64,000 nucleotides of DNA, taken from positions 1 to 64,000 of the forward strand of contig JAJFFY010000007.1 in NCBI GenBank assembly GCA_021776415.1, read 5' to 3'. The notes under the pieces are model-generated. The model did not search any database. It was not told where the DNA came from and worked only from the letters and a program-made list of their open reading frames with translations. The stretch is from Hyphococcus sp. GTDB taxonomy: Bacteria; Pseudomonadota; Alphaproteobacteria; Caulobacterales; Parvularculaceae. Positions 1 through 64,000 of this stretch are shown here, piece by piece (within the stretch, counting starts at the first letter, position 1; the number at the start of each line of letters is the position of its first letter). A program made the translations under genes and the position numbers.

Positions 1-69
1 TGGAAGATCAATCTTATTGAAACAATGAACCCCGATTGGGATGATCTATTTGATACGCTGAATCATTGA
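1..69 (+). CDS. GIY-YIG nuclease-like protein, C-terminal fragment
   Basis: The first 22 codons are open from the window edge and end at a TGA. The peptide contains LIETMNPDWDDLFDTLN, which resembles the C-terminal tail of the small GIY-YIG endonuclease-like proteins (about 90-100 residues, usually ending in a Leu-Ile-Glu...Asn-Pro-Asp-Trp-x-Asp-Leu run). The catalytic GIY-YIG part lies outside the window, so neither activity nor intactness can be judged. The assignment rests on this tail alone. Confidence 0.55.
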   Translation, partial: WKINLIETMNPDWDDLFDTLNH

Positions 70-242
70 ACGGCATCATCCCGGACATGTTTTCACTGGT
101 TCGAGAATGCGGCAAGCGATCCCGTGCTAGCAGTGCATCACCCCGACCGCGAAGGCGGTCGAGTTTTTGTTTGCGCGCCTTCGCGCGCGGGGCTGCACGG
201 CACACGGGATGACGTCGAACGAGTTCTTTTCGTGGCGGCCAG

Positions 243-368
243 AGCCCCCTCCGTCCCTTCGGGACACCTCCCCCGTTGTCACGGGGGAGGAATTAGGTTG
301 CGCTTGAGGTTGAGCTCTTTCTTCCCCCGTTTATGGGGGAAGTGTCGGCGGAGCCGACGAAGGGGGCT
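243..368. repeat. Palindromic GC-rich intergenic repeat, about 126 bp
   Basis: The element begins AGCCCCCT and ends AGGGGGCT, and it is built from nested hairpins: TCCCCCG/CGGGGGA around a short loop, TTCCCCC/GGGGGAA, and GTCGGC/GCCGAC. The two halves are roughly mirror images. Short palindromes of this composition are scattered through many alphaproteobacterial genomes as non-coding repeats. It lies directly downstream of the GIY-YIG-like gene, and such genes are often close to these repeats. An open frame across it (124-438) has repeat-derived composition and is not a gene. Confidence 0.6.
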
Positions 369-881
369 CTTGAGCCCAGTAAATCCAAACAACCACAACA
401 CGAATCGAATCTTCGATTTTACAACCCTGAGAGGGTAGTTGGCCATAAAACCTATATTTGGTGAAAAGTTATCCTCACGGAATCCAGCGGCCCTATACTC
501 TCAAACGGTCGGAATATTGGAGAGGCGTTGAGCTCACCGTTCCTCAGTGGTTCCGACTGCGGCGAGCGGGCAGGTGTTCGGCGGTGTTCTCGGGATTAAA
601 GAGCGCCGCACCTACGGACGGACGCTATTTGCCCGGCCGGCTGTTCCAACCGGGCCTTTCGGACCCGTGACAGCGCCCGGTGCTTTTCAAAGGGCGGTCC
701 CGTTACGCAACCGGTTGACGGCGATGTAAAAGCCGCGCGCGAGATGCGATGCGTCCCGTGTTTAAATATTTGTTTGGATGTTTCGCGTCTCGCGCAACCT
801 CTCCACCCTTATACGTTCGGACTCGTGCGAGTCGCGGCGCGGGAAAGCTATATTAAAAAACCGTACACAGAGGATTGATGA
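369..881. other. Gene-free stretch with candidate structured RNA
   Basis: No convincing protein gene is present. The part from about 530 to 800 is rich in stable stems: AGGTG-CGGCG (572-583) pairs with CGCCG-CACCT (604-613), GCCCGG (631-636) with CCGGGC (650-655), and a 13-bp stem (737-749 with 783-795, one G-U pair) encloses an AT-rich loop. A TATACT hexamer near 494 could be a -10 box. The section around 690-725 faintly recalls the 3' conserved part of 6S RNA, but I cannot confirm a family. The end of the stretch holds the AGAGG ribosome-binding site of the next gene. Confidence 0.35.
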
Positions 882-1343
882 ATGAGAAAACAAAAACCGC
901 CCCCAGAGCCGGCGCCGCCAAAGCGCAAGCGTGCGCGGCGTTCAAAGTCGGGCGACGGCGCGGCAACTGGCGGAAAGGGCGGCGGTGATCAATATACAGA
1001 TGAGGAGATACGCCGCATCTATCGCCGGGTCGAAAGGAGCATGACGCCGCGCATATTCGCCGTTACCGCGCGAGAGCTTGGCTTTGTCCGCGCCCGGCCG
1101 CGCGATTTTTTCTGCCTGTGCCCGCCCCATGGCCGGACCGGGGTTCCAGATTGCTGCGGCGAGGTTGAGGGCTGCCCTTATGCCGGGCGGTTCAGCCCGG
1201 AGGATATCGAAAGGCCGGGAGCCTATGAGCGGCTGATGGCCCGCCTCAACCGCATCATCGCCGCCCGTGTGGGGCAGTACAAATCGGGCGCAAAAAAGCG
1301 ATCCGACCCGTCGCGCAAGCAGGTTCGGGCCGGATCGTCTTAG
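882..1343 (+). CDS. Basic, cysteine-containing hypothetical protein
   Basis: This is an unrecognised 153-residue protein. The first 35 residues are Pro/Lys/Arg-rich and probably disordered (PPPEPAPPKRKRARR). Next comes a predicted helix (YTDEEIRRIYRRVERSMTPR), a Cys-rich centre with CLCPPHGRTG and CCGEVEGC at about residues 78-100, and a helical basic C-terminus. The cysteines and histidine could bind a metal or a cluster, but no known motif fits exactly. The ATG follows an AGAGG ribosome-binding site by about 8 bases, and codon use matches neighbouring genes, which supports it as real. The strong positive charge suggests nucleic-acid association, which is speculation. Confidence 0.6.
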   Translation: MRKQKPPPEPAPPKRKRARRSKSGDGAATGGKGGGDQYTDEEIRRIYRRVERSMTPRIFAVTARELGFVRARPRDFFCLCPPHGRTGVPDCCGEVEGCPYAGRFSPEDIERPGAYERLMARLNRIIAARVGQYKSGAKKRSDPSRKQVRAGSS

Positions 1344-1379
1344 ATCATGGGTACGGCGTTAAGGCCGCCGCCGGTGGTC

Positions 1380-1778
1380 TCAGCCTTTTTTGAGCATCCG
1401 CGTGAACTTGCCAGAGACGCCTTGTTTGCGGGAGATTTTTGTCCAGCAGGCCTCAAATCGCGAATTGGCGTTTACGGCGCTGGCGAGGCTGTCCGCCGCA
1501 CTGAGCGCCGCGCTTTGATTGCCAGCGGAAACCGCGTCGGCGAGCGTGCGATAGCGCTCCACAAGTACATCAATGCGGCGATTGCCTTCCTGGCCATAGG
1601 CGCCGCATTGATCAATGCGGTTGCCGGTTACGCGCAGCCAGGTATCGTCGGCGTCCTCAAACGCGGCTGTGTTTACGGTCTCGGTAAGGGCGCTATATTC
1701 AAATGCTGAAGCGGATGTCGCCGCCAGGGACGTTGTTGCTACTAGTGTCGCCGCGAATGCGAGGGTGGATTTTTTCAT
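1380..1778 (-). CDS. Small secreted protein with Sec signal peptide
   Basis: This 132-residue protein starts with a clear signal peptide (MKKSTLAFAATLVATTSLAATSASA, likely cut before FEYSAL). The mature part is about 107 residues, helical and Ala-rich, with only two cysteines (in DQCGAYG and EACWTK) that could form a disulfide in the periplasm. No catalytic motif is seen and I do not recognise the family. The ATG is preceded by AAGGACC. It is transcribed on the same strand as the Hcp-like gene, but a 170-base gap containing AT-rich promoter-like sequence separates them, so it probably has its own promoter. Confidence 0.7.
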   Translation of the reverse strand: MKKSTLAFAATLVATTSLAATSASAFEYSALTETVNTAAFEDADDTWLRVTGNRIDQCGAYGQEGNRRIDVLVERYRTLADAVSAGNQSAALSAADSLASAVNANSRFEACWTKISRKQGVSGKFTRMLKKG

Positions 1779-1948
1779 TCTGGGGTCCTTTTAATGTTAC
1801 GTACACGACCCCCGTCTTGCCAAGTTTAAATTTGCCAAGCTGTCGGTATACTGACTGTCTACAGAAAAAAGCGTATCACTCCGCCGGCGCGTTCTCAATC
1901 GCGATGCGATGTATCGATTGTCAGATGCGGCGAGCCGCGCCGGAAAGC

Positions 1949-2494
1949 TTATTTGGTCTTTTTCCGGCGCGCCGGACGACGGCAATCCGAGCCGGCCTCG
2001 CCAGAGGCGATGTTTATCCAATCCTTGCACTTATAAGTGAGGTTGATCGAATGGGTTGCGCCGTTGCGGCCGGTCGCGCGCGGGCGCTGATATTCAACAT
2101 CATGCAAGGTCCATCTCTTGACCACGCGTCCGCCCGCAGTTTGGTCATAGGTCATGCGATCCTTGTGGCGCAATCGCTCGGAAACGCGCCCGGTCGCCGT
2201 GCGCGCAGATGTTGCGGCGCGCGCGCTTTGCACCGCCGGCAACAACAGGCCGACCAAAACGGCTTGTTTGTTTTCCTTGATGGTCAGCTTCGCACTCTGG
2301 CGCCCCGGCGCGGCGCTGGAACCCAGCTTATTGCTGCCCCAATCGATGCTGAGGACATCGATCCATTTGTCGTGATTGGCGTCGGCGGTATCGGTCGATT
2401 CGCCCTTGATATCGCCAAATTTCACGTATCCCGCCGCATGGGCGCTGCCCACACCGAGCGTGATCGCGACGATCATCGCAATAGATTTATGCAT
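1949..2494 (-). CDS. Hcp-like protein with N-terminal signal peptide
   Basis: The 181-residue product starts at the ATG at 2494, which has a GGGAG ribosome-binding site; the frame runs upstream but without a comparable start. Residues 1-20 form a Sec signal peptide (MHKSIAMIVAITLGVGSAHA). The mature N-terminus, YVKFGDIKGES followed by HDKWIDVLSIDWG, matches the opening of Hcp, the hexameric type VI secretion tube protein. The segment KRWTLHDVEY and HSINLTYKCKDW resembles later Hcp strands. The C-terminal 20 residues are very basic. Classical Hcp has no signal peptide, and no type VI genes are nearby, so this is probably an Hcp-fold periplasmic or exported protein and not a secretion-tube subunit. 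Confidence 0.6.
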   Translation of the reverse strand: MHKSIAMIVAITLGVGSAHAAGYVKFGDIKGESTDTADANHDKWIDVLSIDWGSNKLGSSAAPGRQSAKLTIKENKQAVLVGLLLPAVQSARAATSARTATGRVSERLRHKDRMTYDQTAGGRVVKRWTLHDVEYQRPRATGRNGATHSINLTYKCKDWINIASGEAGSDCRRPARRKKTK

Positions 2495-2703
2495 AATGGT
2501 CTCCCTCTTTGCCCGCATAGCCGGCGTCAGCTTAGCCTTTATCGCCGCCGGCTTGCGAGGAATTTCCGCCAGCCAGCGCGCCGGCAAGGCTTGCTGCTTG
2601 ATTTTGTTGAGGGATTACGAGGAATGATAGGCAGGGTGGGAGGGATTGTATCGATGTGGTTACAAGGCCAAACGCCCAGCAGGAGGGCCAACAAGGGGGG
2701 GTG

Positions 2704-2793
2704 CTACTGCCGGCGGATGGTAATGAAGCCCAATACGCCGAGGACGGAATTGACGGCGATAAAGCCGATCAATGCGATTTCTATAATGCCCAT
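2704..2793 (-). CDS. 29-residue hydrophobic membrane microprotein
   Basis: A short frame reads MGIIEIALIGFIAVN then SVLGVLGFITIRRQ and stops at TAG. Almost the whole length is one hydrophobic helix ending in Arg-Arg-Gln, the pattern of a single-span inner-membrane peptide with a cytoplasmic basic tail. An AAGGAG ribosome-binding site lies 8 bases before the ATG, better than that of many larger genes here. It sits alone between the Hcp-like gene and a membrane protein gene, both on the same strand. No family is recognised; it could be a regulatory microprotein or a small toxin of a type I system. Confidence 0.5.
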   Translation of the reverse strand: MGIIEIALIGFIAVNSVLGVLGFITIRRQ

Positions 2794-2948
2794 GGTCTGT
2801 CTCCTTGCTGGCGGCATAGCCAAGCCTGACCGCCAATGAAGGAGCATTTAGGGCTGAATTGCGAAATTCCAATGGCCCGTGCGGTCACATGCGTTCACGA
2901 ACCGATGAGCCGATCCGGCAGTCGCAACCAGCTTGTCATGCCTCCAGC

Positions 2949-3350
2949 CTATTTCGAGCCAGGGGCCATGGCTTTTAACGCAACCCGCCCGAAATCGGCC
3001 GCCATCACCAGCAAGCCGATCGCCACGCCGCGATGGATCTGGCCGGTCAGATGATGTTCGTTCCATGCATAATAGACCACCGCGGCGAATATGGCGGTTC
3101 GTACAAGGAATGTCATAGAAAAATTGACGGTCTTGGCCGCAAGGCGGCGCTTGTGCGCTTCCGGCGTCTCATCGACCATATTGGTCTTGCGGATGCGCGA
3201 GACATCCGGCTCAAGACTAACCGGCCTTGCCAGAGGCGCTGCCGCCGCCGCCACCGGTTCTGCCGTTTCAACAACATCGCCGCGCCCAGCAACCGCCGCC
3301 AGTCTGTCCAGACTGATCTGCGGGGCCGGTTTTTTATCACCGAATCCCAT
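2949..3350 (-). CDS. Hypothetical inner-membrane protein
   Basis: This 133-residue protein starts at the ATG at 3350, preceded by GACGAGGCG; the longer upstream frame lacks a better start. Residues 1-70 are a soluble Ala/Pro-rich linker-like region. A basic stretch (HKRRLAAKTVNF) follows, then two hydrophobic segments (MTFLVRTAIFAAVVYYAW and VAIGLLVMAADFGRVAL). The family is not recognised. The topology suggests a small inner-membrane protein with a cytoplasmic N-terminal arm. Confidence 0.55.
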   Translation of the reverse strand: MGFGDKKPAPQISLDRLAAVAGRGDVVETAEPVAAAAAPLARPVSLEPDVSRIRKTNMVDETPEAHKRRLAAKTVNFSMTFLVRTAIFAAVVYYAWNEHHLTGQIHRGVAIGLLVMAADFGRVALKAMAPGSK

Positions 3351-3440
3351 CGCACGCCTCGTCCGTTTTGCCCGGGTTAACTCAAGACAATATTTTTTTA
3401 GATTGCATGAAAGATGTGATTCAAATTTTAACAATCTTCA

Positions 3441-3550
3441 GGCGCTATAGCGCCGGGCGAAAAAGTGGGAACCGGTTTTTCGCAAAATCCGGCGCGCAAC
3501 AAAGAATCTATGCCATCGGGCGATTCTTCTTAATCACCCGATGGCATAGA
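3441..3550. repeat. RIME-like composite palindromic repeat, copy A
   Basis: Three nested parts follow one another: the perfect palindrome GGCGCTATAGCGCC (3441-3454), the stem GCGAAAAA/TTTTTCGC around GTGGGAACCGG (3457-3483), and a perfect 14-bp inverted repeat TCTATGCCATCGGG/CCCGATGGCATAGA (3507-3520 and 3537-3550). The AAAAGTGGGAACCGGTTTT core is typical of repeats scattered in Rhizobiales genomes. A second copy with the same order of parts lies at 16300-16400. This copy lies between the stop of the receiver-kinase gene and the start of the membrane protein gene. Confidence 0.65.
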
Positions 3551-3567
3551 CAAACCAGCCCGCGCTA

Positions 3568-4758
3568 TTAAGCGGCGTTTCTGGCGCGTCTGGAGTTTGT
3601 TGAACGCACCCTGTCAGCTGGCAGCATGATGACCGCCCGGGTGCCGATGCCGACGGTAGAGTTCATCCGCAATTGCGCGCCAGGGGCGCGCGCGATGGCG
3701 CCGGCGAGCGGCAGGCCGAGGCCCAGCCCCTGCTCGGCGCGTTTGAGCGACATATCTGACTGCGTAAATGGCGCCAAAACACGTTTCAACCGGTCAGGCG
3801 CCATTCCCGGACCGGTATCCTTCACCATCAGCGCAAGCTCGCCGCCTTTGGTGAGCGCCGCACCGATAATAATTTTGGCGCCGCGCGGTGAGAATTTGGC
3901 GGCATTGTCAATCAGTTTTGAAAGCGCCCGCGCCACCAGCCGCTGGTCACAGATTATTGTGAGTTCGACGTCTTGAACAGCCTCGACGACTTCAGCTTGT
4001 GTTGTGGCGGCAACACCGGCGGAAATGGTTCTTGCCGCGGCAATGATATCGCCAACCGTCGTTTCCGCCTCAGCGATCGCAATCGGTCCGGACCCGGCGT
4101 CAGAGGCAAGCAACATATCCGATATGGTATTGAGAAGCCGCTTACCACTATCGATAATGTAATCAGCATATTCTTTATGAAGAGGGTCGTTTTGTTGGGC
4201 GAAGCGTTCGCCCAAGAGTTGACCGAAGCCGATAATGGCGTTGAGCGGCGTTCTAAGCTCATGGCTCATGACCGACATCAGCCCATCTTTATATTTGGCG
4301 CCCGCCTCCGCCTGGTCGCGCGCCAGGCGCAAGGCGCGCTGATCATTGCTCGCCCGCAACACAAATTTTACCGCCTGGTTAAACAGCGTCCAGTTAATTG
4401 GCTTTGCCAGAAATGACGTCGCGCCTGCAGCAAAAGCGCGGTCCACCGCGTCAGCATGATCGCTTGCCGTGATAACGATAACCGGGGTTTGGGCGATAGC
4501 GCGATCGGCGCGAATTTCCCGGGTGAGTTCAAACCCGTCCATAACTGGCATTTCAAGATCGGAAATCACCAGATCAGCGCCGTCGCGCTTCAAGATGGTG
4601 AGCGCGTCAGCGCCATTTTCCGCTATCGCCACCTGATAGTTCGCCGCGTTTAGCTTTTCATGCGCAAGCTCGCGCATGATCGGGTCATCATCAACCAGTA
4701 ATATTCTTGGCGCTGAGGACACAAGTGAGCCCCTTTTCATAGGCAGAGGCCTCGGCAT
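3568..4758 (-). CDS. Hybrid response regulator-histidine kinase
   Basis: The 396-residue protein has an N-terminal receiver domain (residues about 18-133; acidic pair DDD at 23-25, phospho-acceptor Asp67 in SDLEMPVMDGF, Lys119 in AKP). A HisKA domain follows, with His166 in MSHELRTPLN, then a HATPase_c domain with N-box IDNAAKFSP, DTGPGM and GLGLGLPLAG. No membrane segment is present, so it is cytoplasmic. Receiver-first kinases usually take phosphate from another kinase and rewire it. Its neighbour 140 bases away is a divergent BarA-like kinase, a natural partner. The start is uncertain: ATG at 4758 or 4740, or a GTG a few codons later behind AAGGGG. Confidence 0.85.
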   Translation of the reverse strand: MPRPLPMKRGSLVSSAPRILLVDDDPIMRELAHEKLNAANYQVAIAENGADALTILKRDGADLVISDLEMPVMDGFELTREIRADRAIAQTPVIVITASDHADAVDRAFAAGATSFLAKPINWTLFNQAVKFVLRASNDQRALRLARDQAEAGAKYKDGLMSVMSHELRTPLNAIIGFGQLLGERFAQQNDPLHKEYADYIIDSGKRLLNTISDMLLASDAGSGPIAIAEAETTVGDIIAAARTISAGVAATTQAEVVEAVQDVELTIICDQRLVARALSKLIDNAAKFSPRGAKIIIGAALTKGGELALMVKDTGPGMAPDRLKRVLAPFTQSDMSLKRAEQGLGLGLPLAGAIARAPGAQLRMNSTVGIGTRAVIMLPADRVRSTNSRRARNAA

Positions 4759-4902
4759 GCGGCCTGCGACGGTCAGAAGTTAAGCAAAAGTTCCTTAAAA
4801 AGTGATTGCTGCTGTCATCGGGAAAGCAATTAGCAAGTAATTTAAGCAACTACTGGTCGCAGACGGGGCATTTTGACACTAAAGAACGGGGCAAGGGCTT
4901 AG

Positions 4903-7638
4903 GTGAAAAAGCGTATCCATTCGCTGCGCAGCCGGATGACCGCACTGGTAATCGTCGCCATATTCGGAACGGTGGCGATCATCACCCTGTCATCTGTGAT
5001 ACGTGAGATCACGCATTATGGCGACGGCGAGCATGCCGAGCTTGATGCGAGCGCGATTATTCTTGCTTCGACGGTTTCAGGGCCTATGGCGGCTGGTGAC
5101 CGACCGGGGGCCCTGAGCGCCTTCAATGCGATTATCGGCATTGAGACAGTTAAATGTGTCCGTATAGAAAATATGAGCGGCGACGTTATTTTTGAGCATC
5201 GCGCCGAAATCCCGCACGCAAGCGATGACGCAACCAAGACCCATCTTGATAAGTTCAAGAGTTTGCTTGCCTCAAGGGCTGTTGTCTCAACTGCGCCGGT
5301 GATGCATGGCGACGAGAAGATTGGCGTGCTTACCATTCACGCCTCAGGACCTGGGTTATATCACAAATTTGGCGCTCTGTTTTACGATGCTCTGGTGGCC
5401 GGCATATTTGCTGGCGGCATCGGATTATTGATCGCCCTTAAAATGCAGCGATCGATTACCGACCCTATCCTCGCGCTCGCAGGCGTGATGGGCGAGGTTC
5501 GCAAAACCGGTGACTTTTCGATGCGTGCGCCCCCCAGCGAAAACAATGACGAACCTGGACAGTTGATTGACGCATTTAACGATATGCTGGACCAGCTCCA
5601 GCAACACGATGCTGAGCTTCAGGCCCATCAACGCAACCTGAAGAAAATTGTTCACCGCAGAACCCGCGAGCTGCAAACCGCCAAGGAGGTCGCCGAAGCG
5701 GCCAGCATCGCCAAGTCTGAATTCCTGGCGACCATGAGCCATGAAATCCGCACACCAATGAATGGCATGATGGTGATGGCTGAGTTGCTGAGCAAAACCC
5801 AGTTGCCGCCGCGGCAAAAACGCTATGCGGATGTCATCTCAAAATCCGGTCAAAGCCTTCTGGCGATCATCAACGACATTCTTGACCTTTCCAAAATCGA
5901 GGCCGGCAAACTTGATCTGGAGGAAATTCCCCTGCGGCCGATCGAGATTATCGACGATGTGGTGGCGCTATTTTGGGAACGCGCGACAAGCAAGGGCATC
6001 GATCTTTCCGCTTATGTCGCGCCGTCAACGCCGGAATTGATCACGGGCGACCCGGTCCGGATCAGCCAGATCCTTTCCAACCTGGTCAATAACGCGTTGA
6101 AATTTACCGAGAAGGGGCATGTGGTTGTCGCCGCAAAGCGCCTTCCAGGCGACGACGGCGAATGCATTATCGAATTTTCAGTTACCGATAGCGGGATCGG
6201 CATCGCCCAAGAAAAACAGGATGCAATCTTTGAAGCATTCTCGCAGGCCGATCAGTCTACGACGCGGAAATTTGGCGGCACCGGCCTCGGTCTTGCGATC
6301 AGCCGCCGGCTGGTTGAGGCGATGAATGGGTCAATTGGCGTTGCCAGCGGGCAAAATAAAGGTTCGCATTTCTACTTCCATTTTCCGGCGGAGATATTGG
6401 CGGCGCCGGCCAGGCCGCGGCGTGCCGAGGACGACAAGCGCGCGATCATCGCCATAGATGGTACGGCAACGCCGACGGTGTTGTCGCGCTATCTGAAAGA
6501 GGCGCGCATTTCGGCAGAGGTCATTGATCGCAACAGTCCAATCGGTGCAGATTTCGCCTATGTGGACATGATCTTCGCCGACCCGGTGTTTCTTGATGCG
6601 TTTCAAAAAGTCGCCAAGGGCGGGCCCAACCAATGGGCGCCGGCGCGCATCTGCGTCAGCGAACTGGGAGATGCGGCGCCGGACCGGCTGTTGGCGACAG
6701 GCGTTGCGGAAGATCTCTTGATCGCACCCCTGTCGCGCCGCGAAGTCATGGATCAGATTGGCCGCATATTCGATAAAAAATTACGCGGCAAAGCCGCTCT
6801 CAGCTATGCAGAAGAACCATCCGGCATTGCCGCCATCTTCAGCCGCGAACGTGTCCTTGCCGCCGACGACAGCGCGGTAAACCGTGAAGTCGTCAAGGAA
6901 GCGCTGACCCGTCTAAACTTGGTTCCGACCCTCGTTGCTGACGGTCGTGAAGCGGTCACGGCGGCGCTGGAAACAGACTTTGATTTGATCTTGATGGATT
7001 GCTCCATGCCAGAAATGGACGGCTTTGAAGCCACAAGGGCGATCAGAAAAATTGAGGCGCAAAAGAGCCGCCCGCCAACCCCAATCGTCGCCCTCACAGC
7101 CGATGTCGCCGGCAGCGGCGGTTGGCGCGAGGCCGGCATGACCGACTATCTGACGAAGCCCTTCACTATTGAAGCGTTGTCAGACCTCCTGGAAAAATAT
7201 CTTGATCGTTCAGCAGACGAAGTCGCGCGAGCGCCGCTACCGGTCGCGGTTGCGGACCGCGGCGAACGCCGCGCCGATCCATTCGATCGTTCTGTGCTGA
7301 ACCAACTGGCGGCGATGCAATCGAGCGGCTCCAACTTACCTGAACGCGCGCTCAAATTGTTCCAGACCCATTCTCGCGAGTCTATGGTGCGTCTCAACGA
7401 TAGTACGCAAACAGATCATTCCGGGATTGCAAAGGCCGCCCATGCGCTCAAATCTATGAGCGTGAATGTCGGCGCCGTGAGGTTGGCGCAGTCCTGTGCC
7501 GATATCGAAGAACACGCCATTGCCGGAACTTCGCTTGGCGAGATCAGAACTCTCGTCAATATCTGCGGTCAACGATTTCGTGAAGCGCAAACACATCTGC
7601 CAAAGATGATTGAATATTATGCGCAGAATGCAGCCTGA
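4903..7638 (+). CDS. BarA-like tripartite hybrid sensor histidine kinase
   Basis: The 911-residue protein has an N-terminal membrane helix (about 12-32), a periplasmic sensor region (about 35-155), a second helix (about 160-180) and a HAMP linker. HisKA follows with His280 in [16 protein letters not shown], then HATPase_c ([27 protein letters not shown]), a degenerate middle segment, a receiver with Asp699 in [14 protein letters not shown], and a C-terminal HPt domain with His847 in AAHALKSMS. This is the domain order of BarA/ArcB-type phosphorelay kinases. The start is GTG behind AAGGGC. No response regulator with a DNA-binding domain is adjacent, so the downstream output is not in this window. 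Confidence 0.88.
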
Positions 7639-7656
7639 CCGTAATCGTCAGATAGG

Positions 7657-8316
7657 CTAGTGAATCCGGATCGACAGGCGCGCGCAGCCAATGATGCGGA
7701 TAGCATCATCGGCGAAGACGGTCTCGTAACGATCCTCGCTTGACGCCGGTTCAAACCGCGGCGGGCTTTCGCGCCAGCGGCGTAAAACCGGATCGCCGGC
7801 AACTGATGCGAGACAAAAGACACCGTCATTGGGTGCGCGATCGGCATAATCGATTACCACCAGCGTGCCGATTGGAAACACCAGATTAACCGCCTCGTCT
7901 TCCATAAAAACGCCGAACATTTTTGGCGAGCCGGCGGTGACCGGAATATAGTCTTCGGCCATGGTGTGCGGGTCCGCCGTCATATCAATTGCCAGCAATG
8001 CAGCTGAGCGAAAGCTGATTACCGGCACATGCTGTACGGGCCGGCGCAAATACGCTGCGGCTGCGTGCTTATCGCTCTCGCCGACCGAACGGTCGCCAGC
8101 GGCGAGCCAGTCCAGCGGGGATTCCAGCGCCGCTGCAAGCTTTGCCAGCATCAACCGCCGCGGGTCATGCAGCCCGCTCTCCCAGTTGGCGATTGCCGGC
8201 TGGCTGACGCCCAAACGCCGCGCCAGGTCCGCCTGGCTCATGCCAGACGATTTTCGCGCCTGCCGGATCCGTTCGCCAATCGATCGGGCTCGTTCAATCT
8301 GCTCAAGGTTGCTCAT
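7657..8316 (-). CDS. XRE-family regulator with S24-like C-terminal domain
   Basis: The 219-residue product starts at the ATG at 8316, which has a GAGGA ribosome-binding site. Residues 14-68 are a lambda-type helix-turn-helix (MSQADLARRLGVSQPAIANWESG). Residues about 95-217 align with LexA/CI-type S24 domains through FGVFMEDEAVNLVFPIGTLVVID. The position of the self-cleavage serine (usually Gly-Asp-Ser-Met) reads Glu-Asp-Glu-Ala, and the usual downstream Lys region reads VLRRWR, so autoproteolysis looks unlikely. No phage genes flank it, suggesting a domesticated ligand-sensing repressor. The stop lies 18 bases from that of the BarA-like gene (convergent). Confidence 0.75.
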   Translation of the reverse strand: MSNLEQIERARSIGERIRQARKSSGMSQADLARRLGVSQPAIANWESGLHDPRRLMLAKLAAALESPLDWLAAGDRSVGESDKHAAAAYLRRPVQHVPVISFRSAALLAIDMTADPHTMAEDYIPVTAGSPKMFGVFMEDEAVNLVFPIGTLVVIDYADRAPNDGVFCLASVAGDPVLRRWRESPPRFEPASSEDRYETVFADDAIRIIGCARLSIRIH

Positions 8317-8521
8317 ATCCGTCCTCAAATATAAGTCTAGCTTATATTGCTTTTGCGTTTCACGCGATAAAATTCTCATACAAACCGAACTAAAGTAAGA
8401 AACCCAGTGTTTTCAGGTAAACTAACGGGTATAAAAAAATACCTCAATGGTCTTGAAAAAATCAGATTTCCTTATATTCTTCATCCAGTAGCAGTTGTTC
8501 AATAAAACATCGGGGTAGTCT

Positions 8522-8725
8522 ATGACTGACCAGTGTGATCGTGACGGCGCTGGCCGTCTTGCCACGAGAATCCAGGATTTCTGGCGCAAGCGGGGATTCG
8601 ACGTTTCCGTTGAAATGTCGGATGAAGGGTTTGTCTCCACCATGCGCTCGGCGCGTACGGATGTCCGCAGCGATATGATCAATGGCATGCCGACCCGCGC
8701 TGCCATCAGCGCAGAGGCTGGCTAG
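8522..8725 (+). CDS. Small conserved-type hypothetical protein
   Basis: This 67-residue protein contains RIQDFWRKRGFDVSVEM and VRSDMINGMP. Its pattern is common to short alphaproteobacterial proteins (Arg-Ile-x-x-Phe-Trp-x-x-Arg-Gly...Val-Arg-Ser-x-Met/Leu-x-Asn-Gly-x-Pro) of unknown function. The ATG follows a GGGG run at about -12. The stop overlaps the stop of gph on the other strand by four bases. No membrane segment or catalytic motif is seen. Confidence 0.6.
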   Translation: MTDQCDRDGAGRLATRIQDFWRKRGFDVSVEMSDEGFVSTMRSARTDVRSDMINGMPTRAAISAEAG

Positions 8726-9399
8726 CGCGCCAGCAATTTTTCAATCATCGGCGCAGCCTCGCTATAGGCCTTAAACGAGCCTGCCGCTTGGTCGCGTAAT
8801 GTCAGCGGCCCGTAGCCAAACTCAGCAATCAGACACGGCAATCCAGCGGCGTTCGCCGCCTTGATATCAGTGTCGCTGTCGCCAATAAAAACCGAACGTG
8901 TCGCGCCGGTCCGCTCAATGCACAAAAAGACCGGCGCAGGATCAGGCTTGGCCGCGCTACACGTATCCGCGCCGACAATAGTATCGAACAGAGCACCAAT
9001 GCCGAGCATATCGATCAACAGGCGCGACATCGCCTCGCGTTTATTGGTGCAGATTGCGATCCCGGCGCCGCGGCGGCGAAATCCCTCAATCATCTCAATG
9101 ACGCCGTCAAACGGCCGTGAATGGGCGGCGATATTGGCGCCATAATGATCGAGGAAGAGCTTCAACCCCTGGTCCAACTCATCATCGCTGGCCGCGCGTC
9201 CGGCGCCGGCCTCAATGCCGCGCCTCAACATTGCGCGCGCGCCATGGCCGACGAGATGGCGGACTGTGTGATGCGCCACTGGCGGCAGGCCGGCCTCGCC
9301 AAGGGCGTGGTTCATGGACGCGGCGAGATCGTCGGCTGTGTCGATCAGCGTGCCGTCAAGGTCGAATATGACTGCCGCACCCTTCAAATCCTGCATCAT
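8722..9399 (-). CDS. gph: Phosphoglycolate phosphatase (HAD superfamily)
   Basis: The 225-residue protein has the HAD motifs in order: motif I FDLDGTLIDT (Asp nucleophile near residue 13), motif II CTNK, motif III Lys in AAKPDPAP, and motif IV FIGDSDTDI. A helical cap lies between motifs I and II. This arrangement and length fit Gph, which hydrolyses 2-phosphoglycolate formed during DNA repair and oxidative metabolism. Related HAD phosphatases of similar size exist, so the substrate is by family. The start ATG has AAGGA upstream. It is divergent from glmU, and the intervening region is rich in inverted repeats. Confidence 0.85.
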   Translation of the reverse strand: MMQDLKGAAVIFDLDGTLIDTADDLAASMNHALGEAGLPPVAHHTVRHLVGHGARAMLRRGIEAGAGRAASDDELDQGLKLFLDHYGANIAAHSRPFDGVIEMIEGFRRRGAGIAICTNKREAMSRLLIDMLGIGALFDTIVGADTCSAAKPDPAPVFLCIERTGATRSVFIGDSDTDIKAANAAGLPCLIAEFGYGPLTLRDQAAGSFKAYSEAAPMIEKLLAR

Positions 9400-9424
9400 C
9401 GATGTTCCTTATCGCACATACGCC

Positions 9425-9544
9425 CTGATGGTTCGAATCTAGCGGTTCGAACCATCAGGTTTATTTGTTGATGGATCAACTTATCCAAACATTTGAATGG
9501 ACTGGCGTTCTTCATCAACAACACTCCCGCATTCAAATGTTTGG
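9425..9544. repeat. Stacked inverted repeats in gph-glmU intergenic region
   Basis: Three perfect inverted repeats lie in the divergent spacer: a 13-bp stem CTGATGGTTCGAA/TTCGAACCATCAG (9425-9437 and 9446-9458), the palindrome GTTGATGGATCAAC (9467-9480), and a 15-bp repeat CCAAACATTTGAATG/CATTCAAATGTTTGG (9485-9499 and 9530-9544) with a 30-base spacer. Neither long stem is followed by a T-run, and no gene ends here, so they are not terminators. They could be regulator sites or repeat-element remnants. Confidence 0.65.
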
Positions 9545-9635
9545 GCCGATCCACGAGCGAATCGCTGCAAGGCTCGCATAAGCTGTTTTCAATAAGTTAT
9601 GATACAGCGGTTGCAATGGAATAAATGGGCCTGGA

Positions 9636-10982
9636 ATGACCGATATTAACATCGCCGCTGTAGTTCTCGCCGCAGGCCAGGGCAAACGCATGAAATCCGC
9701 CAAGCCGAAGGTGCTGCATGAAATCGGCGGCCGGGCAATGCTAGGCCACGTTCTTGATAAGGCAATGATGCTAGCGCCGGATCGCGTTGCACTGGTAATT
9801 GGCGATCATGCGCCACAGGTCGGCGATTACGCCAAAGGAATATACCCGAAAACGACGATTGCCATCCAAACGCCGCCGCAAGGCACCGCCCATGCGGTTG
9901 AACAGGCATTGCCGGCGCTGGCGGGTTTTGATGGCGCGGCGCTGATCTTGAACGGCGATACGCCGCTGGTAAGACAGGAAACCTTGCGCGCGCTTGCAGG
10001 CGAAATCAAAAACGGCGCCGCTGTCGCCGTGCTTGGCTTTCGCCCCGACGACCCGGCGCTTTATGGTCGCTTGAAACTTAATGAGGCAGGGGAACTAGAG
10101 GCTATCGTCGAGGCCCGCGACGCAACCGAGGAAGAGCTAAACATCGACCTTTGCAATGGCGGCGTCATGGCGATTGAGGCGGCCTTTCTTCATGCCCGCC
10201 TAAAAGACATCGGCAACAATAACGCCAAGAACGAATATTATCTGACAGACATTGTCGGGCTTGCTCGCGCAGATCATCGCAAATGCGCCATGCTCGAAGT
10301 TGACCCGGACGAAATACTCGGCGCTGACAGTCGCGCTGATTTGGCTGAAGCGGAAATGATTTTTCAAGACCGGGCCCGCGCGAAAGCGCTCGAGGGCGGC
10401 GCCACTCTGCACGATCCGTCTACGGTTTATTTTTCCCATGACACGCAGATCGGCCAGGATGTGGTTGTTGGGCCGAATGTTGTGTTCGGGCCGGGGGTTG
10501 TGATTGGCAATAATGTCGAGATTAAAGCCTTCTCCCATCTGGAAGGCGCAACCGTCGCCGCTGGCGCGACGGTGGGCCCGTTTGCGCGATTGCGTCCCGG
10601 CGCCAATCTTCTGGAGGGGGCGAAGGTCGGCAATTTTGTTGAGATCAAAAACGCCGATATCGGCCCGGGCGCCAAAGTCAGCCATCTGACCTATATTGGC
10701 GATGCGGAAATCGGCGCGGGCGCCAATATTGGCGCCGGAACCATCACCTGCAATTATGACGGCTTCAGCAAGCATAAAACCACCATCGGCGCCGGTGCGT
10801 TCATCGGATCGAATTCATCGCTGGTCGCGCCGCTGACCATTGGCGCCGACGCCTATGTCGGCTCCGGCTCGGTGATTACAAAAGAGGTAGAAGCTGACGA
10901 TCTTGCCGTTGCACGAGGGCGCCAGAAGAGCGTCAAAGGCTGGGCGGCGCGGTTTCGAAAAACCAATCAAGGCGAGCGTTAG
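9636..10982 (+). CDS. glmU: Bifunctional UDP-GlcNAc pyrophosphorylase / GlcN-1-P acetyltransferase
   Basis: The 448-residue protein makes UDP-N-acetylglucosamine for peptidoglycan and lipopolysaccharide in the cytoplasm. Residues 1-230 form the uridylyltransferase domain with LAAGQGKRMKS, KPKVLHEIGG, QTPPQGTAHA and LNGDTPLV. Residues about 250-440 form a left-handed beta-helix of hexapeptide repeats (GPGVVIGNNVEIK, GAKVGNFVEIKN, GAGANIGAGTI). The acetyltransferase region includes NYDGFSKHKTTIG and SNSSLVAPLTIG. Length and domain order are normal. rpiA follows within a few bases, so the two are probably co-transcribed. Confidence 0.97.
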   Translation: MTDINIAAVVLAAGQGKRMKSAKPKVLHEIGGRAMLGHVLDKAMMLAPDRVALVIGDHAPQVGDYAKGIYPKTTIAIQTPPQGTAHAVEQALPALAGFDGAALILNGDTPLVRQETLRALAGEIKNGAAVAVLGFRPDDPALYGRLKLNEAGELEAIVEARDATEEELNIDLCNGGVMAIEAAFLHARLKDIGNNNAKNEYYLTDIVGLARADHRKCAMLEVDPDEILGADSRADLAEAEMIFQDRARAKALEGGATLHDPSTVYFSHDTQIGQDVVVGPNVVFGPGVVIGNNVEIKAFSHLEGATVAAGATVGPFARLRPGANLLEGAKVGNFVEIKNADIGPGAKVSHLTYIGDAEIGAGANIGAGTITCNYDGFSKHKTTIGAGAFIGSNSSLVAPLTIGADAYVGSGSVITKEVEADDLAVARGRQKSVKGWAARFRKTNQGER

Positions 10983-10990
10983 GGGTGGTT

Positions 10991-11686
10991 ATGGATAAGG
11001 AAGCGGGCAAAAGGCGCGCCGGCGAAGAGGCCGCAAAATATGTCGAGCGCGGCATGACCCTTGGTCTCGGCACTGGCTCCACCGCGCGTTATTTCGTTGA
11101 CGCCTTGGCGGAGAAGGCGGCTGACGGATGGGAGCTGCGCGGGGTTCCAACCTCGGAGGAGACCCGCCGCCAGGCCGAAGCGATTGGCATTGAGATCATT
11201 ACCCCGGACGAGACCACCATCATCGATCTTGCCGTTGACGGAACCGATGAGGCCGACCCGCAGCTGAACCTCATCAAGGGCGGCGGCGCGGCGCTGTTGC
11301 GCGAGAAAATTGTCGCCAGCGCCGCCCGGCGCTTTATCGTCATCGCCGATAAGTCAAAGCGCGTCGCTGCGCTGGGCGCCTTTGCCTTGCCGATCGAGAT
11401 TGAGCCCTTCGGCTGGGCGCTTACCGTGCGCAATATCCGGGCTGCACTCGCCAGCGCCGGGTTTGACGGCGCCGGAGTTGAATTGCGCGCAGATCAGGGC
11501 GTCGTCGTTAAATCCGATGGCGGCCACCTGATTATTGACTGTGCGCTGGGCCGGATTGACGAGCCGGCAAATCTCGACGACATGCTGAAAGCCATTCCCG
11601 GCGTGATCGAGACTGGCCTGTTTTGCGGCATGACCGATATGATCATTTACGGGGACGAGACCGGCGTCAGCATCGATCAGGTCTGA
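10991..11686 (+). CDS. rpiA: Ribose-5-phosphate isomerase A
   Basis: The 231-residue product interconverts ribose 5-phosphate and ribulose 5-phosphate in the pentose phosphate pathway. RpiA motifs are present: GLGTGSTARYFVDAL (phosphate loop), GVPTSEETR, DGTDEADPQLNLIKGGGAALLREKI (catalytic Asp/Glu region) and ADKSKRV. The ATG at 10991 has AGGGG five bases upstream; a GTG two codons earlier is a weaker choice. It follows glmU by 8 bases, indicating an operon. Confidence 0.95.
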   Translation: MDKEAGKRRAGEEAAKYVERGMTLGLGTGSTARYFVDALAEKAADGWELRGVPTSEETRRQAEAIGIEIITPDETTIIDLAVDGTDEADPQLNLIKGGGAALLREKIVASAARRFIVIADKSKRVAALGAFALPIEIEPFGWALTVRNIRAALASAGFDGAGVELRADQGVVVKSDGGHLIIDCALGRIDEPANLDDMLKAIPGVIETGLFCGMTDMIIYGDETGVSIDQV

Positions 11687-11774
11687 AGCCTCATTTCACA
11701 ATGGCGTGCTTTGCGCTTTATGGCCGCCATGCAATACCTTATCTACCCACTCCAGCCTGCAATCGTTGAGATCC

Positions 11775-12290
11775 ATGACAAAAACCCGGTTTGAAAAACT
11801 ACAGGACGCGATCAAAGCCTATGGCGCGGCGGCGTTTGAAAATCTTATGCGTTGCAAGGGCTTGGGGGATGCGGTGGTCTCCGGATTTCCTGACTATATC
11901 GGCTGCGAGAAGGGCTGTGTCAAAGCCGTGCCGCCAGTGGGCGCGTTCGATCCGCGTAAGGATTATGGCGACGCTGCCTTCAGCTATAGCCAGCGTGAGG
12001 TGATTGTTCTTGAGCCGATCCACTTCGCCATCGCGCTGACGATTGAAAATTCTGAAGATTCCGGCGCGTTGTGGCTGCGCACGTCCATTGCGGTCGAGGT
12101 TACCGGCGACAGTTTTGATATCTTTGTCGCTGACCGGCCGATGATCCGTGTGCCCCTCGATTACAAGGGAAAGCTTAAGCCGGTTTTTGAGGCGATCTAT
12201 AAAGAATTTATGCGCATCTTCAAAGTTGAGCTGCTGGAGTTTAACGACAAACGGTTTGAAACTGGCATTGGCTTTCTTCCAAAGAAATAA
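11775..12290 (+). CDS. Hypothetical protein between rpiA and gor
   Basis: This 171-residue cytoplasmic protein is not recognised. It has no signal peptide, no membrane helix and no catalytic motif I can name. The middle has alternating hydrophobic strands (VIVLEPIHFAIALTIE, LWLRTSIAVEVTG, FDIFVADRPMIRVPLD), suggesting a beta-rich sandwich. Flanking helices are FEKLQDAIKAYGAAAFENL and VFEAIYKEFMRIFKVELLEF. Two Cys lie in IGCEKGC. The ATG at 11775 is chosen because residues encoded upstream lack family-like composition. It lies 9 bases before gor and probably shares its transcript. Confidence 0.7.
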   Translation: MTKTRFEKLQDAIKAYGAAAFENLMRCKGLGDAVVSGFPDYIGCEKGCVKAVPPVGAFDPRKDYGDAAFSYSQREVIVLEPIHFAIALTIENSEDSGALWLRTSIAVEVTGDSFDIFVADRPMIRVPLDYKGKLKPVFEAIYKEFMRIFKVELLEFNDKRFETGIGFLPKK

Positions 12291-12299
12291 GAGATTGAA

Positions 12300-13673
12300 A
12301 TGACAAAATTTGACTATGACCTGTTCACTATCGGCGCTGGCTCGGGCGGGGTGCGCGCCTCGCGCCTCGCGGCCACTTTTGGCGCGCGCGTCGGCGTTGC
12401 TGAAGAATATCGCGTCGGCGGCACTTGCGTGGTGCGCGGCTGCATACCCAAGAAATTTCTGGTCTATGCCAGCGAATATGGCCACGGGTTTAACGAGGCC
12501 AAGGCCTATGGCTGGACGGCGGACAATGTGTCGTTCGACTGGACCCGGTTGATCGAGAATAAAGACAATGAGATCGACCGGCTAAACGGCATCTATATTC
12601 GCAATCTCAAAAACGCCGGCGCGGAAATATTCCAGTCGCGCGCAACCCTGAAAGACGCTCACACTGTCCATCTTGAAGCGGAAGGGCGCGATGTCACCGC
12701 GGAGACAATCCTCATCGCCGCCGGCGGGGCGCCATTTGTCGATCAATCGGTTCCCGGCCACGAGCTTGGCGTTACCTCAAATGAAGCCTTTCACCTCGAC
12801 AACTTGCCAAGCCATGTCGTTGTCGCTGGCGGCGGATATATCGCCGTTGAGTTTGCCTGCATCTTCCGCGGCCTCGGCTGCGAAGTTTGCCTGGTTTATC
12901 GGGGCGAAGATATTTTGCGCCACTTCGATACCGATATCTCGGTTCAAGTGCATACCGAAATGAAACGCCAGGGCATTCGCGTCATCACCCAAAGCACGTT
13001 TGAAAAGATCGAGAAGCGCGATGGCGAGGCGAAGCGCGTTCACCTCACCAATGGAACGCATATTGATACAGATCTGGTTTTCTGGGCGGTCGGGCGCACG
13101 CCATCGACTAATGGGCTGGGCCTGGAGACGGCCGGCGTTAAGGTCGACAAACAAGGCGCGGTTGTTGTCGATGATTATTCAAAATCATCCGTAGACAATA
13201 TATATGCTGTCGGCGACATCACCAATCGCGAGAACCTGACGCCGGTGGCGATCCGCGAAGGCGCGGCGTTTGCGCAAACCGTGTTCAACAACAACCCGAC
13301 AAAGATGGACTACACATTCATCCCCAAAGCGGTTTTCTCGCAACCGCCAGTGGGGACGGTGGGATATGCCGAGCACGAGGCGCGCAAAAAGTTTAGCAAT
13401 ATCGACATTTACAAAACCAATTTCCGGGCGATGAAACACACGCTGACCGGATCGGAGGAGCGCGTTTTGATGAAGCTGGTGGTCGATGGCGACACCGACC
13501 GCGTCGTCGGCTGTCATATTGTCGGCGCGGAGGCGGCGGAGATGATCCAGTGCATCGCCATCGCCGTCAAAGCCGGGGTCACCAAAGCTCAGTTTGACGA
13601 GACCGTGGCGCTCCACCCGACCATCGCCGAGGAACTGGTGACGATGCACGAAAAGTTCAAACCGAACATTTGA
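12300..13673 (+). CDS. gor: Glutathione reductase
   Basis: The 457-residue flavoenzyme reduces glutathione disulfide with NADPH in the cytoplasm. The FAD-binding GAGSGGVRAS is at residues 12-21, and the redox disulfide is Cys43/Cys48 in GGTCVVRGCIPKK. The NADPH-binding GGGYIAVEFA, the FAD-binding YAVGDI, and the C-terminal active-site His in LHPTIAEE are all present. Length is standard. The upstream gene ends 9 bases before the start. A hairpin-rich 430-base spacer follows. Confidence 0.96.
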   Translation: MTKFDYDLFTIGAGSGGVRASRLAATFGARVGVAEEYRVGGTCVVRGCIPKKFLVYASEYGHGFNEAKAYGWTADNVSFDWTRLIENKDNEIDRLNGIYIRNLKNAGAEIFQSRATLKDAHTVHLEAEGRDVTAETILIAAGGAPFVDQSVPGHELGVTSNEAFHLDNLPSHVVVAGGGYIAVEFACIFRGLGCEVCLVYRGEDILRHFDTDISVQVHTEMKRQGIRVITQSTFEKIEKRDGEAKRVHLTNGTHIDTDLVFWAVGRTPSTNGLGLETAGVKVDKQGAVVVDDYSKSSVDNIYAVGDITNRENLTPVAIREGAAFAQTVFNNNPTKMDYTFIPKAVFSQPPVGTVGYAEHEARKKFSNIDIYKTNFRAMKHTLTGSEERVLMKLVVDGDTDRVVGCHIVGAEAAEMIQCIAIAVKAGVTKAQFDETVALHPTIAEELVTMHEKFKPNI

Positions 13674-14106
13674 GGGCGCTGGCAAGTGTAACGCCGCACG
13701 CGACAAAATTCGCCCTGGGGTTGAGCCTAGCGCCTGATTTCTTGCTCAAGACGCGCCCTATAAGGGCTCCAGCGCCTCATCGGTCTAATATCAGGCTTTG
13801 CCGCCAGATCTCGTCCTCACGCTTTTTGGCGGCCCTATTGTTCCAACTCATCCAATTGGATGTGCGGCCTGATACCAAAGTGCAAAATGAGCTTTTCATT
13901 TTGTACTTTGGCAAGGCCGCCCATTTTACGTGTCTTTGGCCGCTGCGCCTTATGGCGCGTAAGCCTGCGTGGCGCTTGAACGCCCAACGGTCATGCTTTT
14001 TGACCGTTGGTATGACTTGGCGCCGGCGCCAAGAAATATTGCGCTGCACAAGGCCCTCGGATAGACCGGGCGCAACGCGAAATTACTGACGAAAGGAACA
14101 ACAGGC
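13674..14106. repeat. Hairpin-rich non-coding spacer between gor and aceB
   Basis: The 433-base spacer contains several strong inverted repeats. A 16-bp stem CCAAAGTGCAAAATGA (13875-13890) pairs with 13896-13911 (one G-U) inside an outer GCGGCC/GGCCGC stem (13864-13869 and 13915-13920). A perfect 10-bp stem CCAACGGTCA/TGACCGTTGG lies at 13984-13993 and 14001-14010. An 18-bp palindrome CTTGGCGCCGGCGCCAAG spans 14016-14033. Shorter GCCCT/AGGGC and GCGCC/GGCGC stems occur too. None is followed by a T-run. No supported gene lies here; the end carries the AAGGA site of aceB. Confidence 0.7.
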
Positions 14107-15702
14107 ATGGCGACGACAATCAGCGGGCTGGACTTTATCGGCGAGGTTACCTCAGCCGACCGGGATATCCTGACGCCGGAAGCATGCGCGTTCCTTGCCG
14201 GGCTGGTGGAGACGTTTGCGCCGCGCCGCGACGCTCTTCTGGGGGCGCGCGCTGTTTGGCAGGCGAAGATCGACGCCGGCGCGTTGCCTGAATTTCGCGC
14301 CGATTCAAAATCCGTACGCGACGATGACTGGCGTGTTGGCGCCCTGCCGACGGATCTTCTTGACCGGCGGGTGGAGATCACCGGCCCGGTGACGCGTAAA
14401 ATGATCATCAATGCGCTCAATGCCGATGTTAAAGTCTTCATGGCGGACTTTGAGGATGCGCTGTCGCCGACCTGGCGCAATGTTATCGAGGGGCAGGCGA
14501 ATATGCGCGACGCGGTCAGTCGCACCATCAGCTTTGAAGACCCGAACTCCGGCAAGCAATACAAGCTGGGCGACAATCCGGCGGTGTTGATCGCCCGGGT
14601 GCGCGGTCTCCACCTTGACGAGAAGAACGTCCTCAAAGGCGGCAAACCGATCCCTGGCTGCCTGATGGATTTTGCGCTCTATCTTTTCCACAATCACCAG
14701 CGCCTGCGCGAGAACAGTACTGGCCCATATTTCTACGTGCCGAAGCTGGAGCACTATGAAGAAGCGCGGTGGTGGAACGAGGTGTTCGTTGCGGCCCAGG
14801 AACAGCTCGGGATCGCATGCGGGACCATCAAAGCGACCTGCCTGATCGAGACGCTGCCGGCGGTGTTCGAGATGGACGAGATCCTTTTTGAGTTAAAAGA
14901 CCACGCAGCAGCGCTCAATTGCGGCCGCTGGGATTATATTTTCAGCTATATCAAAACCTTGAAAAACCACCCCGACCGGATGCTGCCGGACCGCCAGGCG
15001 GTGGGCATGGGCAAGCCGTTTCTCGACGCCTATTCGCGGCTTCTTATCCGCACCTGCCATCGTCGCGGGGCGTTGGCCATGGGCGGCATGTCGGCGTTTC
15101 TGCCGGCCAAAACGCCGGATGAAGACGCCGCCAACAAGGAAAAAGTGCGCCAGGACAAACAGCGCGAGGCCGATAATGGCCATGACGGCTCGTGGATCGC
15201 CCATCCGGCGCTCTCCGACGTCGTCAACACGGTTTATTCAGACGCCTTCAAGCCCGGCCAGACCAACCAGCTTGAAGTCATTCGCGGTGATGGCGCACCG
15301 ATCACCGCCGCCGATCTCGTGGAAACGCCCCAAGGCCCGTTCACCGACGCCGGGTTGCGCAGCAATATCCGCATCGCGCTACAATATATTGAGGCCTGGC
15401 TTGGCGGCCTCGGCGCGGTGGCGATCTATGGGTTGATGGAAGACGCCGCCACCGCGGAAATCTCCCGCGCGAGCATCTGGCAGTGGATCAAAAACAGCGC
15501 CCAGCTCGACAATGGTGAGACCATGACCGCCGATTACTATCGCAAGGTCAAGACGCAAGAGATGGATGTGGTTAAAGCCGAGCTAGGCGAGGCGCGTTGG
15601 CGCGAAGGCTGCTTCGCGGACGCGAGCGATCTGCTCGACAATCTTTGCCTGTCGGACGGTTTCGATACGTTTTTAACGCTGGAGGCCTATGACAGACTCT
15701 AG
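14107..15702 (+). CDS. aceB: Malate synthase A
   Basis: The 531-residue enzyme condenses glyoxylate with acetyl-CoA to malate in the glyoxylate shunt. The malate synthase A pattern is clear: GPVTRKMIINALNADVKVFM followed by ADFEDALSPTW, RVRGLHLDEKNV, IKATCLIETLPAVFEMDEIL, the GHDGSWIAHPAL block, and a C-terminal NCG-like region. Length matches the A form (about 530), not the longer G form. Isocitrate lyase is not in the window. Aconitase, which feeds the same route, lies one gene further on. Confidence 0.96.
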   Translation: MATTISGLDFIGEVTSADRDILTPEACAFLAGLVETFAPRRDALLGARAVWQAKIDAGALPEFRADSKSVRDDDWRVGALPTDLLDRRVEITGPVTRKMIINALNADVKVFMADFEDALSPTWRNVIEGQANMRDAVSRTISFEDPNSGKQYKLGDNPAVLIARVRGLHLDEKNVLKGGKPIPGCLMDFALYLFHNHQRLRENSTGPYFYVPKLEHYEEARWWNEVFVAAQEQLGIACGTIKATCLIETLPAVFEMDEILFELKDHAAALNCGRWDYIFSYIKTLKNHPDRMLPDRQAVGMGKPFLDAYSRLLIRTCHRRGALAMGGMSAFLPAKTPDEDAANKEKVRQDKQREADNGHDGSWIAHPALSDVVNTVYSDAFKPGQTNQLEVIRGDGAPITAADLVETPQGPFTDAGLRSNIRIALQYIEAWLGGLGAVAIYGLMEDAATAEISRASIWQWIKNSAQLDNGETMTADYYRKVKTQEMDVVKAELGEARWREGCFADASDLLDNLCLSDGFDTFLTLEAYDRL

Positions 15703-15715
15703 CCGATACGCCGCC

Positions 15716-16225
15716 TTAGCGGCATTCGCGCGCGACGCGATCAAGCGCGGCGGAAACGCCGCGCAGCGACATCACATAATTGGTCGCGGTGCCGCGCTGG
15801 GAGACGGCGCTGACGCGCATATCCGCGCCGCGGCGCATGGCCCGCACCAGCCGGCCTTCCTCATCGGTAGATTCAATGAACGCCTCGTTCTCAGAGGTGT
15901 ACATTTTCCATTTGTCGGACCCGACCCGCAAGGTTGGCTCCGGCTTGGTGTTTAGCGCATAGCCGGTCATCAGGCTCGGCTGCGCGGTTGCGGCGCCGGA
16001 CTTCCAGCTCGAGACAAGAAAGAAGACATCGCCGTGATTGACCGATTTTGGCGATTTGTCCTTGGCCTCAGTCGCCGCAAAGCAGATTTTGTCGCCGCCG
16101 GCGTCGCGCACGAAGACGCTCCAGTCCTTATAGGTCGCTACCGCCTTGGGCTCGGCGGCCAGCGCGCTGAACGAGGCAAAGCCGGTGATGACGGCGAGGG
16201 CGGCGAAAATGATCGGACGAGCCAT
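15716..16225 (-). CDS. IalB-like (invasion-associated locus B) periplasmic protein
   Basis: The 169-residue product starts at the ATG at 16225. A signal peptide (MARPIIFAALAVITGFASFSALA) precedes the mature AEPKAVATYKDWSVFVRD. The mature part follows the IalB pattern: W-x-V near the start, CFAATEA, FFLVSSWKSG, LRVGSDKWKMYTSENEAFI, and RGTATNYVMSLRG with a final Cys. These proteins are widespread in non-pathogenic Alphaproteobacteria, so no virulence role follows. The gene is convergent with aceB, with a 13-base gap. Its upstream region carries repeat copy B. Confidence 0.8.
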   Translation of the reverse strand: MARPIIFAALAVITGFASFSALAAEPKAVATYKDWSVFVRDAGGDKICFAATEAKDKSPKSVNHGDVFFLVSSWKSGAATAQPSLMTGYALNTKPEPTLRVGSDKWKMYTSENEAFIESTDEEGRLVRAMRRGADMRVSAVSQRGTATNYVMSLRGVSAALDRVARECR

Positions 16226-16299
16226 GGCTGCGGGTCTCCTTTGGGCAAACACAAATGGGCGGACAGGCAAAAACGGGTCTTTGCACCCCATATCATAGA

Positions 16300-16400
16300 G
16301 CGTGTTCACAAAAAGTGTGAGCGGTTTTTGGGTTCGAACACGCGATCACTAAAGAATCTAGTCTGCGTCCCTGATTCGACAAAAACTGTACGCAGGCTAG
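16300..16400. repeat. RIME-like composite palindromic repeat, copy B
   Basis: The parts match copy A at 3441-3550 in order. An outer stem GCGTGTTC/GAACACGC (16300-16307 and 16336-16343) surrounds CAAAAA/TTTTTG (16309-16314 and 16325-16330), with the core AAAAAGTGTGAGCGGTTTTT. The shared string AAAGAATCTA (16351-16360) follows, overlapping an 11-bp inverted repeat CTAGTCTGCGT/ACGCAGGCTAG (16358-16368 and 16390-16400, one mismatch). It lies in the divergent spacer between the ialB-like gene and acnA; the remaining bases of that spacer show nothing else but the GGAGG site of acnA. Confidence 0.65.
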
Positions 16401-16530
16401 TTCTGAATATGTCGCGACTATTGCCGAGTCTCTTGTCGAAATTTGGGCAAAAGCGTGAATTGCATGGTCGCGCCGCAGGCGCCATAAACGGCGCTGAAAT
16501 TCCTGATATTTTCCCAACCGGAGGCGCTAA

Positions 16531-19206
16531 ATGATACCCGGACGCGATTCGCTGAAAACCAAAAAAACCCTCAAAGCCGCCGGCAAAGACTACGCCTATT
16601 ACAGCCTCGCTGAGGCGGGCGCCCAAATCGGCGATATTTCGCGTCTGCCGTTTTCGCTCAAGGTGCTGCTCGAAAACCTCTTGCGGTTTGAAGATGATCG
16701 CTCGGTCACGGTCGATGACATCAAGGCTTTCGCGCAATGGGCCAAGGCCGGTAAATCAACCCGCGAGATTGCCTATCGGCCGGCCCGCGTGTTGATGCAG
16801 GATTTCACCGGCGTTCCGGCGGTAGTCGATCTTGCCGCGATGCGTGATGCGATGAAGGCGCTCGGCGAGGACCCGGAAAAGATCAACCCGCAAGCGCCGG
16901 TTGATCTGGTCATCGACCACTCGGTGATGGTCGATTATTTCGGTGCGTCCGATGCGTTCGGAAAAAATGTCACGCGCGAATATGAACGCAATGGCGAGCG
17001 CTACAAATTCCTGAAATGGGGCGAGCGCGCGTTCGATAATTTCCGCGTTGTGCCGCCGGGCACCGGCATCTGCCACCAGGTCAATCTTGAATATCTTGCG
17101 CAAGTTGTCTGGACCGCTGAGCATCAGGGCGAGACTTACGCCTATCCCGACACGCTTGTGGGCACTGACAGCCACACCACCATGGTCAACGGGCTGGCGG
17201 TGCTTGGCTGGGGCGTCGGCGGTATTGAAGCGGAAGCGGCGATGCTGGGTCAGCCGATCTCAATGCTGCTCCCGGAAGTGATCGGCTTAAAGCTGACCAA
17301 CAAAATGCCCGAAGGCGCGACCGCAACCGACCTTGTGCTGATGGTCGTTGAATTGCTGCGCAAGAAAGGCGTGGTCGGCAAGTTCGTTGAATTTTTCGGC
17401 GCCGGTCTTGACCATCTCTCGCTCGAAGATCAGGCGACGATCGCCAATATGGCGCCGGAATATGGCGCGACTTGCGGGTTTTTCCCGATTGATGAAGAAG
17501 CTTTGCGTTATATGCGCGCCACCGGTCGCGATGAGGACCGCATCGCCCTGGTCGAAGCCTATGCGAAAGAGCAAGGCATGTGGCGCGATGCGTCAACGCC
17601 CGATCCGGTGTTTACCGACACGCTCGAGCTTGATCTTTCCACTGTTGTTCCCTCCCTGGCCGGGCCCAAGCGCCCGCAGGACCGGGTGCTTCTCTCAGAG
17701 GCGCCGCAAGGTTTCGCCACCGCGCTCGACAAGGAATATGGTAATGCCGCAGAAGCCGGCAAGCGCGTCGCCGTTAAGGGCGAAGATTTCGACCTCGGCC
17801 ATGGCGACATCACTATCGCCGCGATTACTTCCTGCACTAACACATCGAACCCGTCGGTCATGATTGCCGCCGGTCTTGTTGCGCGCAATGCGGTGGCAAA
17901 AGGATTGACCGTCAAGCCGTGGGTCAAGACATCGCTGGCGCCAGGCAGTCAGGTCGTGACCGATTATCTGGGTGACGCAGGGCTCTCCGATGATCTCGAT
18001 GCGCTCGGGTTTAATCTTGTCGGCTATGGTTGCACCACATGCATTGGCAATTCCGGACCGCTTCCCGAGCCGATTTCAAACGCCGTCAATGAAAATGATC
18101 TGGCGGTGGCGTCGGTCCTTTCCGGTAACAGAAATTTTGAAGGTCGGATTTCCGCCGATATTCGCGCCAACTATCTGGCTTCACCGCCGCTGGTGGTTGC
18201 TTATGCGCTGGCCGGGTCGATGAACATCAACCTCACCACAGACTCTCTTGGCAAAGATAAAGAAGGCAACGATGTTTTCCTGAAAGACATCTGGCCGTCG
18301 AACCATGAAATCGCCGATGTTGTGCGCGAGCATGTCACCGCGAAGATGTTCGCGACCCGTTACGCCGATGTTTTCAAAGGCGACGACAAATGGCAGGCCA
18401 TCGCTGTCAGCGGTGAGGAAACCTATCAATGGCCGCCCTCGACCTATATCGCCAAGCCGCCGTTCTTTGACGGCATGAAACGCGAGCCGGAAGCAGTCAT
18501 GCCGATTGCCGGCGCGCGCGTGCTGGCGATGTTTGGCGAGTCGATCACCACCGACCACATCTCGCCCGCCGGCGCCATCAAGGAAGACGGGCCGGCCGGG
18601 GAATATCTAAAATCGCATCAGGTGCCGGTTGAAGGGTTCAACTCGTTCGGATCGCGGCGCGGCAATCATGATGTGATGATGCGCGGCACCTTTGCCAATA
18701 TCCGCATCAAAAACTTGATGCTGCCGGGCACGGAAGGCGGCGTCACCAAATATGCGCTGACCGGCGAAGAAATGCCGATCTATGATGCGGCGATGAAATA
18801 TAAGGAAGCTGGAACGCCGCTGGTGGTCGTTGCAGGCGAACAATACGGAACCGGGTCATCACGCGACTGGGCTGCGAAAGGCACAATCCTCCTCGGCGTG
18901 CGCGCGGTTATCGCCAAAAGTTTTGAGCGCATCCACCGCTCCAACCTCATTGGCATGGGCGTTCTGCCATTGCAGTTTACCGGCGATGATGGATGGCAGG
19001 CGCTTGACATGACCGGCGATGAGGAAGTGACCATACACGGCATCGACGACATCAGCCCGCGCGATACGATCAAAGCGTCGGTTAAATTCGCCAACGGCGA
19101 TGTCAAAGACATCGATGTTCTGGTGCGCATCGATACCGCAGACGAGCTCGACTATTTTCGCCATGGCGGGATCTTGCATTACGTCATCAGAAAGCTGGCG
19201 GGGTAG
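16531..19206 (+). CDS. acnA: Aconitate hydratase A
   Basis: The 891-residue enzyme isomerises citrate to isocitrate in the TCA cycle and glyoxylate shunt. The three [4Fe-4S] cysteines lie in [12 protein letters not shown] and [13 protein letters not shown]. Other AcnA/IRP signatures include [55 protein letters not shown] and [15 protein letters not shown]. Length is usual for AcnA. The ATG follows GGAGG by 7 bases. The gene is followed by several small hairpins and a terminator at 19292. Confidence 0.97.
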
Positions 19207-19291
19207 TTTTCAAATCAAAGGGAAGCAAACTGCAAATACAATTGCAGGTTGTTTTGTAGTTTATTTACTACCTTGGGTTTGTGGATTGAAG

Positions 19292-19323
19292 CCAATACTT
19301 GAGTAGTCTCAAGTATTGGTTTT
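19292..19323 (+). terminator. Rho-independent terminator-like hairpin after acnA
   Basis: A perfect 12-bp stem CCAATACTTGAG/CTCAAGTATTGG (19292-19303 and 19308-19319) with a TAGT loop is followed by four T residues. It lies 85 bases after the acnA stop, and shorter stems (CTGCAA/TTGCAG, GTAGT/ACTAC) precede it. The stem is AT-rich and the T-run short, so termination may be partial. The only near-start codon of the next gene lies inside the right arm. Confidence 0.55.
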
Positions 19324-20143
19324 CAGGCAAATCGGGGCAGTCGAGATTTTCCGTCTGATAAATTATTTCATCTGGTGCATCGCATTTGTCGCCAGCAGCG
19401 CCGCCGTCGCTTCGCCCTGGGCGCGCGCCGACAACGAACTATTCGTTATAAGCCGCGCCGATTATTTCAAAGCCGACCTCGGTCCCGTCAACACCAATAA
19501 CGGGATTGTCGACAGCCGTTTTGAACGGCTCATGTCAAACACCTATGTTGAATACGGCTTGACCGAAAAAATAACCATCGGCGGCAAGGCGCTTTACGGC
19601 ACAAGCTGGTTGACCCGCGGCGCCGCGACCGAGGTAGCGTCAGGGTTTTCCGAAGTTGAAGGATATGCTCAGTATCAAGTGCTTCGGTCACCCGCCCACG
19701 CTAGCGCGGTGCGCCTTGTTGTTGCACGGCCCGCAAAATTCTCATCCGGATCGCGCCCGGAGTTGCAAAGCAACGGCGTCGATATAGATATTTCTACGCT
19801 ATACGGACGAAATATAATAAGCGCCCCAGTGAAGATTTTTGCAACTACGGAGATTGGCTATCGGAAAAGATTTAGCGACTCTGCCGATCATATTCGAATG
19901 GATGCAACGATTGGCGTCGAGCCGAGTGAAAGATTTCTGTTTCTGTTCGATTTTTTCTCAACGATTTCAATACAAAATGAAACAGCTGACGGCGCTGATT
20001 TCGACATTGTAAAAATCCAGCCCTCACTCCTTTGGCGGGCGAGCAAACGGTGGGCTTTTCAAGTCGGGATGACAGAAGAAATCGCAAGCCGAAACATTTC
20101 AACCGGCCGCACCTATTTTCTCGGCTTGTGGACGAGCTTTTAG
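19316..20143 (+). CDS. Predicted outer-membrane beta-barrel-type protein
   Basis: The product is about 275 residues, unrecognised by family. An N-terminal hydrophobic stretch (FRLINYFIWCIAFVASSAAVASPWARA) is a signal peptide. The remainder alternates short amphipathic strands with turn residues (NTYVEYGLTEKITIGGKALYG, EVEGYAQYQVL, IFATTEIGYRKRFS, LLWRASKRWAFQVGM) and ends in Phe, typical of outer-membrane barrels. The start is uncertain: the only upstream start is a TTG inside the preceding hairpin, so a rare ATT near 19351 is possible. The stop abuts the ATG of the glycosyltransferase, so both belong to one transcript. Confidence 0.6.
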   Translation: MVFRQIGAVEIFRLINYFIWCIAFVASSAAVASPWARADNELFVISRADYFKADLGPVNTNNGIVDSRFERLMSNTYVEYGLTEKITIGGKALYGTSWLTRGAATEVASGFSEVEGYAQYQVLRSPAHASAVRLVVARPAKFSSGSRPELQSNGVDIDISTLYGRNIISAPVKIFATTEIGYRKRFSDSADHIRMDATIGVEPSERFLFLFDFFSTISIQNETADGADFDIVKIQPSLLWRASKRWAFQVGMTEEIASRNISTGRTYFLGLWTSF

Positions 20144-21862
20144 ATGTTCGACAGCACGCCGAAATTTGACGCCGACAACGCGCCAGATGCAAAGGGGCCG
20201 CCGCCGGATATCGAACTACAAAAATTCGCTGACCTCCGCCGCTACGTAAAGTCTGGCAAAATTCCGTGGAGAAAAATATCTTCGTGGAAACGTGAAAACC
20301 TGTGCAACCAGGATATCTTGACGCGCGAAGAGGTCGGCTATCGCAACGGCATCCCGTTCCCGCTACGCGCGCATCGCTTTATGCCGAGGAAAATATTCCA
20401 GGAAAATCTTCGCGAACGTTTTGCTGACGAAATCTCGTCGGCGTCCGTTCACGATCTGCGCGAACAACACCCGGATCGATCCGCTGCCGGGGTTTTGAAT
20501 TTTGCTCAGAAAATTCTACTTGCTGTGTCAACATTCTTGGCTGTCATTGCGCTTATCAAATATCCGATGACGACCATTATTACAGCCAACACCGCCATCA
20601 CGACCTACTTTCTGCTTGCCATCTTTTATAGAATTGTTCTTGTTTTCACGCCGACTGCGCCGTTTAAAACTAAAGGCCGGCGTCTCGAGCTCGACGATGA
20701 TTTTCTTCCCACGATCACGATATTGCTGCCGCTTTATCATGACGCCGATGCGATAGTTACGCTCAGTCAGGCGATTGATCGGTTGCAATATCCGACTGAC
20801 AAAAAAGACGTAAAGCTTCTTGTTGAAGAGGATGATGATGCAACCATCAACGAGGCGCGCCGCCTCGGATTAGACGAGCGCTATGAGTTGATAACTGTCG
20901 CTGCTGTCGGCCCGCGCACAAAACCTAAGGCATGCAATTACGGCCTGCATCTCGCGCGCGGCGATTTGATTGTAATTTTTGATGCGGAAGACCAACCCGA
21001 ACCCGACCAGTTGCTCAAAGCGGCAAATGCTTTTCATAATAGCGATCGTCAGCTTGCCTGTGTTCAGGCGCGGCTTAATTATTATAACGCGAATGAAAAC
21101 TGGCTGACGCGGCTTTTCACGCTGGAATATTCTTTGTGGTTTGATTGGCTGTTGCCGGCGCTGCAAGCGCAGGGCGCGCCCATTCCGCTTGGCGGCACAT
21201 CAAATTATTTCAAGACCGACACGCTTATAAAAATTGGCGGATGGGATCCATTCAATGTTACCGAGGACGCTGATCTCGGCTTGCGCTTGTCAAAACTTGG
21301 CTACCGTGTCGAGATTTTGGATTCAACCACCTTTGAGGAGGCAAACTGCCGGACCGGAAACTGGATCCGTCAGCGCTCGCGGTGGATGAAGGGCTATCTT
21401 CAGACCTGGTTTGTCCACATGCGGCGTCCCGGTGATATCGTTGCAACGACGGGCTGGTCCGGTCTGTTGTCCATTCAGTTGTTCACTGCGGGAAATGTTT
21501 TCAGCGCGCTTATCAGCCCCATATTGTGGGCGGTGTTCATCGGATGGATGGTGACAGGATCGCCGTTGATCTCCGAAGCGTTTCCCGGGCCGCTCCTGTG
21601 GTTCAATATCTTTGCCCTGGTATTTGGTAATTTGTTTTTCATATTTCTCACCGTCATTGCGCCCTTGAAACGCGGCTGGCGGCATTTGTGCGTCTTTGGA
21701 CTTACTGCCCCGGTCTACTGGCTCCTGGCGTCGGTCGCCGCCTATAAGGCGCTATGGCAAATCATATTCAGGCCACACTATTGGGAGAAAACCGATCATC
21801 TCATTAGCGCCGTGGCCATTCAAAAACGCAAAGATGCGCTGCAGGATACAGCGAAAAAATAA
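20144..21862 (+). CDS. Membrane glycosyltransferase, family 2
   Basis: The 572-residue processive-type enzyme has a soluble N-terminal region (1-118), two membrane helices (about 121-168), and a GT-A catalytic domain with TILLPLYHDA (192-201), DAED (280-283), TEDADL (373-378) and QRSRW (410-414). Three or four further helices complete it (about 435-560). The D, DxD, TED and QxxRW set is that of cellulose/hyaluronan-synthase-like GT2 enzymes, which extend a beta-linked glycan while exporting it. No PilZ domain is visible. The immediately upstream barrel-like gene could form the outer-membrane part of the same export path. The glycan is unknown. Confidence 0.82.
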   Translation: MFDSTPKFDADNAPDAKGPPPDIELQKFADLRRYVKSGKIPWRKISSWKRENLCNQDILTREEVGYRNGIPFPLRAHRFMPRKIFQENLRERFADEISSASVHDLREQHPDRSAAGVLNFAQKILLAVSTFLAVIALIKYPMTTIITANTAITTYFLLAIFYRIVLVFTPTAPFKTKGRRLELDDDFLPTITILLPLYHDADAIVTLSQAIDRLQYPTDKKDVKLLVEEDDDATINEARRLGLDERYELITVAAVGPRTKPKACNYGLHLARGDLIVIFDAEDQPEPDQLLKAANAFHNSDRQLACVQARLNYYNANENWLTRLFTLEYSLWFDWLLPALQAQGAPIPLGGTSNYFKTDTLIKIGGWDPFNVTEDADLGLRLSKLGYRVEILDSTTFEEANCRTGNWIRQRSRWMKGYLQTWFVHMRRPGDIVATTGWSGLLSIQLFTAGNVFSALISPILWAVFIGWMVTGSPLISEAFPGPLLWFNIFALVFGNLFFIFLTVIAPLKRGWRHLCVFGLTAPVYWLLASVAAYKALWQIIFRPHYWEKTDHLISAVAIQKRKDALQDTAKK

Positions 21863-21918
21863 AATTGGCCTGCGCAGCGATTGACATTATATCGTATCTA
21901 CAAAACCTGATGAGAGTT

Positions 21919-22770
21919 ATGAGCGCATTGGCTGGCCATCCCTATCGAAAAATGAACGGGCTCGGAAACGAGTTCGTTATTCTCGATTTGCGCCAGTCCG
22001 GCGCCAGCATCGACGAGGAAAGCGCGCGCCTGATCGCTGATCCGAAAACCGGCCCCGGTTGCGACCAGGTGATTTCTCTGGAAAACCGTCGCGGTGTCGA
22101 TGGCGTCTTCATGGGCGTATGGAACGCCGACGGGTCTGAAGTGGGCGCTTGCGGAAATGCAGCGCGATGCGTCGGCTGGCTGTTGATGGCAGAGACCGGC
22201 GCTGAAGAGGCATCGTTTACGACGCTTGCCGGCGCCTTAAGCGCATCAAAGGTTGGCGATAGCCGCATCGCCGTTAATATGGGCGAGCCAAAATTTCACT
22301 GGCGCGATATTCCGCTTTCTGAGCAGATGGATGATACAAGGTTTATCGATATTAAGCTCGGTCCCATCGACAATCCGGTTTTGTGGGGCCCGTCCGCTGT
22401 CAACGTCGGCAACCCACATTGCATATTCTTCGTTGACGACGCAGAAGCGCAAGCGCTTGATCGGTTTGGGCCGCTGATTGAAAACCACCCGCTGTTTCCA
22501 GAGCGCGCCAATGTTTCCGTGGCGGAAGTGCGCAGCAAACATCTCATCCGCCTTCGTGTCTGGGAGCGCGGCGTTGGCATTACCAAAGCCTGCGGCACCG
22601 CCGCCTGTGCGGTTGCTGTGGCCGCAAACCGCCGGCGCCTCACTGAGCGCAAATCAACGCTGATCCTTGATGGCGGCGAGCTGGCGGTGGAATGGCGCGA
22701 AGATAACCACATCATTATGACCGGACCAATTTCGGATGACGGCGAGGGTGTTCTTGCGGACAATATTTAA
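21919..22770 (+). CDS. dapF: Diaminopimelate epimerase
   Basis: The 283-residue enzyme converts LL- to meso-diaminopimelate for lysine and peptidoglycan. The two catalytic cysteines are Cys78 in GACGNAARC and Cys225 in KACGTAACA. KMNGLGNEF and NPHCIFFV are also typical. Two ATGs (21910 and 21919) are possible; the second has a GAGAG run just upstream and gives the usual N-terminus. tdk follows 2 bases after the stop, so they are co-transcribed. Confidence 0.95.
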   Translation: MSALAGHPYRKMNGLGNEFVILDLRQSGASIDEESARLIADPKTGPGCDQVISLENRRGVDGVFMGVWNADGSEVGACGNAARCVGWLLMAETGAEEASFTTLAGALSASKVGDSRIAVNMGEPKFHWRDIPLSEQMDDTRFIDIKLGPIDNPVLWGPSAVNVGNPHCIFFVDDAEAQALDRFGPLIENHPLFPERANVSVAEVRSKHLIRLRVWERGVGITKACGTAACAVAVAANRRRLTERKSTLILDGGELAVEWREDNHIIMTGPISDDGEGVLADNI

Positions 22771-22772
22771 CT

Positions 22773-23351
22773 ATGGCGAAGCTCTATTTTAATTATGCTG
22801 CTATGAATGCCGGTAAATCGACATCGCTGTTACAGGCGAGTTTTAATTACCGCGAGCGCGGCATGCACACATTCGAATTCACAGCAGAATTGGACGACCG
22901 CGACGATAACGGATCGATTTCATCGCGCATTGGTCTGAAGAAGGATGCTTATTGCTTTGCCAAGGATACCGATCTGCACGAAGTTGTCGCCGAACATAAT
23001 GCAAGGCGCAAAATAGATTGCGTTTTTCTCGACGAGGCGCAATTTTTAAGCGAGGCTCAAGTCATGCAATTGGCTTGCATCGTCGATAGGCTCAATATCC
23101 CGGTTATCTGCTACGGTTTGCGCACCGATTTTCGTAGCGAGCTGTTTGAGGGGAGCGCCCGGCTGTTAGCTATTGCCGATGAAATCCGCGAGTTGAAAAC
23201 GATTTGTCATTGCGGCGGAAAAGCCATCATGAACTTACGCATTGACGGGCAAGGAACAGCAGTCACGCGTGGCGAAACAGTAGAAATTGGCGGTAATGAT
23301 CGCTACACCGCACTTTGCCGAAGGCATTATTTCGAAGCCTTCGACGCCTGA
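22773..23351 (+). CDS. tdk: Thymidine kinase
   Basis: The 192-residue enzyme phosphorylates thymidine in the salvage pathway. A P-loop AMNAGKSTSLL (residues 10-20), the Walker B VFLDEAQFL, YGLRTDF (substrate lasso region) and zinc ligands in CHCGGKA and CRRH mark a type II (TK1-like) kinase of normal length. It follows dapF by 2 bases. It converges with the PEP-carboxylase-like gene. Confidence 0.95.
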   Translation: MAKLYFNYAAMNAGKSTSLLQASFNYRERGMHTFEFTAELDDRDDNGSISSRIGLKKDAYCFAKDTDLHEVVAEHNARRKIDCVFLDEAQFLSEAQVMQLACIVDRLNIPVICYGLRTDFRSELFEGSARLLAIADEIRELKTICHCGGKAIMNLRIDGQGTAVTRGETVEIGGNDRYTALCRRHYFEAFDA

Positions 23352-23382
23352 GCTTGCCGATAGGCGCGCCTTATTCTGCGCT

Positions 23383-26190
23383 CTAGCCAAAGGCTCCATA
23401 ATGGTTCGCTATTGCGTGGCTGATCGCGACCAACGCATCTTCAATTTCTTCGACCGGCTCAATGATATTGGCGTGAATTTCCGGATAGGCGCCGCCATGG
23501 ATATCATCATCGTCAATCGGTTCCTGTAGCCCCGACATCAGGTTTTCAGCCGGGCTTTCTTTCGGGAATATCTCTCGCAGCAACATTGCTGCTTCATCCA
23601 ACCTTAAATGCAAAGTCAGATCGATAAGGTCATGTTTATTGACGTCATGGCGGCGCGAAAATGCGGGTGTGCGCGCGACAATTGCGATGGCGCGCGCCAA
23701 TAAAGCTTGCCGCAACGCGTGCAATAGGCCGAGGTCGATCTCCATGCCGTCCGCCTGCCCCTGACCGTCGTTATCCGCCAGAGCATCGCGCAGCGCGTCT
23801 GTGGTGCGCAGATCATGCGCAAGATAATTTGCCAGCCGGTCAATTGATGTAGCGGTATCTTGATGCACTAAAGTCTGTAAAACGTTCTCATAGATTTCAG
23901 CATCTTTTGTTTTTCTGGCGTTGCCCGCAAGCGACGACCAATAAGATGAGGAATAGATACCCGCATAAGCGCGCAAAATTGTTACGCTTGTCAGCGCGCG
24001 CGCATTGAATGCCAGATGCATAAGCTCCCGCATGCGCGGCGAGGCGCGGACATGATCGATAAATCTGTCAACTTCACGCCCGCTCGCCACGCCGATGCCG
24101 CCCGAGACATTTGACGGTATCGCAAGCTGCTGCAAAATTGCGTTATGCGGGATTGCGCGCATCGACCGTATCTCCGCCGGCCCGGCGCCCTGGCGTGGGC
24201 GCTTTGCCTCGCGAGAGCCGGTTTTGTAGAGCAGGCGTTGCGGAAACCCGAACAGGAGATCGCGATAGTCTTCACGCTCATAAAGCGCTTCCTGCCAGGC
24301 TTTCAGGCCGCGGTAGAAATCCCATGAAAAATTAATGTCGTTATAAAACCGGTCGGAAAAATTTGGAGCCGGTGTTTCGCTGGCCTGCTCCCAAAGCATG
24401 CGTATGGTGGTTCCAGAAAGTGTTGGGTTTTGAAAATGGAAATAGCCTTCGCCGCCCTGGAAGCTGCATTCGCAATTGAGAAAGACACCTTCTTTTTGAA
24501 ACCGGCTTTTGACCCATGGGGTCGCAAGATGGTTCATCCGTTCGCGAAAACTGCCGGGATGGGCGCCGCGCCCCATGGACTCTCCATGCGTATTAAAAAT
24601 CAGCGCCTCAACATCAACCAGTCGCGCCTTGCCCAAGGCTTTAGCAAACAGGACCTGCAACCGTTCGATAGCAAGAGAGGCCGAGCACTGACCAATAAAC
24701 CGCCCGCTGTCGGAAAAGCCGATCTGAATGGTCATCCGGCCGCGCTTCTTCACATAGTCAATATATTCCGGATCAACTAACAATCGCTCGATAAACCGGC
24801 CACCGCGCTCCATCGCTTGCGACGTTTCAAACAAGGGCGAAATATCAAGTTTGTGATCAACGCCGTAAAGCCTGGCAAGATAGATCGCGCCCATCACCGT
24901 TGCCGGCGCATCGCATTCGGCGATCAAAAAACGGATTGGCGTGTCGGCGTCGATATGTTTTAATATCTGCGCACAAAGCATGAGTTGGCGGCGCGCCGTC
25001 ATCTGTTCGAGAAAAACAGAACCGAAGTTAATGTTGCGATGATCGGCGGTTTGCGCTTTGCGTGAGGCAATATCTAGAGCTGAGCGATCAAAGAAATCTG
25101 TGTCCGGATTTAAGCCAAGATCAGCTTTTAGCGCGGAACGCACCTGGGCGGCGTTCACGCGAAGATGAATGCGCGCGACACCCAAGCCGCAGGCTTCCAT
25201 TTCCGCCCGCAGCAAACACAGCGCCAGCGCTTTTTCTTCATTGGCCTCGCTGAGGATAATTCCTGATATTTCCTCGATGATCGGGGTAAGGCTGTTCAGC
25301 CTGTGGTCTTTTTGCTGGGTTAAAAAATTGGCCGCCGCGACGACGATTTCAGCGTCGTTAAGGTCGCCGGAAAATCGTTCCGCCTGTTGGCGGGTTAATG
25401 TACAAGCGCCAGCCAATCGGTCGTGAATTTTTTTAAGCCGCGCATCACCACCATCAGCCAATATGTCTTGCAGCGCCGACGCATATCGGTTCAGTTGCGC
25501 GGCTTTTTCTTCAAGCCGAATTCTAACTGACTGCCCCCAATGAATGTCAGTTCGGCCATCAAGGTCATACCCCACCCAGGTTGCAAGGCTGACCGGGTTT
25601 GGCGTCAACGATGTCCATTTATCGGGAAACTTTGTGCGGGCGCATTGGAGAATATCATTGTTAAGGTCGCGGACCGCATCTTGCGCCCTCGTGATCGCCC
25701 GGCGAACGTGGTCATGCTCATCTTGCAACGTGATGGTGTTGAGGCGGGTTGCAATTGCGCTTTCTGCTTCGGTGCGCCACTTTTGCAACTTTGCCGGCGT
25801 CTCGTCGCGGGGATATTGCGCGATCAGGTCAGACTTTGTTTCGCTCAAAGCAAATGTTGGATGCGCGGTAAAAACCGCTCCGACGCAGGTTTTCTCCACA
25901 CGCTGGCGAAAGGTATTAAAGTCGAGCTTGTCTAAAGCCTTCAGGCTGTCGCCGAGCCCGCTTCTTTGCGGATCATGGCGGAGGTGAAATTCCTTCGCGC
26001 GCGCTTCAAAAGCGTCCAGTTCAATCTCACAAATGATGCGATGAATGTCCGCTGTTGAAATGTTCCGGTTCTCGAGGTCGAGAAAAACTTCAGACGCAAA
26101 TTTCTGCACCGGATTGACCAACGGATCGCCAGCGCCGCCTTGTCTGATAGTCTCAAAATGACCCCGGAAAGCATCAGCGGTAAAATCCAC
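23383..26190 (-). CDS. Divergent phosphoenolpyruvate carboxylase-like protein
   Basis: The 935-residue length and several blocks match PEP carboxylase, which makes oxaloacetate from PEP and bicarbonate. FTAHPTF keeps the catalytic His (110), GSREAKR (658-664) matches GSRPAKR, and the MRAIPHN region is recognisable. Other signature blocks are altered: the usual GGDRDGNP reads GYDLDGR, SDSAKD reads SDSGRF (493-498), HGRGG reads HGESMGRG (535-542), TEQGE reads FQGGEG, and the usual C-terminal NTG is absent. Start is GTG behind AGGATG. It may be an active diverged enzyme or a paralogue with another role. Calling it plain ppc would overstate the evidence. Confidence 0.75.
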   Translation of the reverse strand: MDFTADAFRGHFETIRQGGAGDPLVNPVQKFASEVFLDLENRNISTADIHRIICEIELDAFEARAKEFHLRHDPQRSGLGDSLKALDKLDFNTFRQRVEKTCVGAVFTAHPTFALSETKSDLIAQYPRDETPAKLQKWRTEAESAIATRLNTITLQDEHDHVRRAITRAQDAVRDLNNDILQCARTKFPDKWTSLTPNPVSLATWVGYDLDGRTDIHWGQSVRIRLEEKAAQLNRYASALQDILADGGDARLKKIHDRLAGACTLTRQQAERFSGDLNDAEIVVAAANFLTQQKDHRLNSLTPIIEEISGIILSEANEEKALALCLLRAEMEACGLGVARIHLRVNAAQVRSALKADLGLNPDTDFFDRSALDIASRKAQTADHRNINFGSVFLEQMTARRQLMLCAQILKHIDADTPIRFLIAECDAPATVMGAIYLARLYGVDHKLDISPLFETSQAMERGGRFIERLLVDPEYIDYVKKRGRMTIQIGFSDSGRFIGQCSASLAIERLQVLFAKALGKARLVDVEALIFNTHGESMGRGAHPGSFRERMNHLATPWVKSRFQKEGVFLNCECSFQGGEGYFHFQNPTLSGTTIRMLWEQASETPAPNFSDRFYNDINFSWDFYRGLKAWQEALYEREDYRDLLFGFPQRLLYKTGSREAKRPRQGAGPAEIRSMRAIPHNAILQQLAIPSNVSGGIGVASGREVDRFIDHVRASPRMRELMHLAFNARALTSVTILRAYAGIYSSSYWSSLAGNARKTKDAEIYENVLQTLVHQDTATSIDRLANYLAHDLRTTDALRDALADNDGQGQADGMEIDLGLLHALRQALLARAIAIVARTPAFSRRHDVNKHDLIDLTLHLRLDEAAMLLREIFPKESPAENLMSGLQEPIDDDDIHGGAYPEIHANIIEPVEEIEDALVAISHAIANHYGAFG

Positions 26191-26505
26191 GAATTCATCA
26201 TCCTGTATAGTGTCGGCGCTCTTGTACTAATATGCCGGGTTCTTTCAAACAGCTTATTTCAAAATAAGCGGTGCGAGACCGATAATCTGTCATGGCGGAG
26301 CACTGAGGTGTTATTATTTGATAGCTCACGATAGTTTTTTGTTGATTGCCTATTCCTTACGGCAACGCGCCAGACCCAACCGGTTGATAGGCGGCGGCGG
26401 AGCTGCCGCTCGCAGGCGAAGAAAATGTCCTTACTGTGTACGGCTGCCACAAAGAGGAGACAAATGTTGCGGACCCATGACCGAAGCGCTATAGCGCAGC
26501 TCCTC

Positions 26506-26595
26506 GGAGAGGTGCCGGAGTGGTCGATCGGGGCGGTCTCGAAAACCGTTGAGCGCGCAAGCGTTCCGAGGGTTCGAATCCCTCTCTCTCCGCCA
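26506..26595 (+). tRNA. tRNA-Ser (anticodon CGA)
   Basis: The 90-base gene folds as a class II tRNA. The acceptor GGAGAGG pairs with TCTCTCC, followed by G and an encoded CCA. The anticodon loop TCTCGAAA has CGA at 26540-26542, reading UCG serine codons. A long variable arm (TTGAGCGCGCAAGCGTTCC) is typical of tRNA-Ser, and the T-loop GGTTCGAATCC is canonical. The upstream 26191-26505 holds the promoter side of the PEPC-like gene, an 8-bp GCTTATTT/AAATAAGC stem and a GCGCTATAGCGC palindrome. Confidence 0.96.
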
Positions 26596-26993
26596 CTTCT
26601 GTCTCGCGGTGCAGCGCCTCCGTCGGGGCGGGCTGACTGCCGGTGTGCAGTCGCGCTTTTGAAGGCCATAGTTCGAAATGGCCCTCCAATTCTCTGCCAG
26701 TTGTTTCTGACATTAGTATTCGCCAAAACTCAAACGGTATACGGACCGGTATTGATCTGCGCCCAATTTTCTGACCAATGCCGTTGCTGTAACGCTTTTA
26801 CTCCAAGTCGTTCCGGTTGTCCGTGGGCTAAACACCCCTTCTTGGGAGCCTGTGCTGCGACAAAGCCCGCCCTGCGACAAAATTGTATCGGTGGTGCAAG
26901 GCTTATCTAAATTTGATACAAGCCAGCAAAAATGTTGACGAAATGAGCAAATAGGCCTGCTTGTTTCATAGGCAGGTAAGGGAAAATCGGCTT
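26596..26993. other. Gene-free spacer between tRNA-Ser and ccoN
   Basis: No protein gene is supported here. A TTGACG near 26935 could be a -35 element for the cco operon, but no convincing -10 follows. I looked for an FNR/FixK site (TTGAT-N4-ATCAA), common before ccoN, and found only half sites (TTGAT near 26755 and near 26913). AAGGGA before the ccoN ATG is the ribosome-binding site. Confidence 0.4.
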
Positions 26994-28676
26994 ATGAGCC
27001 AACATATGATCGACCGGAATGAGGGCGGCGGAGAGATTGCCGTGATCGGTGCGTTATTAGGCGTTGGCGTGCTTTGGGCGTTGACAACAGCTGCCCGTAC
27101 TGTTGATCCGTTGATGCAGGTTCACGCCTTTATATTTCTGGCTGCTTTTGTTCTGGGCGGCATAGCGCTTGGCGCACAGGTGTATTCGGGCACGGACGCC
27201 AACCGGAGCGACTATCAGTTCGGCGTCGTTAAAGCGGGCGTCATCGCGACGATGTTCTGGGGGATAGCGGGCTTTCTGGTTGGGGTCCTCATTGCATCGC
27301 AACTGGCTTTTCCGAACCTGTTATATTTTGATAATCTTCCGTGGACGAATTTCGGCCGACTGCGCCCATTGCACACATCCGCCGTGATTTTCGCTTTTGG
27401 CGGCAATGCGCTGATGGCGACCTCCTTTTACGTTGTGCAGCGCACCTCCCGCACGCGCTTGGCGGGAGGCATGTGGCCGTGGTTTGTGTTTTGGGGATAC
27501 CAGCTATTCATTGTAATTGCCGCGACCGGCTATCTAATGGGCGTTACACAATCAAAAGAATACGCCGAGCCGGAATGGTATACTGATATTTGGCTGACCA
27601 TTGTCTGGGTCAGCTATTTGCTGGTTTTCCTTGGCACGATCTGGAAACGCAAAGAGCCGCATATTTATGTGGCGAACTGGTTTTACCTCGCTTTTATCAT
27701 CACTGTTGCGATGCTCCACATCGTTAACAATCTCGCCGTACCGGTTTCTCTGACGGATACGAAAAGCTATTCGCTATTTTCAGGCGTACAGGACGCGCTG
27801 ACGCAATGGTGGTATGGCCATAACGCTGTCGGCTTCTTTCTCACTGCCGGGTTTCTTGGGATCATGTATTATTTTATCCCCAAGCGGGCCGAACGGCCGA
27901 TTTATTCATACAGGCTGTCAATCGTTCATTTCTGGTCGCTGATCTTCATCTATATCTGGGCCGGCCCGCACCATCTCCATTATACGGCTCTGCCCGAATG
28001 GGCGCAGACGCTCGGCATGACTTTTTCCATTATGTTGTGGATGCCCTCCTGGGGCGGGATGATCAACGGGCTGATGACGCTGTCGGGCGCCTGGGACAAG
28101 CTGCGCACGGATCCGGTTTTGCGGATGATGGTGGTGTCTGTCGCGTTTTACGGCATGTCGACTTTCGAAGGCCCGCTAATGGCGATCCGTTCGGTCAATT
28201 CTCTTTCTCACTATACGGATTGGACCATCGGTCATGTCCATTCCGGGGCGCTTGGCTGGGTCGGCTATATTTCCTTCGGTGCGGTTTATTGTCTTGTGCC
28301 GTGGTTATGGAACCGGCGCGGGCTATATTCAAAAGCGCTGGTCGAGTGGCATTTTTGGATATCGACCCTCGGCATCTTGTTATACATCACCTCAATGTGG
28401 GTATCGGGCGTCATGCAAGGCTTGATGTGGCGCGCCTATAATAGTTTCGGTTTTCTGGAATATTCATTCGTCGAAACTGTCGAGGCGATGCACCCTTATT
28501 ACATGATCCGTGCTCTTGGCGGGGCCATGTTCCTCACCGGCGCGTTGATTATGGTGTATAATCTCTGGCGCACGGCGCGCGGTGATGTCTGTGAAAAAGA
28601 GCTCACGCCCCAACATACGGGCGAGGATGCAGGGGTGCCCGGCGGCGTTGCTGCGCCGGCGCGAATGGGGGCTTAG
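26994..28676 (+). CDS. ccoN: cbb3-type cytochrome c oxidase subunit I
   Basis: The 560-residue catalytic subunit reduces O2 at a haem b3-CuB centre and pumps protons at low oxygen. Twelve or more membrane helices are evident. Metal-ligand histidines lie in [35 protein letters not shown] and [14 protein letters not shown]. The start is the ATG at 26994 with AAGGGA upstream; the frame runs a little further. It opens a tightly packed ccoNOQP-GHIS operon. Confidence 0.97.
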
Positions 28677-28678
28677 TC

Positions 28679-29407
28679 ATGCTGAATAAACACGCAATCC
28701 TTGAAAAACACGGCTGGCTTTTGAGCGTCGCTATTCTCGTTACCGTCTCCATTGGCGGCATCGTTGAGATCGCGCCTCTGTTTTATCTCGAAAGTACTAT
28801 AGAAAAGGTGGAGGGCATGCGCCCCTATTCCCCTCTCGAGCTGGCGGGACGCAATGTCTATGTGCGCGAGGGATGTTATCTTTGCCACAGTCAGCAGATA
28901 CGTCCGTTGCGCGACGAGGTTGAGCGCTATGGCCATTACTCATTGGCGGCTGAGAGCATGTATGATCACCCCTTTCAATGGGGATCAAAACGCACAGGGC
29001 CGGATCTTGCTCGCGTCGGCGGTAAATATTCCGACGCATGGCACGTCCAGCATCTGATCGATCCACGTAGCGTTGTTCCTGAATCTGTTATGCCGCCATA
29101 TGGTTTTCTGGTAAAAAATACCATTAATCTTGATCGGCTGGAGTTGGACTTGAAAGCCAATCGGGCCGTTGGCGTGCCGTATACAGACGAGATGATTGAA
29201 AAAGCGGCAAGCGACGCCAGTGTTCAGACAGATCCCTTCTCAGCGGATTATGACGCGTTTTTGGCGCGCTATCCCAAAGCACAAATCCGCGATTTTGACG
29301 GGAATGTGGACGCCATCACCGAAATGGATGCGTTGATCGCGTATTTACAGGTGTTGGGCACAATGGTTGATTTTGAAAAATATCAACCGGAAGAAAATTA
29401 CAGGTAG
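28679..29407 (+). CDS. ccoO: cbb3 oxidase monohaem cytochrome c subunit II
   Basis: The 242-residue subunit is anchored by an N-terminal helix ([22 protein letters not shown]) and binds one c-type haem through CYLCH in [14 protein letters not shown]. The axial Met is likely in [11 protein letters not shown]. It passes electrons from CcoP to CcoN in the periplasm. It starts 2 bases after the ccoN stop and ends 3 bases before ccoQ. Confidence 0.97.
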
Positions 29408-29410
29408 GCG

Positions 29411-29566
29411 ATGATGTACGAAACCCTTTCACAATTCGCTCAAACATTTGGACTTGTACTGTTTGTCGTCGCATTTGCGCTGGTGCTGATTTATGCGCTG
29501 AACCCGCGCAACAAAAAGTCGTTTGACGAAGCGAAACGCATTCCGCTGGAAGAAGAGGATATCTGA
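29411..29566 (+). CDS. ccoQ: cbb3 oxidase small subunit CcoQ
   Basis: A 51-residue frame encodes one membrane helix (FGLVLFVVAFALVLIYAL) followed by the typical NPRNKKSFDEAKRIPLEEED cytoplasmic tail of CcoQ. CcoQ stabilises the assembled oxidase. Two adjacent ATGs (29411 and 29414) are possible starts. It sits in the expected slot between ccoO and ccoP, one base before the ccoP ATG. Confidence 0.93.
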   Translation: MMYETLSQFAQTFGLVLFVVAFALVLIYALNPRNKKSFDEAKRIPLEEEDI

Positions 29567-29567
29567 T

Positions 29568-30443
29568 ATGGCGGAAAATGAGAAAGACATTGACGAGCAT
29601 TCAGGCGTGGAAACAACCGGCCATACTTGGGATGGCATCAAAGAGCTTAACAACCCGCTGCCGCGCTGGTGGTTGATCACCTGGTATATTTGCATTGCCA
29701 TATCGATCGTCTACATGGTCTTGATGCCGGCATGGCCGGGTATTCACGGTTACACAAAAGGTTTGCGTAACCACTCAGAGCGCGCCAATGTCGCGGCCGC
29801 CATGGCCGACCTTGAAGCTGGCCGAAATGAAACCTTAAAAAAACTACTACTGGTCGAGTCTGTTGGGGATATCGAACAAGATTCCGAATTGTTACAACTT
29901 TCGATGGCTGCCGGCGCGTCGCTGTTCGGTGATAATTGCGCCACCTGTCATGGGTCGGGCGGCCAGGGTTTTGTCGGGTATCCGAATTTAATCGATGATG
30001 ACTGGCTTTGGGGCGGTACATTCGCGGCTATTCAGCAAACATTGCAACACGGCGTGCGCGCCGACGATCCTGAGACGCGGATAAACCTGATGCTGGCTTA
30101 CGGGCGCGATGGAATGCTGCCGCGCGAGCAGATCTCAGATCTGGTTGAGTATGTGACCAGCCTGTCTGGCGGTGAGGCAGACGCACAAGCAGTCGCCAGA
30201 GCGGCGCCAATTTTTGCACAAAACTGCGCCTCCTGCCACGGCGCCGATGGCAAGGGCATTCAGGCGCAAGGAGCGCCGAACTTAACCGACGCTATCTGGC
30301 TTTATGGCGGTGAGCGCAAAAATATTAGGGAGACGCTTCAAAACGGCCGCGGCGGTGTTATGCCAGCCTGGACGTCGCGCCTCTCCGACGAACAGATCGT
30401 CGCGCTGGCCGTTTATGTCCATTCCCTTGGTGGTGGCGAATAA
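29568..30443 (+). CDS. ccoP: cbb3 oxidase dihaem cytochrome c subunit III
   Basis: The 291-residue subunit has the CcoP opening HTWDGIKELNNPLPRWW, a membrane helix (residues about 38-57) and two c-type haem sites, CATCHGSGG and CASCHGADG, each followed by an axial Met segment (GMLP, GVMPAW). It receives electrons from soluble or bc1-linked cytochrome c. The ATG at 29568 directly follows ccoQ. Confidence 0.97.
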   Translation: MAENEKDIDEHSGVETTGHTWDGIKELNNPLPRWWLITWYICIAISIVYMVLMPAWPGIHGYTKGLRNHSERANVAAAMADLEAGRNETLKKLLLVESVGDIEQDSELLQLSMAAGASLFGDNCATCHGSGGQGFVGYPNLIDDDWLWGGTFAAIQQTLQHGVRADDPETRINLMLAYGRDGMLPREQISDLVEYVTSLSGGEADAQAVARAAPIFAQNCASCHGADGKGIQAQGAPNLTDAIWLYGGERKNIRETLQNGRGGVMPAWTSRLSDEQIVALAVYVHSLGGGE

Positions 30444-30511
30444 AACAACAAAGCCACCGTTTGCGTGAAAGAAAAAACGTCCCAGGTGGTAATAGTGTAT
30501 GATAGGGACTG

Positions 30512-32023
30512 ATGAGCCAAACGCACACATTGATTGAGGATGGAATACCTGCCGTTGCGCGCGAGGCGGCGGTGGGCGTTGAGCGCGTCGATGTCGAGGC
30601 CGTAAACAGCGCCCCCAAGCGCGAGCTCTATAAAGCGCGTGAACCGATTTATCCAAAACTCGTGCATGGCAAGTTCCGCATGCTGAAATGGGTCGTGTTA
30701 TTCGCGACCCTTGGCGTCTATTACGCACTGCCCTGGCTGCGCTGGGCGCGCGGACCTGGGGAGCCGGACCAGGCGGTGCTGGTGGACTTTCCCGGCCAGC
30801 GATTTTATTTCTTTTTTATCGAAATCTGGCCTGACGAACTTTATTATGTCACGGGCCTGTTGATCCTCGGCGCTCTGGCGTTGTTTCTGGCGACGGCGTT
30901 GTTCGGGCGGGTGTGGTGTGGCTACACTTGCCCGCAGACTGTGTGGACGGATCTTTATATTGCGGTTGAGCGATTGGTCGAAGGCGATCGCAACAAGCGC
31001 ATGCGACTGGCTGCCGCGCCGTGGAGCGCAAACAAAATCAGTAAAAAACTCACTAAACATTCGCTTTGGATATTGATCGCCATGGCGACCGGCGGCGCAT
31101 GGGTATTTTATTTCCACGATGCGCCGACCATCCTGCCGCAGCTTTTGCTCGGGCGTGCGCCGATGTCGGCTTATCTGTTCATGGGAATATTGACGCTGAC
31201 GACCTATATTTTCGCCGGCTTCATGCGTGAGCAGGTTTGCACTTTTATGTGCCCATGGCCGCGCATTCAAGCCGCGCTGACCGATGAGGAAACGCTGCAG
31301 GTCACCTATCGCGAAGATCGTGGCGAACCGCGCGGTGCGCACAAAAAGGGTGATAGCTGGGATGGCCGCGGCGATTGCATATCGTGCCGGGCCTGCGTCG
31401 CCGCCTGTCCCATGGGCATCGATATCCGCGACGGTGCGCAGTTGGAATGTATCAACTGTGCTCTGTGCATCGACGCTTGCGACGACATCATGAAAAAAAT
31501 CGATCGCCCGACGGGTTTGATCGCCTATGACACAGATAAAAACAGGACGTTGCGCGCGGCTGGGAAAAAAGAGACTTTCAATCTTGTCCGCCCCCGCACT
31601 ATTTTATATGCATTTGTGCTCGGCCTTGTCGCCGTGATGATAACATATGGCCTTTCGCAGCGCGCGACCATCGAGCTTAACGTTCTGCGAGATCGTACGC
31701 CGCCATTCGTACAGCTCTCCAACGGAGCCATTCGCAACGCCTACACCGTAAAGATCCTCAACAAGTCGAATGAAACACGAACCCTTGTGTTGACCGTTGA
31801 CGCGCCGGAGGGGGCTCAGATCAGCGCAATTGGCGAGACTGTGGAGGGTGGAAAAATTCAGCTTAATCCCGAGAGCGACGCCATCCACTCCATCCGTCTT
31901 TTCGTGACGCTCTCCCAAACCTCAATCACTAAATCTTCAATCCCGGTGACCATCTCCATCCTTGACCCACAAAGCGGTGAAGAGGCGGTCAATCCCACGG
32001 TATTTTTGTCGGAGGGCAAATGA
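30512..32023 (+). CDS. ccoG: cbb3 oxidase accessory ferredoxin-like protein
   Basis: The 503-residue CcoG/FixG/RdxA protein helps copper delivery to the oxidase, probably by reducing Cu(II). Five or so membrane helices occur, one region with CGYTCPQTVWTD and one with CTFMCPWPRIQAAL. Two [4Fe-4S] sites lie in CISCRACVAACPMGI and CINCALCIDACDDIM, and a C-terminal periplasmic Ig-like domain follows. The stop overlaps the ccoH start by four bases. Confidence 0.95.
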   Translation: MSQTHTLIEDGIPAVAREAAVGVERVDVEAVNSAPKRELYKAREPIYPKLVHGKFRMLKWVVLFATLGVYYALPWLRWARGPGEPDQAVLVDFPGQRFYFFFIEIWPDELYYVTGLLILGALALFLATALFGRVWCGYTCPQTVWTDLYIAVERLVEGDRNKRMRLAAAPWSANKISKKLTKHSLWILIAMATGGAWVFYFHDAPTILPQLLLGRAPMSAYLFMGILTLTTYIFAGFMREQVCTFMCPWPRIQAALTDEETLQVTYREDRGEPRGAHKKGDSWDGRGDCISCRACVAACPMGIDIRDGAQLECINCALCIDACDDIMKKIDRPTGLIAYDTDKNRTLRAAGKKETFNLVRPRTILYAFVLGLVAVMITYGLSQRATIELNVLRDRTPPFVQLSNGAIRNAYTVKILNKSNETRTLVLTVDAPEGAQISAIGETVEGGKIQLNPESDAIHSIRLFVTLSQTSITKSSIPVTISILDPQSGEEAVNPTVFLSEGK

Positions 32024-32511
32024 GCGCGCAGACATTTCGTTTAAAGGGCCGGCATGTACTGGCGATGTTGCTGGGCTTTTTCGCGCTCGTCGCGAGCGTC
32101 AATATGATTTTTATTACCCTGGCGGTTCGTTCTTTTCCGGGCGAGGAAGAAAAAAAATCCTACCTTCAAGGCCTTCACTATAATGATCGTTTGGCGCAGC
32201 GGCGCGAGCAAGCAGCGCTCGGCTGGTCCGCAGAAGTCGCAAGCGCCCGTCTTGACGATGGCGTAGCGACCGTTGAGTTGGCTTATCGAAACGCTGACGG
32301 CGCGCCGATATATGCTCTTGAGGTCAGCGGATTGATTGGCCGCCCGGCGAGCCGAGCCGATGATCAGACGGTGGTTTTCATACCGACAAGCGATGGCGCA
32401 TACCGAGCGGAGATTGAGGGCGTGGCGCCCGGCGTATGGAAACTAACCGCGCATGCGCAAAATACAGGCGGCAAGGCGTTCGATCTGGAGATAAAATTGG
32501 TGCTCGAATGA
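32020..32511 (+). CDS. ccoH: cbb3 oxidase assembly protein CcoH/FixH
   Basis: The 163-residue protein has one N-terminal membrane helix (VLAMLLGFFALVASVNMIFITLAV) and a periplasmic beta-rich domain ending in WKLTAHAQNTGG, as in FixH. A YLQGLHYNDRL segment after the helix is characteristic. It overlaps ccoG and ccoI by ATGA at both ends, implying translational coupling. Confidence 0.92.
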   Translation: MSAQTFRLKGRHVLAMLLGFFALVASVNMIFITLAVRSFPGEEEKKSYLQGLHYNDRLAQRREQAALGWSAEVASARLDDGVATVELAYRNADGAPIYALEVSGLIGRPASRADDQTVVFIPTSDGAYRAEIEGVAPGVWKLTAHAQNTGGKAFDLEIKLVLE

Positions 32512-34763
32512 CACTAACAACGATAGATGCGGAAATCGTCGCAGAGGAGCGTGGTTGTCCGAGCGGGCTTGAGCCGCCGGCTGACGGATCGCTGATCGAT
32601 CCGGCGCCGTTCGTGCGCCGCATTAATGGCATTGCACGCCTTGACCTGGCCGTTTTCGGCGCCAAATGCGCCGGCTGCATCCGTAAAATAGAAGCCGCCA
32701 TGAATGCATTGCCGGCGATGCAATCTGCACGGCTCAATCTATCGACAGGGAAATTATCCCTGACATGGCGCGACGGCGGTTTTTCGCCCAGAGAAATCGT
32801 CGAATGCCTTGATGCACTCGGTTACCGTGCTGCGCCGTTTGATCCGGAAAAAGTAGAGCAAGAAAATGACGCCGAAGGGCGGCGTTTGTTGCGCGCGCTT
32901 GCCGTGGCCGGTTTTGCAACTGCCAACGTCATGCTTCTTTCGATTGCGGTTTGGGCGGGCAATGGCGGCGAGATGGGGCCTGGCGCGCGCGGGCTGATGC
33001 ATTTGATCTCCGGTCTGATCGCCATCCCGGCGGCGCTCTATGCGGGCCGTCCCTTTTTCTCCTCGGCCTTTCGCGCACTGAAAGGCGGACACGCCAATAT
33101 GGATGTGCCGATTTCGCTGGCGGTTATTTTGGCGCTTTCGATCAGCCTGTTGGAAGCTATGCAGGGCGGCGTGCACGCTTATTTCGACGCAGCGGTGATG
33201 TTGCTGTTTTTCCTCCTCATTGGGCGCTATCTCGACCACCGATTACGGCTTCGCGCCAGAGCCGCAGCGCGCGATTTGCTCGCTCTGCAATCGGCAACCG
33301 CAAGCCGTCTCAGCAAGGATGGAACGCTGACGGCGGTTGCGGCGCGCGAGATTGTACCGGGCGATCTTCTGGTGCTGGCGCCGGGCGACCGCGCGCCAGT
33401 TGACGGTGTTGTAGAAGAGGGCGCGTCGGATGTTGATCTATCCCTGGTGACGGGTGAGAGCGCACCGGCGCTGTTGGCGAAAGGCGGCGCGCTCCACTCG
33501 GGTGTTCTCAATATTTCGTCGCGTCTTGTTATGCGTGCAACCAAAACTTCTAACGATTCCCTGATCTCTGACCTCACGCGTCTCATTGAAGCGGGAGAGC
33601 AATCGAAGGGTAAATATATCCGCCTCGCCGACAAGGCCGCGTCGCTCTATGTGCCGGTCGTTCACACAGTAGCGCTCGCGACATTTCTCGGATGGTTTTT
33701 CCTGATGGATGCTGGTTTGCGTATTTCAATGATGTACGCTGTCGCCGTGCTCATCATCACCTGCCCATGCGCTCTCGGGCTCGCGGCGCCGGCAGTGCAG
33801 GTTGTTGCAACGGGCCGGTTATTCAAGTCCGGCGTGTTGGTAAAATCCGGTGACGCGCTTGAGCGTCTTGCCGAAGTCGAGGCTATTGTTTTCGATAAAA
33901 CCGGCACGCTGACATTTGGCAAGCTACGTGTTGCAAACTCGGATAAAATATCAAAAGATGCGCTTATGGGCGCCGCCGCATTGGCGCGCATCAGCCGCCA
34001 TCCGTTGTCGCGCGCGATTGTCGCTGAGGCGGGCGCCGGACGGGCCGCACCCGATGCGGTGGAACTTCCCGGATTTGGTATTGAAGGAACGATTGATGGC
34101 GTGCGCGCCCGCTTTGGCCGCGGCGATTGGGTTGGCGTGGAGAGCGTCGGCGGCGCCACGACGGAAGGCTGGTTTAAACATGGTGATGACATGCCTGTTC
34201 AGTTTCTCTTTGAAGACCGCCTGCGCGATGACGCCGCTAAGACGGTCCGGATGCTGCGGGATCGCGGATTTGAAGTTGAAATGTTGTCTGGCGATCGTCA
34301 GGCGCCAGCAAACGCCGTTGCTGAGGCGCTCGGTGTTTCAACATGGCGGGCTGAACTAACGCCGCAAGACAAAATCCAACGACTTGAAAACCTGAAGGCC
34401 TCAGGGATTAAAGTCGCCATGGTCGGCGACGGCCTTAACGATGCGCCATCGCTTGCCGGCGCGCATGCCTCGTTGTCGCCGGGGAGCGCCGCTGACGCCA
34501 GTCAGGCAGTGGCGGATTTTGTCTATCAAGGCGAAGGAATCAGCCCGATCATTGAAGCTATTGATATTTCACGCAAAGCGCGCCGCCGAATTTTGGAAAA
34601 TTTCGCTTTTGCAGCGATCTATAATCTATGCGCTATCCCGCTCGCCGTGCTCGGTTTTGTAACGCCGTTAATAGCGGCGGCGGCGATGTCAGGCTCGTCG
34701 ATTGTCGTGACGCTGAACGCATTGCGCCTTGCTGGCGCGCATAAACAAAAAACCGCCTCATGA
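32508..34763 (+). CDS. ccoI: Copper P1B-type ATPase for cbb3 assembly
   Basis: The 751-residue CcoI/FixI exports copper needed for the CuB site. An N-terminal metal-binding domain has Cys54 and Cys57 in AKCAGCIRK. Eight membrane helices, the metal-transport CPCALGLAAP, the phosphorylation site DKTGTLTFG, the P1B-specific SRHPLSRA, and GDGLNDAPSLAGA are present. It starts within the ccoH stop (ATGA) and overlaps ccoS in the same way. Confidence 0.95.
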   Translation: MTLTTIDAEIVAEERGCPSGLEPPADGSLIDPAPFVRRINGIARLDLAVFGAKCAGCIRKIEAAMNALPAMQSARLNLSTGKLSLTWRDGGFSPREIVECLDALGYRAAPFDPEKVEQENDAEGRRLLRALAVAGFATANVMLLSIAVWAGNGGEMGPGARGLMHLISGLIAIPAALYAGRPFFSSAFRALKGGHANMDVPISLAVILALSISLLEAMQGGVHAYFDAAVMLLFFLLIGRYLDHRLRLRARAAARDLLALQSATASRLSKDGTLTAVAAREIVPGDLLVLAPGDRAPVDGVVEEGASDVDLSLVTGESAPALLAKGGALHSGVLNISSRLVMRATKTSNDSLISDLTRLIEAGEQSKGKYIRLADKAASLYVPVVHTVALATFLGWFFLMDAGLRISMMYAVAVLIITCPCALGLAAPAVQVVATGRLFKSGVLVKSGDALERLAEVEAIVFDKTGTLTFGKLRVANSDKISKDALMGAAALARISRHPLSRAIVAEAGAGRAAPDAVELPGFGIEGTIDGVRARFGRGDWVGVESVGGATTEGWFKHGDDMPVQFLFEDRLRDDAAKTVRMLRDRGFEVEMLSGDRQAPANAVAEALGVSTWRAELTPQDKIQRLENLKASGIKVAMVGDGLNDAPSLAGAHASLSPGSAADASQAVADFVYQGEGISPIIEAIDISRKARRRILENFAFAAIYNLCAIPLAVLGFVTPLIAAAAMSGSSIVVTLNALRLAGAHKQKTAS

Positions 34764-34921
34764 CGGCGCTTATTTACCTGATACCAATTGCACTTTTCCT
34801 AGGCGGTTTAGGGCTGGCGGCTTTTATGTGGGCGCTTAAAACCGGACAGTTCGATGACCCGGACGGCGCCGCCGAGCGCATTCTTCTTGATGATGATCTG
34901 GAAGAAAATGAACCCGATTAG
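34760..34921 (+). CDS. ccoS: cbb3 oxidase maturation protein CcoS
   Basis: A 53-residue frame begins in the ccoI stop (ATGA). It has one membrane helix (LIYLIPIALFLGGLGLAAFMWAL) followed by the conserved KTGQFDDPDGAAERIL of CcoS/FixS, which is needed for haem and copper insertion into the oxidase. It closes the operon, and its last four bases overlap the stop of the convergent DUF2189 gene. Confidence 0.93.
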   Translation: MTALIYLIPIALFLGGLGLAAFMWALKTGQFDDPDGAAERILLDDDLEENEPD

Positions 34922-35676
34922 GTTGTTATGATAGTGTCGCGATAGGCGTGCCAGCTTGCATGACCGAGGAGCGGAAATGCAATGGCCAGGCCGACAAAGA
35001 AAGTAGCAACACCGGCCGCTGTAATGATCCCAATCAGCCAGGCCCATAGCAACATTGGCCCAGGGTTTTCCCGAACGGCCCTAATTCCCTTATAGATGGC
35101 AGTGAAAGCATCGGTATCTTCGCTCATTAGGGTCGGGATCGAGAACACCGTCAAAATGTATATGCAAAATGCGATGGCGCCGCCGATCAAAGAGCCAACC
35201 ACCAGCATAGCGATGCCTGACCGGCTTGATAGCGCTACACTCAAGAAGTCGCCTATGGGTTGATAATTAGCTGATGCAAATAATGCATAAAGGACGATTG
35301 CAAACAACATCCAGATCAATGCGGCGAACATCAAGAAAAACCCAATTAACGCAATCTGTGTTGGCGATTTTGTTTTGACAAAGATTATACCACCCAGATC
35401 GAGCGGTTCGCCGGCATCTAGCCGTCGGCTTATTTCATATAGTCCAACCGCGATTAACGGGCCGATCAACGCAAACACGCCAAACACCACTGGGATGAAG
35501 GCCGATAAACCAGACCTCCAGAGAGCGGCGATGATCAATAAACCGCCGCCAACAACCAGCGCGCCATAGCCGATTGAATAAAGTGGCGCGCGCCAAAGGT
35601 CGCGCCAGCCTGCGGCAAGCCATCGCCATGGAGCATCATTCGTCAGTTGCATTTGCGGCAGGGATGAAGTTTTCAT
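34918..35676 (-). CDS. DUF2189 family membrane protein
   Basis: The 252-residue protein has about six hydrophobic segments and DUF2189 features: PWRWLAAGWRDLWRAP near the N-terminus, GPLIAVGLYEISRRLDAGE, and SEDTDAFTAIYKGIRAVRENPGPMLLWAWLI. DUF2189 proteins often neighbour cbb3 oxidase genes, but their function is unknown. It converges on ccoS with overlapping stops. Confidence 0.82.
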   Translation of the reverse strand: MKTSSLPQMQLTNDAPWRWLAAGWRDLWRAPLYSIGYGALVVGGGLLIIAALWRSGLSAFIPVVFGVFALIGPLIAVGLYEISRRLDAGEPLDLGGIIFVKTKSPTQIALIGFFLMFAALIWMLFAIVLYALFASANYQPIGDFLSVALSSRSGIAMLVVGSLIGGAIAFCIYILTVFSIPTLMSEDTDAFTAIYKGIRAVRENPGPMLLWAWLIGIITAAGVATFFVGLAIAFPLLGHASWHAYRDTIITT

Positions 35677-35901
35677 AGCTAATCTCTTAACATCTCAGTT
35701 GGGCTGATTCTACCGAAAACTCGAACCTTGCGAAATTGCGGTGGTCTCTCGGTGGGGCGGTTTTCTCTGGACTCGAGTTTCAGTTCCTGATCCACCAAAA
35801 ATCCTTTGTTACATTGTTTAGAAATTCCTCAATTTACGCTCATGTAGTTTTTAGCAGAGCAAGTCATGCGGGCGCGAATGTTGCATCGCTTTATCAGGGG
35901 G

Positions 35902-35917
35902 GTGATATATATATCAC
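35902..35917. promoter_or_regulatory. Predicted TetR-family operator, site 1
   Basis: GTGATATATATATCAC is a perfect 16-bp palindrome 51 bases before the tetR ATG. A near-identical palindrome lies before the TonB receptor. TetR proteins commonly bind such sites near their own promoter and that of the target operon. The position suggests autorepression. Confidence 0.55.
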
Positions 35918-35968
35918 ATATATTCGTCGTACTAATAGAAATCATTTATAGCGACCGCAGGTGGAGTT

Positions 35969-36553
35969 ATGGACGTGGAGACCATATCAAAAAAAGGATC
36001 TGTTCAGGACATTAGACCCACTCACCAGCGACTAGTTGAGGCCGCCGAGAAAGAGTTTAGAGAGTTTGGGTATTCGGGAACCAACTCCAATCAGATCGCC
36101 AGTCGCGCCGGATTTGCACCGCAAACATTCTACCGTCATTTCGGCGATAAGCTGGAAGTATTTTTTGCTGTTTATGAAATCTGGACTCAAAAAGAATTAG
36201 CGCTGCTGGAGCAGCACGCCGGCATTGGGAAAATCGCCGATACAATAATCGCGCACCACCGTATCTATCGTGTTTTTCGCCGCGACTTGCGTCAGCTTAC
36301 GGTGGAAAACGAGGCCGTTGCAACCGTGCGCGCTGCCAGTCGCAAACGCCACCTGGAAAAATTTAGCGAAATTAATCCTGCCGCCGATTCAATTGACCGA
36401 GTACAACGAATAGCGACATTGTTAATCATTGAACGGTTGGCAGATGCTGTTGCAGATAGAGAATTTGCGCTACTGGGCGTTTCTGAAGCTGAAGCGCGAA
36501 CAGTGTTGATAAATATGCTTGGTACATTGTTAAAAAAAGAAATGAGTGAATGA
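35969..36553 (+). CDS. TetR-family transcriptional regulator
   Basis: The 194-residue protein has an N-terminal helix-turn-helix (RLVEAAEKEFREFGYSGTN, then SNQIASRAGFAPQTFYRHFGDKLEVFF at about residues 20-70) and a helical ligand domain. The DNA-reading helix contains the usual TFYRHF. Ligand specificity cannot be read from sequence. It is on the same strand as the receptor-permease-enzyme genes, and the two palindromes at 35902 and 37065 are its probable sites. ATG follows GGTGGAG. Confidence 0.88.
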   Translation: MDVETISKKGSVQDIRPTHQRLVEAAEKEFREFGYSGTNSNQIASRAGFAPQTFYRHFGDKLEVFFAVYEIWTQKELALLEQHAGIGKIADTIIAHHRIYRVFRRDLRQLTVENEAVATVRAASRKRHLEKFSEINPAADSIDRVQRIATLLIIERLADAVADREFALLGVSEAEARTVLINMLGTLLKKEMSE

Positions 36554-36697
36554 ATCGGCATACGAAAATTACCTATACGGATTGAAATATCGACAAATCG
36601 CGACACTGACCTGCGCAGCGCATGCCATGGAACTCTCGTTATTTTTGGCCTTCTGATGCATTCTCTGTTGGGGCTAAAATTTCCCGCCAAAGAGTGA

Positions 36698-37048
36698 GGC
36701 GTCACCGCGGGCTCTCTCAGACACGATGATTTCCTATTAGGCGGGGGAGGGATTCCGGCGATCCAGGTTGCGCCGGAACAACGACTTGACGCTCGTGGGA
36801 GGCTTGGGCCGGCCCGCGAGGGCGGAGTCTCGTGCTGGACACCCCCCATTGATCTGGGCATTCGCCATATGGATGAAGGTCTTACTATTGAGGCCATTTA
36901 TCGGCTGCTCAAGGATGATGAGCGTTTACATTCCAGGAAGGACCTATGCCTGCTCCTACTATCGGTCCTGGCGAAGCTCCACAAAACCGCAAGCTACGGT
37001 CCTGACGTCGATACTGGCTTGGAGCAGGAATGTGCACGATCCTGTTAA
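36698..37048 (+). other. Unassigned open frame in tetR-receptor spacer, possible gene remnant
   Basis: Between tetR and the receptor lie 667 bases without a clear gene. One frame stays open for 117 codons after a TGA and encodes protein-like sequence (DDFLLGGGGIPAIQVAPEQRL, HMDEGLTIEAIYRLLKDDERL). The only in-frame ATG (36869) leaves 59 residues and has no ribosome-binding site. I do not recognise the family. It could be a decayed gene or chance. The rest of the spacer holds the second operator and no other signal I can support. Confidence 0.25.
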
Positions 37049-37064
37049 TTGGGTGTTAACATAC

Positions 37065-37080
37065 GTGATATAAATATCAC
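37065..37080. promoter_or_regulatory. Predicted TetR-family operator, site 2
   Basis: GTGATATAAATATCAC matches site 1 in 15 of 16 positions and is a palindrome except for the central pair. It lies 140 bases upstream of the TonB receptor ATG. The match suggests that the upstream TetR protein controls the receptor and probably the genes behind it. Confidence 0.55.
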
Positions 37081-37220
37081 TTAACTATGAAAAACATGGG
37101 TTTTTGCATCGCCTCACTGTTATAAAATTCGTTTCAGTGGAACACTCTGGTGGGATAATCCGTTCAGTTGCCGCACTTTGTGTGAGAGCAACGAAATCGA
37201 CGCTGGGAGGGTCAAGAAGA

Positions 37221-39659
37221 ATGAATAACCTGAAGAAAATCGTATGCGGCACTGCATCCGTAATTGCTGTCGCGGTTGCATCGAGCGCTGCGCTTGCTGC
37301 AGACGTCATCGTCGTCACTGCCACCAAGCGCGCAACAACGCTGCAGGAAACACCGGTCGCGGTTAGTGTTATTGGTGCTGACGATTTAAAAGATTCGCAG
37401 ATACGCGATGTTCGAGACCTGCAGCTTCTGGCGCCGTCTCTGACCGTGATCCAACAACAAACATCGTCCAACACTGTTTTTGCAATTCGCGGCATTGGCA
37501 CATCGGGCAACAATGCCGGGCTTGAGCCGTCAGTCGGCGTTTTTGTCGATGGCGTCTACCGCTCACGCCAGGGCGCAGCCATCAACGATTTTCCGACAGT
37601 GGAACGTATTGAGGTTTTGCGCGGGCCGCAAAGCACGCTCTATGGTCGCAACACACCCGCTGGCGTTATCAGCATCATCACCCAAAAGCCGGAATTTGAA
37701 GCTGGGGCCGATGCAGAAGTCACTTATGGAAATTTCAACAACGTTATCATGAAAGGCAGCGTGACCGGGCCGATAAGTGAGAATGTTGCAATCCGTATTT
37801 CTGGCAACGTCAACAAGCGTGACGGCTTTATCGATAATGTGGCTACTGGCGAAGATGTAAACGGCCGGGATCGCTGGGCTCTTCGCGGGCAGTTGTTAAT
37901 TGAACCATCGGACAGCGTCTCTATTCGGATTATAGGTGATTACAGTTCACTTGACGAAGAATGTTGTGCGGCGCCGTTCTTCGTGAATAATCCGACGAAT
38001 GCTTTCGTTCTTGGTACCTTGCTCGGCGCCAATATTTTGCCGGCGACGCCGTTTGAACGTGAAGTGGCGTTTGATGGCGGGCTTCGCACTGACCAGGAAA
38101 TATTTGGGTTTTCTGGTGAGGTTAATATCGATCTGGGCTATGCTGAGCTGACATCAATCACCGCCTATCGCGATTTTGATGAAACTTCTGATATCGACGC
38201 TGATTTTGTTGATATTGAGCTTTCCAGAGATAATCTAAACGCAGACGCTTACAACACCTTCACCCAAGAGTTACGTCTTGCATCCACCGGCGACAATCGT
38301 CTCGACTGGATGTTCGGCGCCTTCTATTTTAATCAGAACTTGATGCATGACCGTAGTTCGCCTTTTGGCGCCTTCCTTCGGCCGTTTGCTGATATCGCCT
38401 CTGGCGGCAACATCACCAATCTTGAAAATATTCTGATAGGCTTTGGTGCGGCGACGCCGGGTTCATTCCTGGCTGCCGGTGGTGGTCTGCAACAGGAGCT
38501 TTTCACGCAAGACGATGAAAGCATCGCTGTCTTTGGCACGCTTGATTACCACCTTACTGATAACCTCACTGCGACCGGCGGCATTCGCTGGGAATCAGAA
38601 ACCAAGGACGTCATCAGTGATGTTCAGGTCACAGGGCCGTTCCAGGCGCTGGATTTAACCAATGTCCCGCAGCTGCCGTTCTTACCGCCAGCATTCGGCG
38701 GCCCGCTTCCCGTTGGCGCCTTCGCCGCGCTTTCGCCATTTCAGTTCTTCCCTAATCCTTTCGTGAACTTCTCAGATTCACGTACGGATGACAAAACTTC
38801 CTACCTCGGTCGGCTCGCCTATGACGTGAGCGATAATCTCAGCGTCTATGGCAGCTACTCAACGGGGTTCAAATCCGGCGGGTTTAATTTGTCTTCCGGT
38901 TCATCGGTATCTACGGCAGATTTTGCGCCGGAAACAACAAGATCGTTTGAAATCGGCGCCAAAAGCAGCCTCTACGATGGGAGGATGACCGTAAACATCG
39001 CATTGTTCGACCAGAAAGTGACGGACTTCCAGGCGAATATTTTCAATGGCACATCTTTTGACCTGACCAATGCTGGTGAGAGAAAAATTAAAGGGTTTGA
39101 ATTTGAAACCGTAATCACTCCTCATGAGAATTTTATTCTTACTGGCGCGGTAACCTATCTTGACGCTGACTTTACGGAATTCCTACGTGGGTCTTGCGTC
39201 AGCTCCGGCTTTATTGACGATACCAATATCCCGCCCGAATTGCTGACATGTTCGCCAACTGTATCGGGCGCTGCAAATCCGGCATTTACAAACACCCGTG
39301 ACTTCAGCGGTCAGCCAGACTTGGGCGTCCCCAAAGTCAGCGCAGTGACCACGGCGACCTGGATTGTCCCCATGGGTACTTTGGAAGGTTATGTCCGCGG
39401 TGAATTTCAATACGGCGGCAAATTTAATGCTGGCGGCGACCAGAATCCTTTGAAACTTGTGTCGTCTCAAAGCATGCTTAACGCCAGCGTCGGCATCAGC
39501 AACCCAGACCAAGGCTGGCAACTCGTTGGCTGGATCAAAAACATCACTGATGAAGAATTTGCCCAAGGCATCTTCGACTCGGTGGCGCAACCGGGCAGCC
39601 TTAACGGCTATCCGAATGATCCACGCACCTACGGAGCGACTGTACGGCTCAGCTTCTAG
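37221..39659 (+). CDS. TonB-dependent outer-membrane receptor
   Basis: The 812-residue protein starts at ATG 37221. It has a signal peptide (about 1-27, ending AALAA), a TonB-box-like DVIVVTATKR, a plug domain (LQETPVAVSVIGADDL, IRGIGTSGNN, VFVDGVYRSR, VERIEVLRGPQSTLYGRN) and a 22-strand barrel with LSVYGSYSTGFKSGG and a terminal Phe (TVRLSF). The type resembles the large receptor families of oligotrophic Alphaproteobacteria that import carbohydrates or aromatic compounds. The substrate is not predictable. A strong terminator follows, so the permease gene probably has a second promoter or gets read-through. Confidence 0.93.
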   Translation: MNNLKKIVCGTASVIAVAVASSAALAADVIVVTATKRATTLQETPVAVSVIGADDLKDSQIRDVRDLQLLAPSLTVIQQQTSSNTVFAIRGIGTSGNNAGLEPSVGVFVDGVYRSRQGAAINDFPTVERIEVLRGPQSTLYGRNTPAGVISIITQKPEFEAGADAEVTYGNFNNVIMKGSVTGPISENVAIRISGNVNKRDGFIDNVATGEDVNGRDRWALRGQLLIEPSDSVSIRIIGDYSSLDEECCAAPFFVNNPTNAFVLGTLLGANILPATPFEREVAFDGGLRTDQEIFGFSGEVNIDLGYAELTSITAYRDFDETSDIDADFVDIELSRDNLNADAYNTFTQELRLASTGDNRLDWMFGAFYFNQNLMHDRSSPFGAFLRPFADIASGGNITNLENILIGFGAATPGSFLAAGGGLQQELFTQDDESIAVFGTLDYHLTDNLTATGGIRWESETKDVISDVQVTGPFQALDLTNVPQLPFLPPAFGGPLPVGAFAALSPFQFFPNPFVNFSDSRTDDKTSYLGRLAYDVSDNLSVYGSYSTGFKSGGFNLSSGSSVSTADFAPETTRSFEIGAKSSLYDGRMTVNIALFDQKVTDFQANIFNGTSFDLTNAGERKIKGFEFETVITPHENFILTGAVTYLDADFTEFLRGSCVSSGFIDDTNIPPELLTCSPTVSGAANPAFTNTRDFSGQPDLGVPKVSAVTTATWIVPMGTLEGYVRGEFQYGGKFNAGGDQNPLKLVSSQSMLNASVGISNPDQGWQLVGWIKNITDEEFAQGIFDSVAQPGSLNGYPNDPRTYGATVRLSF

Positions 39660-39726
39660 GAGTTCTTCTACCCCTGCAGAATTATCTGTAGGGGAAGGTC
39701 GTTTGTTGCTTATTTTTGACAATATT

Positions 39727-39756
39727 AAGGCCGCGCCAATTGGCGCGGCCTTTTTT
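39727..39756 (+). terminator. Strong rho-independent terminator after the receptor gene
   Basis: A perfect 26-base palindrome (AAGGCCGCGCCAA paired with TTGGCGCGGCCTT, 39727-39752) runs into six T residues (39751-39756). It is the best terminator in the window. A weaker stem CCCCTGCAG/CTGTAGGGG lies just before it, and GTATCG/CGATAC just after. The rest of the 39757-39883 spacer has no copy of the TetR palindrome. Confidence 0.85.
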
Positions 39757-39883
39757 CTGTAGGTATCGTTATGCCGATACACAGCCTATTTCCGAGCTTG
39801 TTGCGACACATGTAATAACCGTGTGACGCGATTAGCAATCATCGTTAGGGTTGTCATGACTGGCAGCCAGCACAGGTACATAC

Positions 39884-41383
39884 ATGTCGGAAAATACAAG
39901 CGGCGGCGTTGTCTATGCGCGGCCTGATGAGGGGTATTTCGAACGGCGCGGCCTGAAACGCTATGCTGGCGTGTGGTCGCTTTGGGCGCTGGGTGTTGGC
40001 GCTGTCATTTCGGGGCATTTCTCGGGCTGGAATCTTGGCCTTGGTGTCGGTGGCTGGGGCGGCATGTTCGTCGCCACAATCATCATTATGACGATGTATT
40101 TGGGGCTGACATTTTCCATCGCGGAAATGAGCCCGGCCTTACCGCATACGGGCGGCGCATATTCTTTCGCCAGAACCGCCATGGGCCCCTGGGGCGGGTT
40201 TGTGACGGGGCTTGCGGAGAATGTTGAGTTCATTCTCACGCCGGCGGTGATCGTGTTTTTTATCTCGTCTTATCTCTCCGGAATATTTGAAACACCGGAC
40301 AGTGTTTTGCCAGTCTATTGGTTCTTGGGCTATGCGGTATTCGTGACGCTGAATATCGTCGGTGTTGAGTTATCCTTCCGTGTGACCTTGCTAGTCACGC
40401 TGGCGGCGCTGACCTGCTTGATCGTGTTCTGGTTTTCAGCCTTGCCGAATATAGATTTCAACGCATGGGCGCTTGATATCGGCGCCGACGGAGAAAAGCT
40501 GGAGGGTGGCGGTGGTCCGTTCCTGCCATTTGGGTTTTCCGGCGCGCTCGCGGCTTTGCCGTTTGCGGTCTGGTTATTTCTGGCGATTGAACAATTGCCG
40601 TTGGCGGCGGAGGAATCGGTTGACCCAAAACGCGATATGCCGCGAGGGATAATAGCGGGCATGGTCACGCTCATCATTTCTGCGTTCGCAATCTTGTTTT
40701 TGAACGCCAGCGTCATCGGGGTTGGCTCACATGCGCTTGGTCAGTCGGGCGAGCCGTTGCTGGATGGCTTCCGCGCGATCTATGGTGGGAGCACCGCAAA
40801 GTTGCTCGCCCTAGTGGCGGTTATCGGGTTGGTCGCGTCTTTCCACACAATTATTTTCGCCAAAGGTCGGCAGATTTATTCTCTTTCACGCGCCGGGTAT
40901 TTCCCGCAATTTTTGTCGCTTACCCATGGCAAGCGTAAAACGCCCTATGTGGCGATGATTTTTGGGTCAGCCGTTGGCCTCACCGTGATGATGACGGTAT
41001 GGCTACTGGCTGGCACGGCGCGCGGGGAAAGCATCATCGGCGGAACATTGTTAAACATGGCTGTTTTCGGTGCGATGTTTTCTTATGTTTTGCAAGCAGC
41101 CTCATTCCTACTGCTTCGTAAAAACATACCAGATATGGATAGACCTTTTCGTAGCCCACTCGGCCCATTGGGTGCGTGGACGACGATACTGATCGCTCTG
41201 CTCACGTTATATTATCAGCTCAGCGACCCCACTTATCGCGTCGGCGTATTTGCCGTTGCGGGGTGGTTTGCGGTCGGCATCACTTATTTTGCCGCCCATG
41301 GCAGACGCCATCTTGTTTTGTCGCCAGAAGAACAGTTCGCAATGGATCAGCGGTCAACATCAAAACAATCAACTCACGGATAA
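39884..41383 (+). CDS. APC-family permease, ethanolamine permease type
   Basis: The 499-residue protein has 12 membrane helices. The pattern LWALGVGAVISGHFSGWNLGLG near residue 30-51, HTGGAYSFARTAMGPWGGFVTGLAEN and the AAEESVDPKRDMPRG loop are close to the ethanolamine permease (Eat) branch of the APC superfamily, which exchanges or co-transports ethanolamine and related amines. The exact substrate is inferred. The next gene, a glutamine-synthetase-like ligase, starts 5 bases after the stop. Confidence 0.78.
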   Translation: MSENTSGGVVYARPDEGYFERRGLKRYAGVWSLWALGVGAVISGHFSGWNLGLGVGGWGGMFVATIIIMTMYLGLTFSIAEMSPALPHTGGAYSFARTAMGPWGGFVTGLAENVEFILTPAVIVFFISSYLSGIFETPDSVLPVYWFLGYAVFVTLNIVGVELSFRVTLLVTLAALTCLIVFWFSALPNIDFNAWALDIGADGEKLEGGGGPFLPFGFSGALAALPFAVWLFLAIEQLPLAAEESVDPKRDMPRGIIAGMVTLIISAFAILFLNASVIGVGSHALGQSGEPLLDGFRAIYGGSTAKLLALVAVIGLVASFHTIIFAKGRQIYSLSRAGYFPQFLSLTHGKRKTPYVAMIFGSAVGLTVMMTVWLLAGTARGESIIGGTLLNMAVFGAMFSYVLQAASFLLLRKNIPDMDRPFRSPLGPLGAWTTILIALLTLYYQLSDPTYRVGVFAVAGWFAVGITYFAAHGRRHLVLSPEEQFAMDQRSTSKQSTHG

Positions 41384-41388
41384 ATCTG

Positions 41389-42756
41389 ATGAAGGGTCTT
41401 CTTTCCCTAGATGCGTTACGAGACGAGGTTCGTAAAGAACGCATTGATACGGTTCTCGTTTGCTTCCCAGATATGCAAGGGCGGCTTATGGGTAAGCGTT
41501 TTCACGCGGAATTCTTTATCGATGGCGGGTATGAGGAAACCCATGCATGCGATTATCTTCTCGCCAATGATATGGAAATGGAGCTTGTGCCCGGCTATGA
41601 GGCGGCGGGTTGGGATAAGGGTTATGGCGATTTTATTTTAAAGCCTGACCTTTCCACGCTTCGCATCACGCCCTGGCTTGAAGGAACGGCGCTGGTTCTG
41701 TGCGATATTCTGGACCACTCCGGCAAGCCAGCGCCGATCAGTCCGCGCGCAATGCTTAAAAGCCAGCTTGCGCGGCTGGAGGCGATGGGCATGACGGCGA
41801 TGACTGCTTCTGAGCTTGAATTTTATTTGTTTCATGAAACTTATGGGTCAGCTGCGGATAAATACTTTCAAGACCTCAAACCAAGCGGCGCCTTCATTGA
41901 AGATTATCATATTCTACAAACATCCAAAGAAGAGTCCGTGCTGCGCGCCATGCGCAATGGCATGCAAGGCGCCGGCATTCCGGTTGAAAATTCCAAAGGT
42001 GAATGGGGTCCTGGACAGCAGGAGTTGAATGTTCGGTATGCGGATGCACTGACCATGGCCGATCGCCACGTCATCATGAAGAACGGTATGAAAGAAATAG
42101 CCCACAGCCATAATCGGGCCATCACCTTCATGGCAAAGTGGAAGCATGAGCTTGCCGGCAATAGTTGTCACATTCACATGTCGTTGTGGGATAAGGGCGT
42201 CAAGAAGCCGTTGTTCTATGATGAAACCGCTGAATACGGAATGTCGGACTTAATGCGGCAGTTCATGGCGGGCCTTTTAACCCATGGTGAAGCGATCACG
42301 TATTTTCTGGCGCCTTTCATCAACTCCTATAAACGGTTTCAGGCGGGCACATTTGCGCCGACGCGTCTGGTGTGGTCACGCGACAATCGTACGGCTGGCT
42401 TTCGTTTATGCGGAGAAGCAACAAAGGCGATACGCTGTGAATGCCGAGTGGGCGGGGGTGATCTAAATCCTTACTTGGCGAAGGCCGCGCTCCTCGCCGC
42501 AGGCATTGACGGTGTTGAAAAGAAAATGACTTTAGCTCCGGGCTTTATCGGTGACGCCTATGGCGACGAAAGCCTGCGCGCCGTGCCCATAACTTTGCGC
42601 GCCGCGACCGAGGCGCTTGACCGATCGGACATGCTGCGCGCCGCTTTTGGAGATGGGGTCATTAATCACTATGTGCACGCAGCAAAATGGGAGCAGTCAG
42701 AGTATGACCGGTGCGTCACTGATTGGGAGTTGAAGCGTGGATTTGAACGCTCATAA
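41389..42756 (+). CDS. Glutamine-synthetase-family ligase (gamma-glutamylamide synthetase type)
   Basis: The 455-residue protein has the GS fold with metal and ATP sites: MTASELEFYLF, WGPGQQELNVRYADAL, GNSCHIHMSLW, NSYKRFQAGTFAPTRLVW, CECRVGGGDLNPYLAKAA. Its beginning (ERIDTVLVCFPDMQGRLMGKRF) is that of PuuA/IpuC/GlnA4-like enzymes that join glutamate to primary amines, and not of nitrogen-assimilating GlnA. The adenylylation-loop Tyr of GlnA is not evident. Placed directly after an ethanolamine-type permease, it probably makes a gamma-glutamylamide from the imported amine. ATG 41389 is chosen because upstream residues lie in the permease. Confidence 0.82.
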   Translation: MKGLLSLDALRDEVRKERIDTVLVCFPDMQGRLMGKRFHAEFFIDGGYEETHACDYLLANDMEMELVPGYEAAGWDKGYGDFILKPDLSTLRITPWLEGTALVLCDILDHSGKPAPISPRAMLKSQLARLEAMGMTAMTASELEFYLFHETYGSAADKYFQDLKPSGAFIEDYHILQTSKEESVLRAMRNGMQGAGIPVENSKGEWGPGQQELNVRYADALTMADRHVIMKNGMKEIAHSHNRAITFMAKWKHELAGNSCHIHMSLWDKGVKKPLFYDETAEYGMSDLMRQFMAGLLTHGEAITYFLAPFINSYKRFQAGTFAPTRLVWSRDNRTAGFRLCGEATKAIRCECRVGGGDLNPYLAKAALLAAGIDGVEKKMTLAPGFIGDAYGDESLRAVPITLRAATEALDRSDMLRAAFGDGVINHYVHAAKWEQSEYDRCVTDWELKRGFERS

Positions 42757-42768
42757 CGGGCGCGCGGT

Positions 42769-44160
42769 ATGACAGAGACGATACAGTGCATATCACCGAT
42801 TGACGGCTCGACCTTTTTTGAACGGCCCGTTGCGAGTGGCAAGGAGATAGCGGCTGCGCTGGATGCGGCACGTAATGCCCAAGCCGACTGGTCTGCATTT
42901 TCAATTGCCGAACGTGCGCAATATTGCACTTCTATTGTCGATAATGTGCTTGCCATGGAAGCGGAGATCACGCCTGAACTTGCATGGCAAATGGGGCGTC
43001 CTATCCGGTTCGGCGCTGGAGAATTGCGCGGCTTTGAGGAGCGCGCACGTCACATGATTGCGATTGCCGAGGAGGCGCTGGCACCGGTTGAGCCAACACC
43101 CATGGACGGCGTTTGCCGTTTCATTCAACGTATTCCCATGGGCGTTGTTTTTATTATCGCCCCGTGGAATTACCCCTATCTCACAGCGGTAAATTCGCTG
43201 ATCCCGGCATTGATGGCGGGTAATGCCGTCATTTTAAAACACGCTGCGCAAACCCTTGGTGTAGGTGAACGGTTGCAAATAGCTTGTGATAAGGCAGACT
43301 TGCCAAAGGGCGTATTTAAAAACCTTTTCCTCACTCACGATCAAGCTGCGGTGATGATCGCCAGCAACAAAATCGATCAGGTGAATTTTACCGGCTCGGT
43401 CACGGGCGGTAGGGAGATTTCTACGGCTGCGGCGAAAACATTTATGGGCGTTGGGCTGGAGCTGGGCGGCAAGGACCCCGCTTATGTGCGAGAGGATGCC
43501 GACCTTGACCATGCGGTCGAAAGCCTTGTCGATGGCGCCTATTTCAATTCAGGCCAAAGCTGTTGTGGGATTGAACGCATCTATGTGAGTGATAAAATCT
43601 ATCAGGATTTCGTCGATGGTTTTGTAGAGCTCACGCGGGCTTATGTTTTGGGCAACCCGCTTGAGGGGGCGACCACCCTTGGGCCGATGTTGAAGCCAGC
43701 TGCGGCTGATTTTGTGCGTGGGCAAATCAACATAGCGGTGGATTTCGGCGCGCGCGCACTGATTAATGCAAAGGATTTCAAACTGGACGCTCCGGGCTCA
43801 TCCTATATGGCGCCGCAGGCGTTGATCGATGTCGACCATTCCATGGCGGTGATGATGGAAGAATCGTTCGGGCCGGTCGTCGGGATCATGAAAGTGCGCG
43901 ACGACAACGAGGCTGTTCGGTTGATGAACGATAGCGACTATGGGTTGAGTGCTTCCATCTGGACGGCTGACCTCGGCTGTGCGCAAAATCTTGGCGGCCA
44001 GATTGAAACCGGGACAGTTTTTATGAATCGTTGCGACTATCTTGATCCGACGCTTGCATGGACCGGCGTTAAAAATACTGGGCGCGGCGCGACACTGTCG
44101 CATATCGGCTATCATACACTCACGCGGCCAAAATCTTTTCACCTGAAACACCAAATCTAA
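42769..44160 (+). CDS. NAD(P)-dependent aldehyde dehydrogenase
   Basis: The 463-residue enzyme has the ALDH catalytic set: APWNYPY near residue 131, FTGSVTGGR, Glu231 in LELGGKDP, Cys265 in NSGQSCCGIER, and EESFGPVVGI. It oxidises an aldehyde to the acid. By context the substrate is an aldehyde formed by the downstream alcohol dehydrogenase or by amine removal. It starts 12 bases after the ligase gene and ends 12 before the alcohol dehydrogenase, in one operon. Confidence 0.92.
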   Translation: MTETIQCISPIDGSTFFERPVASGKEIAAALDAARNAQADWSAFSIAERAQYCTSIVDNVLAMEAEITPELAWQMGRPIRFGAGELRGFEERARHMIAIAEEALAPVEPTPMDGVCRFIQRIPMGVVFIIAPWNYPYLTAVNSLIPALMAGNAVILKHAAQTLGVGERLQIACDKADLPKGVFKNLFLTHDQAAVMIASNKIDQVNFTGSVTGGREISTAAAKTFMGVGLELGGKDPAYVREDADLDHAVESLVDGAYFNSGQSCCGIERIYVSDKIYQDFVDGFVELTRAYVLGNPLEGATTLGPMLKPAAADFVRGQINIAVDFGARALINAKDFKLDAPGSSYMAPQALIDVDHSMAVMMEESFGPVVGIMKVRDDNEAVRLMNDSDYGLSASIWTADLGCAQNLGGQIETGTVFMNRCDYLDPTLAWTGVKNTGRGATLSHIGYHTLTRPKSFHLKHQI

Positions 44161-44172
44161 AGGGCGCTGACC

Positions 44173-45330
44173 ATGCAGATGTGTGCTGACTGGAGTTATC
44201 CAACATCTATTCGCTTCGGCGCAGGTCGCATCAATGAGCTTGCGGATGTTTGCGCGAGTGCCGGCATGCGCCGGCCCTTGCTGGTGACGGACCCCGTGCT
44301 TGCGACGTTTCCAATGATTGAGGATGCCTTGTCGCAATGTCGCGCGGCGGGATTGGGCGTTGCACTCTTCTCGAACCTTAAGCCAAATCCGACCGGCGCG
44401 AATGTCGAGGCCGGCGCCAAAATATTCCGCGAAGGCGGACATGACGGCGTCATCGCCTTTGGCGGCGGCAGTGCAATTGATTGCGGCAAGGCGATTGCGT
44501 TTCTGCATGGTCAATCGCGCCCGCTCTGGGACTATGAAGATGTCGATGATTGGTGGAGCCGCGCTGACAGCGATGCGATTGCGCCGGTGATTGCCGTGCC
44601 GACGACGGCGGGAACGGGGTCAGAGGTCGGTCGTGCATCCGTTATCGTTAAGGAAACAACTCTTGAGAAGAAAATCATCTTTCACCCCCGGATGATGCCG
44701 GCAGGCGTGATTTGTGATCCGCAACTGACCGTTGGAATGCCGCCGGTTCTGACGGCTGGTGTGGGGCTTGATGCGTTTGCCCATTGCCTGGAGGCTTATT
44801 GCGCCCCAACATTTCATCCGCAGTCGGAAGGAATCGCACTTGAAGGCATGCGATTGGTCAAAGATGCGCTTGGCGATGCTGTGAAAGACGGCACAGACAT
44901 AAAGGCTCGTGCGAAAATGCTTGCAGCGGCGTCCATGGGCGCTGTCGCTTTTCAAAAAGGGCTTGGCGCCATTCATTCCCTGTCGCATCCTATTGGCGCC
45001 ATTTATGACACCCATCATGGCATGACAAACGCCGTGATCATGCCTTATGTGCTGGCTTTTAACCGCGATGCGATCGAGGAAAAGATTGAGCGGTTATCGG
45101 CCTTCTTAGGGATAGAGAGAAATTTTGATGCGCTGATGAAATGGCTGATCGACATCAGATCAGAAATACACGTTCCACATACATTAAAAGAATTTGGAGT
45201 TGATGATGCGCAAGTGCAGAAGGTTTCCGAAATGGCTGCCATTGATCCAACTGCTGCGACGAACCCAATAAAGCTCGACGCAACGGCTGCCCGTGAAATC
45301 TTTGAAGCCGCCTATACGGGAAGGCTGTAG
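44173..45330 (+). CDS. Iron-containing alcohol dehydrogenase
   Basis: The 385-residue type III alcohol dehydrogenase has the NAD-binding GGGSAIDCGKA and PTTAGTGSEV. Metal ligands are carried by VGLDAFAHCLEAY (Asp, His) and IHSLSHPIGAIYDTHHGMTN (two His). It interconverts an alcohol and an aldehyde. With the GS-like ligase and ALDH it would oxidise the free hydroxyl of a gamma-glutamyl amino-alcohol. It is the last gene of the operon and converges on the transporter operon with a 22-base gap. Confidence 0.92.
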   Translation: MQMCADWSYPTSIRFGAGRINELADVCASAGMRRPLLVTDPVLATFPMIEDALSQCRAAGLGVALFSNLKPNPTGANVEAGAKIFREGGHDGVIAFGGGSAIDCGKAIAFLHGQSRPLWDYEDVDDWWSRADSDAIAPVIAVPTTAGTGSEVGRASVIVKETTLEKKIIFHPRMMPAGVICDPQLTVGMPPVLTAGVGLDAFAHCLEAYCAPTFHPQSEGIALEGMRLVKDALGDAVKDGTDIKARAKMLAAASMGAVAFQKGLGAIHSLSHPIGAIYDTHHGMTNAVIMPYVLAFNRDAIEEKIERLSAFLGIERNFDALMKWLIDIRSEIHVPHTLKEFGVDDAQVQKVSEMAAIDPTAATNPIKLDATAAREIFEAAYTGRL

Positions 45331-45352
45331 TGGTGGAGATCTAATTGCTGCT

Positions 45353-47068
45353 TTAGCGCCAGCTCTCAACCAGCGTGTCGTAGTCGATGGTTTCCGGCGT
45401 CGGGCGTTCATTGGCGAGCTTGGCTTTGGGCGAACCTTCTCTCGCCAGCCAATCGGCGGGATTTGTTTTCTTGTTAAGTTTGGGCCCGCATTCGCCATGC
45501 ACGCCGGCGCGCTCCAGCCGCGACAGAATTTTATCTTGCGCGTCGGCGAGGGCGTCCATCGCCTGTTGCGCGGTCTTTGCGCCGGAGGAAGCGTCGCCAA
45601 TATTTTGCCACCAAAGCTGGGCAAGTTTCGGATAGTCCGGAACATTCATGCCTGTAGGCGACCATTGAAGGCGGGCGGGCGAACGGTAAAACTCAACCAG
45701 GCCGCCAAGCTCGGTCATCCGGTCCGTGAAAGATTGATCCTGGATGTCCGACTCTCGAATAAATGTCAGGCCCACATGGCTTTTCTTTAAGGATACAGTT
45801 TTGGAAACCACAAACTGTGCATAAAGCCAGGCGGCTTTGCGGCGATCGACCGGTGTGGATTTCATCAATGTCCACGAGCCAGCGTCCTGATAGCCAAGTT
45901 TTTGGCCGTCCTGCCAGTAGGCGCCGTGCGGAGAAGGGGCCATGCGCCATTTAGGCGTGCCGTCTTTGGCGACAACCGGCAGACCCGGTTTGACCATGTC
46001 GGCAGTGAATGCAGTGTACCAGAACATTTGCTGAGCGATGGCGCCCTGGGCAGGCACGGGCCCGGCCTCGGAAAAAACCATCCCGGCGGCTTGCGGTGGC
46101 GCATAGGATTTCAACCAGTCGATATATTTTTGCACGGCGTAAACGGCGGCGGGACCGTTGGTCGCGCCGCCACGCGAGACCGATGAGCCCACCGGGCGAC
46201 AGCCGTCAACGCGAATACCCCACTCGTCCACAGGCAAGCCATTGGGAATGCCTCTGTCGCCCGCGCCGGCCATGGAGAGCCACGCATCAGTGAAGCGCCA
46301 ACCGAGCGATGGGTCCTTCTTGCCATAATCCATGTGCCCATAGACGCGCACGCCGTCGATTTCACGCACATCGTGAGTGAAGAAATTGGCAATATCTTCG
46401 TAGGCGGACCAGTTTACTGGCACGCCAAGGTCGTATCCATATTTTGCCTTGAAGCGGGCTTTGATATCTGGGTCGGTGAACCAGTCATAGCGAAACCAAT
46501 AGAGGTTAGCGAATTGTTGGTCTGGAAGCTGGTATAATTTTCCATCCGGCGCCGTAGTGAAAGACCGACCGATAAAGTCATCAATATCAAGCGTCGGTAA
46601 GGTAACATCCTTGCCTTCCCCCACCATCCAGTCGGATAGCGCTACAACCTGTTTGTAGCGATAATGCGTACCGATCAAATCGGAATCATTGACGTAGGCG
46701 TCGTAGATATTGCGCCCGGTCTGCATTTGGGTTTGCAGTTTTTCAATAACGTCGCCTTCGCCGATGAGGTCATGATTGACCTTGATACCGGTGATCTCAA
46801 AAAACGCTTTGGCGAGTTTCTTGGATTCATATTCATGTGTGGCGATGGTCTCCGACACGACATTGATTTCCACCCCCTTGAAGGGTTCGGCGGCCTTGAT
46901 GAACCACGCCATTTCGGTTTGCTGTTCATCCTGGCTTAAGGTCGAGGGTTGGAACTCTTCGTCAATCCATTTGCGGGCGGCGTCCATATCGGCCTGTGCT
47001 GAACCGACGGCGATGGCAGAAATAGCAACAACCCTGGCGGCTTGTTTTATTGTGGCCAGCAGTCTCAT
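45353..47068 (-). CDS. glpV: Glycerol-type ABC transporter solute-binding protein
   Basis: The 571-residue periplasmic protein starts at ATG 47068, with AGGAG 7 bases upstream. Its signal peptide is RLLATIKQAARVVAISAIAVGSAQA. The length and segments such as DMDAARKWIDEEFQPSTLS, HEYESKKLAKAFFEITGI and WFRYDWFTDPDIKARFKAKYGYDLGVPVNWS fit the large GlpV type of R. leguminosarum GlpSTPQUV. Gene order confirms the set. It is last in the operon, after a 76-base gap, a place where separate high expression of binding proteins is common. Confidence 0.85.
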   Translation of the reverse strand: MRLLATIKQAARVVAISAIAVGSAQADMDAARKWIDEEFQPSTLSQDEQQTEMAWFIKAAEPFKGVEINVVSETIATHEYESKKLAKAFFEITGIKVNHDLIGEGDVIEKLQTQMQTGRNIYDAYVNDSDLIGTHYRYKQVVALSDWMVGEGKDVTLPTLDIDDFIGRSFTTAPDGKLYQLPDQQFANLYWFRYDWFTDPDIKARFKAKYGYDLGVPVNWSAYEDIANFFTHDVREIDGVRVYGHMDYGKKDPSLGWRFTDAWLSMAGAGDRGIPNGLPVDEWGIRVDGCRPVGSSVSRGGATNGPAAVYAVQKYIDWLKSYAPPQAAGMVFSEAGPVPAQGAIAQQMFWYTAFTADMVKPGLPVVAKDGTPKWRMAPSPHGAYWQDGQKLGYQDAGSWTLMKSTPVDRRKAAWLYAQFVVSKTVSLKKSHVGLTFIRESDIQDQSFTDRMTELGGLVEFYRSPARLQWSPTGMNVPDYPKLAQLWWQNIGDASSGAKTAQQAMDALADAQDKILSRLERAGVHGECGPKLNKKTNPADWLAREGSPKAKLANERPTPETIDYDTLVESWR

Positions 47069-47144
47069 GAAGATACTCCTCATAACTAAAACGTCGGCGA
47101 ACCGGGTTGCGACGATGAATATGCAGGTATGAAAACCAACAAGG

Positions 47145-47432
47145 TTATCCCCACCGAAAAACGATAGCGGCGTAAACCAGCGATATCGCCGCCGCCCATT
47201 TGAGATCATACCCGGTTGCGCCAAGCCAGGCCAGGTGGATAAAGGCGCTGCCCAACAGGGAAATAAACAACCGGTCGCCGCGCGTGGTGGCAAGCTTGAA
47301 AAATAGCCCCGGACGCGGTTCGGCGCCATTTGGTCGCAAGAAATATAGGCCAGCCATCAGGGTGAGAACGGTTCCGATAGCACCAAAAAACAGTGCGGTG
47401 GGCGCCGTCCAGGTCATCCAAGATAGGTCCAT
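47145..47432 (-). CDS. glpU: DUF2160 small membrane protein of glycerol transporter
   Basis: The 95-residue protein has three hydrophobic segments (ALFFGAIGTVLTLMAGLYFL, LFISLLGSAFIHLAWLGA, AAISLVYAAIVF) and the N-terminal MDLSWMTWTAPTA of DUF2160, encoded between glpQ and glpV in glycerol ABC operons. A GGGAGG site precedes the ATG. It lies 16 bases after glpQ. Its role in transport is unknown. Confidence 0.82.
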   Translation of the reverse strand: MDLSWMTWTAPTALFFGAIGTVLTLMAGLYFLRPNGAEPRPGLFFKLATTRGDRLFISLLGSAFIHLAWLGATGYDLKWAAAISLVYAAIVFRWG

Positions 47433-47448
47433 TGCCGCCTCCCGATTC

Positions 47449-48267
47449 CTACACACGCCCGAGCGCAAAGCCGCGCGCGATGTGATGGCGCACAAACCAG
47501 ATGACCAGTGCGCCGGGAAGGATGGTCAAAATGCCCGCTGCCGCGAGCACGCCCCAGTCGAGGCCGGAGGCGGAAACTGTCCGCGTCATCACCACAGCAA
47601 TGGGTTTGGCGGCGACAGATGTTAATGTGCGTGCGATGAGCAATTCGACCCACGAAAACATGAAACAGAAAAATGCGGCAACGCCGATGCCGCTGGCTAT
47701 TAGCGGTGTAAAAATTTTCACGAAGAACTTAGGGAAGGAATAGCCGTCAATATAAGCCGTTTCATCAATCTCACGCGGTATGCCGGACATGAACCCCTCC
47801 AAAATCCAAATTGCTAGCGGGATATTGAAAAGCGTATGCGCTAAAGCGACGGTTATGTGAGTGTCGAAAAGATTGATAGAAGAATAAAGCTGGAAGAAAG
47901 GCAGGGCAAACACGGCTGGCGGCGCCATTCTATTTGTCAGCAGCCAGAAGAATATGTGTTTGTCGCCCAGGAAACGGTAACGCGAAAAAGCATAAGCCGC
48001 TGGTAGCGCCGCCAGCACCGAAATTACCGTGTTCATCGACACATAGATCATCGAATTGATGTATCCAGAATACCACGACGCATCGGTGAAAATTACCAAG
48101 TAATTTGCAAAGGTTAGGTTTTCCGGCCAGAGGGAAAAAGTTGAAAGAATTTCCTGATTGGTTTTGAGGCTCATTGTTAGCAGCCAATAAATCGGCGTCA
48201 TCAGGAAAATGATATAGAGCACGGGCGCAACGTATTTTGTTCGAAATTTCCTTGCAGGGGCAGTCAT
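47449..48267 (-). CDS. glpQ: ABC transporter permease, glycerol-type
   Basis: The 272-residue inner-membrane protein has six helices and the MalG-type coupling motif in EGFMSGIPREIDETAYIDG. It forms the channel with GlpP and binds the two ATPases. Its start overlaps the glpP stop by four bases. Here glpQ denotes the Rhizobium permease name, not the E. coli phosphodiesterase. Confidence 0.88.
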   Translation of the reverse strand: MTAPARKFRTKYVAPVLYIIFLMTPIYWLLTMSLKTNQEILSTFSLWPENLTFANYLVIFTDASWYSGYINSMIYVSMNTVISVLAALPAAYAFSRYRFLGDKHIFFWLLTNRMAPPAVFALPFFQLYSSINLFDTHITVALAHTLFNIPLAIWILEGFMSGIPREIDETAYIDGYSFPKFFVKIFTPLIASGIGVAAFFCFMFSWVELLIARTLTSVAAKPIAVVMTRTVSASGLDWGVLAAAGILTILPGALVIWFVRHHIARGFALGRV

Positions 48268-49145
48268 TGCGAGCGCCTGTATTGTTCAAAATCATCACGC
48301 GTCATAATGGTGTAGAATGCCCAGGACACTAAAATAACGATAAGAAAATAAATCACTGACATCGCCGCCGCCGGGCCTAAGTCGAACTGGCCAATCGCCA
48401 TTTTGACTAGATCGACGGAGAGAAAAGTAGTGGCGTTGCCGGGGCCGCCACCGGTGACAACGAAAGGCTCCGTATAGATCATGAAACTGTCCATGAATCG
48501 CAACAAAACGGCAATCAATAAAACACGACTCATTTTTGGGAGTTCAATATAGCGAAAAATTGCCCATCTTGATGCGCCATCGATACGCGCGGCCTGATAA
48601 TAAGCGGGCGGAATAGCAACCAGTCCTGCATAACAAAGCAGGACCACAAGGCTTGTCCAGTGCCAGACATCCATGATGATGAGGGTCACCCATGCCGCGC
48701 CGGCGTTTTGGGTGTAGTTGAAATCAATGCCAAGCCCGCTCAGCGTATGGCCGAGAAGGCCGATGTCGACCCGCGCAAAAATCTGCCAGATAGTACCAAC
48801 AACATTCCACGGGATTAATAGCGGTAACGCCATCAACACGAGGCAAACAGATACGCCCAGTCCTTTTTTCGGCATGGAGAGCGCGATGGCGAGTCCCAGA
48901 GGAATTTCGATTGCCAAAATTGTGGCGGAAAATGCAATTTGCCTGAGGAAGGCGGCATGAAAACGGTCAGAGCGCAGAATTTCCCGGTACCATTCGGCGC
49001 CGACCCAGAAAAATTGATTGTTCCCAAACGTATCCTGTACGGAATAATTAACTACCGTCATTAAGGGAATGACAGCCGTGAATGCCACTAACAATAATGC
49101 CGGCGCGACGAGCCATAGTGCTTTATGATCATGCGCTTTTTGCAC
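48264..49145 (-). CDS. glpP: ABC transporter permease, glycerol-type
   Basis: The 293-residue MalF-type permease has six membrane helices and a coupling motif YYQAARIDGASRWAIFRYIELP. The start is GTG with GGAG upstream; it follows glpT by 5 bases and overlaps glpQ. It pairs with GlpQ as the second channel half. Confidence 0.88.
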   Translation of the reverse strand: MQKAHDHKALWLVAPALLLVAFTAVIPLMTVVNYSVQDTFGNNQFFWVGAEWYREILRSDRFHAAFLRQIAFSATILAIEIPLGLAIALSMPKKGLGVSVCLVLMALPLLIPWNVVGTIWQIFARVDIGLLGHTLSGLGIDFNYTQNAGAAWVTLIIMDVWHWTSLVVLLCYAGLVAIPPAYYQAARIDGASRWAIFRYIELPKMSRVLLIAVLLRFMDSFMIYTEPFVVTGGGPGNATTFLSVDLVKMAIGQFDLGPAAAMSVIYFLIVILVSWAFYTIMTRDDFEQYRRSQ

Positions 49146-49150
49146 GGGCG

Positions 49151-50233
49151 CTAGCTCCGCTTTCCGACGAGATGGCCGTTGGCGTATATATGCGAATTTT
49201 CTGCATCAAACATTATGCCGACGTTTCCGGAAGGTTGCGGCTCGCCATCGGGAAGAATTGCGGCGAGCGTCAGGTCGCAAAACTTCAAACGTGCGATTTG
49301 ATAACGCCCGGCATCCTCAATCGCTTCAACAGTTACCGGCAGGGCGCACTTGTCAGTGCTGATTTTGACAAATTCCGGACGCACGCCAAACTCTATGCGT
49401 TCGGCGCCGGTGGGAAGGGTGACAGTGCAGCCGATATTGATGGCGTGGCCGGCAAGAATGAGGTGGTGATTGTCAATTGTGCAGGGCATCACATTCATCC
49501 CCGGCGAGCCAATAAACCGGCCGACAAATGTATGAGCTGGCCGTTCAAACAATTCTTGCGGCGAGGCGGTCTGCACAATCTCGCCTTCAGACATTACAAT
49601 CACCTGATCGGCAAATGTCAGCGCTTCGGTCTGGTCGTGGGTTACATAAATCATCGTATGATTGAATTCAGCATGAAGTCGTTTCAGTTGAGATCTGAGC
49701 GACCATTTTAGTTGCGGATCGATAACCGTAAGCGGCTCATCAAATAAAATTGCGGCGACATCTTCACGTATAAGACCGCGGCCTAGTGATATTTTTTGTT
49801 TTTCATCCGCGGACAAATCGCGCGCTTTGCGCGATAAGTATTTTGATAGCTCCAGCATGTCGGCGAGGCGGGTCACGCGGGTGTTAATTTCATTTTTAGG
49901 GATTTTGCGGTTCTGAAGAGGAAAGGCAAGGTTTTGATAGACCGTCATGGTGTCGTAGATGACCGGGAACTGAAAAACTTGCGCGATGTTACGCACTTCG
50001 GGCGATTTTGAAGTTATGTCAGCACCGTTGAAAAGAACCGTCCCTTGCGATGGATGCAGTAACCCTGAAATGATATTGAGCAAGGTTGTCTTGCCGCACC
50101 CCGAGGGCCCAAGAAGCGCATAAGCTCCACCATCTTTCCAGCTGACGTTAAGCTTTTTAAGAGCAAATTCATCTTCTGATGATGGCTCCGCAGCGTAAGA
50201 ATGGGCAATGTTTTCTAAGTCAATACGCGCCAT
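49151..50233 (-). CDS. glpT: ABC transporter ATPase with atypical signature motif
   Basis: The 360-residue ATPase has Walker A GPSGCGKT (42-49), a Q-loop at VFQFP, Walker B ILFDEPLTVID and an H-loop in VTHDQTEAL. The signature that is normally LSGGQ reads LSADEKQKISLG (140-151), with no Gly-Gly. The same kind of altered signature is known in the GlpT branch of glycerol ATPases. A C-terminal TOBE-like regulatory domain follows. The partner GlpS keeps a normal signature, so the dimer is asymmetric. Confidence 0.87.
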   Translation of the reverse strand: MARIDLENIAHSYAAEPSSEDEFALKKLNVSWKDGGAYALLGPSGCGKTTLLNIISGLLHPSQGTVLFNGADITSKSPEVRNIAQVFQFPVIYDTMTVYQNLAFPLQNRKIPKNEINTRVTRLADMLELSKYLSRKARDLSADEKQKISLGRGLIREDVAAILFDEPLTVIDPQLKWSLRSQLKRLHAEFNHTMIYVTHDQTEALTFADQVIVMSEGEIVQTASPQELFERPAHTFVGRFIGSPGMNVMPCTIDNHHLILAGHAINIGCTVTLPTGAERIEFGVRPEFVKISTDKCALPVTVEAIEDAGRYQIARLKFCDLTLAAILPDGEPQPSGNVGIMFDAENSHIYANGHLVGKRS

Positions 50234-50238
50234 TCAGA

Positions 50239-51306
50239 TCAGCCTACCGGCGCGGCGACAAGAGCGCCGTTTCCATCAAAAACAAACAACTTATTCGGGT
50301 CGGGATTGAGTGAGATTTTATCCCCCGCATTTAACGCATGGACACCATGTAAAAGCGACACCCAGCGTGTCCCCAAAAATTCTGCATGCACCATTGTTTC
50401 AGACCCAGTGACTTCAGTCGTCGCTACAATCGCCTCTATGCCGTCATTTGTCGGTGCTCCAATGTTAAGGTGATGTGCACGTAGGCCAATTTCATAAGGC
50501 CCGTCGGCAAGGGCTTCCATATGAGTCCCGGCATGCAAATGTCTGTCACCATCAAATTCCAGAACAGCACCTTTTTTCTTGATGCGTATTGTATTCAACG
50601 GAGGGTCGCTCATGATCTGCGCGGTGACGAGCGTGTTCGGGTGATCATATAGTCTTCGCGCCATTCCTGTACTGGCAATGCGACCCTCATGAAGGCATGT
50701 AACACTGTCGCCAATCAACATTGCCTCGGTTGGTTCCGAGGTTGCATAGACGAACACCGCGCCGGTACGCTTAAAAATCCGGGGCAACTCTGTGCGCAGC
50801 TCCTCGCGAAGTTTATAATCTAGATTAGCCAGCGGCTCATCCAGCAAAACTAGTGAAGCTTCTTTTACCAGCGCGCGCGCCAGTGCGATGCGCTGCTGTT
50901 GGCCGCCGGAAAGCTCGCTCGGGCGTCGGCGCAAAAATTCCTTGATGCCGAGAATTTCAGCGGCGCCCTCAACTTTTTGTTTGATTTCTCGATTGGTGGC
51001 GCGGCGCACCCGCAAGGGCGAGGCGATGTTCTCATAAACGCTCAAGGACGGGTAGTTGACAAATTGCTGGTAGACCATTGCGACGTTTCGTTTGCGCACC
51101 GGAACGCCGGTTACGACTTGACCATCCATGATGATCTCGCCGCTTGTGGGTTTGTCGAGGCCGGCCATTAACCGCATCAGGGTGGTCTTTCCGGAAAGCG
51201 TCGGGCCCAATAAAATATTCAATTTGCCGGGAGCCAGTGAAAGATTGACGCCCTCCACATGCGCTTGTCCACGTTCATATTTTGTGATGGATTTTAGTTC
51301 CAGCAT
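50239..51306 (-). CDS. glpS: ABC transporter ATPase, glycerol-type
   Basis: The 355-residue MalK-like ATPase has Walker A GPTLSGKT (34-41), ELSGGQQQRIALARAL, Walker B LVLLDEPLANLD, and YATSEPTEAM where ThrHisAsp is usual in the H-loop, so the switch His appears replaced by Ser. A TOBE-like domain follows. With GlpT it would give one normal and one degenerate site set. It is the first gene of the operon; the 243-base upstream spacer is shared with the divergent hydrolase gene and holds a GCGTA/TACGC palindrome near 51330. Confidence 0.87.
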   Translation of the reverse strand: MLELKSITKYERGQAHVEGVNLSLAPGKLNILLGPTLSGKTTLMRLMAGLDKPTSGEIIMDGQVVTGVPVRKRNVAMVYQQFVNYPSLSVYENIASPLRVRRATNREIKQKVEGAAEILGIKEFLRRRPSELSGGQQQRIALARALVKEASLVLLDEPLANLDYKLREELRTELPRIFKRTGAVFVYATSEPTEAMLIGDSVTCLHEGRIASTGMARRLYDHPNTLVTAQIMSDPPLNTIRIKKKGAVLEFDGDRHLHAGTHMEALADGPYEIGLRAHHLNIGAPTNDGIEAIVATTEVTGSETMVHAEFLGTRWVSLLHGVHALNAGDKISLNPDPNKLFVFDGNGALVAAPVG

Positions 51307-51549
51307 GCGGGCTCAAATTCAGTATGCGTAATACGCTTGGTAAATAATATATGACAGCCAGATCATATTTCAGGAGATTGGCGCTCATAGCAATACAAAC
51401 GCTCACCTCTCAAGGATTATTATTGGTTTTACGAAATGGCGGTGGGAAGCTTAGCCAGACTGGTGTAAATGGGAGTGGAATTCAGTGTGTCCAGTGATAT
51501 ATTGACGTCTATTCAGTGACGCAGATGTGCGTAGCGGCGGGGAGGCTAC

Positions 51550-52569
51550 ATGTTCAAGAAAACCATTATAGCGCTGGTGGTAGTCGCCGCCGCCCTTATC
51601 ATTCCCTATATGTGGATCGGGATGGGCGACAAGCCATTTGACGATGAGGTGCGTGCCCGGGCGCCGGGTCAATTCGCCGAACTGACCAGTGGCAAACTCC
51701 ACTATGTATGGATTAAACCTACGCCAGAAGTTGCCAATGGCGAGACTATCGTCATGTTGCACGGGCTTTATATTCCTCACTTTATGTTCGCTCAAAATGC
51801 TGAGGCGCTTGCCGCTGCTGGTTATCGCGTGTTGTTGCCGGATCTGTTTGGTCATGGCTTTTCCGATCGCCCAACCGAGAGCTATGATCAGGCTTTCTTT
51901 GAGCGTGAAGTGCGCGAATTACTGAATGCGACAGGCGTAGATGAGCCGTTTTATCTCGCGGGCCAATCTACCGGCGGCATGGCCGCAACGCTGTATGCAA
52001 GCCAACATCCTGACCAGATAAAGGGTCTGATGCTGATTGTTCCGGCAGGGCTTAAAATGCATGGTCGTGACGACGATATAATCTCGAACATATTACGCAC
52101 GCGCATAGCTGGCGAGTGGCTCTGGCGTGTTCTTGGGCGGCGCCAGTTGTTGGCGCCGTGGAAGCCGCCTTGCGGTGAATGCGGCGATGGCCCCCTTCTC
52201 GGGGATCCGCTTGTCCAGGCAGAATATCGTGGTTACTTTCCGGCGATGTTGAATATTCTTCGCCATTTCCCTTTGCGTGACCAAGACCCAATTTATTATG
52301 CCGCAGGAGAGGCAGGCTTTCCGATGATGGCGATATTTGGCGGCAAAGATGAAACCGTTCACATTAACAGTACGGATACATTTGCAGCGGCGGCGCCGAA
52401 TGCGGAGCTGGTGATTATTGAAAATGGCGATCACGCGATGCATTTTCGCAAATCGGAAGCAGTCAATCCGGTGTTGCTGTCATTCCTCTCCGGCCTCAAT
52501 GCAGCAGAGCCGGCTGACGAGATGGGCGTGAGCGAGGAAATAGCGAACGAACAATATAACCGCCACTAA
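51550..52569 (+). CDS. Membrane-anchored alpha/beta hydrolase
   Basis: The 339-residue protein has an N-terminal membrane anchor or uncleaved signal (IIALVVVAAALIIPYMWIG) and an alpha/beta hydrolase domain. The oxyanion region is MLHGLYIPHF, the nucleophile Ser140 lies in AGQSTGGMAA, Asp is in FGGKDETV and His in GDHAMHF. The family includes lipases, esterases and haloalkane-type hydrolases, so the substrate is not predictable. GGGGAGG precedes the ATG. It is divergent from glpS and overlaps the convergent phosphodiesterase by 4 bases. Confidence 0.82.
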   Translation: MFKKTIIALVVVAAALIIPYMWIGMGDKPFDDEVRARAPGQFAELTSGKLHYVWIKPTPEVANGETIVMLHGLYIPHFMFAQNAEALAAAGYRVLLPDLFGHGFSDRPTESYDQAFFEREVRELLNATGVDEPFYLAGQSTGGMAATLYASQHPDQIKGLMLIVPAGLKMHGRDDDIISNILRTRIAGEWLWRVLGRRQLLAPWKPPCGECGDGPLLGDPLVQAEYRGYFPAMLNILRHFPLRDQDPIYYAAGEAGFPMMAIFGGKDETVHINSTDTFAAAAPNAELVIIENGDHAMHFRKSEAVNPVLLSFLSGLNAAEPADEMGVSEEIANEQYNRH

Positions 52570-53471
52570 AGTTGGATGGCGGCGCCTGCAAGTCGCGCCG
52601 CATAAGCCGTATCGGGAAAATCCGTGAAAACACCATCGACGCCGAGTTTAAAGAAGAATTCAAACTCGGCATGAGCGGTCTGAAAAGCATCGGGTAGCTG
52701 GTCTGCTCTGAAAGTCCATGGGTGGACTTTCAGGCCAGCCGCGTGGGCGTCTTCGATAAGCCCGTTCGACTGGCCATCAGTATTAACGAGCAGTTTTTTG
52801 TAGGGCCCAATGCCATCCGCAAAGGCGGCTATGTCTGGCATGGTGAGGTCGCTCTTTGATTCGAGAAGGTAGATGAGTGGCAATTGGGTTTTGGTTCTGA
52901 GGTCTTTCAATATCGGTATTTCGAATGACTGAATAAACACTGGCGCGTCTTTTTCATTCCATCCTGCGCGTTCTAATGCACCGAGAACTACAGTTGCATA
53001 ATCATAACCAAGGCTTGCGAAATAATCGGGCGATTTCGTTTCTGGATAAATACCGATTGTTCTGCCCAGTTTTTTTCCTTCAGATTGCGCAAGCGCAATT
53101 ACCTCGTCAAACGTTGGGATTTCAAACATGCTATCCGCGGCATGGCTGCGAAATTCCATCGCCTGACGCGCCCGTAGAGTTTTTATTTCAGCGAGAGTAA
53201 AATCTTCTGTGAACCAATCAGCGCCGTCATGGCCAGGCTTTTCAGTTTTCCTCGTTGCAAATTCTGGGTGGTCAGCAATGTCAGTGGTGGTTGATAGATA
53301 ATGATCATGGCGCGCAACCAAGCGCCCGTCCTTGGTGAACACCAGATCAGGTTCGATATAATCTGCTCCAAGCGTGGCTCCTAAACGGTACCCGGTGAGG
53401 GTATGTTCCGGGAGATAGCCGGGCGCGCCGCGGTGGGCGATGATCAGTGGTGATGGGGTTGTGTGCGCCAT
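52566..53471 (-). CDS. Glycerophosphodiester phosphodiesterase
   Basis: The 301-residue enzyme hydrolyses glycerophosphodiesters to glycerol 3-phosphate and an alcohol such as ethanolamine or choline. Catalytic motifs are AHRGAPGYLPEHT (His13, Arg14, His23 region), IEPDL (Glu40, Asp42), RHDHYL and PETKSP. No signal peptide is seen, so it should act in the cytoplasm (UgpQ-like) or be exported differently. Its nearness to the glycerol transporter and ethanolamine-type genes is suggestive. Confidence 0.9.
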   Translation of the reverse strand: MAHTTPSPLIIAHRGAPGYLPEHTLTGYRLGATLGADYIEPDLVFTKDGRLVARHDHYLSTTTDIADHPEFATRKTEKPGHDGADWFTEDFTLAEIKTLRARQAMEFRSHAADSMFEIPTFDEVIALAQSEGKKLGRTIGIYPETKSPDYFASLGYDYATVVLGALERAGWNEKDAPVFIQSFEIPILKDLRTKTQLPLIYLLESKSDLTMPDIAAFADGIGPYKKLLVNTDGQSNGLIEDAHAAGLKVHPWTFRADQLPDAFQTAHAEFEFFFKLGVDGVFTDFPDTAYAARLAGAAIQL

Positions 53472-53775
53472 GGTTAGTTCTTTCGCTTTGGTGGAGATAA
53501 TTTTCGGTGCCTTGATGGTGCAACCGCCTGTGGCGGAAGTTAGTACTGCGCCTGTTGCGGCCTGTAAAATGCTCGACGCTTAACTCTCATGCCATTATTC
53601 CCTATAGATTCATTGAGTTTGGCAATTTTTTTGATGTTTGGCGAGAGTGCGCTACCTTCTGATACGGTCAGTTTCATCTATATGAGAACGACATTGCGCC
53701 CAAGCGGTCAGAAACTTTTTGATAAGCGTTTCATCAGCAAAATAGAAATCATACCCGCCCATGCGCCGATGAAAT
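53472..53775. other. Gene-free spacer between GDPD and folD
   Basis: About 300 bases separate the phosphodiesterase start from the folD stop, both on the minus strand. I see no convincing gene or terminator. A plus-strand frame from 53589 runs into folD antisense and lacks a ribosome-binding site, so it is not called. Confidence 0.5.
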
Positions 53776-54687
53776 TTAAAACGGTTTGTTCAGATGTGGA
53801 ATGCCGTTTTGCCGGCATGCGGCGGCAAGAGTGTTCGCCATCAATAGCGCAATCGTCATCGGGCCAACCCCGCCAGGCACAGGTGTGATATATCCGGCAA
53901 CAGTAGCGGCGCTAGCGAAATCAACATCACCGACAAGCCTGGTTTTGCCTTCACCCTTTTCTGGCGCTGCGATGCGATTGATGCCGACATCAATGACCGT
54001 CGCGCCCGGTTTAATCCACGTGCCTTTGACCATTCCAGGCCGTCCGACAGCGGCGACGACAATATCGGCACGGCGTACAACATCTTCAATATCTTTGGTT
54101 CTGCTATGCGCGATGGTAACTGTACAATTTTCAGCGAGGAACAGCTGGGCCGCTGGCTTGCCGACAATGTTGGAGCGGCCGATGATAACCGTATGAAGGC
54201 CGGACAAATTATCGCCTAGCATAGACTTGGCGAGAATAACGGCGCCCGCTGGCGTGCAAGGGATCAGCGCAGCATCAAAATCACCGGCGCCGAGGCGGCC
54301 GACATTGATCGGGTGAAATCCGTCAACATCTTTTTCTGGCGCGATCAATTCAATAATTCTTGTCGCATCAATATGCGCCGGTAGTGGCAATTGTACGAGG
54401 ATACCGTTGACGGCTGGGTCGCCATTTAGAGTGTTGATGAGTTTGATCAGGTCACACTCAGGCGTATCGACCGGGAGTGTGTGTTGAATTGATTTGAAGC
54501 CGATCTTTTCCGCGGTCCTGCCTTTGTTACGGACATAGACCGCACTCGCCGGGTCTTCTCCGACAAGAACTACGGCAAGGCAGGGAGGTGTCCCGGTTTC
54601 GCGAATATAGTCTTTGGTCTGCGCTGCGATCCTGTCAGTAACGTGAGCGGCGATGGCTTTGCCGTCGATGATAGTGGCTTCAGTCAT
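53776..54687 (-). CDS. folD: Methylene-THF dehydrogenase / methenyl-THF cyclohydrolase
   Basis: The 303-residue bifunctional enzyme interconverts 5,10-methylene-, methenyl- and 10-formyl-tetrahydrofolate. Signatures are [21 protein letters not shown] (shortened here; catalytic Lys and Tyr), [10 protein letters not shown], the NADP-binding [11 protein letters not shown] and the C-terminal [15 protein letters not shown]. It lies near fhs and formate dehydrogenase, completing the formate-to-methylene-THF route. Confidence 0.96.
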
Positions 54688-54798
54688 TTTTGAGCGCCTT
54701 TTTTAGATCGGTCAGATAGCGCACTGTAGCGGCGCCCGAAAGACCTCTTTTTTAGAGCCAATCTTTGCAGGGCCGTTTGTCCCACCGGTTTAGGCAAG

Positions 54799-54820
54799 AA
54801 AAAACTGGCCAACAGGCCAG
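54799..54820 (-). terminator. Terminator-like hairpin reading leftward, upstream of folD
   Basis: On the minus strand CTGGCC-TGTT-GGCCAG is followed by six T residues (complement of A-run 54799-54804). The geometry is that of an intrinsic terminator, yet no minus-strand gene lies upstream; the nearest genes to the right are on the plus strand. It may block antisense transcription into folD. Confidence 0.45.
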
Positions 54821-54950
54821 TCATTGAATAATCTTTAGCGGTGATATTTCAGGCGGCAAGTCTCGAGGCGGGTTGTTTTTCTGACAAGGTCTATTGGCGA
54901 GAGGGCCGACAGCTCCACCCGCGCCAGCCACTATGGAGGAGACCGAACAC

Positions 54951-55253
54951 ATGGTTAGCTTGAGGGATAGTGATCGTGACAAATTGGATGCTGCGGTGAT
55001 GCGTCGCCTCATTGCTCACCTTGACTCCAACAAAGATGTGCAGAATATCGATTTGATGATTTTGGCCGGATTTTGCCGAAATTGCCTCTCGAAATGGTAT
55101 ATGGCAGCGGGGGATGAGTACGGCGTCACCATTTCCAGCGAGGAAGCGCGCGAGTACATTTATGGTATGCCTTATGAACAATGGAAGGCGCAGTATCAAC
55201 GGCCTGCGACGTCGGAACAGCTAGCGGCGATGGAAAACCGAAAAAAAGACTGA
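54951..55253 (+). CDS. DUF1244 family protein
   Basis: The 100-residue protein has the DUF1244 pattern: AVMRRLIAHLDSNKDVQNIDLM, FCRNCLSKWY with two cysteines, and EAREYIYGMPYEQWKAQYQ. The family is common in Alpha- and Gammaproteobacteria with unknown function. ATG 54951 is chosen because GGAGGAGA lies 8 bases before it; an earlier ATG at 54933 overlaps that site. Confidence 0.85.
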   Translation: MVSLRDSDRDKLDAAVMRRLIAHLDSNKDVQNIDLMILAGFCRNCLSKWYMAAGDEYGVTISSEEAREYIYGMPYEQWKAQYQRPATSEQLAAMENRKKD

Positions 55254-55306
55254 CTGCGTCAAGCAATGCGGGCCTGGTCCGGCTAGTGTAATATAAGAAG
55301 CGAGAA

Positions 55307-55798
55307 ATGGTGGCATTGATTGATAAGCTTGAGCATGCACCCGCCCACCTGATCTGCGGGCGGCATAATAATCGTCCAGACGCGCTTTTGGAAATCCTGC
55401 ACGAGACGCAGGCGGCCGAAGGTTGGCTCAGTGACGATGCGCTTCGCACCATCGCCGACGTGCTCAATATTTCGCGTGCAGAGATCCATGGCGTCGTTAG
55501 CTTTTACCATGACTATAGGCGCGCGGCGCCGGCAAAACACTTCATCAAAATATGTCGCGCCGAGGCCTGCCAGGCGGTTGGGTCGGAGGCGCTTGCCGCT
55601 CACGCTGAGCAAAAATGGAATGTGTCCACAGGCTGCAAGAGTGCAGATGATCTAATTGGACTGGAAGCGGTTTACTGCCTTGGCAACTGTGCTCTTGGGC
55701 CGTCGGCGATGATTGACGGTGAGCTTTTTGGTCGGGTGACGCCAGAGCGCCTGGACGCGCTGGTTGAACGGTGTATCGAGAAAGCGGAGCGTGGGTGA
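55307..55798 (+). CDS. fdsG: NAD-dependent formate dehydrogenase gamma subunit
   Basis: The 163-residue NuoE-like subunit carries a [2Fe-2S] cluster in a thioredoxin-type domain: CRAEACQ and CLGNCALGP provide the four cysteines. The helical N-terminus contains LLEILHETQAAEGWLS and VVSFYHDY. It transfers electrons between FdsB and FdsA. Its stop shares one base with the fdsB start. Confidence 0.94.
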   Translation: MVALIDKLEHAPAHLICGRHNNRPDALLEILHETQAAEGWLSDDALRTIADVLNISRAEIHGVVSFYHDYRRAAPAKHFIKICRAEACQAVGSEALAAHAEQKWNVSTGCKSADDLIGLEAVYCLGNCALGPSAMIDGELFGRVTPERLDALVERCIEKAERG

Positions 55799-57339
55799 TG
55801 GCCGGCGGAACAATTAGGGTTTACGTGCCGTGCGATGCCGCCGCGATTTCTGTCGGTGCAGACGGTGCGGTAGCCGCCATTCGCCGCGAAGCAGACAGGC
55901 GCAAGATTGACCTTGAGATCGTCCGCAACGGTTCACGCGGCATGTTGTGGCTAGAGCCTTTGGTTGAGGTGGAAACCGGGGGCGGGCGGGTCGCCTATGG
56001 TCCGGTCGCGGATAGTGATGTTGCGTCGTTGTTTGACGCCGATTTTCTTAACGGCGGCGATCATGGGCTGGCGCAGGGGGTGACCGAAGAGATTTCCTAT
56101 TTAGCTAAACAAGAGCGCGTTACATTCGCACGCTGCGGTGTGATTGACCCTTTGAGCCTTGCAGATTTTGAGGCCAATGGGGGCCTTGTTGGGTTGCGCA
56201 AGGCGTTGGCGATGGAGCCAGTAGAGATTGTTGAAACGGTTACCGAGGCCGGCCTGCGCGGTCGCGGCGGCGCAGGTTTTCCAACCGGGATAAAATGGCG
56301 GACCGCGCACGAACAACCGGGGGACGAGAAATATATTTGCTGTAACGCCGACGAAGGCGATAGCGGCACGTTTGCTGACCGTATGTTGATGGAAGGCGAT
56401 CCGTTTATCTTGCTTGAGGGAATGGTGATCTCTGCGCGCGCCGTCGGCGCCGCGACCGGATATATTTATCTGCGTTCTGAATATCCCCATGCAGTTAAAA
56501 CCATGCGGCGTGCGGTCGACATCTGGCGCAAAGCGGGCCTCCTTGGCGACAATATTGACGGCTCCGATACGGGTTTTGATGTTCATATCCGCATTGGCGC
56601 GGGGGCTTATATCTGCGGCGAAGAAAGCTCAATGCTGGAAAGTCTTGAGGGCAAACGTGGCGAAGTGAAGGTGAAACCGCCAATCCCTGCGATCAAGGGG
56701 TTATTCGGCAAGCCGACGATCGTCAACAATGTCCTGACTCTGGCAACCACTCCGGTTATCTTAGCCAAAGGCGCGGCACATTATAAAAACTTTGGCGTCG
56801 GCCGTTCGCGCGGTACACAACCGTTTCAATTGGCGGGGGATATCGCGCAAGGCGGTCTCGTTGAAAAAGCATTCGGCGTTAGCTTGCGCGAGTTGCTCGA
56901 AGATTTTGGCGGCTGCACGCGTTCCGGCAAGCCTATACGGGCGGTCCAGGCGGGCGGACCGCTGGGCGCCTATATCCCGGTTCGAAATTTTGATGTAGAA
57001 ATGGAGTATGAAGCGCTGGCAAAGGCTGGCGCCATGCTTGGCCATGGTGGCATTGTGGTTTTTAACGATACTGTTGATATGGCGCGTCAGGCGCATTTCG
57101 CGATGGAATTTTGCGAGATTGAATCCTGTGGAAAATGCACTCCCTGCCGCATTGGTGCAGTGCGCGGCAAAGAAACGATTGATAAAATTATCACCGGTGA
57201 TAACCGTGCGGAAAACTTGAAAGTCCTTGATGATTTGTGTGAACTTATGACTGAAGCCTCGCTCTGCGCCATGGGTGGTCTGACGCCAATGCCGGTGCAA
57301 AGTGCAGTGAAGCATTTTCCGGAAGATTTTGGCGGGTAA
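55798..57339 (+). CDS. fdsB: NAD-dependent formate dehydrogenase beta subunit
   Basis: The 513-residue NuoF-like subunit binds FMN, NAD and a [4Fe-4S] cluster. An N-terminal extension (1-115) is followed by GRGGAGFPTGIKW (FMN/NAD), CNADEGDSGTFADR, GAGAYICGEESSML and the cluster cysteines in ESCGKCTPCRIGA with a later Cys in SLCAMGG. It reduces NAD+ with electrons from formate. ATG at 55798 fits the short overlap with fdsG. Confidence 0.95.
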   Translation: MAGGTIRVYVPCDAAAISVGADGAVAAIRREADRRKIDLEIVRNGSRGMLWLEPLVEVETGGGRVAYGPVADSDVASLFDADFLNGGDHGLAQGVTEEISYLAKQERVTFARCGVIDPLSLADFEANGGLVGLRKALAMEPVEIVETVTEAGLRGRGGAGFPTGIKWRTAHEQPGDEKYICCNADEGDSGTFADRMLMEGDPFILLEGMVISARAVGAATGYIYLRSEYPHAVKTMRRAVDIWRKAGLLGDNIDGSDTGFDVHIRIGAGAYICGEESSMLESLEGKRGEVKVKPPIPAIKGLFGKPTIVNNVLTLATTPVILAKGAAHYKNFGVGRSRGTQPFQLAGDIAQGGLVEKAFGVSLRELLEDFGGCTRSGKPIRAVQAGGPLGAYIPVRNFDVEMEYEALAKAGAMLGHGGIVVFNDTVDMARQAHFAMEFCEIESCGKCTPCRIGAVRGKETIDKIITGDNRAENLKVLDDLCELMTEASLCAMGGLTPMPVQSAVKHFPEDFGG

Positions 57340-57362
57340 CGCCAGTTTGTCGAGGAAGCAAG

Positions 57363-60203
57363 ATGCCTATTCTTCGAGAAAAAGATTTTGGCACTCCGGA
57401 TGTGGATGTTGCCGGTACGGTTTCGGTTGAGATTGACGGCCATGCATTGAGTGTTCCTGCCGGCGTTTCTGTGATGCGCGCGGCCGCAATTGCCGGGCTC
57501 TCAATCCCAAAACTTTGTGCTACGGATCAGCTAAAGGCGTTTGGTTCCTGCCGGCTCTGTGTAGTTGAAGTTGAAGGCCGGAAGGGAACGCCGGCTTCGT
57601 GCACGACACTGGTCGAAGACGGCATGAAAATCCATACTCAAACAAAAAGGCTCGCAAAACTGCGCCGCGGCGTGATGGAGCTTTATATTTCCGACCACCC
57701 GCTTGATTGTTTGACCTGCTCGGACAATGGAGATTGTGAGCTTCAGGATATGGCTGGTGCGGTGGGCCTGCGTCATGTTCGCTACGGCTATGCGGGCGAT
57801 AACCATCTGGATGCTGAAAAAGATGAGAGCAACCCCTATTTCACATTTGATCCGTCGAAATGCATTGTCTGCTCACGCTGCGTACGCGCCTGTGATGAAG
57901 TCCAGGGCACGCTTGCGCTGACTATTGAGGGCCGGGGCTTTGGCTCGAAAGTTTCGGTCTCTATGGGTGAGGACTTTTTCGATTCTGAGTGCGTTTCCTG
58001 CGGCGCTTGCGTTCAGGTTTGTCCGACGGCGACGTTGCAGGAGAAATCTGTCATTGATCATGGCGTGCCTGATCGCACGGTGTTGACGACCTGCGCTTAT
58101 TGCGGCGTTGGCTGCTCGTTTAAAGCTGAAATTAAAGGTGATCAGGTTGTGCGCATGACGCCATATAAGGATGGTAAAGCCAATCACGGGCATTCTTGCG
58201 TCAAAGGCCGCTTCGCCTGGGGGTATGCAACGCATAAGGACCGGATCACCAAACCAATGATCCGTGAGACCATTACGGATCCATGGCGTGAAGTTTCCTG
58301 GGATGAAGCGATTGGTTATGCGGCAAGCCGCCTCAAAGCCACCCAAGAAAAACATGGCCGCAAATCTATCGGTGCGATTTCATCTTCCCGCTGCACCATT
58401 GAAGAGGTCTGGCTGGTTCAAAAGATGGTACGCACTGCGTTTTCAAATAACAATATCGACACCTGCGCGCGGGTCTGTCATTCGCCGACGGGCTATGGGC
58501 TGAAGCAAACCTTCGGCACATCCGCAGGCACTCAGGATTTCGATTCTGTTGCTGAGGCCGACACGATCATGGTGATTGGCGCCAATCCGACGGATGCGCA
58601 CCCGGTGTTTGCCTCGCAGATGAAACGACGTTTGCGCGAAGGCGCCAAGCTCATCGTTGCCGATCCGCGCGCGATCGATCTTGTTCGTTCGCCACATATT
58701 GAGGCGGCGCACCATTTACCGCTTAGGCCGGGTACGAATGTTGCGCTGATTAACGCCTTTTCCCACGTCGCCGCCGTTGAGGGGTTTATTGATGAAGCAT
58801 TTGTTGAAGAACGCTGCGATCTTGAGACCTTCCGAGAATGGCTCGGCTTTATAAAGTCCGCTGAAAATTCGCCGGAGGCGGTGGCTAAGATAACAGGCGT
58901 GCCGGCTGAGGATATCCGCTCCGCTGCAAGGCTTTATGCGGGAAGTAAAAATTCGGCAATCTATTACGGGCTCGGCGTTACCGAACACAGTCAGGGCTCA
59001 ACCATGGTCATGGGGCTGGCCAACCTTGCCATGACAACCGGCAATATCGGCCGCCGAGGGGTCGGGGTTAACCCGCTCCGTGGGCAGAATAATGTTCAGG
59101 GCTCGTGCGACATGGGATCCTTTCCGCACGAGTTCTCCGGATACCGCCCTGTCTCTGACGACGGCGTGCGCGCTATCTTCGAAAAGGCCTGGGGCCGGAG
59201 CCAAGATCCGGAGCCCGGTTATCGCATCCCCAACATGTTTGACGAGGCCTGCGCTGGCTCGTTCATGGGACTTTATATTCAAGGCGAGGATGTCGCTCAG
59301 TCCGACCCGGACACTAAGCATGTGGAGACTGCGCTCAAGGCGCTGGACGTTCTCATCGTTCAGGATCTTTTCCTCAACGAGACCGCGCGCTTCGCTCATG
59401 TCTTCCTGCCGGGCACTTCATTTCTAGAAAAAGATGGCTGCTTTATTAATGCCGAGCGCCGAATTAATCGCGTGCGTCCGGTAATGAAGTCGCAAACCGG
59501 CAAAGATGAATGGGAAGTGACGCAAGACCTCGCCCGTGCGCTCGGCTATGAAATGGGTCACAGTTCGGCTTCGGCAATCATGGACGAAATCGCGGCGCTG
59601 ACACCGACTTTCAAATATGTTTCCTACAAGCTGCTTGATAAAGAAGGCAGTGTTCAATGGCCATGTAATGACGCTTCGCCGGATGGCACGCCGATTATGC
59701 ATGTTGACGGTTTTGTGCGCGGCAAGGGAGCCTTCGTTGTCACCGAATATGTGCCGACGGAAGAAAAAACAAACCGCAAATTCCCCCTGATACTGACCAC
59801 AGGACGCACCTTAAGCCAGTATAATGTCGGTGCACAAACACGGCGTACGGAGAATGTTGAATGGTGGGAAGAGGATGTTCTGGAAATCCACCCCTCTGAC
59901 GCCGAAACGCGCGGTGTGCGCGACGGGCAATGGGTGTCGATCCGCAGCCGCAAAGGGGAAACCAGCCTGCGCGCGGTGATCTCTGAGCGCATGGCGCCGG
60001 GCGTCGTCTACACGACGTTCCACTATCCGCAATCCGGCGCTAATGTGGTGACAACTGAGCTTTCCGATTGGGCGACGCAATGTCCGGAATACAAGGTGAC
60101 GGCAGTGCAAGTTACGCCGGCAAACCACAAGTCGGACTGGCAAAATGCTTATGAACGTGAAGCGCCGGGCTATCGTAAGATCGCTAAGATACCGGCTGAA
60201 TAG
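57363..60203 (+). CDS. fdsA: NAD-dependent formate dehydrogenase alpha subunit (Mo/W)
   Basis: The 946-residue catalytic subunit oxidises formate to CO2. A NuoG-like N-terminus has [2Fe-2S] (CRLCVVEV region), His-Cys3 (HPLDCLTCSDNGDC) and two [4Fe-4S] sites (CIVCSRCVRACDE, CVSCGACVQVCP). The molybdopterin domain then begins with a [4Fe-4S] in CAYCGVGC. The metal ligand is Cys372 in CARVCHSP, so no selenocysteine is needed. HPVFASQMKRR and RGQNNVQGSCDMG bind the cofactor. Confidence 0.96.
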   Translation: MPILREKDFGTPDVDVAGTVSVEIDGHALSVPAGVSVMRAAAIAGLSIPKLCATDQLKAFGSCRLCVVEVEGRKGTPASCTTLVEDGMKIHTQTKRLAKLRRGVMELYISDHPLDCLTCSDNGDCELQDMAGAVGLRHVRYGYAGDNHLDAEKDESNPYFTFDPSKCIVCSRCVRACDEVQGTLALTIEGRGFGSKVSVSMGEDFFDSECVSCGACVQVCPTATLQEKSVIDHGVPDRTVLTTCAYCGVGCSFKAEIKGDQVVRMTPYKDGKANHGHSCVKGRFAWGYATHKDRITKPMIRETITDPWREVSWDEAIGYAASRLKATQEKHGRKSIGAISSSRCTIEEVWLVQKMVRTAFSNNNIDTCARVCHSPTGYGLKQTFGTSAGTQDFDSVAEADTIMVIGANPTDAHPVFASQMKRRLREGAKLIVADPRAIDLVRSPHIEAAHHLPLRPGTNVALINAFSHVAAVEGFIDEAFVEERCDLETFREWLGFIKSAENSPEAVAKITGVPAEDIRSAARLYAGSKNSAIYYGLGVTEHSQGSTMVMGLANLAMTTGNIGRRGVGVNPLRGQNNVQGSCDMGSFPHEFSGYRPVSDDGVRAIFEKAWGRSQDPEPGYRIPNMFDEACAGSFMGLYIQGEDVAQSDPDTKHVETALKALDVLIVQDLFLNETARFAHVFLPGTSFLEKDGCFINAERRINRVRPVMKSQTGKDEWEVTQDLARALGYEMGHSSASAIMDEIAALTPTFKYVSYKLLDKEGSVQWPCNDASPDGTPIMHVDGFVRGKGAFVVTEYVPTEEKTNRKFPLILTTGRTLSQYNVGAQTRRTENVEWWEEDVLEIHPSDAETRGVRDGQWVSIRSRKGETSLRAVISERMAPGVVYTTFHYPQSGANVVTTELSDWATQCPEYKVTAVQVTPANHKSDWQNAYEREAPGYRKIAKIPAE

Positions 60204-60208
60204 GGCCT

Positions 60209-61012
60209 ATGTTTCCCGTCAAAGTAATCGGCAAGGCGGCGGCGCCAGATAGCCGGACCGCCATCCGTGCAGCCGACGGCGTGCAAGAGCAGTGGCGCGT
60301 GCCGGAAGAAACCCCTGTCGCCTTGGTTTACAATCGGCGCAATTATGCAGTGATGTTAGCGACGCCGCAGGATCTAGTTGATTTTGCCGTCGGATTTTCT
60401 CTGACGGAACGCATTGTCGGATCAGTCAAAGACATTCTTGGTCTTGATATCATCCATACCGATCGCGGCGCCGATTTGCGGGTGCGGATTGCCGAGCACT
60501 ATCTTGAGCTGTTCGATCTGCGTCAGCGGCGTCGCAACCTGCCGGGCAATACCGGTTGTGGCGTTTGTGGTCTTGAAAACGCCGATGCGTTTTTTGAACC
60601 CTTGCCGAAGGTCGCAACTGAGAAAACCTCACTCAACTTGTCGGCAGTTTCAAAGGCGATTGAAGCGCTCCCTGGACGCCAACCGATCAATCAGCAAACG
60701 CGTTCAGTTCACGCCGCTGCCTGGGTCAACTATGACGGCTCTATACTGCATGTACGCGAAGATGTGGGCCGTCACAATGCGCTCGACAAGCTGCTTGGCG
60801 CTCTGGCGCTGGAAGGCGTAGACATAAAGAACGGATTTGTTTTGGTGTCGAGCCGGTGTTCCTATGAACTGATCGAAAAAGCAGCGCGCAGCGGTGTGAC
60901 CGCGCTGGCCTCGATCTCCAGCCCGACGGGTTTTGCTTTGCGCAAAGCGGCGGAGGCCAATATGGCGCTTTACGCGCGCACGGCTACAGGGGTTGGCGAA
61001 CTTGCCTGCTAG
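60209..61012 (+). CDS. fdhD: Formate dehydrogenase accessory sulfurtransferase
   Basis: The 267-residue FdhD (FdsC) passes sulfur to the Mo-bis-MGD cofactor of FdsA. The sulfur-carrying cysteines lie in NTGCGVCGLENAD. Other marks are REDVGRHNALDKL and SSRCSYELIEKAARSG. It follows fdsA by 5 bases. The small delta subunit gene fdsD, which often follows, is not found in the next 320 bases. Confidence 0.94.
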   Translation: MFPVKVIGKAAAPDSRTAIRAADGVQEQWRVPEETPVALVYNRRNYAVMLATPQDLVDFAVGFSLTERIVGSVKDILGLDIIHTDRGADLRVRIAEHYLELFDLRQRRRNLPGNTGCGVCGLENADAFFEPLPKVATEKTSLNLSAVSKAIEALPGRQPINQQTRSVHAAAWVNYDGSILHVREDVGRHNALDKLLGALALEGVDIKNGFVLVSSRCSYELIEKAARSGVTALASISSPTGFALRKAAEANMALYARTATGVGELAC

Positions 61013-61332
61013 CGCATGATAGTCACTATTATATAATGCTTGCTGAGTTCTCGCAGCGCTTGGGGGCGGGTCGGTTAAGAGTGAATTCTAACGCAGTCGG
61101 GGATTTCCTGGCAGATAAATAACAAATACTGCGGTGAATTTGGAGAATGATATCATTTAGGCAAAAGATCGTTCAGCCGGCTGGCCGCATCATCGCGAAT
61201 AAGTAAGGATGAAGTTCACCAGATCGCTCTGGCGCGTATCGAGACGATTAGAGATGGCCAACAATCTGAACTAGCCCGTTGGCGGTATCGACATAAAATG
61301 GGAACGGCCTAGTTAACGCCGTCAGGATTCAA
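61013..61332. other. Gene-free spacer between fdhD and fhs
   Basis: No gene is called. One frame near 61150-61310 reads protein-like (ALARIETIRDGQQSELARW ending at TAG) but has no usable start, so a remnant is possible. An fdsD-type small subunit is not seen. The fhs ATG has only a weak AGGA-type site. Confidence 0.4.
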
Positions 61333-63033
61333 ATGACCGACAATACGCTTCCGCCGCCAGGCGCTCCTGATATTGAAATTGCCCGCGCCGCAAGCATGAA
61401 GCCGATCTTGCCGCTTGCAGAAGAACGGCTTGGTGTGCCGACTGATGCACTCGTTCCTTATGGTCACCACAAAGCGAAGCTGACGCTCGACTATATTGCT
61501 TCAATCCAGGATCGGCCCAAAGGCAAGCTCGTACTCGTCACCGCGATCACGCCGACGCCGGCGGGCGAGGGCAAGACAACCACCAGCGTCGGTCTCAATG
61601 ACGGACTTAACAAAATCGGTGTCAAGTCGATGGTGTGTTTGCGCGAGCCGTCGCTAGGCCCATGTTTTGGCATGAAGGGCGGCGCTGCCGGTGGAGGGCG
61701 CGCGCAAGTCATACCAATGGAAGATATTAATCTCCATTTTAATGGCGATTTTCATGCGATTACATCTGCACACAGTCTTTTAGCGGCGCTGCTCGATAAC
61801 CATCTCCATTGGGGCAATGAGCAGAATATTGATCCACGGCGGATCAGCTGGCGCCGTGTTGTTGATATGAACGACAGGGCGCTTCGCAACATTAATGTCG
61901 GGCTGGGCGGCCCGGCGCATGGCGTGCCGCGAGAAAGCGGGTTTGATATTACCGTTGCTTCTGAGATCATGGCGATCCTGTGTCTGGCGAACGACCTTGT
62001 CGATCTGCAGCGCCGAATCGGTAAAATTATCATCGCGCGCCGACGGGATAAAAGTCCCGTGACCGCACTAGATATTGGCGCTGACGGTGCGATGGCGGTG
62101 CTCTTGAAAGATGCGCTGCAACCCAATCTTGTCCAGAGTATTGAGCATAACCTGGCATTTATTCACGGCGGACCGTTCGCGAATATTGCTCATGGTTGCA
62201 ACTCCGTAATGGCGACGAACACAGCGTTGCTGCTTGCGGATGTGGTTGTTACCGAAGCAGGATTTGGTGCAGACTTAGGCGCTGAGAAATTTCTCGACAT
62301 TAAATGTCGACAGTCCGGTCTGCGACCGGACGCGATAGTGCTCGTCGCCACCATACGGGCGTTGAAAATGCAGGGCGGCATCGCCAAGGGCGATCTTGGG
62401 TCGCCAAACGCCAGCGCTATTGAGCGCGGCTCAGTCAATATCATCCGACATATCGATAATTTAAAAAAATATGGGGTGATACCGGTCGTTGCGATCAATC
62501 ATTTCGTCAAGGATACCGACGAAGAAATCGCCGTACTGCAAAGCATTTGTGAGGAGCAGGGCGTACGGTTCGCGATTGCCAGACATTGGGCGGAGGGGGG
62601 TGCGGGTGCTGTTACGCTTGCTGAGGCAGTTAGAGACCAGCTCGATTCCGGATCGCCTGAAGTAAACCTTCTTTATCCTGATGAAATGCCGCTGACCGAA
62701 AAGATTGAAGCCGTTGCAACAAAGATCTATGGCGCGGCGGGAATATCTCTGAACGCGTCCGCAGCGCGAAGCGTCAAGGAGTTTGAAACGCTGGGCTATG
62801 GCAATTTGCCGGTTTGTATCGCCAAAACCCAGTACAGCTTTTCGACGGACCAAAGCCTTCTCGGCGCGCCTTCAGGCCATACGCTAGAAGTGCGTGAGGT
62901 GCGGCTATCAGCTGGCGCCGGATTTGTGGTGGCGGTGTGCGGTGATATCATGACCATGCCGGGCTTGCCGCGTAAGCCTGCAGCGTTAGAGATCGGTTTA
63001 GATGAGAATGGTGAAATTGTTGGCCTCACCTAA
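61333..63033 (+). CDS. fhs: Formate-tetrahydrofolate ligase
   Basis: The 566-residue enzyme makes 10-formyl-THF from formate, ATP and THF. The P-loop-like [16 protein letters not shown] (residues about 72-87) is diagnostic. [35 protein letters not shown] and [19 protein letters not shown] are family blocks. Length is normal. With folD it allows formate carbon to enter the one-carbon pool, while FdsGBA can burn it for NADH. Confidence 0.96.
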
Positions 63034-63085
63034 TCGAGTTTGCCCCCTGAGCTACAGGAAAGCACAATCAGTATTTATTTCGGGC

Positions 63086-64000
63086 TTAAGAAACGACGCA
63101 GTCGCGCCCTTGTTCTTTTGCCTTACTCATTGCGGCGTCGGCAGCTCTGATCAGCTCGTCTGGGGATTCTGAATTTTGTGATTCGACAACACCAAACGAC
63201 ATGGTCATGCGCCCGAGATTATCATTGGTCGTCTTGTTGACCAGCTTTCTTTTACCGATAGAAACCCGAATGTTGTCCGCGAATGCAGCGGCGTCGGAAA
63301 GAGTTTTGTTGGGTAGCGCAAGCACAAACTCATTTCCGCCATAACGCGCAAAAAGGTCTTGACTCTTGACGTTTTCTCGAAGGACATGGCCAACTAGCTT
63401 TAACACTTGATCCCCAATTTGGTGGCCCCACTTGTCATTAAATTTCCTGAAGTGATCGATGTCAGCTACGATAAAGCACAGAGGTTTTTTTTCTGTGCGC
63501 ATAGCTGCTAGCAATTTTGGGGCAACAGTATCAAAATAGCGGCGGTTATGTAATTTTGTAAGCGGGTCGGTGTTGGCGTCGGAAACGACTTTTCCAATCG
63601 ATTGCTGCAAGGAAGAAATTTGAGCTATCGCACGCGCTAAATTTTCTTCAAGCTTGCTATTTTGCTCAATAGCTTTTTGCGCAGCCCCAACTAGGGATGA
63701 AAAAACCTCTTCTACTTCAGAATCGCGATCAATAGAGGCGTCAGCTTTTTGAGACAGGCCGGACAAGTCTTCGCGAAACTCTTTTGCTGATGAGCCAAAC
63801 GTGACTGCAAGTTCTTTTAACGTATTAGTTTCTTGCAACATGTCGCCAGCAAAATGCTCAACTCTTTTTGTAGACTGAGAGATTTCGAAATATTTCTCAT
63901 GCATATCCTTCAGAAAATATTCATCGACCTGCTTTTGAGAATTTATTCTATTTTCGATCTCTAGAGCGAGATCGTAATTCTTTTTTTCTAGATAGGAAAA
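63086..64000 (-). CDS. Diguanylate cyclase (GGDEF), N-terminus outside window
   Basis: The frame is open to the window edge, so the N-terminus is missing. The visible 304 residues have a helical/coiled-coil region (about 1-150) and a C-terminal GGDEF domain with DPLTKLHNRRYFD, FIVADIDHFRKFND and the active-site loop GGNEF. GG(D/E/N)EF variants such as GGNEF can still be active. The inhibitory I-site RxxD reads KSQD, so product inhibition may be weak. No EAL domain follows. It would make cyclic di-GMP for surface/motility control. Confidence 0.88.
   Translation of the reverse strand, partial: FSYLEKKNYDLALEIENRINSQKQVDEYFLKDMHEKYFEISQSTKRVEHFAGDMLQETNTLKELAVTFGSSAKEFREDLSGLSQKADASIDRDSEVEEVFSSLVGAAQKAIEQNSKLEENLARAIAQISSLQQSIGKVVSDANTDPLTKLHNRRYFDTVAPKLLAAMRTEKKPLCFIVADIDHFRKFNDKWGHQIGDQVLKLVGHVLRENVKSQDLFARYGGNEFVLALPNKTLSDAAAFADNIRVSIGKRKLVNKTTNDNLGRMTMSFGVVESQNSESPDELIRAADAAMSKAKEQGRDCVVS

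Follow-up and report, generated by a model that had tools for sequence, protein, structure and literature searches.

A predicted eto-type, B12-independent gene cassette for the catabolism of ethanolamine or a similar amino-alcohol in a Parvularculaceae genome

Which compound is broken down by a locus that encodes, side by side, a permease, a ligase of the glutamine synthetase (GS) family, an aldehyde dehydrogenase (ALDH) and an iron-type alcohol dehydrogenase (ADH)? We address this question for a marine-type alphaproteobacterium of the Parvularculaceae, using a stretch of 64,000 nucleotides (hereafter the 64-kb window) together with the genome assembly that holds it, which is 85% complete. The features that we refer to are the following.

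39727..39752, + strand: terminator-like hairpin of 11 pairs with a T-rich tail, between the TonB receptor and the permease; probable upstream border
39884..41383, + strand: permease of the APC superfamily, Eat type, proposed ethanolamine importer (PF00324 AA_permease / PF13520 AA_permease_2)
41389..42756, + strand: GS-family ligase, proposed ethanolamine gamma-glutamylase (PF00120 Gln-synt_C, 1.7e-97)
42769..44160, + strand: ALDH, proposed to convert gamma-glutamyl-aminoacetaldehyde to gamma-glutamylglycine (PF00171 Aldedh, 1e-112)
44173..45330, + strand: iron-type (group III) ADH, proposed gamma-glutamylethanolamide dehydrogenase (PF00465 Fe-ADH, 1.2e-48; PF25137 ADH_Fe_C, 2.5e-37)
45353..51306, - strand: ABC transporter comprising a solute-binding protein, two permeases and two UgpC-like ATPases, convergent to the cassette and outside its core
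52566..53471, - strand: glycerophosphodiester phosphodiesterase (GDPD; PF03009, 3.4e-49), outside the core

The four genes at 39884-45330 very probably constitute a B12-independent catabolic cassette of the eto kind, serving ethanolamine or a close amino-alcohol. They lie on the forward strand in the order APC permease, GS-family ligase, ALDH and iron-type ADH. Pfam bears out the families given in the initial annotation, and the gaps of 5, 12 and 12 bases agree with the packing of 5-12 bases described there. The wider span that it proposed, 37221..45330, stands for these four genes but not for its start, which coincides with the start codon (ATG) of a gene for a TonB-dependent receptor (37221-39659). 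Because 224 bases and the hairpin at 39727-39752 separate this gene from the permease, and no match to it is found beside the cassette of a relative (L003), we set it aside as a firm part of the cassette; the receptor is probably a separate unit. Terminator-like sites number 11 in the stretch and average 8.6 in shuffled versions, but the site at 39727-39752 is intergenic and has the longest stem. A TetR-family gene, a possible regulator, lies 3.3 kb upstream of the permease with the TonB gene between them, and an Rfam search of 35500-55400 returned no match.

By analogy with characterised relatives, from which we take both the substrate and the order of reactions, ethanolamine would enter through the APC permease and the ligase would join glutamate to it using ATP, giving gamma-glutamylethanolamide. 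The iron-type ADH would oxidise the alcohol of this product to an aldehyde, the ALDH would oxidise that gamma-glutamyl aldehyde to gamma-glutamylglycine, and a hydrolase encoded elsewhere would split the latter to glycine and glutamate. A glycine decarboxylase P protein, present in this genome and in four relatives (5/5), could use the glycine. The sequence of ligase, ADH and ALDH leading to gamma-glutamylglycine had been put forward earlier as an inference; this chemistry is already published rather than new, and the window has the same enzyme families and a ligase of the same clade. The core of ethanolamine gamma-glutamylation in Chromohalobacter, Agrobacterium and Phaeobacter consists of ligase, Fe-ADH and ALDH (PMC10132767, PMC9397018), and the ethanolamine genes of C. 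salexigens are given in Table 2 of the second of these papers as PF00120, PF00465, PF00171 and PF05013 (PMC9397018).

The metal, ATP and glutamate residues of GS are kept in the ligase (E129, E131, E212, E220, H269, R321, R339, R344, R355, E357 and R359 in GS numbering), and those of the ammonium site are lost (D50 replaced by P, E327 by F and N264 by A). The ligase is 57.5% identical to PDB 5dm3, which we take to be the C. salexigens ligase, and 61.9% identical to 11zs. The window ligase, 5dm3 and the ligases of hydrolase-bearing eto-type operons fall in one group of the ligase tree with support of 100/98. The ethanolamine ligase GlnA4 of Streptomyces also has a phenylalanine, F331, at the E327 place, but at the position of D50, occupied by P in the window ligase, it is described as having an Asp (D81 or D69, depending on the model) (PMC6529630). 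The 100/98 group further contains ligases from loci without a nearby ADH or ALDH, for example Paraburkholderia L031, L011, L013, L014 and L027, and members of the clade may therefore act on further amines besides ethanolamine.

Cys265 and Glu231 of the ALDH, which we take to be its catalytic residues, are each conserved in 50/50 aligned cluster ALDHs, and D200, H204, H268, H272 and H282 of the ADH, presumably its metal and catalytic residues, are conserved in all 58 aligned cluster ADHs (58/58). The nearest NCBIfam models, all below cut-off, name other substrates (4-hydroxybutyrate dehydrogenase for the ADH, succinic semialdehyde dehydrogenase for the ALDH), and the best model of the window ADH is also that of the ADHs in two hydrolase-bearing eto-type operons, L032 and L104. 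In L032 the TRAP binding protein next to the ligase matches PDB 4uab (2e-193), presumably a structure with bound ethanolamine.

The permease reaches 373.9 bits with the NCBIfam model TIGR00908 'ethanolamine permease', just below the cut-off of 381.75. This is the model for 7 of the 10 cluster permeases scanned, and L098 alone passes the cut-off. The order permease-GS-ALDH-ADH recurs in loci of Bacteroidota/Rhodothermota (L008, L010 and L040). Within the 64-kb window DctM, EtoX (of the TRAP importer EtoVWX) and RpiR have no match, the APC permease being present instead. The absence of ammonia lyase and shell genes, noted at first for the neighbourhood, extends beyond it: the assembly (85% complete) contains no EutB, EutC or BMC shell protein, and EutC is likewise absent from four relatives.

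How widely the grouping extends can be seen from loci that encode a ligase relative. We fetched 73 and counted 72, leaving out L071 (a fragment only), and scored as neighbours any Fe-ADH or ALDH at least 45% identical to that of the window and within 6 kb of the ligase. Fe-ADH is near the ligase in 53/72 loci and ALDH in 45/72, which argues that the grouping is not due to chance. Without 22 near-identical SAR11 loci these counts become 31/50 and 23/50. Neither gene is nearby in 19/72 loci, in several of which the contig breaks off close to the ligase. The 22 SAR11 loci carry ALDH-GS-ADH without an EtoX match in the sequence examined, and we found no open-licence literature on SAR11 ethanolamine use with a glutamine synthetase and an alcohol dehydrogenase.

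The final gamma-glutamyl hydrolase had been named as the gap in the cluster, and indeed the PF05013 gamma-glutamylglycine hydrolase has no match within the 64-kb window. A GATase-type hydrolase, suggested as a neighbour of homologous clusters, does occur in 4/72 loci, all of them Robiginitomaculum, but a PF05013 protein beside the ligase is commoner (10/72). At 1e-15 the Robiginitomaculum GATase matches weakly (58 bits) a single protein in the 62 genomes of the family and nothing in the five that have the cassette, and we rejected it as a substitute. PF05013 finds a match in 61/62 Parvularculaceae genomes and exceeds 180 bits in 58/62, among them all five that carry the cassette. Proteins of a weaker-scoring type (95-147 bits), the one akin to the known hydrolase, occur in 2/5 genomes with the cassette and in 25/57 without it. 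No PF05013 type is associated with the cassette across these 62 genomes. Two PF05013 proteins are encoded elsewhere in the window's genome (L079 and L080): the L080 protein, of the weaker type, is 36% identical to the L017 hydrolase over 222 residues, and the L079 protein has no BLAST match to three cluster hydrolases at 1e-3. The L080 gene adjoins a carboxylate-amine-ligase-like gene (name read from sequence). Gamma-glutamyltransferases (PF01019) are present in 5/5 genomes with the cassette, the set covered by that search, and, though general enzymes, could cleave gamma-glutamylglycine. PF07722 has 5 matches in the window's genome, at 21 to 38.7 bits, and ten ORFs in the neighbourhoods of L004, L008 and L010 include no clear gamma-glutamyl hydrolase. 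Dienelactone-hydrolase and metallo-beta-lactamase-fold genes are neighbours in L004, and an M20 peptidase lies beside the permease in L010. The absent hydrolase points to an enzyme still without assignment.

Next to the cassette in this lineage of the Parvularculaceae lie genes for an ABC transporter and a phosphodiesterase, which suggest salvage of glycerophosphoethanolamine. The ABC binding protein occurs in 6/62 family genomes, five of which are the five with the ligase, and the transporter is a possible partner of the cassette in the lineage; a solved-structure search with the binding protein gave no match. In a different genus (L105), a GDPD 73% identical to that of the window also lies next to this ABC transporter, and the enzyme is a possible source of ethanolamine and glycerol-3-phosphate. 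In such a route the GDPD would split the diester, the UgpC-like ABC transporter would import the diester or glycerol-3-phosphate, the cassette would convert the ethanolamine thus released to glutamate and glycine, and nearby FolD and formate-THF ligase genes would handle the one-carbon unit of glycine. We offer tentatively, as a joint proposal that is rather doubtful as a whole, that the locus is a glycerophosphoethanolamine salvage island in which an enzyme with no relation to the known gamma-glutamylglycine hydrolase performs the last hydrolysis.

Instead of ethanolamine the substrate could be a different small amino-alcohol, for instance L-alaninol or 1-amino-2-propanol in an ipu-like route, with gamma-glutamylalanine or a related compound as the product. 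Any primary amino-alcohol fits the logic of ligase, ADH and ALDH, and the isopropylamine route IpuC/IpuH/IpuI runs via gamma-glutamyl-L-alaninol. PDB 4xf5, whose sequence is the same as that of 4uab, is presumably a structure with 2-amino-1-propanol. We nevertheless consider such a substrate unlikely, because the window permease resembles ethanolamine permeases and the characterised operons of the eto kind are ethanolamine ones (PMC10132767). Polyamine degradation of the Puu kind (putrescine or cadaverine), with the ADH present by coincidence, is very improbable. The ligase does score higher in BLAST with E. coli PuuA (147 bits) than with GlnA (119 bits), and PuuC is an ALDH, but over the whole alignment its identity is 27.0% to PuuA and 28.4% to GlnA, the gamma-glutamylputrescine synthetase model NF045547 gives 225.4 bits against a cut-off of 650, and PuuB and PuuD have no match within the 64-kb window at 1e-20. 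A putrescine route requires an amine oxidase and not an alcohol dehydrogenase. Among the neighbours that we counted, Fe-ADH occurs most often (53/72). We give equally little credence to the ADH and ALDH oxidising a free alcohol beside an unrelated ligase, whether choline to betaine in the manner of GbsBA or 4-hydroxybutyrate to succinate: the ADH scores of 352.5 bits with 4-hydroxybutyrate dehydrogenase and 238.5 with GbsB choline dehydrogenase are both below the model cut-offs, the ADHs of L032 and L104 score alike, and ligase and ADH occur together across loci of Pseudomonadota, Bacteroidota and Rhodothermota. Despite its Gln-synt_C domain, the ligase is almost certainly not a second glutamine synthetase, given its 235.3 bits with TIGR00653 (cut-off 429.15) and its altered ammonium site.

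Phospholipids carry ethanolamine as one of their main head groups. To gauge how it is used without B12 in the ocean, the TRAP gene etoX has served as the marker, with 19% of its hits in SAR11 (PMC10132767). This marker could miss clusters like that of the window, which have an APC permease and no TRAP importer, as well as the 22 SAR11 loci, and the ligase-ADH pair would serve as a second marker beside it.

With the ethanolamine pathway of Chromohalobacter salexigens and Agrobacterium tumefaciens C58, reportedly described by Vetting et al. in 2015, the window shares PF00120, PF00465 and PF00171, but it lacks the PF05013 hydrolase and has another importer. Hydrolase-bearing eto-type operons run in the order RpiR, PF05013 hydrolase, TRAP or APC importer, GS, ALDH and Fe-ADH, as does the eto operon of Phaeobacter sp. 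MED193 (RpiR, GGAH, EtoVWX, ETAGA, GAADDH, GETADH). There the hydrolase, TRAP binding protein, ligase, ALDH and ADH are raised on phosphorylethanolamine, and the binding protein has a Kd of 7.9 uM for ethanolamine (PMC10132767). The ligase, ALDH and ADH of that operon share their order and predicted chemistry with those of the window, which differs in having an APC permease for the TRAP importer EtoVWX and in being without RpiR and a hydrolase gene. The GlnA4 pathway of S. coelicolor (SCO1611-SCO1615) has in common with the cassette the first step, the overall logic and the F for E327, but the Streptomyces clusters use a different dehydrogenase, of the short-chain type, in place of Fe-ADH, and add a regulator and an amidohydrolase/amidotransferase gene (PMC6529630). 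Although loci of Rhizobium leguminosarum (L104), Chelatococcus (L017) and Devosia (L022) keep the PF05013 hydrolase, L017 and L104 also having RpiR, and the L104 permease fits TIGR00907 better than TIGR00908, all three resemble the window in placing an APC permease beside GS, ALDH and Fe-ADH.

The four genes of the cassette were identified as in the initial annotation, namely a permease, a ligase, an ALDH and an iron-type alcohol dehydrogenase (Fe-ADH) on the + strand, separated by 5, 12 and 12 bases. A hairpin of 11 pairs and a T tail lie in the 224 bases that separate the TonB receptor from the permease.

Genes in and around the cassette (window coordinates; strand where assigned)
35969-36553, TetR-family gene
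37221-39659, TonB receptor, upstream of the permease
39884-41383, + strand, APC permease (cassette gene 1)
41389-42756, + strand, glutamine-synthetase-family ligase (GS; cassette gene 2)
42769-44160, + strand, ALDH (cassette gene 3)
44173-45330, + strand, iron-type ADH (cassette gene 4)
45353-51306, - strand, ABC transporter, convergent with the ADH
51550-52569, + strand, alpha/beta hydrolase
52566-53471, - strand, GDPD
53776-54687, - strand, FolD
55307-63033, + strand, formate dehydrogenase, FdhD and formate-THF ligase block

In a single alignment, the ligase shares 61.9% identity with PDB 11zs, 57.5% with 5dm3, 28.4% with E. coli GlnA and 27.0% with PuuA. It retains every tested GlnA residue that binds metal, ATP or glutamate (E129, E131, E212, E220, G265, H269, R321, R339, R344, R355, E357 and R359), and likewise D64, with substitutions at D50 (P), Y179 (F), N264 (A) and E327 (F). 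Roles for D50, Y179 and E327 are described by Krysenko et al. (2019, PMC6529630), who show that GlnA4 of Streptomyces coelicolor acts as a gamma-glutamylethanolamide synthetase; this enzyme has F331 at the E327 place and, at that of D50, an Asp that is either D81 or D69 depending on the model. The match of the window ligase to GlnA4 is thus partial, since it has P at the D50 place, an alignment column that is unsure at such low identity.

The nearest named relatives by ligase are Marinicaulis MAGs (Parvularculaceae). In a maximum-likelihood phylogeny built from 50 ligases (35 hand-picked from the 72 loci below, the window's, ten plasmid-borne, two PDB chains, PuuA and GlnA; the incomplete L007 ligase was excluded), for which the program flagged long branches for the outgroups, the window ligase groups with these relatives, adjoining Henriciella and Robiginitomaculum. 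A 36-row group (support 100/98) unites it with 5dm3, 11zs and the ligases of Ruegeria, Paracoccus, Aminobacter, Rhizobium and Bacteroidota/Rhodothermota. This group also takes in ligases without an adjacent ADH or ALDH (Paraburkholderia L031, L011, L013, L014 and L027), and the SAR11 ligases branch one step outside it (100/98).

A scan of genome contigs gave 73 ligase loci, 72 after exclusion of L071, a ligase fragment only. Within 6 kb of the ligase, by tblastn at 1e-20 over half of the query, which divergent neighbours escape, we find Fe-ADH in 53/72 loci, ALDH in 45, APC permease in 14, PF05013 hydrolase in ten, RpiR regulator in seven, Robiginitomaculum-type GATase in four and EtoX, the binding protein of the ethanolamine TRAP importer EtoVWX, in two; 17 loci have none of these and 19 have neither ADH nor ALDH. 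SAR11 contributes 22 of the 72 (L041-L057, L059, L063, L067, L072 and L073), nearly one sequence, all with ALDH-GS-ADH flanked by COQ9-domain and inositol-monophosphatase genes (families named from L042); EtoX and PF05013 hydrolase gave no match there in sequence up to 10 kb each side.

In four Robiginitomaculum loci (L005, L006, L007 and L064), a class-I GATase gene converges on GS-ADH, and the surroundings gave no ALDH match; the GATase suggests a swapped hydrolase. Six Paraburkholderia/Trinickia loci (L029-L031, L033, L039 and L062) carry ligases 61-63% identical to the window's, a nearby PuuD-like match (33-37%) and relatives of homoserine-succinyltransferase and LysE genes. Neither ADH nor ALDH was matched near these ligases, on contigs some of which end shortly past the ligase, and the enzymes probably act on another amine substrate. 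The ALDH frame of L001 is split (11381-12773) and the permease frame of L040 (6281-7726) is interrupted by one stop codon, reflecting either assembly error or decay.

The cassette ligase occurs in five of 62 Parvularculaceae genomes, all from the window's genus, which supplies 28 of the 62. The cassette is therefore patchy and was probably acquired. Across the 62 genomes, the presence of neither PF05013 proteins nor the Robiginitomaculum-type GATase tracks the cassette; the window's genome is 85% complete.

The binding protein of the adjacent ABC transporter, whose ATPases are nearest UgpC (292.1 and 272.7 bits, under the cut-off of 432), is found in these five genomes and in G012, of another genus. 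As the five are close relatives, transporter plus cassette count as one event, not five. G012 lacks the cassette and its transporter adjoins a GDPD that shares 73% identity with the window's, so transporter and GDPD travel together independently of the cassette. Beyond the window's lineage, the 73 loci plus two from plasmids yielded a single GDPD match, at 26% (L034). By eye, the G012 GDPD (L105) begins with a Tat-lipoprotein-like stretch; in the window (52566-53620) an in-frame lipoprotein-like stretch lies upstream of the GDPD open frame, which begins after it, leaving the cellular location uncertain.

FolD, formate dehydrogenase subunits, FdhD and formate-THF ligase cluster close to the cassette (53776-63033) and could take up glycine's one-carbon unit. 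In the relative L093, FolD, FdhD and formate-THF ligase were matched beside GDPD and the formate dehydrogenase subunits were not, which weakens this link.

Complete operons lie on plasmids of Paracoccus denitrificans (RpiR - PF05013 - TRAP x3 - GS - ALDH - Fe-ADH) and Rhizobium leguminosarum (RpiR - PF05013 - permease - GS - ALDH - Fe-ADH). On Aminobacter and Paracoccus pantotrophus plasmids (L085 and L103), such an operon is followed directly by genes of the beta-hydroxyaspartate cycle (bhc), which assimilates glyoxylate. In more distant plasmid-borne members (Meiothermus, Thermomicrobium and Arthrobacter), a short-chain dehydrogenase replaces Fe-ADH; the Arthrobacter hydrolase is a GATase and the Thermomicrobium permease is annotated eat. 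The steps around the ligase therefore have alternative enzymes. The TRAP binding protein of locus L032 matches PDB 4uab (2e-193), presumably an ethanolamine-bound structure, as 4xf5 is presumably bound to 2-amino-1-propanol.

The operon of Phaeobacter MED193 has been described as induced on phosphorylethanolamine, with EtoX binding ethanolamine at a Kd of 7.9 uM (Westermann et al., 2023, PMC10132767). That paper calls its genes closely related to an ethanolamine pathway demonstrated in C. salexigens and A. tumefaciens C58; on the C. salexigens pathway the papers differ, as it is termed predicted in silico by Krysenko et al. (PMC6529630), who propose the same later steps downstream of GlnA4. 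A 2022 review (PMC9397018) tabulates PF00120, PF00465, PF00171 and PF05013 for C. salexigens. Compared with these eto operons, the window has no match to the hydrolase, TRAP importer or RpiR regulator, bearing out the earlier remark that the final hydrolase is missing from the cluster. The proposed gamma-glutamylation of ethanolamine, including the order of both oxidations, is very probably right, and the window cassette is a further member of the published pathway, one in which the importer is a variant and the hydrolase is either unlinked or replaced.
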